Source: a virus | Length of the DNA stretch: 54,189 nucleotides | Strand: one strand, 5' to 3' | IMG/VR virus record: IMGVR_UViG_3300040807_003078 | Coordinates: 1-54,189 of that record | Shown here: piece after piece, positions 1-54,189 of the stretch | Position numbering within the stretch: position 1 is the stretch's first letter | Layout of the letters: each line of letters starts with the position of its first letter | Position numbers and translations under genes: made by a program | The notes under the pieces: generated by a model | Databases searched by the model: none | Told to the model about the DNA's origin: nothing | Seen by the model: only the letters and a program-made list of their open reading frames with translations

Positions 1-446
1 CATCAGAAAGTAAGCACGTATGGACCACAACAAATCAAAGGATAAAATCATCGGACCATTCGAAAATTGACATGGAGGACATACTAGATTACAACAGGCT
101 ACGTAATTACTTGGGTAACTTGTTTGGCCATGATCTGGATTTCAGCGGAATACACAAAACTTTTTTAGATCGCAATAACTCGTTGAAGGAATACAGGACA
201 GCGATGGGCATATTAGACGCAGTGGACAAAAATAAAAATATTATCATTGAGAAAATGAGTGTGGTGGGCGAATGCATAGTGATGTGGTATCTGGAACGCA
301 AATACTTCGACATCAGTTTCTATAATCTGCCATTCCGATTCGCCACAACCGGCGAGATTTTAGAATACGTGGCACACTATCCAAAGTACATGAAAAATCC
401 AAACAAATATTATCAGACGCACTGGAGAGATTTCAATAATGGATAA
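1..446 (+). CDS. Phage protein of unknown function, 5'-truncated by the window edge
   Basis: The frame is open from the first bases of the window to the stop at 444-446, so the gene starts outside it. The first ATG inside (72) is probably internal. The visible 147 or so residues align by eye with the C-terminal half of the next gene: both have an ExxxW segment, then DxxDYNRL, NLDF or DLDF, a run of helical residues, ExRRxF-like or ERKYF, and a closing YxxHxPxYxKxPNKxx motif. The two are therefore tandem paralogues, read in the same direction with an 8-base overlap. No catalytic motif is visible. The function is unknown. Confidence 0.75.
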   Translation, partial: SESKHVWTTTNQRIKSSDHSKIDMEDILDYNRLRNYLGNLFGHDLDFSGIHKTFLDRNNSLKEYRTAMGILDAVDKNKNIIIEKMSVVGECIVMWYLERKYFDISFYNLPFRFATTGEILEYVAHYPKYMKNPNKYYQTHWRDFNNG

Positions 447-1365
447 AAAGAAATTATGTTTCTCAACAGGCATGCACGGACATTTTGTGGAGCATCTGAT
501 GTACTGCTATATTGAAGGCAAGGTTCTGCCGCTGGACTTCAACCAGAACGGAAACGCACACAACAGCAGACACGGAGATGACCCGCTGTTAGGCAACAGG
601 AAAGAAGTAGTGTCGTGGGATCTCACCAAACACGAACACTATCACAAGTTCGAAGATAACGATAAAATATTCGGACTGGTGTTCGAGGACAGACAGGAAT
701 TCTATTACTGTTACAGGAGGAGCCTCGATGCGGCCGGAGACATCAAAGGTTCTGGTATAAAATTGATGTCTGATAACGTGCATGAATGGGTGAGACAAAG
801 GTTGGTAGAGACAAATTTATTGAAAGATGCCACGACCATGTACAACTACCATGAGACGTCGGGAAAGATACCGCGTTGGATCTTGAGGAATTATATTATT
901 TTTAATTTGATATCGTACCAGGAACACGCCATTTGGAAGTCAAACAAACAAATCATGAATCTAGCAAAGTATGTTATGAACTTAGATGACATATTTGACT
1001 ACAACAGATTAAAGTCTAAGTTAGACAACTGTTTCGGTGGCAATCTGGATTTCAAAGAACTTCACAACAATTTCTTAGATGCTAACTTGAACCGTTCAAT
1101 CATGGAAAAAGAAAACCAAATCCTTAAGGCGATAAAGCGAGGTGCTTCTATGTCGCTCAAAGGGTTGGATGTTGTTTCAGAGGCGAGGATATTATACGAA
1201 GTAGAACGTAGACATTTTAACATTCCTTTCCTAATACATGACAAGTTTTACGAGGACACCAGAGAAATACACGAATACATAAAGCACTTTCCGAATTACC
1301 TTAAACAGCCAAATAAATTGTTTGGGGAATACGGATACGCACCACCTAAGGAAAAATCCAAATGA
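439..1365 (+). CDS. Phage protein of unknown function, paralogue of the upstream gene
   Basis: This 308-residue protein begins MDKKKLCFSTGMHGHF. The N-terminal beta strand followed by a TGMHGHF loop resembles the phosphosulfate-binding loop of sulfotransferases, but the resemblance is weak and I do not assign that function. Residues of about 180-308 are the part shared with the truncated upstream protein, ending in a HFPNYLKQPNK motif. The ATG overlaps the end of the upstream gene by 8 bases, and the stop overlaps the next ATG (ATGA), so the three left-edge genes are translationally coupled. No signal peptide or membrane segment is seen. A role in modifying surface molecules is possible because similar genes often sit near such pathways, but that is a guess. 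Confidence 0.75.
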   Translation: MDKKKLCFSTGMHGHFVEHLMYCYIEGKVLPLDFNQNGNAHNSRHGDDPLLGNRKEVVSWDLTKHEHYHKFEDNDKIFGLVFEDRQEFYYCYRRSLDAAGDIKGSGIKLMSDNVHEWVRQRLVETNLLKDATTMYNYHETSGKIPRWILRNYIIFNLISYQEHAIWKSNKQIMNLAKYVMNLDDIFDYNRLKSKLDNCFGGNLDFKELHNNFLDANLNRSIMEKENQILKAIKRGASMSLKGLDVVSEARILYEVERRHFNIPFLIHDKFYEDTREIHEYIKHFPNYLKQPNKLFGEYGYAPPKEKSK

Positions 1366-1772
1366 GCAACTGGACATTCAAACACAAGGAAATAACAGAA
1401 CTGCCTGCTGAAGTAGTAGGCTTCGTGTATGAGATAACCAACACCACAAACGGAAGGAAGTACATAGGTAAGAAACTGGCAAGGTTCAAGAGATCTCGTC
1501 CACCGTTAAAGGGAAGAAAGAACAAGCGTAGGTACAAGGTTGATTCTGACTGGCAGGACTACTACGGATCAAGTGACGATCTCACCATTGATGTGAACAA
1601 ACTTGGCAAAGATAAATTCACAAGAGAAATACTTTTCTTCTGCTATTCGAAAGCGGAACTTTCTTACATAGAAGCACGAGAACAATTTGCTCGTAAAGTT
1701 TTAGAATCAAACGATTACTACAATGGTCACATCCGTGTGAGGGTACACGGCAAAGGAATCCTCAAGAAATAA
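1362..1772 (+). CDS. GIY-YIG nuclease-like protein
   Basis: The 136-residue product carries the GIY-YIG core near its N-terminus: G20-F-V-Y23 (the GIY strand) and K33-YIG-K37 about eleven residues later, followed by a basic stretch with several Arg and Lys (residues 38-56). A conserved-looking AELSYIEAREQF helix near residues 98-110 could supply the metal-binding Glu. GIY-YIG proteins are single-domain endonucleases. In T4-like phages they include homing endonucleases (Seg) and the DenA nuclease, but this protein has no clear DNA-recognition extension and its overall sequence does not match DenA. The ATG overlaps the upstream stop. A free-standing homing or host-DNA-degrading endonuclease is likely; the specific role is unknown. 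Confidence 0.75.
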   Translation: MSNWTFKHKEITELPAEVVGFVYEITNTTNGRKYIGKKLARFKRSRPPLKGRKNKRRYKVDSDWQDYYGSSDDLTIDVNKLGKDKFTREILFFCYSKAELSYIEAREQFARKVLESNDYYNGHIRVRVHGKGILKK

Positions 1773-1774
1773 AA

Positions 1775-1802
1775 AACCCCCGACTCGCTAAAGCCGAGGG
1801 TT
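1775..1802 (-). terminator. Rho-independent terminator of the H1-like gene
   Basis: Read on the minus strand, an 11-bp stem (1802-1792 with 1785-1775) closes a 6-base loop. All pairs form if two G-U wobbles are allowed, and a run of six U follows at once. Read on the plus strand, the same two positions become C-A mismatches and no U tract follows, so the element ends leftward transcription. It lies between convergent genes. Confidence 0.85.
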
Positions 1803-1826
1803 AGTAGAATTGCAATTCAATTATCG

Positions 1827-2021
1827 TTATCCCGCTGTTTTAGCCGCGTTCTTAACTTCTTGAATTTCTTTTCTTCTTGCCTTGATCAATTTAGCCAAGT
1901 TTGCAAGTGCTTTTCTGGCTCTAGTAGCCGAAGCCTTTACACCCTTGTCTACGAACTTACCATTCTCTTCTGAGTAAGTTTGTATCTCTGTCATGATCTG
2001 CTCGTGTGTTTCATTTGACAT
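1827..2021 (-). CDS. Histone H1/Hc1-like small DNA-binding protein
   Basis: This is a 64-residue, helix-forming, Lys/Arg- and Ala-rich protein. The core KASATRARKALANLAKL followed by IKARRKEIQE resembles the KAAGxRARKAL...IRKEIQE pattern of Hc1-like bacterial and phage histone H1-like proteins. Such proteins bind DNA without strong sequence specificity. In a lytic phage they may compact host or phage DNA or alter transcription. The gene forms its own transcription unit: a sigma70-like promoter and an AGGAAGG ribosome site lie upstream, and a strong terminator lies just downstream. That predicts high early expression apart from gp46. The assignment rests on motif memory, not on a search. Confidence 0.65.
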   Translation of the reverse strand: MSNETHEQIMTEIQTYSEENGKFVDKGVKASATRARKALANLAKLIKARRKEIQEVKNAAKTAG

Positions 2022-2074
2022 AATTTACGTCCTTCCTTTATTGTCGTACGATAACATTAATTAACGTCATTGTA

Positions 2075-2104
2075 ATTAAAGCACGTATGAACTGGGTCTG
2101 TCAA
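2075..2104 (-). promoter_or_regulatory. Sigma70-like (early) promoter of the H1-like gene
   Basis: On the minus strand the -35 box is a perfect TTGACA (2104-2099). After an 18-base spacer comes TTTAAT (2080-2075) as the -10 box. The start codon lies 54 bases beyond the -10, preceded by AGGAAGG. The box lies just after the end of gp46 and would uncouple the small gene from the gp46 operon. Confidence 0.6.
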
Positions 2105-2112
2105 CAGGAAAA

Positions 2113-3888
2113 TTACACAATAATGTCAACATCATTGGCATAATTGGTAAAACCATTCTCTTTTACAACTTTTAGTACGCTATTCACCCTGCTTACTAAT
2201 TCGTCCTTGTGTGATATCAGGAATATGTTCTTCTTTTGCGTCCTACTCATGTCTTTCAGTACAGCCATCGAACTCTCAACACCGGATATGTCCATACCAG
2301 CGTCCACCAACTCATCAATGAACAGCAAGTTGATCTGTTGATAAAGACTTTCCCAAACATCTCGGAACGCCCAACTCAAACTCAATATCAGTCTATTTCT
2401 TTCACCCCTGCTTAAATTATCAAAATCCAATTCTCTGCCAAGTTCCTCGATACGCACACTCAAGTCTGATTGGAACGTGACTGTGTGTGGCAGTTTCACT
2501 TTGCCTAGGAAGTATGCCAACCTCTGGTTTAGGTATGTCAAGTTCTGTTCTATGATCCTTGTCCTTATGAATGAATCTTTCGCAGTCAAAAGTTTGTACA
2601 AGAAGTCCTGGTGCCTGTGTAGGTCCTCCAATTCGTTTGCCTTGTCGTAGTCTATTTTCTGTATCGCTGATTTCTTCATTTCCGCTATCTGCTCCGCATA
2701 AGTGTCCTCGGACTTCTCTGTTCTTTCCAACTGTCTCTTTAAGTCTTGTAAAGATCCTTTGTGATTGTATGCTTCGTCTATTGTGTCATAATATGTTTCT
2801 GGTATGTTACCTAGATCTCCCACCTCGTCTATGCCCTGTTGTATATTTGCAAGATCAGTTTTCAGTTTGGTCACGTAGTCTGTTGATTCTGTCAGTTGCA
2901 CTTTCAACTTGTCTACCAGGTGTGTGTGCTTGTCATCGTGCAGTTCCTGTTCACACGTTGGACATTTCTGTTGTTCCGCGTATTCGAGATCCGCATTTGT
3001 TTTTGTCACGGTGGTTTCTGCTTTTGTCAAACTGTTCTCGTGGTATGCTTTCTCTTTTTCCAAACTTCTCAACATAGTTTGAAGTTCATTTCTCTTCTGT
3101 AATTTCTTGTGTTTTTCGATCTCTATCTCACTGTCCACTTTTTCCAGTTCCGCTATTGCTTCTTTGAAATTTGTTATATCATCTTCTTTCTGTTTCGCCC
3201 AGGCGTTTGATCTTATCTGCAGGCTTTCTATAGACTCCTGTATCTTTTCATTGCTGGCAACTTTTGCGTCTATTTTCATTTTCTCTTCAGTGAGCATTTG
3301 TTTTGTTGCCTTTTGTTTTTCTTTTAGCAGGTCTGCTTTCTGTGATAGCAAAGTAATACCTAATAGTTGTTCTATGATTTCCCTTTGTTCTGCCTGTTTG
3401 GTGGACAGGAACGGTTGTGTGTAGGTGTTCAGTGCTATGATGTTCTTGAACATGGAATGGGTCATGCCCATCAGTTTGTTGATCTCTACCTGTGTCTCCC
3501 TGTTCTCACCTTGTGCTTCGTTGCTCTCGCTGTTCTGTTCAATGTCGTTGGCATAGAATCTGAATATCTGTGGTTTACGTCCTCGCTCGATCGTGTATGT
3601 GACTCCGTTCTTTATGAACTTGACGCTGACCAACATACCCTTCTCGTTGGTCTTGTTGACCAGATTGTCTCTCCTGATGTTTGTAAGTGCTTCACCAAAG
3701 AACACGTAACTCAATGCGTTTATGATAGTGGTCTTACCCGTACCGTTCCTGGCACCGGCGTCATCACCTCCTAGGTCCATGTTCTCACCAATAACAAGAA
3801 CCAGGCTTTTGTTTGAGAAGTCAATGGCCTGGGCCTGGTTGCCCACACTCATGAAGTTCTTTACCGTTAGTTCTTTAATCGTCAGCAA
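2113..3888 (-). CDS. 46: gp46-like recombination endonuclease subunit (Rad50/SbcC family)
   Basis: This is the ATPase half of the T4 gp46/gp47 complex, which resects DNA ends for recombination-dependent replication and degrades host DNA. The 591 residues are close to T4 gp46 (560). The P-loop GTGKTT is at 49-54, the zinc hook CPTC at Cys309/Cys312 lies in a long coiled coil of about 180-430, the ABC signature LSRGE is at 492-496, Walker B LLFIDE is at 521-526, and the switch His is near 560. The P-loop carries an extra segment (MDLGGDDAGAR, 37-47) between GEN and GTGKT. The start appears to be TTG at 3888, preceded by AGAGGAAA; the first internal ATG would cut off the first beta strand. The gene overlaps the small upstream gene. 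Confidence 0.93.
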   Translation of the reverse strand: MLTIKELTVKNFMSVGNQAQAIDFSNKSLVLVIGENMDLGGDDAGARNGTGKTTIINALSYVFFGEALTNIRRDNLVNKTNEKGMLVSVKFIKNGVTYTIERGRKPQIFRFYANDIEQNSESNEAQGENRETQVEINKLMGMTHSMFKNIIALNTYTQPFLSTKQAEQREIIEQLLGITLLSQKADLLKEKQKATKQMLTEEKMKIDAKVASNEKIQESIESLQIRSNAWAKQKEDDITNFKEAIAELEKVDSEIEIEKHKKLQKRNELQTMLRSLEKEKAYHENSLTKAETTVTKTNADLEYAEQQKCPTCEQELHDDKHTHLVDKLKVQLTESTDYVTKLKTDLANIQQGIDEVGDLGNIPETYYDTIDEAYNHKGSLQDLKRQLERTEKSEDTYAEQIAEMKKSAIQKIDYDKANELEDLHRHQDFLYKLLTAKDSFIRTRIIEQNLTYLNQRLAYFLGKVKLPHTVTFQSDLSVRIEELGRELDFDNLSRGERNRLILSLSWAFRDVWESLYQQINLLFIDELVDAGMDISGVESSMAVLKDMSRTQKKNIFLISHKDELVSRVNSVLKVVKENGFTNYANDVDIIV

Positions 3889-4042
3889 GTTGTTTCCTCT
3901 TCCATTCCTTGTAGCCTTTCAGCCATTCTTCCTGTGTTGGTGGATTTTTGAACATGTCAAATATCTGTGCTTTAGACATGGTCGGTTGTTCAAAATCACC
4001 CTTCAACACTTTTATCAATTTCTTTTTACTAATTCGTGACAT
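3875..4042 (-). CDS. Small conserved-position protein between gp47 and gp46 (55 aa)
   Basis: An intact 55-codon frame starts with ATG at 4042 inside the last codons of gp47 and stops at 3875, just inside gp46. The product begins MSRISKKKLIKVLKGDF and ends EWLKGYKEWKRKQLADD. It is basic, probably helical, with a PPTQEEWLKGYKEWK segment. It fills exactly what would otherwise be a 140-base gap between two genes that always work together, and it overlaps both. T4 also has small genes (46.1, 46.2) between 47 and 46. I see no sequence identity to these, and the function is unknown. An accessory factor of the nuclease complex is an inference from position only. Confidence 0.8.
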   Translation of the reverse strand: MSRISKKKLIKVLKGDFEQPTMSKAQIFDMFKNPPTQEEWLKGYKEWKRKQLADD

Positions 4043-5048
4043 CTAGATCGTTGTAAATTGCTGTTAATACGTTCTTGTCGTACACTTCCGAGTCCACCCC
4101 CTGCAACTGCTTGATGACTATTTGATCAACGCTGTCAAATTTCTGCACTTCTACCAGTGGTTGTTGTGCGTTGTCCACCTGTTCTGGGATCAGTTGTAGT
4201 TCTCTCAATTGGTATTTGTCTATGAATGTTTCCCTCACGAAGTTTGCTTCTTCGTAACTGATTTTTATATCTAATGTTACCCTCACATACATCTTTGGTT
4301 TTAGGTACTTGTCTGGATCTTCCAATAGCTCTGAAACTTTTATTGTGATATATCTTGGCATCTCTGGCCAATTCACAAATTTTGGTTCTCCCCCATATTC
4401 CAGGATCATCATGCCCCGATCGTCGTCCCAGGCATCCGCGTAGTTGTGTGGGAAGGCGTTGCCCATGTACGTCACATTCTTCATGTACTGTCTCTTGTGG
4501 AAGTGTCCGGAGAACACCTTGCCACAGCCTGCGAAATGATCCGTCTGTATTCCTCCCACGTCCGGCATCTCTACCATGGCGTTCATCTTGAAGTACGGCA
4601 GTTCGAAGTGACCAAACACATACTTCTGTTTCATCTTTTCTATCTTTTTCCATTCGTCTTCTACTATCCACGGCAGTATGGCAACGTCATCTTCTACCAA
4701 CCACTCGTTGACTATGTGTATGTTAGGAATATTTCTTATGTACTCCATTGAGTTAATTTCTCTCTTGTCTCTGTAATATAGATCGTGATTGCCCATTATG
4801 ACATAAACCTTCTCAAATGCTTTGCTTAACCGTTCCATGTTCGAAACTGTGTAATTCATTGTGGATACGTTTGTTGCTGATCTGTGGTGGTGCCAGTCAC
4901 CAAGGAATATGCAGGTCTCACATCCGTGCAGTTTGGCCTGTTCTATGAACCATATCACGAATGCCTCGCAGTCGTCGTTGTGTATACGACTGTTGCCTTT
5001 GAGTCCAAAGTGTATGTCTGTGAAACACGCTACTTTCTTAAAAAACAT
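4029..5048 (-). CDS. 47: gp47-like recombination endonuclease subunit (Mre11/SbcD family)
   Basis: This is the nuclease half of the gp46/gp47 complex. The 339 residues equal the length of T4 gp47. All calcineurin-like phosphoesterase motifs are present in order: D11-I-H13, GDWHHHR at 50-56, GNHD at 86-89, GHFE at 146-149 and GHFH at 181-184, which together bind two Mn ions. The C-terminal third is the capping domain, rich in beta and helical segments. The gene follows gp55 by 9 bases and overlaps the small gene before gp46, so the operon order is 55-47-small-46. All metal ligands appear intact, so the enzyme should be active. Confidence 0.95.
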   Translation of the reverse strand: MFFKKVACFTDIHFGLKGNSRIHNDDCEAFVIWFIEQAKLHGCETCIFLGDWHHHRSATNVSTMNYTVSNMERLSKAFEKVYVIMGNHDLYYRDKREINSMEYIRNIPNIHIVNEWLVEDDVAILPWIVEDEWKKIEKMKQKYVFGHFELPYFKMNAMVEMPDVGGIQTDHFAGCGKVFSGHFHKRQYMKNVTYMGNAFPHNYADAWDDDRGMMILEYGGEPKFVNWPEMPRYITIKVSELLEDPDKYLKPKMYVRVTLDIKISYEEANFVRETFIDKYQLRELQLIPEQVDNAQQPLVEVQKFDSVDQIVIKQLQGVDSEVYDKNVLTAIYNDLDVTN

Positions 5049-5057
5049 CTTAGTATT

Positions 5058-6041
5058 TTACCATTTCTTTTTCACCACCGGTTTGTGATTGGTCATGTCT
5101 ATCTTGTTCTTGAATTTTATGTCGTCGAAGTCTTCAGAATCAAGTTTGCCTTTCTTCTTCAAGGTCTTGTTCAGTTTTGCTAAGGTCGTTTTGTTGACTG
5201 CGTGTACGTCGCCGTGTGCTGTCTTCATTCTCTTCTGATATGACGGTCCTGCTGTCTCGTTCTCGTTCTGTCTCGTGAAACTAGGCATCATGCCGTTGAA
5301 CTCCAACAGGTCGTCTCTGATCGCTTGATTCTTCTTTTCAATGTTCAGTATCCTGGTGAAACTGTTGGTGATGGCCGCCGTGTAGTATGCGAAAGGGTTG
5401 TCTGATTTGGATTCATCGAACTGTAGTCCTATCTGTGATAGTTGCATCAATGCCTGAGACTGCATCTCATCATTGTATGTGTAACCTCTCCAGTTGGCCC
5501 TTGTACCATAACGTTCACAAAGTTTCATATACATCATGGCCAGTTGGTTGGTCATCTTGCCATGATCCGCTGAGAAATGTCCGTTATTCATTCCGCCTAT
5601 CCAGTGGCTCTTTCCCACACAGACTAACTTGCCTTTGTTGTCAAATTTATAATGCTGAAACGGAGGGAAGTTCACCTTTGCGTGATGATCCGCGGTGCTC
5701 TTTGGATTCTTCTTACGTTCGTCGTCCATTGGTATGTGGTCAAACATCATGACCCTGAATATCAGGTCCGTCTTCTCTATCTTCCTGGGACTGACTGTGT
5801 AGTCCACTAGTTTTATCTTCTTCAGTCCAGATACCTTGGCCGCCTCCCACGCCTCCTGTGTCAGCCTCTTGGCCTTGTTCTTCTTTGCGTCAGACACCGT
5901 GCGTATGTTGATCTTCTTGAGGTTGGGCACAATTAGGTCATACTGTGCGTCCTCGGGTGCGACATATGAGCAGTAGGTGTTCTTGCTGGCGTGTATCTGT
6001 GCCAGCAGATCTCGGTTGTTTAGGTACTTGACTCTCTTCAT
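5058..6041 (-). CDS. 55: gp55-like late sigma factor with a large N-terminal insertion
   Basis: T4 gp55 is the sigma factor that directs host RNA polymerase to TATAAATA late promoters. Here the N-terminus (KYLNNRDLLAQI, 5-16) matches the start of gp55 (YVNNKELLQAI). The sigma region-2 core is at about 162-240: GKMTNQLAMMYMKL, then WRGYTYNDEMQSQAL, then a DNPFAYYTAAITNSFTRI stretch, much like gp55 (SGYTQSWKQEMI and NPHAYITQACFNAFVQRI). About 140 residues of unknown origin separate the two, making 327 residues against 185 in T4. The C-terminal SLDFLYE clamp-binding motif of T4 is not visible; the tail is basic (KPVVKKKW). TATAAATA boxes in the window fit an active late sigma. Confidence 0.8.
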   Translation of the reverse strand: MKRVKYLNNRDLLAQIHASKNTYCSYVAPEDAQYDLIVPNLKKINIRTVSDAKKNKAKRLTQEAWEAAKVSGLKKIKLVDYTVSPRKIEKTDLIFRVMMFDHIPMDDERKKNPKSTADHHAKVNFPPFQHYKFDNKGKLVCVGKSHWIGGMNNGHFSADHGKMTNQLAMMYMKLCERYGTRANWRGYTYNDEMQSQALMQLSQIGLQFDESKSDNPFAYYTAAITNSFTRILNIEKKNQAIRDDLLEFNGMMPSFTRQNENETAGPSYQKRMKTAHGDVHAVNKTTLAKLNKTLKKKGKLDSEDFDDIKFKNKIDMTNHKPVVKKKW

Positions 6042-6108
6042 AATTTGTTCTCTTTATATTGTGTTGATTCGTGCCGTATGGCGAATTAAGTGTGCCTAAA
6101 ATAATGCC

Positions 6109-6116
6109 TATAAATA
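6109..6116 (+). promoter_or_regulatory. T4-type late promoter upstream of the baseplate genes
   Basis: An exact TATAAATA box, the -10 element recognised by gp55-type sigma factors, lies 44 bases before the first baseplate start codon in the divergent intergenic region. AAAGGAAAG, 11 bases before the ATG, is the likely ribosome site. No -35 box is needed for this promoter type. Confidence 0.8.
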
Positions 6117-6142
6117 TAGTTAAAGTATACGAAATTTTACAA
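6113..6142 (-). promoter_or_regulatory. Possible sigma70-like promoter for the gp55-gp46 operon
   Basis: On the minus strand TTGTAA (6142-6137), an 18-base spacer and TATATT (6118-6113) match the host consensus at 4/6 and 5/6 positions. It would drive gp55 rightmost in the minus operon, 72 bases from its start codon. Its -10 box overlaps the late promoter of the opposite strand. The region is AT-rich, so chance matches are possible. Confidence 0.35.
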
Positions 6143-6159
6143 AGGAAAGCAACCATATA

Positions 6160-6996
6160 ATGGCATTCGGAAACATAGGCAAGATAGTCAAGAACGTGGG
6201 AGGGGGCATATTCAACAGGACCCTGGGCAGGCTCACGGGTGCTGGTATTTCCACAGACAGTAGGATCGTAAATGCGAGAGCCAAATGGTCTGGCAGGAAC
6301 GACAAAAAAGACTGGCGTGTGAGACTTCAAGTACCACCAGGAGATTTACAGAAGTTTTTCGATTTTGACAATAATCCTATTATGAAACCACTTGCGGATT
6401 CACAAGGAATATTTTGGCCGTTGACACCAACTATGATTGTACAACACAGTGCAAACTACAATCCCATGGATCAAGTGCATAGCAACTTTCCACATCAAGC
6501 ATATCAAAATTCACAGGTAGATTCCTTCAATGTTATTGGAGAGTTTCCTGTACAGAACTCCGAGGATGCCAAGCACTGGGTAGCAACGGTAAATTTCTTA
6601 AGGACAGCCACTAAAATGTTTTTTGGACAAGAAGGAGGGATCGATGGACTGAAAGGTAGTCCGCCACCTATCTTGCACTTCTATGGTTATGGTGATCACA
6701 TGTTCAACAAGGTACCTGTTGTCATGAACACTTTCAACGTGGAACTGAGACCAGGAATTGATTACATTTCTACCAAACAAGAAAATACTCCATACAGAGA
6801 ATTGAACGGTCCTGATGCTGGATTTGAGCAATCAGTAATAGCGGGGGAATCTCAGACCTGGGCACCAACGCTGTCAAACATTTCTGTAATGTTGACACCT
6901 ATCTACAGCAGAGATTCGATCAAGAATTTTTCTATGAAAAAATTCGTCAACGGAGAGTTGAACGGTAAAGGAACAAACGAGGTAGGATTTATTTAA
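6160..6996 (+). CDS. Baseplate tail-tube junction protein (gp48/gp54-like)
   Basis: This 278-residue protein lies directly before gp53, behind a late promoter. It has a glycine-rich N-terminus (GKIVKNVGGGIFNRTLGR) and a central segment with VQHSANYNPMDQVHSNF, then NSEDAKHWVATVNFLRTATKMFFG, then GSPPPILHFYGYG and VPVVMNTFNVEL. The SEDAKHWVATVNFLR pattern recalls the STEDLMAIINIYQYF stretch of T4 gp48, and in related phages this family is placed at the tube-baseplate interface (gp48 or gp54). Those proteins form the hexameric ring on which the tail tube starts. I cannot decide between gp48 and gp54. The stop overlaps the gp53 start (TAATG). Confidence 0.6.
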   Translation: MAFGNIGKIVKNVGGGIFNRTLGRLTGAGISTDSRIVNARAKWSGRNDKKDWRVRLQVPPGDLQKFFDFDNNPIMKPLADSQGIFWPLTPTMIVQHSANYNPMDQVHSNFPHQAYQNSQVDSFNVIGEFPVQNSEDAKHWVATVNFLRTATKMFFGQEGGIDGLKGSPPPILHFYGYGDHMFNKVPVVMNTFNVELRPGIDYISTKQENTPYRELNGPDAGFEQSVIAGESQTWAPTLSNISVMLTPIYSRDSIKNFSMKKFVNGELNGKGTNEVGFI

Positions 6997-7295
6997 TGGC
7001 CAAGTACTCAAACACATCACCATATTTTGAGACAAGCGAGATTGCAAACTATCTTGACGTGTTAAATCCAAGGACCATAACTGCGGAGGACGACGACCAG
7101 AGTTACACAGTAGAAAGGACTTACGCCTACAGACCAGATCTTTTGGCCTATGACTTATATGGCTCACCTAGGTTGTGGTGGGTTTTCGCACAGCGTAACC
7201 CAGACCAGATAGAGGATCCCATCTACGACTTCAAACCGGGAGTGACGGTTCAACTGCCAAAGAAAGAGAACCTGCTCAAAGACTTGGGGATATAA
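6996..7295 (+). CDS. 53: Baseplate wedge protein gp53
   Basis: The 99-residue product contains the family hallmark YRPDLLAYDLYGSPRLWWVF (residues 46-65), followed by AQRNPDQIEDPIYDFKPG and a final VQLP segment typical of the LysM-like fold of T4 gp53. gp53 joins baseplate wedges to each other around the hub. It is shorter than T4 gp53 (196 residues), which has additional C-terminal sequence, and matches the compact form seen in other T4-like marine phages. Translation is coupled to the upstream gene by TAATG. Confidence 0.88.
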   Translation: MAKYSNTSPYFETSEIANYLDVLNPRTITAEDDDQSYTVERTYAYRPDLLAYDLYGSPRLWWVFAQRNPDQIEDPIYDFKPGVTVQLPKKENLLKDLGI

Positions 7296-7298
7296 CCC

Positions 7299-9467
7299 AT
7301 GGCACCAATCAATTACGTGAAGAAGAAATTAGACAAGGAGAAATGGTCTAACTACGAGAACGCCGCCTACGCAAGGAAGGATAGCATCAAGCAACTTCCG
7401 TTGAATCCTGATCCAAATGTATTACACCAGTTCGCCTCATACAACACACTGTTCACGCTGTCTGCTCTCAGTTCAACAGAGATAAGGAACCCGAAACAGT
7501 TCTTCCAGGGCAAGCCACACGACATCATCGCACAGAGTGGTGGCATAGGACCAGATGCCAACAGGAACGACAAGCCGGCCTTCGAGCAGGAGAACCAGTT
7601 CACGGATGAGACAAAGAAAACAATAATAAAGAACCAAGGCCTCCGAGATGCGTTGGGCAGGGCGACCACAGAGTTCATGAAGAACAATGACCTCTATTTC
7701 AGGAACGTGGAGATGACATCCGTACCAGGTTACAATGAGAAGAGGCGTCTGACCAGTGTCACTAACATAAAAATGGAATTGGTCGAACCCGCAGGCATCA
7801 CACTACTCGAGAAAATCAAAGCCGCCGCGGCCAACAACGGTTACTTGGATCACTTAGACGCACCATACATGCTCACGGTTGAATTCAAGGGTTTTGATGA
7901 GAACGGAAAACAAATCAAAGAGAACAACGATTACGTGAAGAGGGTGATACCGATCAAGATCATGACGATGGACATAGATGTGAACCAGGCAGGCTCTTAC
8001 TACACAATACAGGCGATACCCTACAACGAGTTCGGCTTCACTAACGTGTACATGTATCCTAGGACCAGCGGAACTCTATCATCCACCACGAAGAATTTCA
8101 AAGATGCTGTGGTAGATCTCCAGAGAATACTGAACGAGCAAAATCAAGACGAGAAGGTCAGGCAATACAATCAATTCCCGGACCAATATGACATCTCGAT
8201 AAGCCAAGACCTGGATCCGGACACGCAACTATCTTTCGACCTACTGTCACAGGTGGGCATGTCAGAGACCAGAACCCTTCAGGAGCCAGGCAGTGATGCG
8301 TTCAAATTGGATTACTTGAAATTCAGTTCAGAGACCAGCATATTGAAATTGCTGGAGGATCTGATGAGGACCCATCCCAAGTACGGGGCCAAAAGTTTCG
8401 AGGAATGGAGTGAAGCGGTCAGCAAACGAGGCACGGATAGATTCAATCCCAATGAAGGTCTATCAACATACTTCAAGTACTTCCGTATACGTACCAGCAT
8501 AGAGCCCACGCCGAACTTTGATGAGATCAGACAGACCAACGCCAAGATAATACGTGTCGTGGTAGAACCATACTACATCAGTGCCTACAACTTGGCAACG
8601 GCTGGCGTACACCAGGATAAAAATTTCCAGACCTATGTGGCCAAGGACTACAACTACATATTCACGGGCGACAACCTTGACATACAGAACCTAGACATCA
8701 ACTACAAGGTGGCCTACTACCAATCGAGGTTGAAGGATCTTGAGGCCAGTGAGAGCAGGACCTTCACTTCGGATAACACGGCCCAGAGCGAGGACACGGG
8801 CACACCTACCAACAGGCAAAAATGGGGACCATTTGATTATCTGCCGACCAAGACCGAAACCGGACTGTACAAGACCTCTAACAGTGGTAGGACAGCCAAG
8901 AGTGACGCAAGGGTTGACCAGTTTTTTGATGCCATCACCAATCCAACTGCTGACATGGTGGTCATCAGGATGGACATACTGGGTGATCCGGCCTGGTTGG
9001 GACAGAGCCAGTTCATTCCACCCACTCCGGTGAACAGAAACGGCAGTTCCGTAGACAACAATATCGAGTTCTTCAGGGGAGGAGAAAAAGACAACATATG
9101 GAATCCAACGCTGAGATGTTTCAATATGGACGTGGCAGAACCTGTGATCAACTTGACATTCAAAACGCCACAGGATCTTAATGATCAGACAGGCGTGTAC
9201 GAGTTATCATCGGAGCGACAGGCGGTGTTCTCAGGCCTCTACAAGGTGTTCCAGGTGCAACACAACTTCACCGATGGCAAGTTCACACAGACTTTGACGA
9301 TGACACGTTTCAACAATCAGGACCGTAAAGTGACACAGACCAGCAACGAAAAAATCGTCAAGAAAAACGGTGTAATAACTAGTGTAGGCTCACACGCCGC
9401 ATTTGGTAATGCTTGGCAGAGAGTCATAGACAAGAAAATTATCAATGACCCCAATGGATTATCATAA
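7299..9467 (+). CDS. Baseplate hub protein, probable functional counterpart of gp27
   Basis: The 722-residue protein lies between gp53 and the gp5-like spike. Its middle has the beta-strand pattern MTMDIDVNQAGSYYTIQAIP. Its C-terminal region holds GLYKVFQVQHNFTDGKFTQT followed by LTMTRFN, the VxxVxHxFxxGxFxxxLxxxR strand pair typical of tail hub proteins (gp27, gpD, VgrG hub domains). No catalytic motif is seen. In T4, trimeric gp27 clamps the gp5 spike and docks it to the tube, and the adjacent gp5-like gene here supports that role. The overall sequence is not one I can align to T4 gp27, so the call rests on the hub motif and on position. Stop and start with gp5 overlap (TAATG). Confidence 0.6.
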   Translation: MAPINYVKKKLDKEKWSNYENAAYARKDSIKQLPLNPDPNVLHQFASYNTLFTLSALSSTEIRNPKQFFQGKPHDIIAQSGGIGPDANRNDKPAFEQENQFTDETKKTIIKNQGLRDALGRATTEFMKNNDLYFRNVEMTSVPGYNEKRRLTSVTNIKMELVEPAGITLLEKIKAAAANNGYLDHLDAPYMLTVEFKGFDENGKQIKENNDYVKRVIPIKIMTMDIDVNQAGSYYTIQAIPYNEFGFTNVYMYPRTSGTLSSTTKNFKDAVVDLQRILNEQNQDEKVRQYNQFPDQYDISISQDLDPDTQLSFDLLSQVGMSETRTLQEPGSDAFKLDYLKFSSETSILKLLEDLMRTHPKYGAKSFEEWSEAVSKRGTDRFNPNEGLSTYFKYFRIRTSIEPTPNFDEIRQTNAKIIRVVVEPYYISAYNLATAGVHQDKNFQTYVAKDYNYIFTGDNLDIQNLDINYKVAYYQSRLKDLEASESRTFTSDNTAQSEDTGTPTNRQKWGPFDYLPTKTETGLYKTSNSGRTAKSDARVDQFFDAITNPTADMVVIRMDILGDPAWLGQSQFIPPTPVNRNGSSVDNNIEFFRGGEKDNIWNPTLRCFNMDVAEPVINLTFKTPQDLNDQTGVYELSSERQAVFSGLYKVFQVQHNFTDGKFTQTLTMTRFNNQDRKVTQTSNEKIVKKNGVITSVGSHAAFGNAWQRVIDKKIINDPNGLS

Positions 9468-11731
9468 TGGCAAGTAAAGATTATTTGAAAGGACACGCAT
9501 CCACCGCCAAGGCACCGGGCAACGACACGCAGTGGTCAGGTGAAAACGCTGGACCATACATAGGTGTTGTGAAAAACAATACCGATCCATTGAAGATGGG
9601 CAGGCTACAGGTGAACATACCCAGCCTCAGCAAAACATCAGATCCTGTCAGCGGAAATCTCATAACCTGTGAATATCTTTCGCCGTTCTATGGTGCGAAG
9701 GATGTGAGGTATAATCTTCCGGGATCAACCAAGTACGAACACAGCCAACACAGTTATGGATTCTGGGCGGTACCACCGGACATAGGCACAAGGGTGCTTG
9801 TGATATTCGCTGAAGGTAAAATGGACCAAGCGTTCTGGATAGGTTGTGTACAGGAGCCTTTGGTCAACCACATGGTTCCGGGCATAGCGTCCAGTGAGAA
9901 GACCTGGGACAAAAGCAGTGGTGGCCCAGCAGGACAATTCAGTTCAGATGTGGACAAGATGGACACGTATGGAACAAAAGTTGTTCCGTCAGGAGAAATC
10001 AACAGGAGCATACCGGGTGTGACAGCAACCAACTATGATAGCCTCAACAAGCCAATACACCCGATGGCAGAGGTATTACAGAAACAAGGACTGTCGGAGG
10101 ACACCATAAGGGGGACAACAACCAGTTCGGCTAGGAGAGAGACGCCTAGCAGTGTTTTTGGAATCAGCACACCAGGACCTATAGACAAGACAACCACACA
10201 ACAAACTGTGGGAACAAAAGATACTAACAAAAAAGATTTTGTGACAAGAAGGTCAGGACACACATTCGTGATGGACGACGGAGACACAAATGGCAACAAC
10301 CAATTGACAAGATTAAGGACAGCATCCGGACATCAGTTACTGATGCATGACACACAAGGAATTGTGTACATAGCCAACGCTTCAGGAAACGCCTACATAG
10401 AGATGCAGGCAAATGGAAGGATAGACGTCTACTCTGGTGTTGGTGGTATAAACTTACGTACGGAGGGAGATTTCAATCTTCATTCAGATTTGAATATCAA
10501 CATGCACGCCAACGGACAGATCAGGATGAGTTCTGCCAAGGAGATGATACAGAGTGCTGACGCAGTTGTTACTGTAGGAGACAAGGCTATCCTTCAAAGT
10601 TCTCCGGCGGGAGGCATACAGAACTACGCTTTGAATTCTATCAGTTCTTACACTCCAGGTGCTCAACTGCATGGAGCACTAGGACAGTTCCACGTACAGG
10701 GTGGTAGGATTGATTTGAACCTTCCAATGGGAGGTGTAGGCGACGATGGCGAGCAAGGTATAGCCAAGTGGGGACCACACTGGTTGAACGCAGAGAAGGT
10801 CGGTATGAATCTCAGAGAAGAGGGAGATGTGGAACTGGCACAGAAAGGACTTAAACCATTACAGGAATTCACAAGGAAGACCAAGACCACAGTTCACAGG
10901 TTGGTCACACACGAACCCATGTTCCGAGCAAGTGTGATTAGTGGTGATGGTGTGATACCTATCGACGCTGATGACAAGAAACAGTGGTACAGGAACGCAA
11001 ACACACCAGGCACACCGGAATTCATAAATCAGCAGAACAGGGTAGATGCCAACAGCACAATTAGAGACGCACAGTACCAAGCGGACGCATTACAATATGT
11101 GAAACAGAAAATAGGCAACAGCACAGACGCCGCCAAAGCCAAAGAGTTGTTGACCGAATTTGGATTGAAGTACAATGAGATATACGGAATTACACAGAAA
11201 ATAGATCTGCCATTTGACATAAAGGACAGCATCACAGAGAAGATCAAGGGCATAGAGTTCAACTCAGACATCAAAGATCTGACCAACACCCTCACATCTC
11301 AGGTGGTGAATGTTTTGTCAGGCAAGAGCACGGAACTGTTTAAAGACAACGTGTTCGTCAACCAAGCAGGTGAGTTGTTCTCACTCGCCGGGGATACCAA
11401 CAAGACGGCCATTGGGGCAATTGACGTGGCCAACAAGACACTCAACACCATAGACGGATTGAAAGGTAACCTGAAATCAGGCGATGTGATAGGAACCATA
11501 GGCACGCTCAACAGCATAACGCAGAACTACACCACTGTGGTCGGAGGCAAGATCCTTGCCATGGACTCGATCAAGAAGTTTGCGACGGCGAAAGGATTGT
11601 TCAACGCCAGAGATGCCGCCATGGGCAAACAGACATTCCTACAGAACGTTGGCGGAAATATAGCGTCCAAGATAGGAAAACTGCCTGGTGCCCAAGGGAT
11701 AAAGAACTTCTTTGGTAAGTTTAAATTTTAG
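9467..11731 (+). CDS. 5: gp5-like baseplate spike (OB fold plus beta-helix, no lysozyme)
   Basis: This 754-residue protein forms the central puncturing spike. Residues of about 28-145 form the OB-fold domain: YIGVVKNNTDPLKMGRLQVN, then FWAVPPDIGTRVLVIFAEG and AFWIGCV. Residues of about 245-400 are the repeating beta-helix part (RSGHTFVMDDGD, RLRTASGHQLLMHD, IEMQANGRIDVYS, INLRTEGDFNLHS, NINMHANGQIRM). A long helical C-terminal part follows (about 500-754). The T4 lysozyme domain, which lies between these in T4 gp5, is not present; no Glu-Asp-Thr muramidase signature is seen. The phage must open the cell wall by another enzyme or none. It is co-translated with the hub protein. Confidence 0.85.
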   Translation: MASKDYLKGHASTAKAPGNDTQWSGENAGPYIGVVKNNTDPLKMGRLQVNIPSLSKTSDPVSGNLITCEYLSPFYGAKDVRYNLPGSTKYEHSQHSYGFWAVPPDIGTRVLVIFAEGKMDQAFWIGCVQEPLVNHMVPGIASSEKTWDKSSGGPAGQFSSDVDKMDTYGTKVVPSGEINRSIPGVTATNYDSLNKPIHPMAEVLQKQGLSEDTIRGTTTSSARRETPSSVFGISTPGPIDKTTTQQTVGTKDTNKKDFVTRRSGHTFVMDDGDTNGNNQLTRLRTASGHQLLMHDTQGIVYIANASGNAYIEMQANGRIDVYSGVGGINLRTEGDFNLHSDLNINMHANGQIRMSSAKEMIQSADAVVTVGDKAILQSSPAGGIQNYALNSISSYTPGAQLHGALGQFHVQGGRIDLNLPMGGVGDDGEQGIAKWGPHWLNAEKVGMNLREEGDVELAQKGLKPLQEFTRKTKTTVHRLVTHEPMFRASVISGDGVIPIDADDKKQWYRNANTPGTPEFINQQNRVDANSTIRDAQYQADALQYVKQKIGNSTDAAKAKELLTEFGLKYNEIYGITQKIDLPFDIKDSITEKIKGIEFNSDIKDLTNTLTSQVVNVLSGKSTELFKDNVFVNQAGELFSLAGDTNKTAIGAIDVANKTLNTIDGLKGNLKSGDVIGTIGTLNSITQNYTTVVGGKILAMDSIKKFATAKGLFNARDAAMGKQTFLQNVGGNIASKIGKLPGAQGIKNFFGKFKF

Positions 11732-11735
11732 GGAG

Positions 11736-11743
11736 TAAATATA
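11736..11743 (+). promoter_or_regulatory. Late-promoter-like TAAATATA box before gp25
   Basis: TAAATATA lies 4 bases before the gp25 ATG and just after an AGGGAG ribosome site that sits over the end of gp5. The same string TAAATATACAANATGG occurs before the fibre gene at 30767. It may be a degenerate late promoter or an AU-rich translation-start leader; the distance to the ATG is short for a promoter. Confidence 0.3.
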
Positions 11744-11747
11744 CAAT

Positions 11748-12161
11748 ATGGCATATGGAGATTCAGGATCAGGAGACCTATCAAATAAGTCAGTGACCTT
11801 CAAGGGTTTCAGTTCACGTGCGGACAAGCGTAACTTCAAACTTTACGACTTCGAAGTGGCCAAGCAGGACCTCATCAACAGGTTATCGATACGTAAGGGC
11901 GAGAGGGTTGAGAACCCGGAGTTCGGCACCATAATATACGATGCCATATTCGAACCATTCACAGAAGCGTTGAAGGACGCCATAGTTGACGACATCACTG
12001 CCAATCTCAACGCGGATCCACGCATCAGTACACAGGAGATCTTGGTAACGGAAGCGGACAAGGGCATAGCCATACAGGCCACAATCACATATGTGCCTTT
12101 GAATATTACTGAGAAACTACGTTTCAACTTCGACGAGAATTCACTGCTACGCCTATCTTAA
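11748..12161 (+). CDS. 25: Baseplate wedge protein gp25
   Basis: The 137-residue protein has the gp25/lysozyme-like (GPW) family core: DFEVAKQDLINRLSIRKGER, then the signature NPEFGTIIYDAIFEP at about 63-77, and a closing TEKLRFNF strand. gp25 is among the most conserved proteins of contractile tails; it sits at the wedge core and starts sheath polymerisation. Length is near T4 gp25 (132). It is followed by 42 bases containing a late promoter and then gp6, its structural partner. Confidence 0.93.
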   Translation: MAYGDSGSGDLSNKSVTFKGFSSRADKRNFKLYDFEVAKQDLINRLSIRKGERVENPEFGTIIYDAIFEPFTEALKDAIVDDITANLNADPRISTQEILVTEADKGIAIQATITYVPLNITEKLRFNFDENSLLRLS

Positions 12162-12181
12162 AGTACGCACTTAATTTAATA

Positions 12182-12189
12182 TATAAATA
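12182..12189 (+). promoter_or_regulatory. T4-type late promoter upstream of gp6
   Basis: An exact TATAAATA box lies in the 42-base gap between gp25 and gp6, 14 bases before the gp6 ATG. A transcript from it would have a leader of only a few bases, and no clear Shine-Dalgarno sequence precedes the ATG. Monocistronic or readthrough expression are both possible. Confidence 0.65.
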
Positions 12190-12203
12190 TCCATACAAAC
12201 AGT

Positions 12204-15200
12204 ATGGCCACTACAGATAGACAGAACAGATTATTAGTCGCGGAAGATTGGACAAAGATCTACCAGGCTTTCCAACAGGCTGATTTCAAGAGTTATGATT
12301 TTGAAACTCTACGTAGGACAATGGTGGCCTACCTACGTGAGAACTACCCGGATGATTTCAATGATTTCGTAGAGAGTTCTGAGTACGTGGCATTAATTGA
12401 TCTGATAGCCTACATTGCACAAGCACTTTCTTTCAGGGTCGACTTGAACGCAAGGGAGAACTTCCTTGAAACAGCGGAAAGAAGGAATTCAGTTTTAAGG
12501 TTAGCGAGACTAATCAACTACAACGCAAAGAGAAACAGACCCGGCACAGGATTATTGAAGGTTGATTCGATATCCACAACACAGGATGTACAGGACAGCA
12601 CAGGGACAAATCTAGCAAATCAAAATATTATTTGGAATGATTCTGCCAACGCAAACTACAGAGAGCAATTCACTGCCATACTGAATGCGGCAAACCAGAC
12701 AGGACAACTGTTTGGCAATCCAAGGGAGTCTGGCAAGATAGGCGGCATAGACACAGACGTATACACACTCAGTTCTAATCAATTGGATCTCCCAGTTTTC
12801 GACTTCCAGAAATCGGTAGGCGGTGTTTCTCGAAATTTTGAGATAGTGCCTAGCACAATAAGTGAATCGGAATCAATATACGAGTCATCACCAGTGTCTG
12901 GTACAGGACTGACGTACACATATAGGACAGATGGAGCAGGGGACAGTTCTAACAACACAGGATTTTTCTTCTTGTTCAAACAAGGTTCGATCGAGTATCA
13001 AGATTTCACAGTAGATACCAGTGTCACTAATTTTATCAAGAGTATTGACACACCAAACATCAACGACACAGATGTTTGGCTATACAAATTAGACCAGTTC
13101 GGACAGTTGTCTGAGAATTGGACAAAAGTTCCTTCGCTCACAGGTAACAACGCAATTTACAATTCTTTGGCAAAGACTGAAAGAAACATTTACAATGTCG
13201 TGACGAAAAACAATGATGCAATTGATCTTGTGTTTGGTGATGGCAACTTCTCCAACCTACCTCTAGGAAACTTCAGGGTATATTATAGGACAAGCGACAA
13301 CACCAAGTATGCGATACAATCAGCAGACATGCAGGGAATACAATTGACGGTTCCTTACACTGACGCCAATGGAGCACAACAATCACTAGCAATGACTGTG
13401 AGCCTCAAGTCCAGCGTTTACAACGCGGCGGCCACAGAATCAAATGATTCAATAAAAGAGAAAGCGGCACAGGTCTACTATTCTCAGAACAGGATGATCA
13501 CTGCGGAGGACTACCAAGTGGTTCCATTATCTGCGTCACAAGAGATTGTCAAAGTTAGATCTATTAATAGATCAGCATCTGGGATATCAAGAGCAAAAGA
13601 AATTGTTGATCCAACAGGGGCGTATTCAAATGTCAGTGTCTTTGCGGAAGACGGAATACTTTATAGGGAAGAATCAACACAGCAGTTCACATTCACTTTC
13701 AACAACAGAAGTGACATACAGTCAACCATAGACAAGTCTGTTGAAGCAAAATTAAAAGAAGCGTATGCTAGAAATTTCTACTATTTGAAATATGCCACAA
13801 AAGATGTGAGCACACTTTCAGCAACTTGGAATTCCACAACAACATCAACAAATACGAATACCGGTTACTTCACGTCAGGCGGAGCACTTGTGATAGGTGA
13901 TTACGCTACCTCAAATATGAAGTACGCAAAACCAGGAGCACTCGTGAAATTCACTTCCCCAGACACCAGAGAATTCAAGAACGGAACATTAGTGACTTCA
14001 GGCACAGACGAAGCAGAAGATAGACTATGGGCCAAGATAGGTGCTGTAGTTTTAGATGGAGCAAACAGCGGTACCGGTAACTTAGAATCTGGTGTTGGTC
14101 CTGTGACATTAGCGAACATAGTGCCGAATGGTTCTGTTATAAATGCAATTATACCTAATTTGACAACGTCATTCTCTACAACATTAGAAGCAGATCTTAT
14201 TGACAGGATAGAGGCATACGAAGAATTTGGATTAAGATATGATGTTGACACAGAAACTTGGAAAGTAATAACTTCAACAAATCTAAGCACCAGTTCAGAT
14301 TTTAATCTTGCTTCGGCGGGATCTACTGCTGGTACTAACAGTGACGCAAGTTGGTGGTTCAAGTTTACAAACGACGGAAACACTTACACAGTACAGTACA
14401 GAAAACTAGATTACATTTTTGAATCAGAGGGTCAAAACAAATTCCATTTTGATTCACAAGAAAAAATCTATGATTACAAAACAGGCAAGAGTGTCAAGGA
14501 TGTGGTCAAAATTCTAAAAACAAATAGTATTGTGTCTACAGGTAACAGCATTGGTTATCCGATAACGTGGCAAGTTACTGATGTGATCACAGAATCAGAT
14601 GGTTTCCAGGACAACAGGAAAGTGAAAGTTGGTTTTTTTGACGACGACGATGACGGTGTAGTAGACAATCCCGAACTGTTTGACATATACGTCGAACCAA
14701 CACTATCTGAATCAACAAAATTTGTGTTCTTTGAGAAGTACACTTCTTATGACAGCATCGAACGATTCAGACCATATGCGGCAACCAACTTTATTGTAAC
14801 GCAGAACGAAACTGATATTAATCTTAATACTGCTACCTACTCAGACAATCAGTTGTTTTATTTCTATGACAGTGCCGAGGATGTGATCAAGAAATACAGT
14901 TCTACAACGAACACACTATCTACGACCACGGATTACACTGCCAGGATAGGCAGGGGTTCGATCAACTTCCAGTACAAGCATCACGCAGGACAGGATACGA
15001 GGATAGATCCCAGCGTGTCAAACATAGTGGATGTCTATCTTTTAGAAAGGACATATGATAATCTTTTCAGGATTTGGTTACAAGACGGAGGAACAAAACC
15101 TACAACTTCTACGTCAGACCAATTGAGGATCAATTACTCGGGCACACTAAACCCATTGAAATCATTGTCAGATCAGATAATATATCATCCTGTGAAATAC

Positions 15201-15686
15201 AAGATACTTTTTGGTTCGAACGCTGAAGAACAGTTACAGGCAACATTCAAAGTCGTCAAAAATCCAAAGACCAACGTGTCTGACGCAGTGATCAAGACCA
15301 GGGTGATCAGCGCCATAAACGAATTCTTCGCATTGGACAACTGGGATTTCGGAGACACTTTTTACTTCACAGAATTAGCCGCATATGTACACAATCAACT
15401 CGCTCCAGACTTACTGACAGCGGTTATTGTGCCCAATCAGTCAGGACAGGGTTTTGGGTCCTTGTTCCAACTTGACTCAGCGGCAGACGAGATTTTCATC
15501 AGTGGGGCCACCGTTGATGATGTGTCAATCATAACAGCACTTGGAGCCAACCAATTGGCGGCTTCCGGCACTGTGATCACATCGACATCAACTGCCACGA
15601 CAAACACTTCCACAGGATCAGCAGTGTCAGGCTCTACTACAACAGGTTCCGGTTCAAGCACCGGCAGTAGTGGATCAGGATACTAA
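12204..15686 (+). CDS. 6: Baseplate wedge protein gp6
   Basis: The first 110 residues match gp6 closely: IYQAFQQADFKSYDFETLRR, then YLRENYPDDFNDFVESSEYV, then ALIDLIAYIAQALSFRVDLN, ARENFLETAERRNSVLRLA and NYNAKRN. gp6 forms the continuous inner ring of the baseplate through its N-terminal J-domain and helical core. The protein is 1160 residues against 660 in T4, with extra beta-rich domains in the middle and a low-complexity Thr/Ser/Gly tail (about 1120-1160) that may be disordered or surface exposed. It contains another conserved-looking region near the end (NAEEQLQATFKVVKNPKT and NWDFGDTFYFTELAAYV) typical of the C-terminal domain. Stop and next start overlap (TAATG). Confidence 0.92.
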   Translation: MATTDRQNRLLVAEDWTKIYQAFQQADFKSYDFETLRRTMVAYLRENYPDDFNDFVESSEYVALIDLIAYIAQALSFRVDLNARENFLETAERRNSVLRLARLINYNAKRNRPGTGLLKVDSISTTQDVQDSTGTNLANQNIIWNDSANANYREQFTAILNAANQTGQLFGNPRESGKIGGIDTDVYTLSSNQLDLPVFDFQKSVGGVSRNFEIVPSTISESESIYESSPVSGTGLTYTYRTDGAGDSSNNTGFFFLFKQGSIEYQDFTVDTSVTNFIKSIDTPNINDTDVWLYKLDQFGQLSENWTKVPSLTGNNAIYNSLAKTERNIYNVVTKNNDAIDLVFGDGNFSNLPLGNFRVYYRTSDNTKYAIQSADMQGIQLTVPYTDANGAQQSLAMTVSLKSSVYNAAATESNDSIKEKAAQVYYSQNRMITAEDYQVVPLSASQEIVKVRSINRSASGISRAKEIVDPTGAYSNVSVFAEDGILYREESTQQFTFTFNNRSDIQSTIDKSVEAKLKEAYARNFYYLKYATKDVSTLSATWNSTTTSTNTNTGYFTSGGALVIGDYATSNMKYAKPGALVKFTSPDTREFKNGTLVTSGTDEAEDRLWAKIGAVVLDGANSGTGNLESGVGPVTLANIVPNGSVINAIIPNLTTSFSTTLEADLIDRIEAYEEFGLRYDVDTETWKVITSTNLSTSSDFNLASAGSTAGTNSDASWWFKFTNDGNTYTVQYRKLDYIFESEGQNKFHFDSQEKIYDYKTGKSVKDVVKILKTNSIVSTGNSIGYPITWQVTDVITESDGFQDNRKVKVGFFDDDDDGVVDNPELFDIYVEPTLSESTKFVFFEKYTSYDSIERFRPYAATNFIVTQNETDINLNTATYSDNQLFYFYDSAEDVIKKYSSTTNTLSTTTDYTARIGRGSINFQYKHHAGQDTRIDPSVSNIVDVYLLERTYDNLFRIWLQDGGTKPTTSTSDQLRINYSGTLNPLKSLSDQIIYHPVKYKILFGSNAEEQLQATFKVVKNPKTNVSDAVIKTRVISAINEFFALDNWDFGDTFYFTELAAYVHNQLAPDLLTAVIVPNQSGQGFGSLFQLDSAADEIFISGATVDDVSIITALGANQLAASGTVITSTSTATTNTSTGSAVSGSTTTGSGSSTGSSGSGY

Positions 15687-18600
15687 TGGCAGACAATCCA
15701 ACTAACTCTTTAACTAATAACGAAGTTGTCAAACAAGGCACGAACGAATACAGACGTACTGTCCAACACCTACCCGCTTTCTATAGAACAGACGCCAACC
15801 AAAGATTCCTGGCCAGCACACTGGATCCTTTGGTACAGAAAGGTTCGTTGGAAAGACTAGATGGTTACATAGGCAGACAGGACGCATACACAAGGAATGT
15901 CACAGATAGATATCTAACAGCAACAAGCAGAGACAGGTTCGCATATCAATTAGAACCTGCTGTGACCTACACGGACAGGGACACGACATCCGTCAACCCA
16001 GAGGACCAAGTCAAGTTCACTGGTACCTATGACGACTACATAAACCAGATCAAATACTTTGGTGGACAAGTAAACAACCACGACAGGCTCAATAAGGAGA
16101 CCGTATACAGTTGGAACCCGGCCATAGACTATGACAAGTTGGTCAACTACAGGGAGTACTACTGGATCCCAGAAGGTCCTGGTGCAATAGAGATCGACTC
16201 AGTTGGTCCATCGGCAGTGGTCGAGTACAAGGTTATCAACAATGCCCGAGCGGCATATGAATTTGTTCACAGAGAGAATGAGAACAATCCAATCCTTACA
16301 CTATACAAAGGAAACACGTACAAGTTTGATGTAGATGCCAAAGGACATCCTTTCTGGATAATGACCGAACCTTACAAGAGCAAAGTGTCAGCAGACGGAT
16401 CAACCTCAACAATTTTTGACACAGGCGTAACCAACAACGGTGCTGACGAAGGCACTGTGACATTCACTGTGCCCACAACAGGTGTGCCAGCAACACTTTA
16501 CTATCAGTGCGGTAACCACGATGCCATGTATGGAATAATACAGATCAAAGATGCCACAAGCACCACAATGATCAATGTCGAGAATGATATAGTGGGTGCC
16601 AAGAATTATAGCCTTAGGACGCTTGATCTTTCCAATGGAATGAAAATCAAATTCACAAATGCGTTGGTCACATCCGCTTATCAAGGCAAAGAATACTATG
16701 TGGAAGGTGTTGGTGAGGCAATAACTCTTACTGACGTTGAAGACCTGATAACCCCAGGCAGTTACGCCACAGAGTCAACTATACTTTATGATCAGGTTGG
16801 TTACGATTCAAGGCCTTATGCCAAAGCATACTACAGTCCTGAAACCAAGGATTACATAACCATAAAGAGGGATTCGATAGACCAAAACGCTTGGTCGAGA
16901 TACAACAGATGGTTCCACAGATCAGTCATAGAAGAGACAGCAAGGATCAGTGGCCACACACCAGAGCTCAACGAGGACGACAGGGCAAAGAGGCCTATCA
17001 TAGAATTTGATTCTGGATTGGCTCTTTACAATCATGGAACAGTCGCTAAAAAATCTGTAACACTTTTTGACACAGTGACCACAGATGCTTTCAGTGATGT
17101 GGTCAAGCAGACCGGTTACATCGTAGATGGTGTGTCACTTGCGGACGGAATGAGAGTTGTATTTAAAAATGACACAGATCCTTTAGTAAAAAATAAGATA
17201 TATGATGTAAGTTTTGTCACTGCTGGCGATAGTACACAGGTGATTGCCCTTACAGAAGCGTCCGATGCCGTCCCTAGCGACAACGATTCTATATTCATCG
17301 AATTTGGTACTGCAAATCAAGGAAACACATATTACTACGACAGTACATCAGAGACATTCAAGGACGCACAACAGAAAACGGGTGTTAACCAACAACCACT
17401 ATTTGGAATGTGGGACAACAATCACGTGTCCTTTGACGACACAACCACTTATCCTACAAGCACGTTTGCTGGGGCCAAGGTTTTTGAATTCGCAACTTCA
17501 GACACGGCTACCACAGATACAGTTTTGGGAATCAAGGTCAAGTACAACACAATCAATAATGTCGGTGATATAGTTTTTGAATCAGATCATACATCAGGCA
17601 CATTCACATACAAGGACGGAAAGACCACGGTAACAAAGAAATTAGCGGAAGGACATCTGCACTACACGACGGGAAGATCAACACACAATTCTCGTAGTGC
17701 TTGGATCAAAAGGACCAACGAAAGCAAACAGAGAGTTATCAGGACATTTATAGTAGATAAAACTGAAAAACAATTTTTCCCAATAGACTTCTATAAAGAC
17801 TCTGCTGACTTGTCTGACCTTGAAGTTTCAGTTTCTGTGAACGGAACAAGGAAAACGCAGACAACCGACTACACACTCGTGGATGGAACAAAAAACAAAT
17901 ATGTGAAATTTAATGAAGTATTAGAAGTAAACGATCAAATAAGGATCGCAGGCTACAGCAGTGCTGAAAAAGTCGATGGCAAAGGAATATACGAAGTACC
18001 TGAAAATCTTTCGACAAACAGTCTTAACCAGCAGTTAGGTACTTTCACTTATGGACAAATATTAGGCCACGTGAAAGATATCTTCGATAAGAATCAAGAT
18101 GTCACAGGTGCGATCCCTGGAGCCTCAAACCTCAGAGACAAGCCAGATGCCAGACTCAAAGGCGGTAGCATACATCAGCATGAAGGACCATTGCTACCTG
18201 CTATATTTCACTTGATTGATCAAGAAGCCAACTTCGTTACTTCTGTGGATTACGTGGCACAAGAATATGAGAAATGGTACAACGCTTTCTTGACCCATGC
18301 GACAGGAACAGCATACGAGGGTGTTGCGGCTGACAGGGTTGACGAGATTATCACAGCAATCACTCCGGGTAGGACAAGCAGTTTCCCATTCTATTACGAA
18401 GACATGATAGGATACGGAGAAAATGTGTCCACAAGGAACTACACTGTGTTGGGATCATCACAAACAGACTACGCATTAGATTCACAACACAACATAACCA
18501 CGCCAAGCAACCGTGCTGTATATGTTTACTTGAATGGTACGCAGTTGTTGTTGGGCACAGACTACACGTTCAGCACCACAGACGACAGCGTCAGCATTAG

Positions 18601-21600
18601 TAAGACACTGGCAGAAGGTGACAAGATTGTAATCAAGGATTACACTGACACCACAGGCAGTTACATGCCACCATCGCCTACTAAACTTGGATTGTATCCT
18701 AAGTTCAAGCCAGAGGCGTTCACAGACACCACTTACATCACTGACACAGCAGTGATCAGGAAGCACGATGGTAGTATAATAAAAGCGTATGGCGACGAAC
18801 GTGATGATTTGATCTTGGAACTTGAGAAAAGAATCTATAACAACTTGAAGACAGCGTATGATTCATCATTGCTAGATATCAATGATGTGGTACCCAGTGC
18901 GTTCACATCAACAGATTACAGCACTGCGGAGATTGACAACGTAATGGGTCCTGACTTCTATAATTGGGCAGGTAGGAACAACGTGCAGTACATCAACAAC
19001 ACAGTATTCAGTGAAGGTTCGCCTTTCACATACAATTACTCAAGATCAACTGATAGGTTGAATGGTGCCAAACTTCCGGGCCATTGGAGGGCAATTTACA
19101 AATATTTCTACGACACTGATTCACCTCACACAAGACCTTGGGAGATGTTCGGACACTCAGAGAAACCAAGCGACTGGGAAGACACATACGGTGCGGCACC
19201 TTACACCTCTGGAAATGATGTCCTATGGGACGCATTAGAGGCCGAGCCAGGAAGATACGGAAAGCCTTTGATAAAATCCTACTTACCGGTTGATGCATCT
19301 GGAAACTTATTGGATCCATTGGCGGCCGGCCTAGTTAATAACTTTGATATACCAGGAAGGCAGAACGCATGGAAGTTTGGTGATCAGGCACCAGCGGAGA
19401 CGGCATGGAGGAGATCTAGTGCCTATCCTTTTGCGGTTATCAAAACATTGGCCCTAACAAGACCTGCCAGGTTCTTCTCTAATATGTTTGACCCGTCTAG
19501 GTTATCGACGAACACTGCCGGCAACCAGATTTACGCTGAAACAGGAGTGAGACAGACACTTGCTTCTTCTAAATATCATATCGAGACGCTTACAGATGAA
19601 GACACGGGGGTAACCACGAGGTATCAGACCGCGGGTTATCAACCTATTATCGTAAACTATCTAATTAATAGGAATTTGAATGTCAAAACTTTCTATCATG
19701 ATAAGATGAAAGCGTTAACGGTTCAGTTGGCGTACAAGTTAGGTGGATTCACGGACAAAGACAACATCAAGGTACTGACGGACAGTGTGTCGCCAGGATC
19801 TACATCTGGATCTAAGTTTATTCCAGACGAAAACTACAAGATATTATTCAGAACATCAAATCCCGTTGAAAGTTTTTACTATTCTGGAGTGTTGATCGAG
19901 AAGAACACCAACATAAGCGAAGATGGATCCACTGTATTGGGTGGATATAAAGTTTTAGGTTACAGCACCATCAAACCATATTTCAACTTCAACTATCCTG
20001 TGAAGACAACAACGGCAAACAAGGTTTCAGTTGAAGGATCGGTCAACGTGGAACAATACAAACTTTACCAAGAAGCAACACAGACTATACCTTATGGTTA
20101 TGTGTTTGACACGATACAAGACGTTGCCGACTTCTTGTTTGGATACGGGCACTGGTTAGAGTCACAAGGATTCAAGTTCAACAAATTTTCTAATGAACTT
20201 AAAGAGACGTTGAACTGGTCCAACGCTGTCAGAGAGTTCCTGTTCTGGACCACACAGGAGTGGGCACCAGGTTCGGCCATCACAGTTTCACCTGCCGCTG
20301 ATGGATTCGAGTTGGATACCAATAACAGTATTGTAGGCAAATTAAGAAACCTAGCAGGAGACTATTCTTTATTGGATTCAGGTGGTAGAAAAATAGATGT
20401 CAAAGAGCTCTCGACCAAACGTATTGGAAAAACGTTTGAACTGGGCATCAAGTCTGACACAGTAGGACTTTATAATGTTGCCTTGAACACAGTTCAAAAA
20501 GAACACATTTTAATTTTTGACAATCAAACTGTATTCAGTGATGTGATATATGATCCATCGACAGGATTTAGACAACAAAGATTGAAACTAGTTGGCTGGA
20601 AAACAGCAAATTGGAACGGAGACTACTACGCTCCAGGATTCATGTTTGACTCAGCACAGGTGAAATATTGGTTGGCAAACACAGATTACAGCATCGGCGA
20701 CAGTGTTGAATACCAAGGCAAATTTTATGTATCAAAAAGTAATCACAATTCAGGCAATACTTTTGATAATAGTAAGTGGACTCTTAAAGACAATAAACCA
20801 GCACCACAACTGATTCCAAACTTCGATTACAAGATATCACAGTTCAACGATTTCTACAATCTAGAAACAAACAATTTCGATGAATCACAACAGCAGTTAG
20901 CACAGAGATTGATAGGATACCAAAGCAGAGACTATCTAGAAAATCTTTTTGTCAATGATGTGTCGCAATACAAATTCTATCAAGGTTACATCAGGGAGAA
21001 GGGCACACAGAATGCCATAGATAAATTACTCAAAGCCAAGTACGAAGGCGAAGATATAACTTTGGATCTGTATCCCGAATGGATGATACGTACAGGAAAT
21101 TTTGGTAACACTGATTCCACAGAAAATATTCAATTATACCTAAGGGACAACGAAGTAACGGCAGATCCACAGAGCATAGAACTGGTCAACACAACCAACG
21201 ACACTGCCGACTACTCAAGATCTCTCAAAGTAGTACAAAATGATCTTTACTACAAACCAGTTGAATACACAGCATCGACCACTTTTTCAAGATATGATTA
21301 CACCAAGCAGGGAGTTGACAGAGACAATGTACAAAAATTCAAGACAGCAGGGTATCCTCAACTAGAACAGGTGCAACACACGGCCTACAACATTGACGAT
21401 TTGTTCAATCTTGACATAAACGGTGTACAGAACAAAGATCTGATTTGGGTTGCCAACAAGAGTAACTTAGATTGGGACGTATTCAGGATCACAAACGCTG
21501 GTGTGAAGATTGCAACGTTGTTGCTGATCAATGATGCCACGCAGTTAGAAATAACATTCACGGGATCTCATGGTCTATCAGCGGGCACAACAACTTCTAC

Positions 21601-24600
21601 AGCAGACTTGTTTGCCATAGCGAACAGTGAGGAATCAACACTCAACGGAGTGTATCAGGTCCAATCGACACCGGATCATAAAACAGTTGTAATAGATTAC
21701 TCAGGTAATGTTGGATTCATTCCAGCACTGGAAGATGGTTCTACAGCAGATAGTTACGGGAATGTTTACAAATTTGTTTCTGTGAGATTGTCGTCCATGG
21801 ACAACGTGAACGATCTTTTACCGTTCAACGATTATGATGACAAACAGGTAGCACAAGATGTCAACGGTGATCATGTGTTTGCGGATGCAGACGCTTCTGG
21901 ACTATGGCGTGTGTATGAGAAACAAGATCCATATACAACTGCTTTACAACTTTCTCCTGATGATGCGACAGCGTCACAGGAGTTTGGATACAGGATTGTT
22001 GCCCGTAACGATGGGCGTACAGTTGTAGCATCTGCTCCTGGCAAAGGACAGGGAGAAGTTCACTTCCTATTCAGGACTTCGACTGAGCCGGGGACTACTT
22101 TGCTTACACAGGCGAGTGCGACGATGACCGACAATGACGATAATACCAGCAGGCTAGGTGAGTCATTGTCAATGAGTACAGATGAGAACTTTGTTGTGGC
22201 AGGAGCACCTTATACAAATGCACTAGGATCGGACGGAAGCACAAGATTCACAGATTCAGGATTGATCAAAATTTACGTTTGGGGTCCAACGACCTTCAAA
22301 TATGGTATATTGAACACAATCACTCCACACGTGGATGCCGCTTCGCAGAACTTTGGATGGGCACATAAAATATCAGAGCCGGGATCTAGTTCGTCTAGAA
22401 GTACAGCACAAAAATATTTGTTTGTGTCGGCACCAGGACACAGCAGTGACAAGGGCAGGGTCTATGTATACACGTGGGGTATAGGTGCAGATGGTTCCAC
22501 GTACGACACTTGGACAAAAGATTACACATTAGAAGCACCAGCGGGTGGGTCAGGACAGAGATTTGGACACAGGATAGAGGCCAACGACAACGGTGACATA
22601 CTTGCCGTAAGTTCATTAGCACCAGGCAACGCCGGTAAGGTAGAGATATTTGTAAGATCAGGTGCAGACGGCAGTTCAGCATCCACATTCACGCTCACCC
22701 AAACATTGACGGGCGTTACATCAGATGGTTCAACGGCAAACACCGCGTTTGGAGAGTCCATTGCCATGAGCAAGGACGGGTCAACATTGATAATTGGAGC
22801 ACCTGGCGTGGACAATAGTGACCATGCCGATTCGGGTGCAGTTTATTATTACAAATGGAACGCCGACGGTTCCACTAACACTTACACACTTCAGCAGACC
22901 ATCACAGTGCCAAGCACTTACGCCAACATGAAATTTGGGTCAACGCTATCAATCAATCATACTGGAAAAAGATTAGTGATTGGTGCTGAGAACTTCGCAA
23001 GTTCTAGGGAAATGAAATTTGACAGCGGCGAGACTACTTTTGATCTGCAGGACACAGTGATAGTAGACTCAAACACTGGATCGGGCGGTGCGTTCACGGC
23101 CACAATGTATAATACCAAGTTTGTGTTAGACGATAGATTAATGGCAGACAATGTTTCCGCAAATGATGATTTCGGAAGAGGTGTATGTGTCATAGACAAC
23201 TCTGTGTTTGTTGGTGCTCCAGACGACGACGGTAATGTTACATCAGACGGAAGCACAAGATTATTGAATGATGGCACAATGACTTGCTATGACCTTACTG
23301 AGAATGGACACTATGCTTGGAAAAACATCACAACAGAGACAGCATTGATAGATGTGGATAAACTTGGACAAGTGTTCCAGTTTAGCACAAAGACAAAACA
23401 AATAAATGACTATTACGATCTTTATGATCCTATCAAGGGCAGGATATTAGGAATAGCAGACAGGGAAATCAATATCAAAACTGCTTGGGATCCGGCTTCG
23501 TATAATGTTGGACAGTCGGCCAACTTCAAAACTGCGTGGGCAGAAAATCACATAGGTGAAGTATGGTGGGATCTCTCAACAGTGAAATGGTTATGGTATG
23601 AGCAAGACAGTCAAGAGTATAAGACTAATAATTGGGGAGCGACTTTCCCTGGATCCAGTATAAATGTATATGAGTGGGTGGAATCTCGACTGTTACCAAG
23701 TGAATGGAATCTAAGATCAGAAGGCACAGGTGAAGCAGTTTCGGGAACAGCACTGTATGGTGACGATTCTCAATTCTCGGTTGTGCAGAAATACGATTCA
23801 AGCCTGGACAGATTCATCAATTACTACTACTATTGGGTAAAAGGCAAAACTACATTGCCTGCCAACAGTGTGGTGACAAGAAAGAACACGGTTGGGTTCG
23901 TGGCCAACGTTATCGCTAATCCAAAAACTTTTGATTTCAAATATTATGCGATCACCGGAACTAACAGTCTTTTAATAAACAACTACAGTGATTTAAGCAA
24001 CGATGACATAGTGTTGAACGTTGACATCAGAAACAACACTTTTGATGCCACATCACACAGTGTATGGACATTGGTCAGAGAAGGTGACAAGGAAAACAAG
24101 CCGAGCACGGTGATAGAAACGAGATGGTGGGATTCACTAATAGGTAAGAACGAGTCAGGCGATCTAGTACCTGATTTCAAACTGCCTGTGAATGAACGTT
24201 ATGGAAACAGTGTAAGGCCTCGGCAAAGTTGGTACGTAGATAGATATTCCGCGTTAAAAGAAATAATCGATTACGCCAACACAATGTTAAAGAAAAATCA
24301 ACTGTCTGGAACAATTAATTTAGATAACCTCGATTCAAAAGATCCAGAACCAACAGCACAGAGTCTTGAGTGGGACGCATCAGTGGACACATATGCGGAA
24401 TTGAATTACATCAACACAGCGGATCTATCAGGTACAGTGAACTACTTGGTCAAGGCAGACGAAACTGCCAACAACTTCTGGACGATATACCAATGGGATG
24501 GCACGGAGTGGTCAAGGACCAAAGTACAGACCTACAACACCTCAGCGTACTGGAGTTACACTGACTGGTACAAGGTGGATGGTGATATGATTCATGATGA

Positions 24601-27600
24601 GAACACAAAAATTGACAAACAAGTCACGTATCAATATGAATTAGACACGCTTGATCTACAGATAGGCAAACACGTGAAAGTTACCTCCGCGGACACAGGT
24701 GGTTGGAAACTGTTCATGAGGACAGCGTCTGGATGGGAAAACGTAGGAACAGAGAACGGCACAATAAGACTATCAACCAAATTGTATGACTATTCACAGG
24801 ATGCCACTGGCTTCGCGGGACAAGACAGTTTCGACGATAACTTCTTTGACCAAGAACCGGGCATAGAGACAAGGAAGATATTGACAGCACTGAGAGACGA
24901 CCTATTCATCAATGAACTAGCGGTAGAATACAATACCTTGTTCTTCACGGGTTTGCGTAAAGTGTTATCTGAACAGACCTATGTTAATTGGATGTTCAAA
25001 ACTTCATTCATAAATGTTAAAAATTCAGTGAGGGAACTGGACCAGCGTAAATCATACACAACAGGAACAGACAGTTGGATAGAGGATTACATAAACGAAG
25101 TAAAACCGTTCCACACTAAATTACGAGAATACAAACTCGGATATGACAAGTTAGAAACACAGGACGGAATCTACACAGACTTCGACAGTCCGACATTCTA
25201 TGATGCCAGTACAGGCAAGATCAGATCACTTAACGTCGACAGCGACACAGACAAGTTGACAGAGTATCCATGGCAGATGTGGAACGACTATCACAAAAAA
25301 TATGTACAGTCGATCACGGTCACATCTGGTGGTTCTGGATACGAGGTCGCTCCAACAGTATCTATACTGGGAGGAACCACAGGATCAACAGGACCTTTCC
25401 AATTACAGGCTACAAGTTCTTCGGGTGCCACAAGCGGAAGTTTTGGTTACTACTTCCCATTATTCACAAGCGAGAAGCAGGCGGAGATACATGATTCACA
25501 GAATGGTGGTTCTGGCACTACTAAATCTTACACGTTTGACGGTTACGACGGAACATTCTATGGCCCAACAGCATCCGTCACTGAAGCACAATCATCGAAA
25601 TCAACTTTATACAAGATGTATGTGACTCCAAGCACAACGGCGGCGACTGCCACAGCGATCATACAAGGTGGCGTGGTTACAAAAATCAATGTCACCGGAA
25701 TAGGTGCCAATTACACAACAACTCCTACCGTGGTGTTGACGGGTGGTAAGACTGACGGTACCACACCAACAGATACAGCCAAAGCATACGCTAACCTAAA
25801 CAATGACCTTGTGAGGGACTTTGATACAACGATCAAGTTTGACAGGATCGCAAGTACATCTAGTGTGGTAGATTGGGCGGCCAATACAACTTATGAATAT
25901 GGTGCTCTTATAAGATACAAAAACGAACTGTACAAAGCAACAAACAGATTTACATCCACTTCGGATTTTGATGACAATATCAATAGTTTGTACAAGTACA
26001 CAGGAGACGAAAGAGCTCTTAATGCCGCTGACAGAATAAAAGGATTCTACACACCAGGATCTGGAATGCCAGGCAATGAACTGGATCAAGTGATGACAGG
26101 GGTTGACTACGGTGGCACAATGGTCACAGGCCTATTATTCAACCAGGAAGCGGGTTGGGACAGATCGGGTTGGTATGACTTCCCGTGGGACAACTACGGT
26201 GACTCGAGGGTCAAGGCGTTCAGGGCAGACGGATCAACGGCATCATACACATTTGACACTGCTCCGGCGAGCAATGAAGTTTATCAAGTTTACATCACAG
26301 CGGATGACAGCACAAGGAGAAAATTGAGTGATGTGATCAGGGGCGATGGTTCGACAGCGACATTTACAATCAGCGAAACACCAGACGGTGACGCCCTTGT
26401 TGAATTCATACCATTCGACGATGACGGAGTTCTTACTCCAACAGACGATAGGACGTTGGATTCGATAGTGAAAGGCGGACTATTCACGTCAGCATTGGGA
26501 CATGCACCTAGCGACATAGTGTTGGAAGGTGATGGATTTGTTACACCTGACACAAGTTACGCACCGGAAGAGACCGTGCCAGGACAAATTTTTGACACAC
26601 TAGACATCAAGGTCTACACCTCACCGGAATCAGGTGTGCCATTCATAAGTGAAATGAATCACGTAGGTAATGGTAGCACAACAACATTCAGCATAGGAGA
26701 TTATCCTGGTTCATTGGGATCAGTCACTGTATCTGTTGATGGAGTGGTCCAAAAATTAACAACGAACTATTCAATCAATGTAGCGAATAAGACTATCACA
26801 TTCACTTCCGCTCCAGCGAATCACAGTGTCATATCCACTAGGGTGTTTGCGATATCAGGTGAGAACTACAGGGTGCTTAATGCATTCACAGGAGATGGTA
26901 GCACGACAACTTTCAAAACATCAACGAGGGGCGAATTCAATCTAGATTCAACATCGTCAGACATTTATGTCACAGTTGATGGTGTGCCAACCACAGCATA
27001 CACAACCACAACTAGGGCAAACACAATCACAGTTGTTTTCAACACCGCACCGGCGGCAAGTTCATACATCCAGATAGCAGGATTCAACAAGTCAACAACA
27101 TCAACAAGAAGTTATGCCAGTGTTAGGAATCAAGCGATAACTTATGATGGATCGACTACCAGATACACTCTGACATATCCACCGGGTGCGATAGGACCTT
27201 TCTCAGGACTCACGACGGTAGAAGTCAACGGCAGGGTACTGCGTGGACCTGATAACACATACTACGTTGGTGATGGAAGTACATACACTTATGGAGTTGC
27301 GTCAGGACTAGGCGATGACTCAACGGTCGATCCGGCAAAAACTATAACAGCGGCAAGCCAGGTACAGGTATTCGTGAATGGTGTGCAGAAAAATCTGAAT
27401 ACGCACTACACTGTAGATATCGGAAATCAAAACATAGAATTTGTAACAGCACACGTTCCAACTTCAACAGACGTCATCTGTATCTCCACGCTGGTAGATC
27501 ACCAGTACTACAACGAAGGCACAGATATAATATTAGTTCCAAGTGCTATAACTTCGCCTTACAGTTTGACAGCGAATGATGTGTTGTCGGTGACAACTTT

Positions 27601-28516
27601 CAACAACGCACTGGGAATGAAACAGAGAAGAGAAGTTTTAGAAGGAAGACCAAGCGGCGTGTTCAAATTGAGGTTTGACACACTCAACGCAAGTTACACA
27701 TATGTGTGGTTGAACGGAGAGCAGTTGACACAGAATCAAGACTACACTGTGAGTGGAAACACAGTCACGGTCACGGGTAAGACTATCACATCAAGCGACA
27801 GGTTGGACGTGATGTACTTCGCACTGGAGACAGCGGTGGGAAGCACAGGCTTCAGGATATTCAAAGATATGTTGAACAGGACTTTCTACAAACGTATCTC
27901 TAAAACTGCCACAACAAAATTAACATTGAGTATGACGGAAGGCACACAGACAATCACGGTCGAGGACGCATCTGTACTGCCTACACCAGACGCGGCGAGC
28001 AACACGCCAGGCGTTGTGTTCATAGACAAAGAGAGAATAGAATACTTTACATTATCAGGTAACACGTTGGGACAACTAAGACGTGGTACTTTGGGAACAG
28101 GAATTAAGGAGCATGGATCAGGCACGGAAGTGGTAGATGCGTCTGGTACTCAAACCATCCCTTATGCGGACACTGTGTACACCAACACCTTCACAGGTGA
28201 CGGTAGCACAGCGACGTTGACACTATCACAAACACCATCATCCGCTAGTGAGTTAGACATATTCATTGGTGGCCAACGATTGTTGCTCACTAGCGAGGAT
28301 GGATCAACCATAAACTACTCTGTGGACGGAAGCACAACTGCGGTGACTTTGAGCACTGTACCCGCTTCAGGAACACAGGTTAAAATATTACACAAGAAAG
28401 GACAGGTCTGGTACACAGCGAAAGATGGTAATCCAGCAGATGGTAAAGGATTACAGGCTTCAACTACTCAACAGGCTAAATTCATTGCTAATGAGCCCAC
28501 AAACGCACCTGAATAA
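15686..28516 (+). CDS. Giant modular baseplate/virion protein in the gp7 position (4276 aa)
   Basis: It directly follows gp6, where T4 has gp7 (1032 residues). The N-terminal 170 residues (HLPAFYRTDANQRFLASTLD and IDYDKLVNYREYYWIPEG) look like the wedge-anchoring part. A cupredoxin-like domain follows at about 205-290, with His221 and Cys275-x2-His278-x2-Met281 as type-1 copper ligands. CBM5/12-like modules occur near 1660-1702 (WLANTDYSIGDSVEYQGKFY) and 3393-3438. FG-GAP-like propeller repeats lie at about 2090-2535 (FGESIAMSKDGSTLIIGAPG). From about 3510 to 4245 come repeated beta modules with DGST turns (about 18 DGST in all). No enzyme motif or signal peptide is seen. It is likely a wedge plus long surface arms, possibly binding glycans. 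The true equivalence to gp7 is inferred from order. Confidence 0.75.
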   Translation: MADNPTNSLTNNEVVKQGTNEYRRTVQHLPAFYRTDANQRFLASTLDPLVQKGSLERLDGYIGRQDAYTRNVTDRYLTATSRDRFAYQLEPAVTYTDRDTTSVNPEDQVKFTGTYDDYINQIKYFGGQVNNHDRLNKETVYSWNPAIDYDKLVNYREYYWIPEGPGAIEIDSVGPSAVVEYKVINNARAAYEFVHRENENNPILTLYKGNTYKFDVDAKGHPFWIMTEPYKSKVSADGSTSTIFDTGVTNNGADEGTVTFTVPTTGVPATLYYQCGNHDAMYGIIQIKDATSTTMINVENDIVGAKNYSLRTLDLSNGMKIKFTNALVTSAYQGKEYYVEGVGEAITLTDVEDLITPGSYATESTILYDQVGYDSRPYAKAYYSPETKDYITIKRDSIDQNAWSRYNRWFHRSVIEETARISGHTPELNEDDRAKRPIIEFDSGLALYNHGTVAKKSVTLFDTVTTDAFSDVVKQTGYIVDGVSLADGMRVVFKNDTDPLVKNKIYDVSFVTAGDSTQVIALTEASDAVPSDNDSIFIEFGTANQGNTYYYDSTSETFKDAQQKTGVNQQPLFGMWDNNHVSFDDTTTYPTSTFAGAKVFEFATSDTATTDTVLGIKVKYNTINNVGDIVFESDHTSGTFTYKDGKTTVTKKLAEGHLHYTTGRSTHNSRSAWIKRTNESKQRVIRTFIVDKTEKQFFPIDFYKDSADLSDLEVSVSVNGTRKTQTTDYTLVDGTKNKYVKFNEVLEVNDQIRIAGYSSAEKVDGKGIYEVPENLSTNSLNQQLGTFTYGQILGHVKDIFDKNQDVTGAIPGASNLRDKPDARLKGGSIHQHEGPLLPAIFHLIDQEANFVTSVDYVAQEYEKWYNAFLTHATGTAYEGVAADRVDEIITAITPGRTSSFPFYYEDMIGYGENVSTRNYTVLGSSQTDYALDSQHNITTPSNRAVYVYLNGTQLLLGTDYTFSTTDDSVSISKTLAEGDKIVIKDYTDTTGSYMPPSPTKLGLYPKFKPEAFTDTTYITDTAVIRKHDGSIIKAYGDERDDLILELEKRIYNNLKTAYDSSLLDINDVVPSAFTSTDYSTAEIDNVMGPDFYNWAGRNNVQYINNTVFSEGSPFTYNYSRSTDRLNGAKLPGHWRAIYKYFYDTDSPHTRPWEMFGHSEKPSDWEDTYGAAPYTSGNDVLWDALEAEPGRYGKPLIKSYLPVDASGNLLDPLAAGLVNNFDIPGRQNAWKFGDQAPAETAWRRSSAYPFAVIKTLALTRPARFFSNMFDPSRLSTNTAGNQIYAETGVRQTLASSKYHIETLTDEDTGVTTRYQTAGYQPIIVNYLINRNLNVKTFYHDKMKALTVQLAYKLGGFTDKDNIKVLTDSVSPGSTSGSKFIPDENYKILFRTSNPVESFYYSGVLIEKNTNISEDGSTVLGGYKVLGYSTIKPYFNFNYPVKTTTANKVSVEGSVNVEQYKLYQEATQTIPYGYVFDTIQDVADFLFGYGHWLESQGFKFNKFSNELKETLNWSNAVREFLFWTTQEWAPGSAITVSPAADGFELDTNNSIVGKLRNLAGDYSLLDSGGRKIDVKELSTKRIGKTFELGIKSDTVGLYNVALNTVQKEHILIFDNQTVFSDVIYDPSTGFRQQRLKLVGWKTANWNGDYYAPGFMFDSAQVKYWLANTDYSIGDSVEYQGKFYVSKSNHNSGNTFDNSKWTLKDNKPAPQLIPNFDYKISQFNDFYNLETNNFDESQQQLAQRLIGYQSRDYLENLFVNDVSQYKFYQGYIREKGTQNAIDKLLKAKYEGEDITLDLYPEWMIRTGNFGNTDSTENIQLYLRDNEVTADPQSIELVNTTNDTADYSRSLKVVQNDLYYKPVEYTASTTFSRYDYTKQGVDRDNVQKFKTAGYPQLEQVQHTAYNIDDLFNLDINGVQNKDLIWVANKSNLDWDVFRITNAGVKIATLLLINDATQLEITFTGSHGLSAGTTTSTADLFAIANSEESTLNGVYQVQSTPDHKTVVIDYSGNVGFIPALEDGSTADSYGNVYKFVSVRLSSMDNVNDLLPFNDYDDKQVAQDVNGDHVFADADASGLWRVYEKQDPYTTALQLSPDDATASQEFGYRIVARNDGRTVVASAPGKGQGEVHFLFRTSTEPGTTLLTQASATMTDNDDNTSRLGESLSMSTDENFVVAGAPYTNALGSDGSTRFTDSGLIKIYVWGPTTFKYGILNTITPHVDAASQNFGWAHKISEPGSSSSRSTAQKYLFVSAPGHSSDKGRVYVYTWGIGADGSTYDTWTKDYTLEAPAGGSGQRFGHRIEANDNGDILAVSSLAPGNAGKVEIFVRSGADGSSASTFTLTQTLTGVTSDGSTANTAFGESIAMSKDGSTLIIGAPGVDNSDHADSGAVYYYKWNADGSTNTYTLQQTITVPSTYANMKFGSTLSINHTGKRLVIGAENFASSREMKFDSGETTFDLQDTVIVDSNTGSGGAFTATMYNTKFVLDDRLMADNVSANDDFGRGVCVIDNSVFVGAPDDDGNVTSDGSTRLLNDGTMTCYDLTENGHYAWKNITTETALIDVDKLGQVFQFSTKTKQINDYYDLYDPIKGRILGIADREINIKTAWDPASYNVGQSANFKTAWAENHIGEVWWDLSTVKWLWYEQDSQEYKTNNWGATFPGSSINVYEWVESRLLPSEWNLRSEGTGEAVSGTALYGDDSQFSVVQKYDSSLDRFINYYYYWVKGKTTLPANSVVTRKNTVGFVANVIANPKTFDFKYYAITGTNSLLINNYSDLSNDDIVLNVDIRNNTFDATSHSVWTLVREGDKENKPSTVIETRWWDSLIGKNESGDLVPDFKLPVNERYGNSVRPRQSWYVDRYSALKEIIDYANTMLKKNQLSGTINLDNLDSKDPEPTAQSLEWDASVDTYAELNYINTADLSGTVNYLVKADETANNFWTIYQWDGTEWSRTKVQTYNTSAYWSYTDWYKVDGDMIHDENTKIDKQVTYQYELDTLDLQIGKHVKVTSADTGGWKLFMRTASGWENVGTENGTIRLSTKLYDYSQDATGFAGQDSFDDNFFDQEPGIETRKILTALRDDLFINELAVEYNTLFFTGLRKVLSEQTYVNWMFKTSFINVKNSVRELDQRKSYTTGTDSWIEDYINEVKPFHTKLREYKLGYDKLETQDGIYTDFDSPTFYDASTGKIRSLNVDSDTDKLTEYPWQMWNDYHKKYVQSITVTSGGSGYEVAPTVSILGGTTGSTGPFQLQATSSSGATSGSFGYYFPLFTSEKQAEIHDSQNGGSGTTKSYTFDGYDGTFYGPTASVTEAQSSKSTLYKMYVTPSTTAATATAIIQGGVVTKINVTGIGANYTTTPTVVLTGGKTDGTTPTDTAKAYANLNNDLVRDFDTTIKFDRIASTSSVVDWAANTTYEYGALIRYKNELYKATNRFTSTSDFDDNINSLYKYTGDERALNAADRIKGFYTPGSGMPGNELDQVMTGVDYGGTMVTGLLFNQEAGWDRSGWYDFPWDNYGDSRVKAFRADGSTASYTFDTAPASNEVYQVYITADDSTRRKLSDVIRGDGSTATFTISETPDGDALVEFIPFDDDGVLTPTDDRTLDSIVKGGLFTSALGHAPSDIVLEGDGFVTPDTSYAPEETVPGQIFDTLDIKVYTSPESGVPFISEMNHVGNGSTTTFSIGDYPGSLGSVTVSVDGVVQKLTTNYSINVANKTITFTSAPANHSVISTRVFAISGENYRVLNAFTGDGSTTTFKTSTRGEFNLDSTSSDIYVTVDGVPTTAYTTTTRANTITVVFNTAPAASSYIQIAGFNKSTTSTRSYASVRNQAITYDGSTTRYTLTYPPGAIGPFSGLTTVEVNGRVLRGPDNTYYVGDGSTYTYGVASGLGDDSTVDPAKTITAASQVQVFVNGVQKNLNTHYTVDIGNQNIEFVTAHVPTSTDVICISTLVDHQYYNEGTDIILVPSAITSPYSLTANDVLSVTTFNNALGMKQRREVLEGRPSGVFKLRFDTLNASYTYVWLNGEQLTQNQDYTVSGNTVTVTGKTITSSDRLDVMYFALETAVGSTGFRIFKDMLNRTFYKRISKTATTKLTLSMTEGTQTITVEDASVLPTPDAASNTPGVVFIDKERIEYFTLSGNTLGQLRRGTLGTGIKEHGSGTEVVDASGTQTIPYADTVYTNTFTGDGSTATLTLSQTPSSASELDIFIGGQRLLLTSEDGSTINYSVDGSTTAVTLSTVPASGTQVKILHKKGQVWYTAKDGNPADGKGLQASTTQQAKFIANEPTNAPE

Positions 28517-28525
28517 ATACACTAG

Positions 28526-29251
28526 ATGACACAGGACAACAAACCAACAGAATCAAAAGAAGAGAACAAGAAGCCTCAGGATAACACAGGTGTTATGATG
28601 ACTGGGCACATAAAGATATTCGACCCAGAGACAGGCGAAGTGATTGTTGACAAGAGAAACGCGATACACTACGAGAACATGTCTCAGGCCTTGGCTAACT
28701 CATTAGCGAATAAATCAACAGGCTTCGTACACGAAATGGCTTTCGGTAATGGCGGTACAAGTGTAGATCCAACGGGAGTGATCACTTACCTAACACCAAA
28801 CTCAACAGGTACAAATGCCACGTTGTACAACCAAACTTACTACAAAGTGGTGGATGACAACTCTGCAACAAACAAAGATACCACAAGAAACAAGATGGAA
28901 GTGAGACACACTGCCGGCAACAAATACACTGACATTGTTGTGACTTGCACACTTGACTACGGTGAGCCAACAGGACAGGCGGCCTTCGACAACACGACCA
29001 ACTTCAACGGCGACTACGTGTTCGATGAATTAGGATTAAAATCATGGGAAGGAACTGAGAACGGATCAACTAACAAGTTGTTGACACACGTGATATTCCA
29101 CCCGGTACAGAAATCACTCAACAGATTGATACAGATTGATTACACTCTAAGGATTCAAAGTTTAACAACATTCACCGAAACAAGTTCTACAGCACTGTCA
29201 ACATCCAACACAGTGAGCGGAACAACATCAGGTGGTAACACAGGATACTAA
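28526..29251 (+). CDS. Conserved virion structural protein, in the gp8-gp9 position
   Basis: This 241-residue protein has a charged N-terminus (TESKEENKKPQD) followed by a conserved-looking block: TGHIKIFDPETGEVIVDKRN, AIHYENMSQALANSLAN and VHEMAFGNGGTSVDPTG. The C-terminus is Thr/Ser/Gly-rich. The IHYENMSxALA block recurs in structural proteins of T4-like marine phages that I associate with the baseplate-fibre junction. I find no identity with T4 gp8, gp9 or gp10. It lies 9 bases behind the giant protein and overlaps the first fibre-like gene (TAATG), so it probably connects fibres to the baseplate. That role is an inference. Confidence 0.55.
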   Translation: MTQDNKPTESKEENKKPQDNTGVMMTGHIKIFDPETGEVIVDKRNAIHYENMSQALANSLANKSTGFVHEMAFGNGGTSVDPTGVITYLTPNSTGTNATLYNQTYYKVVDDNSATNKDTTRNKMEVRHTAGNKYTDIVVTCTLDYGEPTGQAAFDNTTNFNGDYVFDELGLKSWEGTENGSTNKLLTHVIFHPVQKSLNRLIQIDYTLRIQSLTTFTETSSTALSTSNTVSGTTSGGNTGY

Positions 29252-30744
29252 TGCCATACACGGTAAACAAGACAAATAGTTCGGCTACGCCAAACTCCTA
29301 CACTGTACAGGACGGTGTTGTAAACTCTCAGACCGATTTAAGTTTCATAGGAAAAGGTTACGCAGGTTACGGTGAGAAAATTGCTGAGAACTTTTTACAT
29401 CTTTTAGAAAATTTCGCCAACGGAACTGCACCAACAAAACCAGTACTTGGACAAATATGGTATGACAGCACCGACGGTAGGTTGAAGGTATATACCTCTT
29501 CAGGATTCGTACCAGCAGGAGGAAACGTTCCGATACAATCATCTGCACCTAGCACTTTGACTAGAGGTGATCTTTGGATAGATTCAGGAACTGGACAACT
29601 TTATTTTTACAATGGCGCTTCTTCAACACTGGTTGGACCACCAAGTTCAACAGGTACAACGAATGGCTTCGTATATGAGACTATATTAGATTCTAGTGAC
29701 ACAAATCAAAATATTACAAAATGGTACAACGACGGAAATTTAATCGCTATAATATCGGAAGACGAGTTCACACCAAAGAGTGCTATATCAGGCTTCGCGA
29801 CAATAAAGAAAGGTATCACCCTTACAACTGCGATAGCAAACACCAAGTTCCAAGGCACTGCCACAGATGCTGATGCACTAGGTGGTGTAGCGGCGGCAAA
29901 TTATCTAAGGGCGAACGCTAACGATACCACATCTGGAACTTTATCAATAGCAAATGACGGCGGATTGATTGTTGGAGCAGACAGTGATATGACTTTCACT
30001 GTTGACAGTTCGGGCGGTATCATCAGTAACGTCACACAAAACACAGACATCACTTTCAAAGTGAACGACGCTGGTACTACGACCACTGTAATGACAATAG
30101 ATGGATCAGAGTCTAGGGTAGGTATAGGAACAACGTCGCCAACAACAAAATTAGAAATTTCAGGAACAACCACATCAACAGCATTCGCAGGTGCATTGAC
30201 TGGAGATGTCACAGGTAACTTGACTAGTTCTGGAGCAAACACCATGGGAACATTGACCATGGGAGGCACTTTGACAACGAAAGCAATATTGCCAGACACA
30301 GATGCGTCATATGATATTGGATCATCGTCGAAAAAATTCAGTAAAATTTATGCTACAGCAACTTCGGCCGAGTACGCTGACTTGGCGGAGATGTACCTGA
30401 CCGACAAGCCATATCCAGTGGGCACGGTGATGTACGTCCACGACGTGGACACATTGGCGGATGCGAGAGCGGGCGAGATTCCGGTGGGAGTCATATCCGA
30501 GTATCCAGCATTCTTGATGAACAACACACAGGCAATGAGCAATGGCCAGTCCGTAGCACTTAAAGGTAGGGTACCAGTAAGGGTTATCGGTTCTTGCAAG
30601 GCGGGACAGCCTGTTTATGTGGGAGAATCTGGCGTAGCAACACCATATGCTGAAGGACAATCAAGCATATTCATAGTGGGAATAGCATTAACAAGCAAGG
30701 ACACAGAGGAAGAGGGACTGGTGGAGTGCATACTTAAAGTGTAG
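29251..30744 (+). CDS. Tail fibre-like structural protein, paralogue 1
   Basis: The 497-residue protein shares its N-terminal 90 residues with two neighbours (30767 and 35478): FIGKGYAGYGEKIAENFLHL, LENFANGTAPTKPVLGQIWY and D-x-T-x-G-R-LKVY. It then has repeats of beta-rich shaft sequence, and a distal segment with YADLAEMYLTDKPYPVGTVM, GVISEYPAFLMN and VALKGRVPVRVIG. The latter segment recurs in paralogue 3. Such proteins form trimeric fibres or side ornaments in T4-like cyanophages and pelagiphages. It has no intramolecular chaperone signature I recognise. Its distal part is probably receptor-facing. Confidence 0.7.
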   Translation: MPYTVNKTNSSATPNSYTVQDGVVNSQTDLSFIGKGYAGYGEKIAENFLHLLENFANGTAPTKPVLGQIWYDSTDGRLKVYTSSGFVPAGGNVPIQSSAPSTLTRGDLWIDSGTGQLYFYNGASSTLVGPPSSTGTTNGFVYETILDSSDTNQNITKWYNDGNLIAIISEDEFTPKSAISGFATIKKGITLTTAIANTKFQGTATDADALGGVAAANYLRANANDTTSGTLSIANDGGLIVGADSDMTFTVDSSGGIISNVTQNTDITFKVNDAGTTTTVMTIDGSESRVGIGTTSPTTKLEISGTTTSTAFAGALTGDVTGNLTSSGANTMGTLTMGGTLTTKAILPDTDASYDIGSSSKKFSKIYATATSAEYADLAEMYLTDKPYPVGTVMYVHDVDTLADARAGEIPVGVISEYPAFLMNNTQAMSNGQSVALKGRVPVRVIGSCKAGQPVYVGESGVATPYAEGQSSIFIVGIALTSKDTEEEGLVECILKV

Positions 30745-30754
30745 CACGAGCTGG

Positions 30755-30762
30755 TAAATATA
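30755..30762 (+). promoter_or_regulatory. Late-promoter-like TAAATATA box before fibre paralogue 2
   Basis: TAAATATA lies 4 bases before the ATG at 30767, within TAAATATACAAAATGG. The same context is found before gp25. There is no good Shine-Dalgarno sequence here, so the AU-rich leader may itself help ribosome binding. Promoter function is uncertain. Confidence 0.3.
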
Positions 30763-30766
30763 CAAA

Positions 30767-32161
30767 ATGGCGTACACAATTAACAAAACAGACGGAACAG
30801 TAGTTGCTACAATCACGGATGGAACGGTGGACAACACCACTTCGTTGCAGTTGTTTGGTAAATCATATTCAGGATTTGGCGAGGGGCTCAACGAGAACCT
30901 AGTAAAATTATTAGAGAACGCGGCATCAACCGCGGCACCTACAGCACCTTTGAAGGGTGAACTGTGGTTTGACACAACAACAAACCAGTTGAAAGTTTAC
31001 GACGGCACGAGTTTCAAACCAACAGGTGGTTCTAAATCGAGTGCGAGCCAGCCCACCTCACCATCAGCGGGAGACCTATGGCATGACACGGCGAATGATC
31101 AAGTTTCTGTTTACACAGGAAGTGCTTGGTTACTGGTAGGACCAGTATACACATCAGGACAGACTCTATCAGGTTGGAAGATCGAGACACTGGCAAGTTC
31201 AGGTGGAAACAAAGTGGTTTCATCGATGTACGTTGGCAACACAAGGGTTGCTATACTTTCTAAGGAAACTTTCACACCAAGTGCTACGCAAACTGGATTC
31301 GCAGAAATAAAAGCAGGATTCACACTTAACTCAACTTTGAGTGCTGTGTTCGAAGGTACAACAACATCTTCGGCGGCAATAGATGTGTCAGGAACATCAA
31401 ACACTTCAGCGACAGTGATCGCAGGAGGTAATTTTTTAAGAGCAGATGCGGCAGACACGACTACAGGTGCTTTGACCGTGGACACAGATTCAGGTGTAAT
31501 CATTGGTGACGCACAAGAGTTGACTATCACAGTTTCAAGCAATGACGTGACTGTTGCCCAAACTTCTCAAGACAAGGATTTGAAATTCACAGTAAACGAT
31601 GGCGGCGTGACGAAGACACCTCTACAGTTGACAGGTGCCGACGGCGGCATAGACATCACAGGTGACGTTACCATCACAGGTAACTTGAACATATCAGGTG
31701 AATACAATGCTAGTTCGTCAGCGATCAACACATACGATGACGCATTCATCAAGTTAAACAACGGAAACAGTGAAGTAGATTCAGGTATCATAGTAGAAAC
31801 GTCAGACACTGATGATGCCAGATTGTTTTACGATGTATCAGAAAACAGATGGAGTGCTGGTGAGAACCAATCATATTCTCCGATAATCAGATTAGCGGAT
31901 GCTGTGACAGACGGCAACGCAAACAAAGAAAAAGTTTTGAAAACAACAGCGGCTGGACTAGTAACAGTCACAAACATAAACTTGGCCGCAGTCGGTTCAG
32001 CAATAACAACATCAGACACTTCAAGCGTGAGTGTTCCAACTATTGGACAGGTGGCCACTTTTGGTAACCTATGGGGCGGATCAGCCAAAACTGTTTCAAC
32101 TTCAGCACCAACATCAGGCGACGGTGACAACGGGGACTTCTGGTTCGTAAGGGAGGCGTAA
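30767..32161 (+). CDS. Tail fibre-like structural protein, paralogue 2
   Basis: The 464-residue protein has the same N-terminal module as paralogue 1 (LFGKSYSGFGEGLNENLVKL, LENAASTAAPTAPLKGELWF, D-x-T-x-NQLKVYDG) and a second repeat of it with GDLWHDTANDQVSVYTGSAW. Beta-rich shaft sequence follows, with FTVNDGGVTKTPLQLTG that is also in paralogue 3. The distal tip differs from the other two paralogues and ends in GSAKTVSTSAPTSGDGDNG. This pattern of shared base and divergent tips fits alternative receptor-binding fibres. No enzymatic motif is visible. Confidence 0.7.
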   Translation: MAYTINKTDGTVVATITDGTVDNTTSLQLFGKSYSGFGEGLNENLVKLLENAASTAAPTAPLKGELWFDTTTNQLKVYDGTSFKPTGGSKSSASQPTSPSAGDLWHDTANDQVSVYTGSAWLLVGPVYTSGQTLSGWKIETLASSGGNKVVSSMYVGNTRVAILSKETFTPSATQTGFAEIKAGFTLNSTLSAVFEGTTTSSAAIDVSGTSNTSATVIAGGNFLRADAADTTTGALTVDTDSGVIIGDAQELTITVSSNDVTVAQTSQDKDLKFTVNDGGVTKTPLQLTGADGGIDITGDVTITGNLNISGEYNASSSAINTYDDAFIKLNNGNSEVDSGIIVETSDTDDARLFYDVSENRWSAGENQSYSPIIRLADAVTDGNANKEKVLKTTAAGLVTVTNINLAAVGSAITTSDTSSVSVPTIGQVATFGNLWGGSAKTVSTSAPTSGDGDNGDFWFVREA

Positions 32162-32167
32162 TCCTTT

Positions 32168-33592
32168 ATGGCCGCAGTCGTCAAGACATTCAACTATACA
32201 GGCACACTCAACACCGTTACGATACCCGCGGGCACTACATCTATTGATGTACACCTATGGGGCGGAGCAGGTGGCGGTGGTGGTTCTGACGCAGGAGGCC
32301 CTGGAGGAACAGGTGCCGCGGGACACTACGTAACATCTTCTTCAATAGCAATATCATCAGCACAGATCGGAACAACAATGGAAGTTGCAGTTGGTGGTGG
32401 TGCCGCTGGTGGTGGATCAGGTGGTGGAGCACCAGGTGGTACAAATGGAAAAAGTAAAACAGCATATTCAGGTGGTGAAGGCGGTAACGCTGGACCAAAC
32501 CCATATTCAGGAGCAGGCGGAGGTGGCGGAGGAGCCACCCTAGTAAGGATCAACGGAACGGACATCGCAGTCGCAGGAGGCGGTGGTGGAGGTGCCGGTG
32601 CGGGTGCGGCCTCAAACGGAACGTCAGGAGTAAACACAAACACAGCAACAGGTAATTCACCAGGAACACTGGGAGAAGACGGCAAGGACCACAGCGGAGA
32701 CGGTGGTGGTGGTGGAGCCGGCGGTGGTGGTGTTGATGGGGGAACCTCCGGCGATGCGGGCACAGGCGACAACGGTGGTACTGGCGGTAGATCAGGATCA
32801 AACAACGCGGCCAGTGGAACAGAAAACAACGGTTCTGGTGTTACGCCGGGAGGCACTGGATCTCAGTACTACTCTTCGGGTGTAGCAGTTGGTGGACAGC
32901 CAGGCTCGTCAGGAGGAGATGGTAAAGCAGTAGTCATATTCAACGTAGGTGTACAGGCGAACTACAAAGTTTCAGGTACATGGAAAGCAATAGATGATAT
33001 GTATGTCAAAGTCTCGGGTGCTTGGAAGCAGGTCACAGCAGGTTATCACAAAGTTGGAGGTGTGTGGAAAGCACTTTTCAATTCGGGAATAAATTTCGTG
33101 TCGACATCGGCAGGGTTTGGTGACGCTAACGGAAGTTCAAGTTCAGGTGGCGGTGGAACAGGAGGCGGTTGTTTCATAGCAGGCACAATGATCTCAATGG
33201 CGGATGGCACACTCAAACCGGTTGAACAAGTGGACATAGGCGACATTGTATCAGTTGGTGGCAAAGTATTTGCAACAGGTAAGTTCTTGATAGACAACTT
33301 ATATGATTACAACGGTATTCAGGTATCTGGAACACACATGGTCAAAGAAGACGGTGCGTGGATCAGGGTTGAAGACAGCAGAATAGGAAGATCACTAGGT
33401 GACGACGAAGTTATAGTGTACGTGTTTGGTAACGAGAACAGAAGAATCATAATCAACGGAACAGAATTCACAGACTACTTCGAATTAAGCGAACAGCAAG
33501 AATTAGCCAACCACGGCGAACAGTTTTTCAGTAATTGGCAGGATCATGATAGACAGATTCATGATAAAAATGTTAATATACTGAATGCTTGA
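32168..33592 (+). CDS. Glycine-rich tail adhesin with a C-terminal Hint (autoprocessing) domain
   Basis: The 474-residue protein starts with a beta-strand module (FNYTGTLNTVTIPAGTTSID), followed by a glycine-rich region (about 30-270) with many GGGG runs. Such regions occur in phage adhesins that form loops on a polyglycine-helix scaffold. Two VSGxWKxV repeats follow (about 275-305). From Cys335 to the end there is a Hint domain: CFIAGTMISMADGTLKPVEQ, GDIV, then GTHMV with His390 (block B), and RRIIINGTEFTDYFE near the end. Hint domains cleave the peptide bond before the Cys. No C-terminal His-Asn for splicing is seen, so cleavage or ligation to another nucleophile is more likely than splicing. 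The gene overlaps the oxygenase gene by 8 bases. Confidence 0.75.
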   Translation: MAAVVKTFNYTGTLNTVTIPAGTTSIDVHLWGGAGGGGGSDAGGPGGTGAAGHYVTSSSIAISSAQIGTTMEVAVGGGAAGGGSGGGAPGGTNGKSKTAYSGGEGGNAGPNPYSGAGGGGGGATLVRINGTDIAVAGGGGGGAGAGAASNGTSGVNTNTATGNSPGTLGEDGKDHSGDGGGGGAGGGGVDGGTSGDAGTGDNGGTGGRSGSNNAASGTENNGSGVTPGGTGSQYYSSGVAVGGQPGSSGGDGKAVVIFNVGVQANYKVSGTWKAIDDMYVKVSGAWKQVTAGYHKVGGVWKALFNSGINFVSTSAGFGDANGSSSSGGGGTGGGCFIAGTMISMADGTLKPVEQVDIGDIVSVGGKVFATGKFLIDNLYDYNGIQVSGTHMVKEDGAWIRVEDSRIGRSLGDDEVIVYVFGNENRRIIINGTEFTDYFELSEQQELANHGEQFFSNWQDHDRQIHDKNVNILNA

Positions 33593-34253
33593 TAAAAGTT
33601 TTTACCACGGACAGCAAGGAGAATGTTTTAGGCAGTTGGAAAAACACTGGCGAGACATCAAACACGAGTTCGATTCACAACCAAACAAGACTTTCCTAGA
33701 TCCAGAAGACTTCTCAGACAGCGTGAGGGGACTGCCCGACGACTTCGATGACAGGTCAGGTGACTATGTGCATGGACAATGGAAGGCACTGGGCATACAG
33801 TCAGGAGATCACGAGGGACAATCGTTCAATGATTACCCAATGCTGTATTCCATATTGAGAAAATTTCCCTACAAGACCAACGTTGCCATAATGACAGTGG
33901 GAGCCAACACCAAGATCGGCAATCACACAGACAACGAGGGAGGATGGAGGTATCAGATGTGCCTTGACGATGGCGGCGGCGATCGAAGTGGTATGTATGT
34001 GTTGAACTTGGAAACTGGAAAACAAGAACTTTATACCTGGAAAAGCGGTGAGGCGTTTGTGTTCCAGCCAGACCTACAACTACACAACGGATTCAACAAC
34101 AATCCTGGCGAGAGGACCACGCTATTAATTGACTTTTACAAGGAATCCGTGTACACTAAAGACAAGTTTGAGAAATATTACCAACACTATTCGGAATGTT
34201 TCGAGGGGTTGGAAAATTTAGTGGACACATATGAGTCAAGGAAGAAAAAATAA
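33585..34253 (+). CDS. 2OG-Fe(II) oxygenase, aspartyl/asparaginyl beta-hydroxylase-like
   Basis: The 222-residue protein holds a double-stranded beta-helix iron site: H114-T-D116 in GNHTDNEGGWRYQMCL, distal His167 in LHNGF, and Arg177 in ERTTLLIDF for the 2-oxoglutarate carboxylate. The NHTDNxGxxRxxxCL context and the length match AspH-like hydroxylases, which hydroxylate Asp/Asn or other residues of a protein or small substrate. It lies within the fibre gene cluster, directly behind the Hint-domain adhesin and overlapping it. Hydroxylation of a fibre protein is therefore attractive, but the substrate is not shown. All catalytic residues are present. Confidence 0.82.
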   Translation: MLDKSFYHGQQGECFRQLEKHWRDIKHEFDSQPNKTFLDPEDFSDSVRGLPDDFDDRSGDYVHGQWKALGIQSGDHEGQSFNDYPMLYSILRKFPYKTNVAIMTVGANTKIGNHTDNEGGWRYQMCLDDGGGDRSGMYVLNLETGKQELYTWKSGEAFVFQPDLQLHNGFNNNPGERTTLLIDFYKESVYTKDKFEKYYQHYSECFEGLENLVDTYESRKKK

Positions 34254-34818
34254 GATAGCGATTGTAGGACACACCAAGGGCATAGGCAAGGCCATCGCTG
34301 ACCTATACAACAAAAAAGGTTTCGATGTGCTTGGACTCAGCAAGAGCAACGGGTTCGACATCAATACAGATCAAGAAAAAATTTTAGAAAGCATCGCAGG
34401 ATGTCCTTTGGTTGTGTTGAATGCCTACAGTGGAAGATCACAATTGGATCTGTTGAAAAGGATATACGGAAAACACGCATTTGATAAAATGAAAGTGGCT
34501 GTCATAACCAGCACGTCTGGCACAGACTCTGGCGAGGATTACAACGAGTTTGAATTGTGGAATAAGTTTGAATACGTGCAGTACTGTGAAAACAAAAAAG
34601 AATTGATTGGTTACATCAGTGACCTACAGGAAGATTTGTTCAACAAACCACTTTCGATATACGATGTGTGTCCTGATGTGGTGGACACCGACATGACAAA
34701 AGGGTTATGGACAAATTTGCCAAAACTAAAAGCATCCGAGGTGGCAGATGCAGTGATGCTTTGTTTTGAATCAACATACAACATAAACAAGATAGTGTTA
34801 CAGAAGAATGTTAGTTAG
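34231..34818 (+). CDS. Short-chain dehydrogenase/reductase-like protein
   Basis: The 195-residue protein starts with KIAIVGHTKGIGKAIADLY, a Rossmann glycine motif (GHTKGIG, 13-19, in place of TGxxxGIG). NAYSG (64-68) stands for the NNAG motif, ITSTSG supplies a Ser, and Y118-CEN-K122 matches the catalytic YxxxK. It is shorter than typical SDRs (about 250), so the substrate-binding C-terminal part is reduced. It overlaps the oxygenase by 23 bases and the GNAT-like gene by 11, and these three probably act together. The substrate is unknown. Confidence 0.7.
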   Translation: MSQGRKNKIAIVGHTKGIGKAIADLYNKKGFDVLGLSKSNGFDINTDQEKILESIAGCPLVVLNAYSGRSQLDLLKRIYGKHAFDKMKVAVITSTSGTDSGEDYNEFELWNKFEYVQYCENKKELIGYISDLQEDLFNKPLSIYDVCPDVVDTDMTKGLWTNLPKLKASEVADAVMLCFESTYNINKIVLQKNVS

Positions 34819-35272
34819 ACCCTGGGATAGAGACAAAGATTACAGCACACTGGTCAAGTGGTGGGAACAGTGGGAGTTTGGTGTGGTACCAAAAGAGTGT
34901 CTACCACCAGAGGGAGTAATGGTGGAATCTGACGGACATCCGTTGTGTGCCGGTGGCCTATATGTGGGAGAAGGCACAAAGTTTGGATTCATGGAATGGA
35001 TAGTGACAGACAAACACGCAGATTCCAGGAAAATACACACTGGTCTCAAACTTTGTATAGACAGCATAATGGATTTGGCCAAGGACAAAGGAATCAAATT
35101 GGTCTATACAGCCACCAAGGAACAGGCACTGCATAAGAGATACACAAAATATCACGACATGGTGCTGACAGAGAGTAATGTGAAGACGTTTCTCAGAGAT
35201 CTCGACGGGTCATATTCGCAGGATTTAACGTGGATATCAGACGATGAGCAGATAGAATCACGTAATAAATAA
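34808..35272 (+). CDS. GNAT-like acyltransferase family protein
   Basis: This 154-residue protein has the GNAT layout: an N-terminal MLVRPWDRDKDYSTLVKWW strand-helix, a central beta hairpin (PLCAGGLYVGEGTKFGFMEW), and a helix after KHADSRKIHTGLKLCIDSIM with IKLVYTATKEQALHKRY. The canonical Q/RxxGxG/A acetyl-CoA loop is not clear (KIHTG is the nearest), so catalytic competence is uncertain. Similar proteins are common in T4-like marine phages. It ends the three-gene enzyme cassette among the fibre genes. Confidence 0.55.
   Translation: MLVRPWDRDKDYSTLVKWWEQWEFGVVPKECLPPEGVMVESDGHPLCAGGLYVGEGTKFGFMEWIVTDKHADSRKIHTGLKLCIDSIMDLAKDKGIKLVYTATKEQALHKRYTKYHDMVLTESNVKTFLRDLDGSYSQDLTWISDDEQIESRNK
35264..35271 (+). 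promoter_or_regulatory. Weak late-promoter-like AATAAATA box
   Basis: AATAAATA differs from the late box TATAAATA at one position and spans the stop codon of the GNAT-like gene, 20 bases before the next start codon. An AAGGAG ribosome site follows at 35276-35281. It could restart late transcription of the second half of the fibre genes. Confidence 0.35.
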
Positions 35273-35291
35273 GCATAAGGAGTACATTTAA

Positions 35292-35474
35292 ATGGCAACA
35301 AAACAAGAAGTCGCAGACTACATCAATGCAAACTACGAGTCGGCTTGGACAGCAGAGGAAGAAGCGAAAATTGACGCTATGCTGACACCGGAACTGGCAA
35401 CTATATTGATCAAGTTAGTGGGTGATGTTAGTTTCTTGACTGAAGTCAGAGACAACGCATCAAACAACGAATAG
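35292..35474 (+). CDS. Small acidic protein of unknown function (60 aa)
   Basis: The gene has a good ribosome site (AAGGAG, 10 bases before ATG) and sits 3 bases before a fibre gene. The product MATKQEVADYINANYESAW is followed by an acidic helix and TPELATILIKLVGDVSFLTE. It appears to be all helical, with no Cys and no known motif. It could be a small chaperone or linker for the fibre encoded next, but there is no direct evidence. Confidence 0.6.
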   Translation: MATKQEVADYINANYESAWTAEEEAKIDAMLTPELATILIKLVGDVSFLTEVRDNASNNE

Positions 35475-35477
35475 AGC

Positions 35478-37112
35478 ATGGCATACAAAATAAACAACAC
35501 ATTTGGAACGCTATTGGTCACGTTGGCCGATGGAACTATTGACGTTGGTACAACAGACCTCACGCTGATAGGAAAAGGTTACGCCGGCTTCGGTGAAAAA
35601 CTAAATGAAAACTTCGTAAAATTACTAGAGAATTTCAACAACACATCAGCACCGTCAAACAAGATCCAGGGTCAGATGTGGTATGACAAGACAAACAATC
35701 AAATCAATGTCTACACTGGGTCAAAATGGAAACAATTAGGTTCAACTGTTAACTCTACAACAGCACCCAGCGATGCGGCCACTGGTGATATGTGGTTTGA
35801 TACGTTGAACACCCAACTATACGTGTACACTGGTACGGCGTGGACTCTGATTGGTCCAACCACAGTTTCTGGATCAGGTGTGACACAGGTCGTTACAGAA
35901 TCACCAGAAGACAACACAGGGGTAAAAAGATCAATTCTAAAATTAGTTGCCAATGACACTGTCGTTGGTGTGGTATCTAATCTGGCATTCACACCAAGTG
36001 CGACTGAAACATTAGGTGCGGCACTGATCACAGCAGGTTTTTCATCAGTGGCACAAGGTATACAACTTTCAAGTTCTGTGTCATCAGCAAAATTCAGAGG
36101 CACGGCGACGGATTCTGATCTTTTAGGCGGGGTATCGCCTTCAAGTTATCTGAGATCAGATGGTGCTGACACAACCACGGGTAGATTGACAGTACAATCC
36201 GATGATGGTATACGTTTGGGAGCAGGCAATGACATCACAATGACATTGTCGAGTGATGATTTCACTATCGCACAGACCACGCAGGACAAGGACATCATAT
36301 TCACGGTGAACGATGGTGGCACAACAAAAGAAGCATTGAGAATAACAGGATCCACAGGTAGGATCGAGAGTTTACGAGTAGGCGATTTGACCGTTGATGG
36401 CACACAGACGATCATCAACACGTCGACATTGTCGGTAGAGGACAACATCATAGAACTGAACAGGAACATATCGAGTGCTTCCGGCATGCCGAGTTACACA
36501 GGTTTGAAAGTGAACAGGGGTGAAACTTCATCCTCCACTGAGCAAAATCTCTATTGGGTATGGGACGAAACATACGCAAGTGATGAATCAACAGGTAGCG
36601 GTATAGGTGCGGCCGGTGGTGCTTGGACGGCATTTATGTCTGCCCAGACACAAGGCAACATCGAGGCTCCCACACTGGTGGATATCAGGGCAAACGTGGT
36701 ACACGCAACTTCAACAGCGGCGAGATACGCTGACTTGGCAGAGCGTTACGAAGCGGATTGTTTGATGGAAGTCGGAGATGTGGCGATCTTGGGCGGAGAA
36801 GCAGAAATTACAAAATGTGAGGACGAGTTGTCAGACGCCGTATTTGGTGTTATATCAGAATCACCAGCATTTTTAATGAACGCAGAAGCAGGAAACAACG
36901 AGTCTCATCCGATGGTTTGCTTGAAAGGACGTGTATCAGTCAAGGTACAAGGGTCAGGCAAAGCGGGTGATCGTGTAGTATCAGCAGGAAATGGTGAGGC
37001 ACGTGTGGCACAACTTGAAGAATGTACCGCTTTTAACACCTTGGGAAGGCTGATCAAGGATAAATACAACGTAGAAACAGCATTAACAGAGTGCGTGATA
37101 GGAGTGAAATAA
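35478..37112 (+). CDS. Tail fibre-like structural protein, paralogue 3
   Basis: The 544-residue protein shares the N-terminal module (LIGKGYAGFGEKLNENFVKL, LENFNNTSAPSNKIQGQMWY, D-K-T-N-NQINVYTG) with paralogues 1 and 2, and a repeated GDMWFDTLNTQLYVYTG. It shares FTVNDGGTTKEALRITG with paralogue 2, and the distal YADLAERYEADCLMEVGDVA, FGVISESPAFLMN and VCLKGRVSVKVQGSGKAGD with paralogue 1. So it looks like a mosaic of the other two, or they derive from it. Probable trimeric fibre with a receptor-facing tip. Confidence 0.7.
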   Translation: MAYKINNTFGTLLVTLADGTIDVGTTDLTLIGKGYAGFGEKLNENFVKLLENFNNTSAPSNKIQGQMWYDKTNNQINVYTGSKWKQLGSTVNSTTAPSDAATGDMWFDTLNTQLYVYTGTAWTLIGPTTVSGSGVTQVVTESPEDNTGVKRSILKLVANDTVVGVVSNLAFTPSATETLGAALITAGFSSVAQGIQLSSSVSSAKFRGTATDSDLLGGVSPSSYLRSDGADTTTGRLTVQSDDGIRLGAGNDITMTLSSDDFTIAQTTQDKDIIFTVNDGGTTKEALRITGSTGRIESLRVGDLTVDGTQTIINTSTLSVEDNIIELNRNISSASGMPSYTGLKVNRGETSSSTEQNLYWVWDETYASDESTGSGIGAAGGAWTAFMSAQTQGNIEAPTLVDIRANVVHATSTAARYADLAERYEADCLMEVGDVAILGGEAEITKCEDELSDAVFGVISESPAFLMNAEAGNNESHPMVCLKGRVSVKVQGSGKAGDRVVSAGNGEARVAQLEECTAFNTLGRLIKDKYNVETALTECVIGVK

Positions 37113-37118
37113 AAATTT

Positions 37119-38081
37119 ATGGCATACACAGCAGGTGATACTATATTAGATGATGAATACAACACGTTTGTGAACAGTTCAAGTTCACCATTCGGTTACA
37201 ACCATTTCGCAGGGACAGGTTCTTTGACATACGGACTTGGTCAGAGTTCAATTTCAACAGTGACAGCAGGTGATACGATCAACGCATCACACTGGAACAC
37301 ACTTTTCACTGGAATGGACAACATTGCCAACCACGTAAACATAGTATTGACTACAAGGCTTGCGGTGTCGGCTGGAGACCCGATCGAAATTGCGGCGGCA
37401 GTCGCAACAGACTTGGCAAGTTTGGCCACAGAGGTAAACGGCGGTAGCACAGGTGCCACAGCACTTACAACTTCATCTGCTCTACAGACAGCGACAACAG
37501 GTTCAGAAGGTTGGGACAACACAGCGACACAGGAAGTTTCAGCAACCTTCACAAATGCCAATGAGATGAGATACTTCTTCAACGCAGGTGGTAAGATCAG
37601 GGTAACAGTTGGTACTTCAGCGGCATCAACAAGTGCCAAGGACACTGCTTTCGCGGCATTGGGAACAGCACTGGGTAACTTGGACATAGCGGCACAGGCC
37701 AGCACAAGATCAGGAGCATCACAAAGTTTGACCACAAACGGTTTCGCAAACGGTTTCTATGACCTAGGAACAAGTTACACTACAATCTGTTTGATCACAC
37801 AGAACGCATACGCGGCATACAACTCAAACACGTTGAAGATGGAGGCCAAGTTAGACGCGGCGCCAGGCTCTTCAACTAAAATTACGATCAAGATGACAGC
37901 ATCTGACCCAGCGGCAGACACACAGTATCCAGCAGGTAACGGTGGTGGTGTACCAACAGACGTCAAGAACACGCCTAAGATGGTGACTACATTATTCACG
38001 GTCACTCCGAACACTAGTAACGGTTTGGCAACGGCGTATGGCGTATCATCAACTGCTGTAGAATCTAACGGTACAACGTAA
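37119..38081 (+). CDS. Virion structural protein, Thr/Ser/Ala-rich
   Basis: The 320-residue product starts MAYTAGDTILDDEYNTFVNS and continues with FGYNHFAGTGSLTYGLGQS and TINASHWNTLFTGMDNIANH. This pattern recurs in virion proteins of T4-like marine phages. The centre is Ala/Thr-rich, with FTNANEMRYFFNAGGKIRVT, which is typical of a beta-sandwich in particle proteins. No catalytic motif is seen. It is the last gene of the structural block; a run of nine T follows the stop codon, then a sigma70-like promoter for the next block. Confidence 0.6.
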   Translation: MAYTAGDTILDDEYNTFVNSSSSPFGYNHFAGTGSLTYGLGQSSISTVTAGDTINASHWNTLFTGMDNIANHVNIVLTTRLAVSAGDPIEIAAAVATDLASLATEVNGGSTGATALTTSSALQTATTGSEGWDNTATQEVSATFTNANEMRYFFNAGGKIRVTVGTSAASTSAKDTAFAALGTALGNLDIAAQASTRSGASQSLTTNGFANGFYDLGTSYTTICLITQNAYAAYNSNTLKMEAKLDAAPGSSTKITIKMTASDPAADTQYPAGNGGGVPTDVKNTPKMVTTLFTVTPNTSNGLATAYGVSSTAVESNGTT

Positions 38082-38098
38082 TATTTTTTTTTACCAGG

Positions 38099-38127
38099 TT
38101 GATTCCACACCATAATTATTGTATAAT
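38099..38127 (+). promoter_or_regulatory. Sigma70-like promoter opening the modification island
   Basis: TTGATT (38099-38104), a spacer of exactly 17 bases, and a perfect TATAAT (38122-38127) form a host-type promoter. The expected start point, about seven bases beyond the -10, falls on the ATG at 38134, so the mRNA may be leaderless. It lies in the only non-coding gap (52 bases) between the structural genes and the 16-kb island, which suggests early, host-RNA-polymerase-driven expression of the island. Confidence 0.6.
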
Positions 38128-38132
38128 TGTGG
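38110..38132 (+). repeat. Inverted repeat over the -10 box
   Basis: CCATAATTAT and ATAATTGTGG form a 10-bp near-perfect inverted repeat with a 3-base spacer and one T-G position. It overlaps the -10 element and stops just before the ATG. It could be an operator for a dimeric repressor. If the promoter start is at 38134 it is not transcribed, so an RNA hairpin role is less likely. Confidence 0.4.
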
Positions 38133-38133
38133 T

Positions 38134-38451
38134 ATGGACATTGACAATCTAAAACAAATCTCTCAACAGAGTTATGACATTGCCTTACAGAAGGCCAATG
38201 CATTGAAGAAAGCGGAATCAGACCAGATAGTGGTCTATGAGAATCACATATTCAAGGCAGATGTGATCACCATATGCCTGGTGAAGACGCTCGCAGAATC
38301 ACACAGTAGTTTTTTTGTACTCGACACCAACCACAATCCGGTTGAAATCAAGGACGGTGCAGGGTTCCTCAAGGCATTGATCGAAAAAAACCAATCATCC
38401 CTAAACGCATACCATCAGTTACATCAAAAATTCAGAAACAAAAGGGCATAA
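38134..38451 (+). CDS. Small phage protein of unknown function, first gene of the island
   Basis: I start the protein at ATG 38134 (105 residues, MDIDNLKQISQQSYDIALQK). A TTG five codons upstream lies in the -10 box and would not be in the transcript. The protein has an N-terminal helical part and a short beta part (SFFVLDTNHNPVEIKDGAGF), then a helical tail (NAYHQLHQKFRNKRA). No known motif is seen. No Shine-Dalgarno sequence precedes the ATG. The gene couples to the following glycosyltransferase by TAATG. Confidence 0.65.
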   Translation: MDIDNLKQISQQSYDIALQKANALKKAESDQIVVYENHIFKADVITICLVKTLAESHSSFFVLDTNHNPVEIKDGAGFLKALIEKNQSSLNAYHQLHQKFRNKRA

Positions 38452-39200
38452 TGAAGAAGGGGGTTCTGCTTTATTGTTTCAACACAAGTCAAGTGGCCTA
38501 CAGCAGGATCACGGAGCGGTGTGTGGCCTTGATCAAGAAGCATCTGCGTCTGCCGATCACTGTGGTAACCAACTTTGAAACATTCAAATTCATGAAGCCG
38601 ATGGGTATGGTCAACTACAAGTTGATAGAGAACGATATCAAAAACAACAGGGCAGGAAAACCCTGGTACAACCTTGAAAGACATCTTGCCTATCAACACT
38701 CGCCATATGATAGGACGCTGGTCATAGACGTTGATTATTTTTGCTACACGGATAAACTTCTGAGACTGATGGACACCGAGAACGATTTCCTGGTACACAA
38801 AGATGCCCACGATGTCATGTTCAATACCAATATGCGGTTCGAAAGGGAAGCCATGCTGGACATTGTCTGGGCCACTGTCCTTATATTCAGCAAGACACCC
38901 AGGGTTAAAGCAATATTTGACACAGTGAAACTGGTCAAGGACAACTACTATCATTTCTGCCAACTGTACAGGATCTCATATAAAAATTTCAGGAACGATT
39001 ACGCCTTTGCTATAGCACTAGAACAGATAGGTGGACACAGGGACTATGACATAATCAAGGACAGCATAGCCACTGTGCCTGCAGATGCCAAGTGCAGGGT
39101 ATTGAAAGAAAATGGTGCCGTGGTCGAGTGGAATGGCAAGGTAGTTTCCCTTGAAGACCAGGACATACATTTTTTGAACAAGGATATCATGTATGTCTAG
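38451..39200 (+). CDS. GT-A-like glycosyltransferase 1
   Basis: The 249-residue protein has a Rossmann-type N-terminus (GVLLYCFNTSQVAYSRITER) and the nucleotide-sugar/metal motif VIDVDYF with D93-V-D95 (DxD). Further on, FNTNMRFEREAMLDIVWATV and NDYAFAIALEQ resemble acceptor-binding segments of family-8-like enzymes. It probably transfers a sugar from a nucleotide donor in the cytoplasm. The family cannot be fixed by eye, and donor and acceptor are unknown. It overlaps the next GT by 8 bases. Confidence 0.6.
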   Translation: MKKGVLLYCFNTSQVAYSRITERCVALIKKHLRLPITVVTNFETFKFMKPMGMVNYKLIENDIKNNRAGKPWYNLERHLAYQHSPYDRTLVIDVDYFCYTDKLLRLMDTENDFLVHKDAHDVMFNTNMRFEREAMLDIVWATVLIFSKTPRVKAIFDTVKLVKDNYYHFCQLYRISYKNFRNDYAFAIALEQIGGHRDYDIIKDSIATVPADAKCRVLKENGAVVEWNGKVVSLEDQDIHFLNKDIMYV

Positions 39201-39999
39201 GGGATTCGTTTGGTTTTGTCAGAACAACAATGACACAGATTATGTGAAGTTGTCTTGCGAACTGGCCAGGACCATAAAAAAGCACAACAAGGACAGTGAC
39301 GTTTGTGTCATAGTGGACAAAGACAGTGTGTTCGAAGACAAGCACGTTGATGTGATAAAGGTGTTGGACAGCGATGAAGCAGAAGGACATAACAAAAAAT
39401 TCGCCAATGAGTACAAGGTTTTCGAACTGACACCCTTTACTCACACAATAAAACTAGAAGCAGATATGCTTTGGAACAGCAGAACCGATTGGTGGTGGAA
39501 CTACCTTTGTCAGCACAACCTGGTGTTTTCGATCTCCTGCCTGAACTACAAGGAGCAAAGAGTTGATGACACAACCTACAGGCCTTTCCACGCTAGGAAT
39601 CATCTACCTAATCTATACAATGGTATGACATATTTCAGGAGAAGCATGTTTGCCCACACATTCTTTAGAGTGTGCGAAAGCATCGTTAAAAACTGGAAGG
39701 TCGTGAAGGAAGAATTATTACAAACCTGTTTCGACAGCGTTCCAACGACAGATGTCGTTTACGCACTTGCTTACAGGATCATTGATCCAACAATGCAGGG
39801 CATCATAGACTACCCGTGGTTCAAGTTCATACACAACAAAAGTGGCATACACCAAAGGAAATATGACTATGATACAATGAACTATTTCTATCCTGTGCGT
39901 GTGGATGACAACATTTACTTTGGAGGGAAGAGGATCACAGCACCACTTCATTACTTCAATAAAAATTTCTTGGAGGTATTAGATGTCAGATCGATTTAA
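39193..39999 (+). CDS. GT-A-like glycosyltransferase 2 (putative)
   Basis: This 268-residue protein starts with GFVWFCQNNNDTDYVKLSCE, has an IKLEADMLW motif (E89-A-D91) in the DxD position, and contains NGMTYFRRSMFAHTFF and TTDVVYALAYRI, which parallel the acceptor region of glycosyltransferase 1. The two are therefore probably distant relatives. The first acidic residue of the DxD is Glu, which some GT-A families accept. The substrate is unknown. The gene overlaps the next by 17 bases. Confidence 0.55.
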   Translation: MSRGFVWFCQNNNDTDYVKLSCELARTIKKHNKDSDVCVIVDKDSVFEDKHVDVIKVLDSDEAEGHNKKFANEYKVFELTPFTHTIKLEADMLWNSRTDWWWNYLCQHNLVFSISCLNYKEQRVDDTTYRPFHARNHLPNLYNGMTYFRRSMFAHTFFRVCESIVKNWKVVKEELLQTCFDSVPTTDVVYALAYRIIDPTMQGIIDYPWFKFIHNKSGIHQRKYDYDTMNYFYPVRVDDNIYFGGKRITAPLHYFNKNFLEVLDVRSI

Positions 40000-40237
40000 A
40001 GATTTGTTCCCGCCAATCAAGAAGAAGAAATTCTTTGCCACGATACAGGGCAAGGAAGTAGAAGTGACGCATAAAGAAAAACTAGAGATAATAAAGAATG
40101 GCGAAGAAAACTATATTTTGGAGAACGGCAAACCCCAGAGGAAAGTGACTCTGGAAAGTAGGATAAGTTTTCCTGAACTTGAAAAACTAACAGCCGATCC
40201 CTTCTGGCCAAAACAGGACTTTGTATGGAAACTGTAA
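39983..40237 (+). CDS. Small basic phage protein of unknown function (84 aa)
   Basis: The product begins MSDRFKDLFPPIKKKKFFAT and ends EKLTADPFWPKQDFVWKL. It is Lys-rich, with predicted beta strands (FFATIQGKEVEV) and a charged middle. The ATG overlaps the end of glycosyltransferase 2 by 17 bases and its stop overlaps the next GT by 13, so it belongs to the same polycistron. No motif is recognised. Confidence 0.6.
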   Translation: MSDRFKDLFPPIKKKKFFATIQGKEVEVTHKEKLEIIKNGEENYILENGKPQRKVTLESRISFPELEKLTADPFWPKQDFVWKL

Positions 40238-41121
40238 GAGTTAAAGATTTAGATTTCGTGTTCATAAGTTTCAAGGAGCCAAACAAGGAATACAATTACG
40301 CGGACCTGTTGAACAAGGTGCCATGGGCCAAACGTGTTGACGGTGTGGTTGGTTTCGACAACGCACACAAGGCCGCGGCCGAGGTGGCGGAGACCGATTT
40401 CTTCATCTCAGTGGACGGTGACAACATCATTGATCCGAAGTTCATCCTGCAGACACTGGACTTCAAGAAAACAAATCCGAAAGCGGTGCACAGATGGAGA
40501 GCAAGGAACAGTGTGAATGGACTGATATACGGCAACGGTGGAGTGGTTGGCTGGCCTAAAGAAACCTGTCTGGGTATGAAGACACACGAGAACTCGGACA
40601 CGAAAGAAAATCAGATAGACTTCTGTTGGGGGGTTCCACACGAGAATCTCCACAATGTGTATTCGGAGACGGTGATCAATACCTCCCCTAACCAGGCATT
40701 CACGGCAGGGTACAGGGAAGGGGTAAAGATGAGCCTCGATCAGGGTAGTTCAATAAACCCAGCGGAGTTCGTGAGCCAGATGTATAGACCAAATCTTAAG
40801 TGCTTGACCACGTGGATGAGTGTGGGAGCCGATGTTGAGAACGGCAAGTACGCCATGTTGGGAGCGAGGATAGGTTGTTGGCAGACGGTGATACAGAAAT
40901 TCGAACCAGAAGTGGTCAGAGACCTCGATGACATCAACGAGAGGTTCAATGAATTGGATGGAGAAGTGGATGAACTAGTAGAACTCTATGGCAACAGCCT
41001 GAGGCAGAGACTGGGCATAACCATAGCGGACTACGATGACGAGCAAAGCAGTTTCTTCAAGTTCTGCCAACCACAGTGGATCAACAAAGGAGTACAGGAC
41101 CGTGAACAAAAGTACCTATAA
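40225..41121 (+). CDS. GT-A/GT2-like glycosyltransferase 3
   Basis: The 298-residue protein begins with LDFVFISFKEPNKEYNYADL, then VDGVVGFDNAHKAAAEVAET and DFFISVDGDNII, where D64-G-D66 is the DxD metal motif on a typical GT-A strand. HRWRARNSVNGLIYGNGGVV may be the acceptor region. The C-terminal third is helical (RFNELDGEVDELVELYGNSL). Donor and acceptor are unknown. It overlaps the first radical SAM gene by 20 bases. Confidence 0.7.
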   Translation: METVRVKDLDFVFISFKEPNKEYNYADLLNKVPWAKRVDGVVGFDNAHKAAAEVAETDFFISVDGDNIIDPKFILQTLDFKKTNPKAVHRWRARNSVNGLIYGNGGVVGWPKETCLGMKTHENSDTKENQIDFCWGVPHENLHNVYSETVINTSPNQAFTAGYREGVKMSLDQGSSINPAEFVSQMYRPNLKCLTTWMSVGADVENGKYAMLGARIGCWQTVIQKFEPEVVRDLDDINERFNELDGEVDELVELYGNSLRQRLGITIADYDDEQSSFFKFCQPQWINKGVQDREQKYL

Positions 41122-42481
41122 GTCACAGGCAGACCACGCCAAGGAGAAACTGGCCGAGGTGTCACCGACGATGTGCCTGGCAAAATGGAACCAGACCTCA
41201 CTGCACCTGCCCACGGGACTGACGAACAGTTGCTACCATCCACCACTGCACGAGATAGACTACAACAAGTTGAAGGACAATCCCGCGGCACTGCACAACA
41301 CCGCGGAGAAACTCAAACAGAGGCAACAGATGCTGTCGGGCGAGCAACCCGCAGGCTGTAGTTACTGCTGGAACATAGAGAAGACGGGCGAGATGTCAGA
41401 CAGGCACTACCGTTCAGGAGAGCCATGGGCCATGCAGGACTTCGACGCGATCAGGAGGAATCCCATAGACGAGAACTGGACGCCCAGGTACGTGGAGGTC
41501 AACTTCAGCAACGCCTGTAACTTCAGGTGCAGTTACTGTTCTCCACAGTTCAGCACCACGTGGGCCAGGGAGACGGACCTCTATGGTGAGTACCCAACTA
41601 CGCCACCGCACAACGCACCCGAACACTTCCAGGGCCGTCGCAGACCCATACCAAACAGGGATCCAAATCCCTACGTGACTGCCTTCTGGAAGTGGTGGCC
41701 TACGCTGTACAAGAACTTGAAACACTTCAGGATGACCGGTGGTGAGCCCATGATGGACGTCAACACATACAAGGTGTTCCAGTACATAATTGACAACCCA
41801 AAACAGGACCTACACCTCAACGTCACAAGCAACATGTGTCCCGCGGACAAGAAGTTGAAGGAGAAGTACTTCAACATGGCCCAGACGATATGTATGCAGG
41901 AGAAGGTGGAACACATGATGCAGTTCGTGTCAGTTGACGCATTCGGAAATCGTGCGGAGTACATACGTGACGGATTGGATTTCGATTACATGATGGACAA
42001 CGTGGAGGAGTTCCTGGACAGGATACCCGGACGTAATTCGATCACATTCATATGCACATACAACAACCTCAGTATAACAAGCATGGACAAACTGTTGGAG
42101 AAGATATTGGAACTGCGTAAGAAGTACAGCAAGACATACCAGCGTGTGTGGTTCGACGTGCCACTGCTGAGACAACCCGCGTGGCAACAGATAACAATGC
42201 TACCAGAGGCATACCAGAGCATACACGAGGACAACATAGAATACATGAAACAGAATTCCGGCGAGTCAAACGGCTTACACATATTCAAGGACTTCGAGAT
42301 CCAAAAAATGCAACGCAATCTCGCATACTGGCGTGAAAACGCGGACGCAAGTACGCAAAACAAAAAAAACTTTTACGCTTTTTTTAACGAACACGATCGA
42401 AGACGGTTAACTAGTTTTTTAAACACTTTTCCTGAGATGGAAGAGTTCTGGGAGGAGTGTAAGAACGCATGGATGATTTAG
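41102..42481 (+). CDS. Radical SAM protein 1 with N-terminal twitch-like Cys cluster
   Basis: I choose GTG at 41102 (459 residues), which has AAAGGAG nine bases upstream; an ATG at 41036 would overlap the GT gene by 86 bases. The radical SAM iron-sulfur site is C139-NFR-C143-SY-C146 and the SAM-binding GGEP lies in RMTGGEPMM. Before the core is a second Cys set: C25, C44, then C86-SY-C89-W, which resembles a twitch/SPASM auxiliary cluster moved to the N-terminus. Such proteins start radical chemistry on a substrate by cleaving SAM. Twitch/SPASM enzymes often modify peptides. It is the first of five tandem genes. Confidence 0.85.
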   Translation: MNKSTYKSQADHAKEKLAEVSPTMCLAKWNQTSLHLPTGLTNSCYHPPLHEIDYNKLKDNPAALHNTAEKLKQRQQMLSGEQPAGCSYCWNIEKTGEMSDRHYRSGEPWAMQDFDAIRRNPIDENWTPRYVEVNFSNACNFRCSYCSPQFSTTWARETDLYGEYPTTPPHNAPEHFQGRRRPIPNRDPNPYVTAFWKWWPTLYKNLKHFRMTGGEPMMDVNTYKVFQYIIDNPKQDLHLNVTSNMCPADKKLKEKYFNMAQTICMQEKVEHMMQFVSVDAFGNRAEYIRDGLDFDYMMDNVEEFLDRIPGRNSITFICTYNNLSITSMDKLLEKILELRKKYSKTYQRVWFDVPLLRQPAWQQITMLPEAYQSIHEDNIEYMKQNSGESNGLHIFKDFEIQKMQRNLAYWRENADASTQNKKNFYAFFNEHDRRRLTSFLNTFPEMEEFWEECKNAWMI

Positions 42482-43812
42482 AATACAAGAAGCAAATACT
42501 AGACACCAAGTCAGCAAGTTTCTGCGGAGCGAAGTGGTACAACGCCACTATATGGTTGGGCAGTGGTATGACAACAAGTTGTCACCATCCACCACCACAC
42601 AAGATTGATCCAATAGCAGTACAACAAAATCCAAAGTTGTTACATAACACAGCAGAAAAGAAAGAACAACGTAGGCAGATGCAGAATGGAGAACGTCCTG
42701 CTGGTTGCGAATACTGTTGGAAGATAGAGGACATACACAGGGATAACATCAGTGACAGGGTGTACAAATCAAAAATATTCACAAACGAAGATCTAGAAAC
42801 TGCTTACAAGTTAGATCACACCCAAGATGTAAATTTGAAAACACTCGAAATAGCATTCGATAGGACTTGTAATTTTAAATGCACTTACTGTAATCCAGCA
42901 TTCAGTTCAACGTGGGCAAATGACATCAAACAGAAAGGTCCATACACAGGGATGACTACAGACGGCAGGAACCATTTCACACACGCACATGATTCAGCGG
43001 AACCATACAAGAAGGATGAGACCAATCCATACGTTGAAGCGTTCTACAAATGGTGGGAGAGTGATCTACACAAAAGCCTAGACGAATTACGTATCACAGG
43101 AGGAGAACCGATGATGTCACCTAACCTATGGAGATTGCTTGATTGGATAGAAACACAGGGTGATAAAATGAATCCCAACATGCGTATCGCTATCAATTCT
43201 AACTTAGGGGCAAAGCAGAGCATAATTGATAGATTCAAAGAGAAATTAAAGGGATTCAAGAACTTCCATTTGTATACGAGTTGTGAGGCCACGTTCGAGC
43301 AGGCAGGATACATCAGGGACGGGATGGATTTTGGCACTTGGCATTCTAACCTTTTACACATGATGGTGGATAAGGTGCCATCTGAGATACACAACATGGC
43401 AACAATCAATGCGTTATGTTTGGAGTCATTGCCTGAATTTTTAGAGAAGATGGTATGGTTCAAAAGTGCGAGTAAGGTGTATGGGCCAACGATCAATTAC
43501 ACTTTGAACATATTGAGATTTCCTAGTTTCCAATCACCGCTTGTTCTACCGGACGACCTGAGGAATAAATTTAAACTGGACTTGGTAAAGTTTTTAAATA
43601 ACAACGAAAAACATCTGGAACACATGGAAATTAATCAAACACAGAGGCTGATAGATTACTTGGACGTGGTCAAAACACCACACGCAGGTGCGGCCGCACA
43701 AGAACAATTACAGAAAGATTTCAAATTATTTTACAGTCAATACGACAAAAGATCTGGAAAGGACTTCGAAAAGACTTTCCCAATTATAGGAGAATGGTAT
43801 CGTGGCATATGA
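42469..43812 (+). CDS. Radical SAM protein 2 with N-terminal twitch-like Cys cluster
   Basis: The 447-residue protein is the closest relative of radical SAM 1: both have W-x(9)-G-x(4)-C-x-HPP, LHNTAEK, RxxM-x-GE-x-PAGC-x-YCW and later GGEPMM. The catalytic cluster is C134-NFK-C138-TY-C141 and the twitch-like Cys are C19, C38, C80 and C83. The two share enough to be recent duplicates, though gene 2 uses more A/T-ending codons. Overlap with gene 1 is 13 bases and with gene 3 is 11. Confidence 0.87.
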   Translation: MDDLEYKKQILDTKSASFCGAKWYNATIWLGSGMTTSCHHPPPHKIDPIAVQQNPKLLHNTAEKKEQRRQMQNGERPAGCEYCWKIEDIHRDNISDRVYKSKIFTNEDLETAYKLDHTQDVNLKTLEIAFDRTCNFKCTYCNPAFSSTWANDIKQKGPYTGMTTDGRNHFTHAHDSAEPYKKDETNPYVEAFYKWWESDLHKSLDELRITGGEPMMSPNLWRLLDWIETQGDKMNPNMRIAINSNLGAKQSIIDRFKEKLKGFKNFHLYTSCEATFEQAGYIRDGMDFGTWHSNLLHMMVDKVPSEIHNMATINALCLESLPEFLEKMVWFKSASKVYGPTINYTLNILRFPSFQSPLVLPDDLRNKFKLDLVKFLNNNEKHLEHMEINQTQRLIDYLDVVKTPHAGAAAQEQLQKDFKLFYSQYDKRSGKDFEKTFPIIGEWYRGI

Positions 43813-45094
43813 GTATGGGGCGAAGGAGCCTGAAAAATTAAAAATTAAAGACATGACTCCTAGGGAGAAGGAGTTATTAATCGAAAGTGATACATTCTGT
43901 ATACTTCCTTGGATGCATCTTCACGCATATCCAGACGGCAGGGCATATCCTTGTTGTTTTGCTTTTGATCCGTTCCCTGTAGGTAACTTGAATGAGAACA
44001 GCATGGAAGAGGTATTCAATGGCGAAAAAATGAAACAGATGAGAACACGTATGTTGAATAATGAAAAATCACGAGAGTGTTTGAAGTGTTATGATCAAGA
44101 GAAGTCTGGGTTCTTTTCATTGCGTCTAAGTTCGAACAAACATTTCGGACACAACATTCCATTAGTCCATAACACATTACCCGACGGTAAAGCAGACTTC
44201 GTAATGAAATATTGGGATATACGATTCTCAAATCTGTGTAACATGGCTTGTAGGAGTTGTGGAACTTGGTTTAGTTCAAACTGGTACGAGGACCATAAGA
44301 AGTTGACAGGAAGTCCACCGCCACACGCTAAGGTTATGAAAGTCGGAAGAAGCACAGATGACCTTTGGGAGCAGATGTTGGCACAGTTTGACCATACTGA
44401 ACAATTCTATTTCGCAGGTGGTGAACCAATAATAATGGAAGAACATTACAGAATACTAAAAGAACTAGACAAGAGGAAAATGTATCATGTAAGGCTTATA
44501 TACAACACCAATTTCAGCAGGACAAAATTCAAAGACATTGACGTGTTCGAATTATGGAACAAGTTTGACTCGGTCTCCGTTGGAGCAAGTCTAGATGCCG
44601 AAGGTCCTAGGGCAGAACTTATGCGTAAAGGTACTGTGTGGGAAGAGACTATCGCCAACAGGAAAAGAATGATGGAAGTGTGTCCACAGGTTGATTTCTA
44701 TATAAGTGCAACGGTTGGTTTGATAAACAGCCTACACGTCACAGATTTCCATCAGAGTTGGGTAGAACAGGGTTTGATCAAACCGCAAGATTTCAATTTC
44801 AATCTACTGCAACATCCAATATGGCAAAGGATGGACATACTACCACCGGAATTTAAAGATCAGGTCAAGGAAAAATACCACTCCCACATCTCATGGTTAC
44901 AGGGACAGGATTCTCTTACAAGGGCAACAAAAGGATTTCAGTCTGCTCTAGATTGGATGTATTCAACTGACAATCAGAAACACCTTGATCTTTTCTTTGC
45001 GAACACTAGGAAATACGATCAAATAAGGAACGAAAACAGCCTTGAAATATTCCCAGAATGGAAAGAATTATTTGAGAAGTATGAAAAGAATTAA
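43802..45094 (+). CDS. Radical SAM protein 3 with N-terminal twitch/SPASM-like domain
   Basis: The start is GTG at 43802 with AGGAG ten bases upstream. The 430-residue protein has the clearest permuted SPASM pattern: C33-xLPW, DGxAYPCC (C51, C52), GNLNENSMEEVFNGEKMKQM and C93-LK-C96 ahead of the radical SAM core C146-NMA-C150-RS-C153, with GGEPII later. In classical SPASM enzymes this Cys-rich module follows the core. The substrate is unknown. It belongs to a different branch from genes 1 and 2. Confidence 0.87.
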   Translation: MAYEYGAKEPEKLKIKDMTPREKELLIESDTFCILPWMHLHAYPDGRAYPCCFAFDPFPVGNLNENSMEEVFNGEKMKQMRTRMLNNEKSRECLKCYDQEKSGFFSLRLSSNKHFGHNIPLVHNTLPDGKADFVMKYWDIRFSNLCNMACRSCGTWFSSNWYEDHKKLTGSPPPHAKVMKVGRSTDDLWEQMLAQFDHTEQFYFAGGEPIIMEEHYRILKELDKRKMYHVRLIYNTNFSRTKFKDIDVFELWNKFDSVSVGASLDAEGPRAELMRKGTVWEETIANRKRMMEVCPQVDFYISATVGLINSLHVTDFHQSWVEQGLIKPQDFNFNLLQHPIWQRMDILPPEFKDQVKEKYHSHISWLQGQDSLTRATKGFQSALDWMYSTDNQKHLDLFFANTRKYDQIRNENSLEIFPEWKELFEKYEKN

Positions 45095-46364
45095 ACCAAG
45101 TGATGGCAATAAAACTTTCTGTATGGCCCCATGGACACACACGTATCTTTCGCCACAGACAGAGAGAAGGATGTGTTGTGCTTCAAGGGAACCAGCACAG
45201 AGTTTCAAGCAATACATAGATACAGGTAACAACGCCAAAGAGTACAAACCACTGACCCTCAAAGAGCATTGGAACTCAGAACATATGCGGTCTGTACGTT
45301 TGCGTATGTTGGCAGGAGAAGAACTGTCTGAATGTGAGGTGTGTGATCATAAACTTCTCAACACCGACGTGTACAGGTCATACTGGAATAGGCTTTTCAG
45401 CGACAGGATCGATCAAGCATATGAAAAGACCGACGACACGGGTGCCACAACTATGCCTGTTATAAGTTTTGATTACAGGTTCAATAATTTGTGTAACTTC
45501 AAATGTAGGATGTGTGGAAATATGTTGAGTTCAAGTTGGGAGGCGGAGTCTCGAAAGCAAAAGACCTGGAACAAGGAATCTTCGCCTTGGATGGCATCAC
45601 CCCTGCGAGAACAGATATCAGTATTCCAGGACACACAGGTGGTGGAGGAATTCAAGGAAGCGGTCGAGACCAAAACAATCAAGGAAATATATTGGTGTGG
45701 GGGAGAACCACTCATGTGGGATATCCATTGGACTGCGATGCAGAGGATAATAGATCTTGGATTCGCTAATCAAGTCTGTGTGAGGTACAACACAAATCTA
45801 AGCAGGACTTCGTTCAAAGGTGTAAACTTGTTTGACCTACTGCCTCAGTTCCAGGATTGGCAGATATGTTCGTCGTTGGATGGTACCGGTGAGGTGGGAG
45901 AATACATACGTGATGGTTTGAACTATGATTCTTGGTTGGATAATTTCAAACAGGGCATGGCAGTTGCGAAGACCCCTAGGGAAATGAGACTTGATTACAC
46001 TATAACGATGCCAGGATTGTTGGAACTGAAAAATATGTTTGACCTCAGCCGTGAGTTAGATACAGAGATATTGACAAAAGTCATGTTCACTTTCAGTAAT
46101 GATGAGATTTTGAGTCCATTGGCATTGCCTAAAGATTTGTTACACACTATAATTGACGAAGCACTGGCATATATGGAACCTATTGCCACGAGAAAACAGA
46201 GGGCATTGATAGATGTTTTGAAAAACCTCAAAAACAGAGAAACGTTTACTCCTACCAAAAGGGGCAAAGAGAGGCAAGAGAGTATTGACAAGATCAGGAG
46301 ACAGGACATCACAAAAATATTAAGCAGAGACGAAAGGGTGTTGGAATGGTGGACAAGTATATAA
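45081..46364 (+). CDS. Radical SAM protein 4 with N-terminal twitch-like Cys cluster
   Basis: ATG 45081 gives 427 residues; a TTG 39 bases upstream is also open but lies deep in gene 3. The core is C138-NFK-C142-RM-C145, with YWCGGEPLM further on. Twitch-like Cys are C14 (in FCMAPWTHTYLSP), C32-C33 and C85-EV-C88. The sequence is closest to genes 3 and 5 in its PW-x-H motif. Its catalytic-domain sequence differs from the others, which suggests different substrates or steps. The gene overlaps gene 3 by 14 and gene 5 by 19 bases. Confidence 0.86.
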   Translation: MKRIKPSDGNKTFCMAPWTHTYLSPQTERRMCCASREPAQSFKQYIDTGNNAKEYKPLTLKEHWNSEHMRSVRLRMLAGEELSECEVCDHKLLNTDVYRSYWNRLFSDRIDQAYEKTDDTGATTMPVISFDYRFNNLCNFKCRMCGNMLSSSWEAESRKQKTWNKESSPWMASPLREQISVFQDTQVVEEFKEAVETKTIKEIYWCGGEPLMWDIHWTAMQRIIDLGFANQVCVRYNTNLSRTSFKGVNLFDLLPQFQDWQICSSLDGTGEVGEYIRDGLNYDSWLDNFKQGMAVAKTPREMRLDYTITMPGLLELKNMFDLSRELDTEILTKVMFTFSNDEILSPLALPKDLLHTIIDEALAYMEPIATRKQRALIDVLKNLKNRETFTPTKRGKERQESIDKIRRQDITKILSRDERVLEWWTSI

Positions 46365-47527
46365 AAACAAATGTCTGTCCGCTTCCGTGGACGCACCTCG
46401 AAGTTGATGTCAACGGCGGAGCATCTCCGTGTTGTCTGTACAAAGGCAGTGTGCCAAACGTGAAAGTCTACGAGCAGAGCCTCAAGTCAATACAAGACAC
46501 CGAATACATGAGCAACCTACGAGAAGAGTTCCGTAATGGAGAACGTCCTGCGGGTTGTCAGAGTTGTTGGCAGGAGGAAGACGCAGGTAAAACAAGTAAG
46601 AGACAGAATTCAATATACAAGATGAAGACGAGTCTAACGGACTGGACACCCGATAGCGAGCCAACGCTGAAGTTCATTGACTTTAAGTTAGGCAACGTGT
46701 GTAACCTCAAGTGTAGGATATGTGGTTCCTGGAGTTCTTCGAAATGGGCACAGGAAGAGATAGACTACGAGACGGCCAAAGGCGGAGACAATCCTCTGGC
46801 CAGGAAACAATTACGTGAGGGTGGATGGCCGAAACGTAACCCGCAGTTCTTCGAGGACCTCAAGGAAGATCTCAAACACGTGGAGTACTTTGAGTTCACT
46901 GGCGGAGAGCCGTTCATGATCAAGGATCATTTCAAGATCTTGATGCACTGTGTTGAAAAAGGGTACGCGAAGAACATAGACATACACTACAACACAAACG
47001 GCACACAACTTCCGCCACAGGAGATATTTGACCTATGGGCCTACTTCAAACACGTTGAGATTGCCTTCAGTATTGATGACATAGGTGAGGCGTTTGAATA
47101 TCAGAGACATCCTGCGAACTGGAGAGAAGTCAGTGCTAATCTCGTCAAGTTCAAAGAAAGACAGACTTCTAACATGGACTTCCAGATATGTTCCACGGTT
47201 TCGATATTTAATGTCTTCAACTGGGCAAAGATGGCCCTATGGGTGGCACAGTTCCAGCCAAAATTCTTCTACGTCAACACCTGCTTTGATCCGGATGTTT
47301 TCAACATACAGACACTGCCGAAACAGGTAAAGGACATAGTCACGGACAGATATCATATGTTGACTGACTATCAACCCAGCATAAGGTTCATGAATGCCGC
47401 GGATCGGGACACACCAGAAATGCGAGAACAACGTAAAGCAAGGATTTTACAAACTGACAAGTATAGGAAAGAAAATTTTGGGGAAGTTTTTCCACTTCTA
47501 AATAAGGTATTACAGATATATGACTAA
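46346..47527 (+). CDS. Radical SAM protein 5 with N-terminal twitch-like Cys cluster
   Basis: The 393-residue protein is the shortest of the set. C11-PLPW, then ASPCC (C29, C30) and C71-QS-C74-W form the N-terminal cluster. The catalytic site is C119-NLK-C123-RI-C126, followed by FEFTGGEPFM. It keeps the NGERPAGC-x-x-CW motif of gene 2 and the PWTHL motif of gene 4, so it links both branches. It overlaps the SGNH-like gene by 8 bases. Confidence 0.87.
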   Translation: MVDKYIKTNVCPLPWTHLEVDVNGGASPCCLYKGSVPNVKVYEQSLKSIQDTEYMSNLREEFRNGERPAGCQSCWQEEDAGKTSKRQNSIYKMKTSLTDWTPDSEPTLKFIDFKLGNVCNLKCRICGSWSSSKWAQEEIDYETAKGGDNPLARKQLREGGWPKRNPQFFEDLKEDLKHVEYFEFTGGEPFMIKDHFKILMHCVEKGYAKNIDIHYNTNGTQLPPQEIFDLWAYFKHVEIAFSIDDIGEAFEYQRHPANWREVSANLVKFKERQTSNMDFQICSTVSIFNVFNWAKMALWVAQFQPKFFYVNTCFDPDVFNIQTLPKQVKDIVTDRYHMLTDYQPSIRFMNAADRDTPEMREQRKARILQTDKYRKENFGEVFPLLNKVLQIYD

Positions 47528-48314
47528 GAAAATTATAGCAGGTGGATGCAGTTTTACACTGGGCAATGAATTGTCAGATGACGTGGACGGCAAGACGCCA
47601 TCCAAGCAAACTTGGTCGTATAGGTTAAGTGAACACTCAGGCAGTGAATACGTGTGCAGAGCGTTCGGAGGACACGGCAATCAAGCAGTAGCAAGAAGAG
47701 TCTTCAACGCAGTGGCAAACACAGATGATATCAAGGGCGTGGTGATCATGTGGACTTTCCTTTCTCGATATGATTGGGCAATGCCTAGACACGTAAACCT
47801 CGAAGACACAAGGTGGGCATCGATTTCCCCATGGGACACAGAAAACGGAGACAAGGAAGCATACAAGGTGATGGAAGAATCAAAAGAACAGCAGGAACAG
47901 TGGCGTATCAGACAGCAATTCCTAAGTGAGACAGGTGTGCGTGATTTCGCTGAAAGCATCTACAAATATGGTGCCAACCAGTACCACGAAACTTATCTCA
48001 GTTGGAAGAGCATTATTTGGTTACAGAACATTTTAGAGAAGAAAAAAATACCATTCATGTTCACCCTAGCAGACAACAGTCTTTTTTACCAAGAGTTCGA
48101 TCAACATAAGGATCAAGATTCATTCATGAATGCTCTACATTCCGAGATAGATCTTTCCAAATGGTTTTTCTTTGGTGAGCGTTGCATGGGGTTCAATCAG
48201 TGGGCAATGATGGAAGATTATCCACGTGGCACCACACACCCACTTGACGAGGCACACCAAGATGCTGTAAAATTAATGTTACCAACTTTTAACAAACTAA
48301 TAGGAGGCGAATAA
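47520..48314 (+). CDS. SGNH/GDSL-like hydrolase or acyltransferase
   Basis: The 264-residue protein shows SGNH blocks: block I GGCSFT with Ser11, block III GGHGN (50-54) and a C-terminal HPLDEAH with Asp243 and His246 as candidate catalytic dyad. SGNH proteins cleave or add O-acyl groups on sugars and other esters. Located between radical SAM genes and sugar-modifying genes, an acyl decoration or trimming role is plausible. The block II Gly is not identified, so the fold call is moderate. Its stop overlaps the next ATG (TAATG). Confidence 0.65.
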   Translation: MTKKIIAGGCSFTLGNELSDDVDGKTPSKQTWSYRLSEHSGSEYVCRAFGGHGNQAVARRVFNAVANTDDIKGVVIMWTFLSRYDWAMPRHVNLEDTRWASISPWDTENGDKEAYKVMEESKEQQEQWRIRQQFLSETGVRDFAESIYKYGANQYHETYLSWKSIIWLQNILEKKKIPFMFTLADNSLFYQEFDQHKDQDSFMNALHSEIDLSKWFFFGERCMGFNQWAMMEDYPRGTTHPLDEAHQDAVKLMLPTFNKLIGGE

Positions 48315-48418
48315 TGTTCAATTGGATAAAGAATTTGATCAATAAAATTAAGTTAGAGATCAAGTATAGGAAGAGACTAAAAGAGTTGAAAAAGAAAGAC
48401 CCATTCATATACAAATAA
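48314..48418 (+). CDS. Conserved tiny basic phage protein (34 aa)
   Basis: A 34-codon frame starts at the ATG of TAATG and stops three bases before the GNAT-like gene. The product MFNWIKNLINKIKLEIKYRK continues with RLKELKKKDPFIYK. It is an amphipathic basic helix ending in DPFIYK, a form I recall as conserved in T4-like marine phages. AGGAGG (48302-48307) lies before its start. It may bind membrane, RNA or another protein; function is unknown. It could also be a peptide substrate for the radical SAM enzymes nearby, which is speculation. Confidence 0.75.
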   Translation: MFNWIKNLINKIKLEIKYRKRLKELKKKDPFIYK

Positions 48419-48421
48419 AAA

Positions 48422-49000
48422 ATGGAAAAAATTACACAGAAGATACAAAAGGCACTCGAAAAGGAACCCAAGTTTGAACTGATCGAAATGCCATACATCG
48501 ATGTAACGGAGGATCCTGTACGACCGGAATTGGATCTTGCCTTCAGACAAGCATATGGTAGGAAGATATACGGTTTGAAAGATGATCAGGGCGACATAGC
48601 CGCCATCATGTGTTTCGCATTCACACACGAGGTACCAAAGACAGTAGAAGAAATGGATGTGTTGAGCAAAGACGCCGCCATGCAGGCCATACACAGGGCA
48701 GGTGTGCAGGGCAACATAGCGATTGCCTACACAGTTTGGGCCAAGAAGAAAGGTGGTGGCAGACACATGGTCAACGAAGTGTACAAGATGATCAAAAGTT
48801 CTAATCACCTGAACAGGCTTGTAACATTAAGTCCGTTGACAGACATGGCCAGGAACTTCCATTTGAAAAATGGAGCAAAAGAACTGCAAGTCAACGACAC
48901 CACGCAGAACTTTGAGTATGACATAGAGTTGAGCGAATGGGAGAAGTTAGCAGAGAAGGTTAAGGCAAAATGGAGGAACACCACCTGGAGCATTAAATGA
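48422..49000 (+). CDS. GNAT-like acyltransferase family protein 2
   Basis: The 192-residue protein has a GNAT-like arrangement: DIAAIMCFAFTHEVP as a beta strand pair, AIAYTVWAKKKGGGRHMVNE with a GGG-R-H loop in the place of the acetyl-CoA loop, and LVTLSPLTDMARNFHLKNGA, where ARNFHxKNGAxE is the usual last helix-strand. It probably uses acetyl-CoA or another acyl donor. Target unknown. The stop overlaps the next start (ATGA). Confidence 0.6.
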   Translation: MEKITQKIQKALEKEPKFELIEMPYIDVTEDPVRPELDLAFRQAYGRKIYGLKDDQGDIAAIMCFAFTHEVPKTVEEMDVLSKDAAMQAIHRAGVQGNIAIAYTVWAKKKGGGRHMVNEVYKMIKSSNHLNRLVTLSPLTDMARNFHLKNGAKELQVNDTTQNFEYDIELSEWEKLAEKVKAKWRNTTWSIK

Positions 49001-49332
49001 GTTGCCTAGGATTATTTTTAGCAGTGTCTATGCACGTGGGCCTCGAAGCCAACTACAACAACATACATCCACACGCTAGGTGTACAGTTGACGACAAGAT
49101 AGCAGGAGTTTTCTACAATTCTGAGGACAGGGTCAGCACGTACATTGGTAGGGAGTTTGAATTAGATGAATACTGGAAAATCGAACTAGGGCTTGTCACT
49201 GGTTACAAATCCAGAGACGTACTACCCATGGTGAGATACAAGGCAGGAGGATTGTTCGTTTCCCCAGCATACGAGAAGCACAACGGCGAAGAGAACTACG
49301 GCGTCGTGATAGGTTGGGAGGTTGGCAAGTGA
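48997..49332 (+). CDS. Small protein, possible exported beta-rich protein
   Basis: The 111-residue protein begins MSCLGLFLAVSMHVGLEANY. The first 15 residues are hydrophobic and could be a short signal peptide, and Cys3 is too early for a normal lipobox. The remainder alternates polar and hydrophobic residues with many aromatic residues (STYIGREFELDEYWKIELGL, YGVVIGWEVG), a pattern seen in small beta-barrel proteins. Similar short proteins are common in T4-like marine phages. Function unknown. It is coupled to the neighbours by ATGA and GTGA overlaps. Confidence 0.55.
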   Translation: MSCLGLFLAVSMHVGLEANYNNIHPHARCTVDDKIAGVFYNSEDRVSTYIGREFELDEYWKIELGLVTGYKSRDVLPMVRYKAGGLFVSPAYEKHNGEENYGVVIGWEVGK

Positions 49333-49763
49333 AGATATTGATTATGGGTTTGCCAGGTTCAGGCAAGACAACTCTAGCAAAACATCTTGTACCGATGTTG
49401 AATGCTGTTTGGCTGAATGCTGACGCAGTGAGGAAACAAGCAGACGATTGGGATTTCTCAGAAGAGGGAAGGACCAGACAAGCAAATAGAATGAAAACAC
49501 TGGCACAAGAAACAGTAGCCAGAAACAGGGTAGTAGTGGCTGATTTCATATGTCCAACAGAAAGCACTAGGCAGGACTTTGACGCAGACTACACAATATG
49601 GATGGACACAATAAAGGAAGGCAGATTCGAGGACACAAATAAGATGTTTGAATCACCAACAGCATATGATTTCAAAGTCACGCACATAGAGGCGAATATG
49701 TGGGCGTACCTTATAAAACAAGACATAATAGACAAACACGGAAACCTAGGACCACACAGATGA
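49329..49763 (+). CDS. Adenylylsulfate-kinase-like P-loop kinase
   Basis: I place the start at GTG 49329 (GTGA overlap; GGGAGG upstream), giving 144 residues. KILIMGLPGSGKTT carries the Walker A motif at 7-14, WLNADAVR takes the place of the DGDxxR substrate motif of APS kinases, and ADFICPTESTR resembles the APS kinase lid region (ICPxxxxR). APS kinase makes PAPS, the sulfate donor. Many phage members of the family act on other substrates. The enzyme may supply an activated group to the island's pathway. It overlaps the carbamoyltransferase by ATGA. Confidence 0.7.
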   Translation: MKILIMGLPGSGKTTLAKHLVPMLNAVWLNADAVRKQADDWDFSEEGRTRQANRMKTLAQETVARNRVVVADFICPTESTRQDFDADYTIWMDTIKEGRFEDTNKMFESPTAYDFKVTHIEANMWAYLIKQDIIDKHGNLGPHR

Positions 49764-51232
49764 GAATATTAGGAATAAATTGTATGAACCACGATGCCGC
49801 GATGGCCGTGGTGGATTACAGTTCAGGCACGGGTGAGATACTGTGGGCCGCACACGCAGAACGTTACAGCAAGGTCAAGAACGATCATTACCTTAATCAG
49901 AAGATAGTGGACGAGGCCAACACGTTTGGACCGTTTGACAAAGTGGTGTACTATGAGAAACCTTTACTTAAAAAGACGAGACAGTTGTACGCAGGCCAGT
50001 ACGGCATGGCCATGAGTTACACGGAGATGCCACAGTGGCATCTAGACCACTTTGGAATAAAGATAGACGAGTATGTCAAGCACCACGACTCACACGCCGC
50101 CGCAGGATACTTCACGTCACCGTTCAGGGACACAGGAGCAACAATTCTCACAGTGGACGCCATAGGGGAGTGGGACACCGTTTCCATATCAACAGCGGAT
50201 AAAAATCACCTAGAAAGAAAAGAGACGATCCAGTATCCGCACAGCATAGGAATACTGTACAGTGCATTCACACATCGTTGTGGACTCAAGCCTGCGGAAG
50301 AGGAATACATCCTGATGGGCATGGCCGCGTACGGAACGCCAAAGTACAAACAAAAGATATATGACGACTTTGTGGAGCAGTCACCTTTTAAACTTAAACA
50401 GAACCTACACAGGGGATTGAGTGACTGGGAACCAAACGCAGACGTGATGGACATAGCCGCCAGCATACAAGCAGTCACGGAAGAACTGCTCGCAGATCTA
50501 TGGAACAGAGCATCCAAGTATGGCAGTAAGAATTTGGTGTATGCGGGAGGTGTCGCCTTGAACTGTGCGGCCAACAGGGTTCTGGCAAACATGGGATTGT
50601 TCGACAACATATGGATCATACCAAATCCCGGTGATGCCGGATCAAGCCTAGGCTGTATTGCCGCACACCAGAAATTACACTTGAATTGGCAACACCCGTT
50701 CTTGGGACACAACATAGACGGAGAGTATCCAGTGGACAGTCTGATCAAGGAATTGAAGGAAAACAAAATGGTGGGAGTTGCAAGTGGCAGGGCAGAGTTT
50801 GGTCCACGGGCACTTGGTAATAGATCACTGTTGGCGGACCCTAGGGGTGAGGATATCAAGGATTTGGTAAACTCGATCAAGAAAAGACAGAAGTTCAGAC
50901 CATTCGCTCCGGCCATATTAGAGGAGGATGTACATGAGTATTTCACCCTACCTAAAGCAGTTCAAAACACCCCTTATATGCAATTTACAGCGGCGTGTAC
51001 TGCTGGTAAAGACTTCCCTGCTATAATACACCATGATCACACTTCCAGGGTTCAAACGGTGCGTAAGACGGACAATCCAGGCTTCCATGCACTGCTCACA
51101 GAATGGAAAAAACAGACAGGTTGCCCTATACTTTTGAACACCAGTTTGAACATAAAAGGACAACCAATCGTGAATGACAGAGAAGATGGTAAAGCGTTTA
51201 CCAACAAATACGGAGTAAAGGTACTAGGATGA
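49760..51232 (+). CDS. NodU/CmcH-type O-carbamoyltransferase
   Basis: I choose ATG 49760 (490 residues), since MRILGINCMNHDAAMAVVD is the usual family start. The N-terminal Kae1-like half holds HHDSHAAAGY (H108, H109, H112, metal and carbamoyl adenylate site), VDAIGEWDT and YAGGVALNCAANR. The C-terminal half has GRAEFGPRALGNRSLLADPR and PILLNTSLNIKGQPIV. Both halves needed for carbamoyl-phosphate/ATP use and transfer are present. It carbamoylates a hydroxyl group of a sugar or other acceptor. It is shorter than NodU (about 560). Neighbours suggest a sugar acceptor. Confidence 0.93.
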   Translation: MRILGINCMNHDAAMAVVDYSSGTGEILWAAHAERYSKVKNDHYLNQKIVDEANTFGPFDKVVYYEKPLLKKTRQLYAGQYGMAMSYTEMPQWHLDHFGIKIDEYVKHHDSHAAAGYFTSPFRDTGATILTVDAIGEWDTVSISTADKNHLERKETIQYPHSIGILYSAFTHRCGLKPAEEEYILMGMAAYGTPKYKQKIYDDFVEQSPFKLKQNLHRGLSDWEPNADVMDIAASIQAVTEELLADLWNRASKYGSKNLVYAGGVALNCAANRVLANMGLFDNIWIIPNPGDAGSSLGCIAAHQKLHLNWQHPFLGHNIDGEYPVDSLIKELKENKMVGVASGRAEFGPRALGNRSLLADPRGEDIKDLVNSIKKRQKFRPFAPAILEEDVHEYFTLPKAVQNTPYMQFTAACTAGKDFPAIIHHDHTSRVQTVRKTDNPGFHALLTEWKKQTGCPILLNTSLNIKGQPIVNDREDGKAFTNKYGVKVLG

Positions 51233-52176
51233 GGAAAATAGTTGTAAAAGACCATGAGGTCCTGAACGTAAGTGAGTTGTTAGAGTGTCTGGCAAATGAT
51301 GTGAAATATTTTCTAATAGACGAAGGTGCCGATCTTGAAAAAGTAATGATTAGCGACTTGCCTCTAGTCAAATTACTCGCTGGCAAAGGGATCAACATTG
51401 AAACTTATAATTTAATTCAAAAAGATATAGATGGAATCACTATCACAAGGAACAATAAACTAGTGCCATTTTTCTATGCACAAAATAGTGCACCGGTATT
51501 CAAAAATCAAACGATCGAGAAACATTTTGGACTTTTTGTGAATACCAGCAGATGGCACCGTATGTTTTTGGCAAGTCATCTTTTCGAATATCACAAGGAT
51601 AAAAGTTTAATCACATTTAGACAATCAATAACAAATGATAAACAACCATGTAGGTTGTATCTGGATGATCTTTTTGAAAACACTTACAATCTTAACAGTA
51701 AAAAGTTTCTAGCACAGATAAACAATTTTATTTCAAACCTACCTTTAGAACTCACACAAGAACCAAATGATAACACTTGGGGTAATATCAATTCAAAAGA
51801 TACCTTTGTGCTGAATAAATTTTACAAGGAAATATTTGTTGACGTTGTATGTGAAACATGGCACGATGGCACGTGTTTCTACCCTACGGAAAAAACATCG
51901 AGACCAATGCTTTGCCACACACCATTTTTAGTGTACGGTGGAAAAAACTATTTGAAAAATTTAAGGAAAATTGGATTCAAAACTTTTTCGCAATGGTGGG
52001 ATGAATCCTACGACGATTATGCCGGCATTCAAAGGATATTGAAAATAGTCAGCATAGTCAATAGTTTGGCAAACAAACCAATAGAGGAACTTTCAAAAAT
52101 GTATTACGAGATGAAAGATACACTAGAATACAATTATAATTTTTACAGGAATTGTTCTGAAGTGGAGATTAAATGA
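51229..52176 (+). CDS. GT10/fucosyltransferase-like protein (putative)
   Basis: The 315-residue protein has a C-terminal half with IFVDVVCETWHDGTCFYPTE, KTSRPMLCHTPFLVYGGKNY, LKNLRKIGFKTFSQWWDESY and a D-Y-A-G-x-QRI segment. The F(Y/F)xTEKxxRPxLxxxPFxVYG block resembles the GDP-sugar-binding part of GT10 (fucosyltransferase-like) enzymes, also found in phage proteins of unknown function. The N-terminal half is not recognisable. It probably transfers a sugar. A strict family call needs a profile search. The gene is coupled to neighbours by ATGA on both sides. Confidence 0.55.
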   Translation: MRKIVVKDHEVLNVSELLECLANDVKYFLIDEGADLEKVMISDLPLVKLLAGKGINIETYNLIQKDIDGITITRNNKLVPFFYAQNSAPVFKNQTIEKHFGLFVNTSRWHRMFLASHLFEYHKDKSLITFRQSITNDKQPCRLYLDDLFENTYNLNSKKFLAQINNFISNLPLELTQEPNDNTWGNINSKDTFVLNKFYKEIFVDVVCETWHDGTCFYPTEKTSRPMLCHTPFLVYGGKNYLKNLRKIGFKTFSQWWDESYDDYAGIQRILKIVSIVNSLANKPIEELSKMYYEMKDTLEYNYNFYRNCSEVEIK

Positions 52177-53114
52177 AAATATTAGTAACAGGCGGTAAAG
52201 GTTTTATTGGATCAAAGATAGTGGAAACACTATGCAATGAGCACGAGGTCACTGTGATTGACAACAGGGACAACTACGGTATCATGTCGGACGATGAACT
52301 AAAGGTATTGTACAAGTGGCGTGAACGTAATTGGAGTAAGGTCATAGATATAGACGGTGACATACTGGACAGGCTAGACTGTATAAAGGCATTCAAGCAC
52401 AGACCAGACATGGTCATACACCTGGCCACGTATCCAAGGGCAAAAATAGTCGAAGACGATCCAGTGGTGGGAGTGCCTAAAGTGATCAACGGTACAGTTA
52501 ACCTATTATGGCACAGCCGTCACTTCGGTGTGAAAAAATTTGTGTACGTGAGCAGTAGCATGGTCTACGGAAACTTCACTGATGGTACCAAGGAAGATGG
52601 CAACACCAAACCGATCAACATCTATGGTGAGGCCAAATTGACTGGAGAGCGTATCACAAAACTGTTTTCAGCGAGGCACGGTCTGAACTACAATATTGTG
52701 CGACCCAGCGGGGTCTATGGTCCTGGGGATATGCCAGACAGGGTGGTATCAAAATTCTTTGATAGGGCAATGGAGAACAGGTCCATCACACTACACAATG
52801 GCAACAACAAAGTGGACTTCACATATGTTGACGATGCGGTGGATGGTATTATAAAGGCTTCGTTCTCTGAAGTAGCAAACACCAGTTTCAACATAACCAC
52901 AGGCAATGCCACCAGTTTGAGAGAGTTGGCGGAGACTATTGTTGATATCACAGGCAGTGAATCTCACATAGAAGACATTGGTATGCAGTCTCTATACCCA
53001 CAACGTGGCACGTTAGACATATCCAGAGCAAAGGATTTACTGGGATATAGTCCACAACAGAATTTAAGACAAGGATTGATCAACTACTATGAATGGTTAC
53101 AAAATAAAATTTAA
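52173..53114 (+). CDS. NAD-dependent epimerase/dehydratase (extended SDR)
   Basis: The 313-residue protein has TGGKGFIG (6-13) for NAD, DGDILDRLDC, HLATYPRAK, VYVSSSMVYG (Ser129 region) and the catalytic Y151-GEA-K155, with VRPSGVYGPG and FTYVDDAVDGI as in UDP-sugar 4-epimerases and 4,6-dehydratases. The usual GxxGxxG and YxxxK residues are intact. It makes or interconverts a nucleotide sugar. Its product may feed the neighbouring aminotransferase. It overlaps the aminotransferase gene by 26 bases. Confidence 0.9.
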   Translation: MKILVTGGKGFIGSKIVETLCNEHEVTVIDNRDNYGIMSDDELKVLYKWRERNWSKVIDIDGDILDRLDCIKAFKHRPDMVIHLATYPRAKIVEDDPVVGVPKVINGTVNLLWHSRHFGVKKFVYVSSSMVYGNFTDGTKEDGNTKPINIYGEAKLTGERITKLFSARHGLNYNIVRPSGVYGPGDMPDRVVSKFFDRAMENRSITLHNGNNKVDFTYVDDAVDGIIKASFSEVANTSFNITTGNATSLRELAETIVDITGSESHIEDIGMQSLYPQRGTLDISRAKDLLGYSPQQNLRQGLINYYEWLQNKI

Positions 53115-54183
53115 CGGCACTGATAGAATATACGATTCCTTCAGTTGGAGGATCACACGTAAAGCAAAGGAAGTATGGAAATCAGGCATGCACGTTTCAA
53201 GCAATCACAAAGACGGTAGTGTTTTAGATACGTTCGAGAAGTCAGTGGCCAAGTATACCAAAAGGAAGTATGCCGTTGCCGTAGGCAGTGGCACAGACGC
53301 ACTTTACTTTTCTTTAAAGGCGAAGCACATTGGGCCAGGAAGCACCGTGTTGTGTCCAGCGGTTAGTTATTTTGCCACAGCAGAAGCAATCAAGAGGACA
53401 GGTGCCACCATACAGTTCGTTGATGTTGATACCAGAGGACTGATAGGACGTCTTCCCACGGTTGGCTTGCCTGATGCTGTGGTCTATGTGAATCTGTTTG
53501 GTAACCTTGCCGACTATGATAGACTGCGACTGTATTGCGACAAGTTTAAAATTCCGTTGATAGAGGACGCGGCACAGAGTCTTGGCAGTTCTTTCAAAAA
53601 AATTCCAAGTGGCAAACTCGGAGATATCAGTGCCCTCAGTTTCGCACCCAGTAAGCCTCTGCCTTGTTTCGGCAATGGCGGAATGGTACTCACGGACAAT
53701 GAAAAAGAAAGAGAGTTGATAAGGGGTCTAAGGTATCATTCAGTAGGTACAGGAAAACTTTCCTATGGTTACAACAGTTGTCTCAGCAACGATCACGCAA
53801 ACATTTTAAATTTCTTGTTGGGAAAGTACAGTACATTGATGTCCAAGACCAGGAAGGTACGTAAATGGTATGAAGAGAAATTTCTCGATATTGGAATAAA
53901 CTCCATACAGTCATCCAACAACACCATATCAAACAATCATAAACTTGTCGTAAGGGTACAGGACAGGCAAGGACTCAAGTCTTACCTAGACTCCAAAGGT
54001 ATACAAACCCAGGTTCATTATGCCTTGCCTATGAATAAAATGGCCATGTTTGACACAGAACAGCAAATGCCAGGAGCAGAAAAATTTTGTGAAAATGTCC
54101 TATCACTTCCTATACATCCTTATCTTAAAAAATCTGAGGTAATTTATATCTGTAAGTGTATCGGAGAGTACTATGGCATTTGA
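53089..54183 (+). CDS. DegT/DnrJ/EryC1-type PLP aminotransferase
   Basis: The 364-residue protein carries the family motifs GSGTDALYFSL (67-77, phosphate binding), PAVSYFATAEAI, IEDAAQSLGS with D160, and SFAPSKPLPCFGNGGMVLT with the catalytic K189. RGLRYHSVG is the last core motif. These enzymes aminate keto-sugars made by an SDR dehydratase, which fits the overlapping gene upstream. The normal length of 360-400 residues is kept. The active site appears complete. It probably makes an aminodeoxy sugar nucleotide. Confidence 0.92.
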   Translation: MNGYKIKFNGTDRIYDSFSWRITRKAKEVWKSGMHVSSNHKDGSVLDTFEKSVAKYTKRKYAVAVGSGTDALYFSLKAKHIGPGSTVLCPAVSYFATAEAIKRTGATIQFVDVDTRGLIGRLPTVGLPDAVVYVNLFGNLADYDRLRLYCDKFKIPLIEDAAQSLGSSFKKIPSGKLGDISALSFAPSKPLPCFGNGGMVLTDNEKERELIRGLRYHSVGTGKLSYGYNSCLSNDHANILNFLLGKYSTLMSKTRKVRKWYEEKFLDIGINSIQSSNNTISNNHKLVVRVQDRQGLKSYLDSKGIQTQVHYALPMNKMAMFDTEQQMPGAEKFCENVLSLPIHPYLKKSEVIYICKCIGEYYGI

Positions 54184-54189
54184 TTGCGT
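54173..54189 (+). CDS. Start of a next gene, cut by the window edge (tentative)
   Basis: An ATG at 54173 overlaps the aminotransferase stop in another frame and is preceded by GGAGAG six bases upstream. Only MAFDC is visible. The overlap style matches all other junctions of the island, so the polycistron probably continues beyond the window. Confidence 0.5.

Follow-up and report, generated by a model that had tools for sequence, protein, structure and literature searches.

Introduction

Cleavage of S-adenosylmethionine to a 5'-deoxyadenosyl radical is established for the radical SAM relatives of the enzymes described here. One of these relatives, BtrN (2-deoxy-scyllo-inosamine dehydrogenase, PDB 4M7S/4M7T), oxidises a substrate that is a sugar-like alcohol. 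Its auxiliary cluster is fully ligated by Cys residues and was proposed to be the electron acceptor in alcohol oxidation (PMC9012708). The twitch domains of SkfB and BtrN hold one auxiliary cluster and are laid out as a Cys, a beta-hairpin, a further Cys, two helices and two more Cys (PMC6231123), and both SPASM and twitch domains have been described as C-terminal extensions (PMC9012708). In phages, the pelagimyophages possess a host-recognition cluster of tail fibres and glycosyltransferases, in or around which GT8-type transferases and radical SAM cassettes, the latter mentioned in passing, have been reported (PMC7029224).

In the sources found, the NCBIfam family NF033640 (N_Twi_rSAM) carries a name but no tested function. 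Neither its accession nor the words 'N-terminal twitch' together with 'radical SAM' were found in the literature searched, and an ordered set of five paralogues is absent from the family description. Here, we analyse such a set in the virus record IMGVR_UViG_3300040807_003078, all 54,189 nucleotides of which are referred to as the window. The virus is an uncultured aquatic myovirus, and the array is located in its tail-fibre/host-recognition part. Oxygen-sensitive radical chemistry by a run of five enzymes is not something for which phages are known.

Results

In the ORF listing, five array genes were found on the plus strand between 41102 and 47527, with neighbouring ORFs overlapping by about 10-50 bases:

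41102..42481, plus strand: position A (gene 1), N_Twi_rSAM; GTG start with GGAG upstream, alternative ATG at 41036; twitch Cys 25, 44, 86 and 89, core CNFRCSYC at 139, GGEP at 213
42469..43812, plus strand: position B (gene 2), N_Twi_rSAM; twitch Cys 19, 38, 80 and 83, core CNFKCTYC at 134, GGEP at 211
43802..45094, plus strand: position C (gene 3), N_Twi_rSAM; GTG start; twitch Cys 33, 51/52, 93 and 96, core CNMACRSC at 146, GGEP at 206
45081..46364, plus strand: position D (gene 4), N_Twi_rSAM; ORF opens at TTG 45042; numbered from this TTG, twitch Cys 27, 45/46, 98 and 101, core CNFKCRMC at 151, GGEP at 220
46346..47527, plus strand: position E (gene 5), N_Twi_rSAM; twitch Cys 11, 29/30, 71 and 74, core CNLKCRIC at 119, GGEP at 186

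For gene D, ATG 45081, which gives a 14-base overlap with gene C, is more likely to be the start than TTG 45042. The motif scan gave one CxxxCxxC and one GGEP per gene in all five, and CxxxW preceded the core in each of them (CLAKW, CGAKW, CILPW, CMAPW and CPLPW in genes 1-5). At the second site of the module, genes 1-2 have one C and genes 3-5 have CC, while the CxxC site reads CSYCW, CEYCW, CLKCY, CEVCD and CQSCW, respectively. An earlier, sequence-only reading of this DNA had described five adjacent, overlapping genes carrying CxxxCxxC and GGEP as well as a Cys cluster at the N-terminus, a CxxxW before the core and a split between single C and CC, all of which was borne out by the ORF list and the motif positions in the five genes. 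Its pattern CxxC(W/Y) held in four of the five genes but not in gene 4, where the site is CEVCD. The five genes are one inherited set and, by their look, are co-transcribed. Two sites with the T4-like late promoter consensus TATAAATA were found, none of them near the array, and their count was not above chance.

The three core and four auxiliary Cys were 100% conserved at every position of the array (56-61 sequences each, from loci culled for redundancy), which argues for selection to keep all five proteins active. Further conserved Cys, lying apart from the cluster motifs, were observed in A (286 and 475, counted from ATG 41036), B (317) and E (282). As a lead, these residues could be candidate hydrogen donors, which would favour epimerisation.

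Matches to NF033640 spanned nearly the whole model, with scores of 326, 301, 398, 313 and 370 bits for genes 1-5 compared to a curated NCBIfam cut-off of 170 bits, and in all five the N-terminal twitch precedes the core. Since all five exceed the cut-off, the permuted design corresponds to an already catalogued, named subfamily, and the earlier guess of a known annotated N-terminal-twitch family was right. With scores far above the cut-off and invariant cluster Cys, chance is excluded as the source of the array motifs. Membership in the radical SAM superfamily, whose marks are CxxxCxxC with GGEP and a partial (beta/alpha)6 barrel, is supported by the motifs in all five genes and, for B and E, by core strands and structural matches to radical SAM enzymes. 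The Pfam SPASM profile matched the N-terminus of genes 3-5. No BtrN-type equivalog of NCBIfam matched any of the five proteins, the resemblance to BtrN being confined to the twitch module.

When a profile of C, D and E orthologues was compared with the PDB, residues 7-82 matched the BtrN chain at 185-258 (E 2e-6), and the N-terminal 90-residue profile of genes C-E alone had BtrN as its sole match across the PDB (E 3e-3). The E values for homology to the BtrN twitch in the PDB profile searches ranged from 2e-6 to 4e-3, and the four cluster Cys of genes C-E aligned with those of the C-terminal twitch domain of BtrN. Further PDB matches were cytosylglucuronate decarboxylase (BlsE) and the twitch dehydrogenase SpeY (7wzv/7x0b). 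In the structure predicted for gene E by AlphaFold2 (pLDDT 94.7, pTM 0.89) the radical SAM core is visible and is preceded by C11, a hairpin at 17-27, C29/30, helices at 46-50 and 53-63, and C71/C74, after which the barrel strands begin; this order is the twitch layout given for SkfB and BtrN (PMC6231123). The core is also visible in the model of gene B (pLDDT 90.3). Foldseek TM-scores of 0.3-0.5 were given no weight either way on the twitch assignment, as a permuted domain cannot be aligned in sequence order. Taken together, the ligand alignment with BtrN for C-E, the element order in the E model and the complete conservation of the Cys at five positions point to a twitch domain with a predicted cluster. 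For A and B, this assignment is suggested by their Cys pattern and NF033640 scores, together with the model of gene B.

The canonical, C-terminal placement was not observed: all four ligands lie before CxxxCxxC, and no C-terminal Cys cluster was present in any of the five genes. Since SPASM and twitch modules are described as C-terminal (PMC9012708), the domain order in the array is permuted, as the sequence-only reading had proposed and as NF033640, the BtrN ligand alignment and the gene E model support. The twitch of BtrN is homologous and has its four Cys ligands aligned with those of the array, but it follows its core whereas the array twitch precedes it, and the overall sequences are far apart. 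The seven-Cys SPASM motif (CX9-15GX4C-gap-CX2CX5CX3C-gap-C) was not found in the module, which contains four Cys in genes 1-2 and five in genes 3-5. The enzymes anSME (4K37) and CteB (5WGG) have the radical SAM core in common with the array, and genes 3-5 match Pfam SPASM; however, the SPASM domain of anSME and CteB is C-terminal with seven Cys and two clusters, in contrast to the one N-terminal four-Cys cluster of the array genes.

The neighbours of the array in the window are given below, with counts referring to 60 loci culled for redundancy:

35478..37112, plus strand: tail-fibre/virion-structural-like protein, upstream of the array; 56/60 loci
38451..39200, plus strand: putative glycosyltransferase-like protein with invariant DxDY, no Pfam family; 56/60 loci
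39193..39999, plus strand: putative glycosyltransferase-like protein with invariant ExD, weak profile match to glycogenin (GT8); 59/60 loci
40225..41121, plus strand: conserved 298 aa protein, putatively GT-A-like, invariant DGDN (motif only); 57/60 loci
47520..48314, plus strand: protein with a GGCSFT motif in its N-terminal part; resembles an SGNH hydrolase by eye, without any family match
49700..51232, plus strand: Nol/NodU-type O-carbamoyltransferase; 53/60 loci
52173..53114, plus strand: NAD-dependent nucleotide-sugar epimerase/dehydratase; 28/60 loci (loci end near here)
53089..54183, plus strand: DegT/DnrJ/EryC1/StrS aminotransferase; 25/60 loci (loci end near here)

We infer a glycosyltransferase nature for the proteins at 38451..39200 and 40225..41121 from their motifs. 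A member of the GGCSFT family lies between A and B in several relatives. The setting of tail fibres and glycosyltransferases is that of the pelagimyophages, which are T4-like aquatic phages (PMC7029224), and the likeness of their radical SAM cassettes to the array is one of setting. The gp6-like baseplate protein of the window, in contrast, is nearest to those of jumbo myoviruses, e.g., Atu_ph07. Directly 3' of the gp6-like baseplate wedge gene there is a single ORF of 4276 aa (15686-28516), followed at 32168-33592 by a glycine-rich, fibre-like protein whose C-terminal part is Hint (hedgehog/intein)-like by look (CFIAGTMISMADG). An aspartyl/asparaginyl beta-hydroxylase (PF05118) is encoded at 33585-34253 in the tail-fibre region; it gave no tblastn match in deposited phages, and an enzyme of this kind is listed as core in pelagimyophages (PMC7029224).

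The order in the fetched viral loci was ABCDE, as in the window, in 90 and ABCED in 22, many contigs having been fetched twice and entered as separate loci. All 40 related virus records tested carried 5-13 copies of the family; these relatives were picked by similarity, so that the counts are no rate for all T4-like phages. IMG/VR was searched by single-protein scans, and the scan with gene B matched at least 599 stretches; among the matches listed, 598 were relatives. Among 50,697 records of deposited phages, matches were obtained only in Vibrio phages K566/K567 and in one short single-cell marine virus record, and plasmids gave no match. From the locus, record and deposited-phage counts, the five-gene array is routine in this uncultured lineage, whereas isolates nearly lack it. 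Five such genes in a row had been called unusual, which is true among deposited phages but not in the array's own lineage, where ABCDE or ABCED is the rule.

A quick maximum-likelihood tree resolved each of the five positions as one clade on a long stem (SH-aLRT 99-100), which places the duplications before the split of the compared phages. The deeper division into A+B (support 86) and C+D+E (support 93) recovered, with moderate support, the two branches previously proposed for genes 1-2 and 3-5. A recent tandem expansion yielding overlapping and largely redundant activities might explain the range of 5 to 13 copies per record and the extra E- or C-like copy present in some loci. We regard it as very improbable, given the separate, well-supported clades on their long stems and the same or nearly the same order in phages that share only about 50-60% identity in their B and C proteins. 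For the five core genes the tree contradicts recent duplication, which stands only for the extra copies. The array is old and has been maintained as five specialised paralogues; that all five distinct copies are strictly conserved suggests that each has a non-redundant role. Its degree of conservation as a five-paralogue set is apparently unreported.

Homologues were also found in other lineages. Vibrio phage K566 has six matches in the whole record, of which four N_Twi-like copies lie within 7 kb, alternate with GT8 genes (Pfam) and are near LpxC and a gene annotated as PagP. The K566/K567 copies are 20-27% identical to the array and GT8-interleaved, without an orthologous ABCDE order. Bacterial genome G397 contains four tandem copies in an O-antigen export cluster with an ABC-2 permease, rfbC, rfbD, a TylF methyltransferase and WbsX; its Wzt-type ATPase carries a twitch radical SAM part C-terminally in a single ORF of 854 aa (ABC_tran, Wzt_C, SPASM and Radical_SAM; L170:8579-11143, minus strand), and three more copies come after it. 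In bacterial genome G429 one copy lies near a GT2 gene and a nucleotide-sugar epimerase. The family was rare in broad bacterial genome samples (1/289, 3/398, 1/195 and 1/78, the last sample being built around G397, which was already known to be positive). Three of the positives, G040, G041 and G042, had been chosen beforehand for a phage-like array, and their arrays are probably misbinned viral contigs.

Discussion

The array is a real, well-conserved system of a known enzyme kind, for which a role in tailoring surface glycans is plausible but unproven. From the gene company, we consider it slightly better than an even chance that the array performs radical tailoring of a surface glycan, O-antigen/LPS-like on the infected cell or a virion glycan. 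Each core cluster would split S-adenosylmethionine, and the resulting 5'-deoxyadenosyl radical would take a hydrogen from the substrate, while the N-terminal cluster might accept or return an electron, as proposed for BtrN. The company of the array suggests that the substrate would be a carbohydrate that the adjacent GT-like enzymes make and the carbamoyltransferase decorates, most probably the O-antigen/LPS-like glycan of the infected cell or a virion glycan. The five enzymes may work at different positions or steps, through oxidation, epimerisation or deoxygenation of sugar carbons, and the likely benefit would be an altered receptor surface, e.g., one excluding competing phages. A further proposal, which we put forward tentatively as a possibility, is that five ancient, non-redundant enzymes form a multi-step radical assembly line that together alters the sugar carbons of a surface glycan during infection, kin to an undescribed bacterial Wzt-fused system.

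A carbohydrate substrate is preferred because carbohydrate-gene company recurs across phages and bacteria: three GT-like genes, the carbamoyltransferase, the epimerase and the DegT aminotransferase are conserved in the 60-locus set, and such company is found in three further lineages (K566, G397 and G429). That the five clades, their order and the Cys ligands are all kept was also counted for surface glycan tailoring, as were the NF033640 scores, the homology to the BtrN twitch with the BlsE and SpeY matches, and the cassettes and GT8-type transferases of pelagimyophages (PMC7029224). Against it, shared company among related phages may reflect common ancestry rather than functional linkage, the three upstream GT calls derive from motifs and one weak glycogenin match, and the copies dispersed in jumbo relatives have no consistent carbohydrate neighbours. 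Likewise, the best whole-protein structural matches include the peptide-acting anSME, CteB and SkfB. Many characterised SPASM/twitch enzymes modify peptides, and SuiB and EpeE are also among the Foldseek and profile matches, which is what would be expected of peptide or protein maturases, RiPP-like or tail-fibre-modifying, that add crosslinks, epimers or oxidised residues to fibres or to a small phage peptide. Tail-fibre-like genes precede the array in 56/60 loci, and the aspartyl/asparaginyl hydroxylase upstream at 33585-34253 is a side-chain modifier. However, the N-terminal extension is a twitch module, no RiPP recognition-domain family was matched in NCBIfam or Pfam, and the bacterial homologues sit in polysaccharide rather than peptide clusters. 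In a survey of ORFs of at least 60 aa, the small ORF ahead of the array (39983-40237) was matched by look-alikes in no more than about half of the 60 loci, with a different small family in others, so no obligatory precursor was found. We judge maturation of peptides or proteins rather unlikely.

Less probable again would be action on free small molecules such as nucleotide sugars, aminocyclitols or nucleotides, with a modified nucleotide or a diffusible secondary metabolite as the product in place of a surface glycan. The substrates of BtrN, SpeY and BlsE are small carbohydrates or nucleosides, viperins and MoaA act on nucleotides, and carbamoyltransferases and DegT aminotransferases are found in antibiotic pathways too; yet a polymer of the cell surface is indicated by the fusion to a Wzt export ATPase with a carbohydrate-binding domain and by LpxC as a neighbour in K566. 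For a named family without a function, the conserved quintet and the Wzt fusion provide a concrete hypothesis, radical tailoring of surface polysaccharides. If this is true, the chemistry that aquatic phages use to remodel host or virion glycans is one so far known mainly from antibiotic biosynthesis, with a bearing on how phages compete and how receptors change in the ocean and in lakes.

Some members of the family depart from the five positions. The jumbo-sized relatives G019, G025, G035, G038 and G009 have several N_Twi_rSAM copies dispersed outside the array; no partner family was consistently found beside these copies, and their neighbours include one Fe-S biosynthesis protein (PF01521) and one S-adenosylhomocysteine hydrolase. 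Divergent radical SAM genes outside the five clades occur in or beside the arrays of relatives (L129:8529-10004, L143:8853, L125:13877 and L108:14617). Bacterial members of 574 and 592 aa (L170:4235-5959 and L171:7421-9199, respectively) show an insertion in the core between CxxxCxxC and GGEP.
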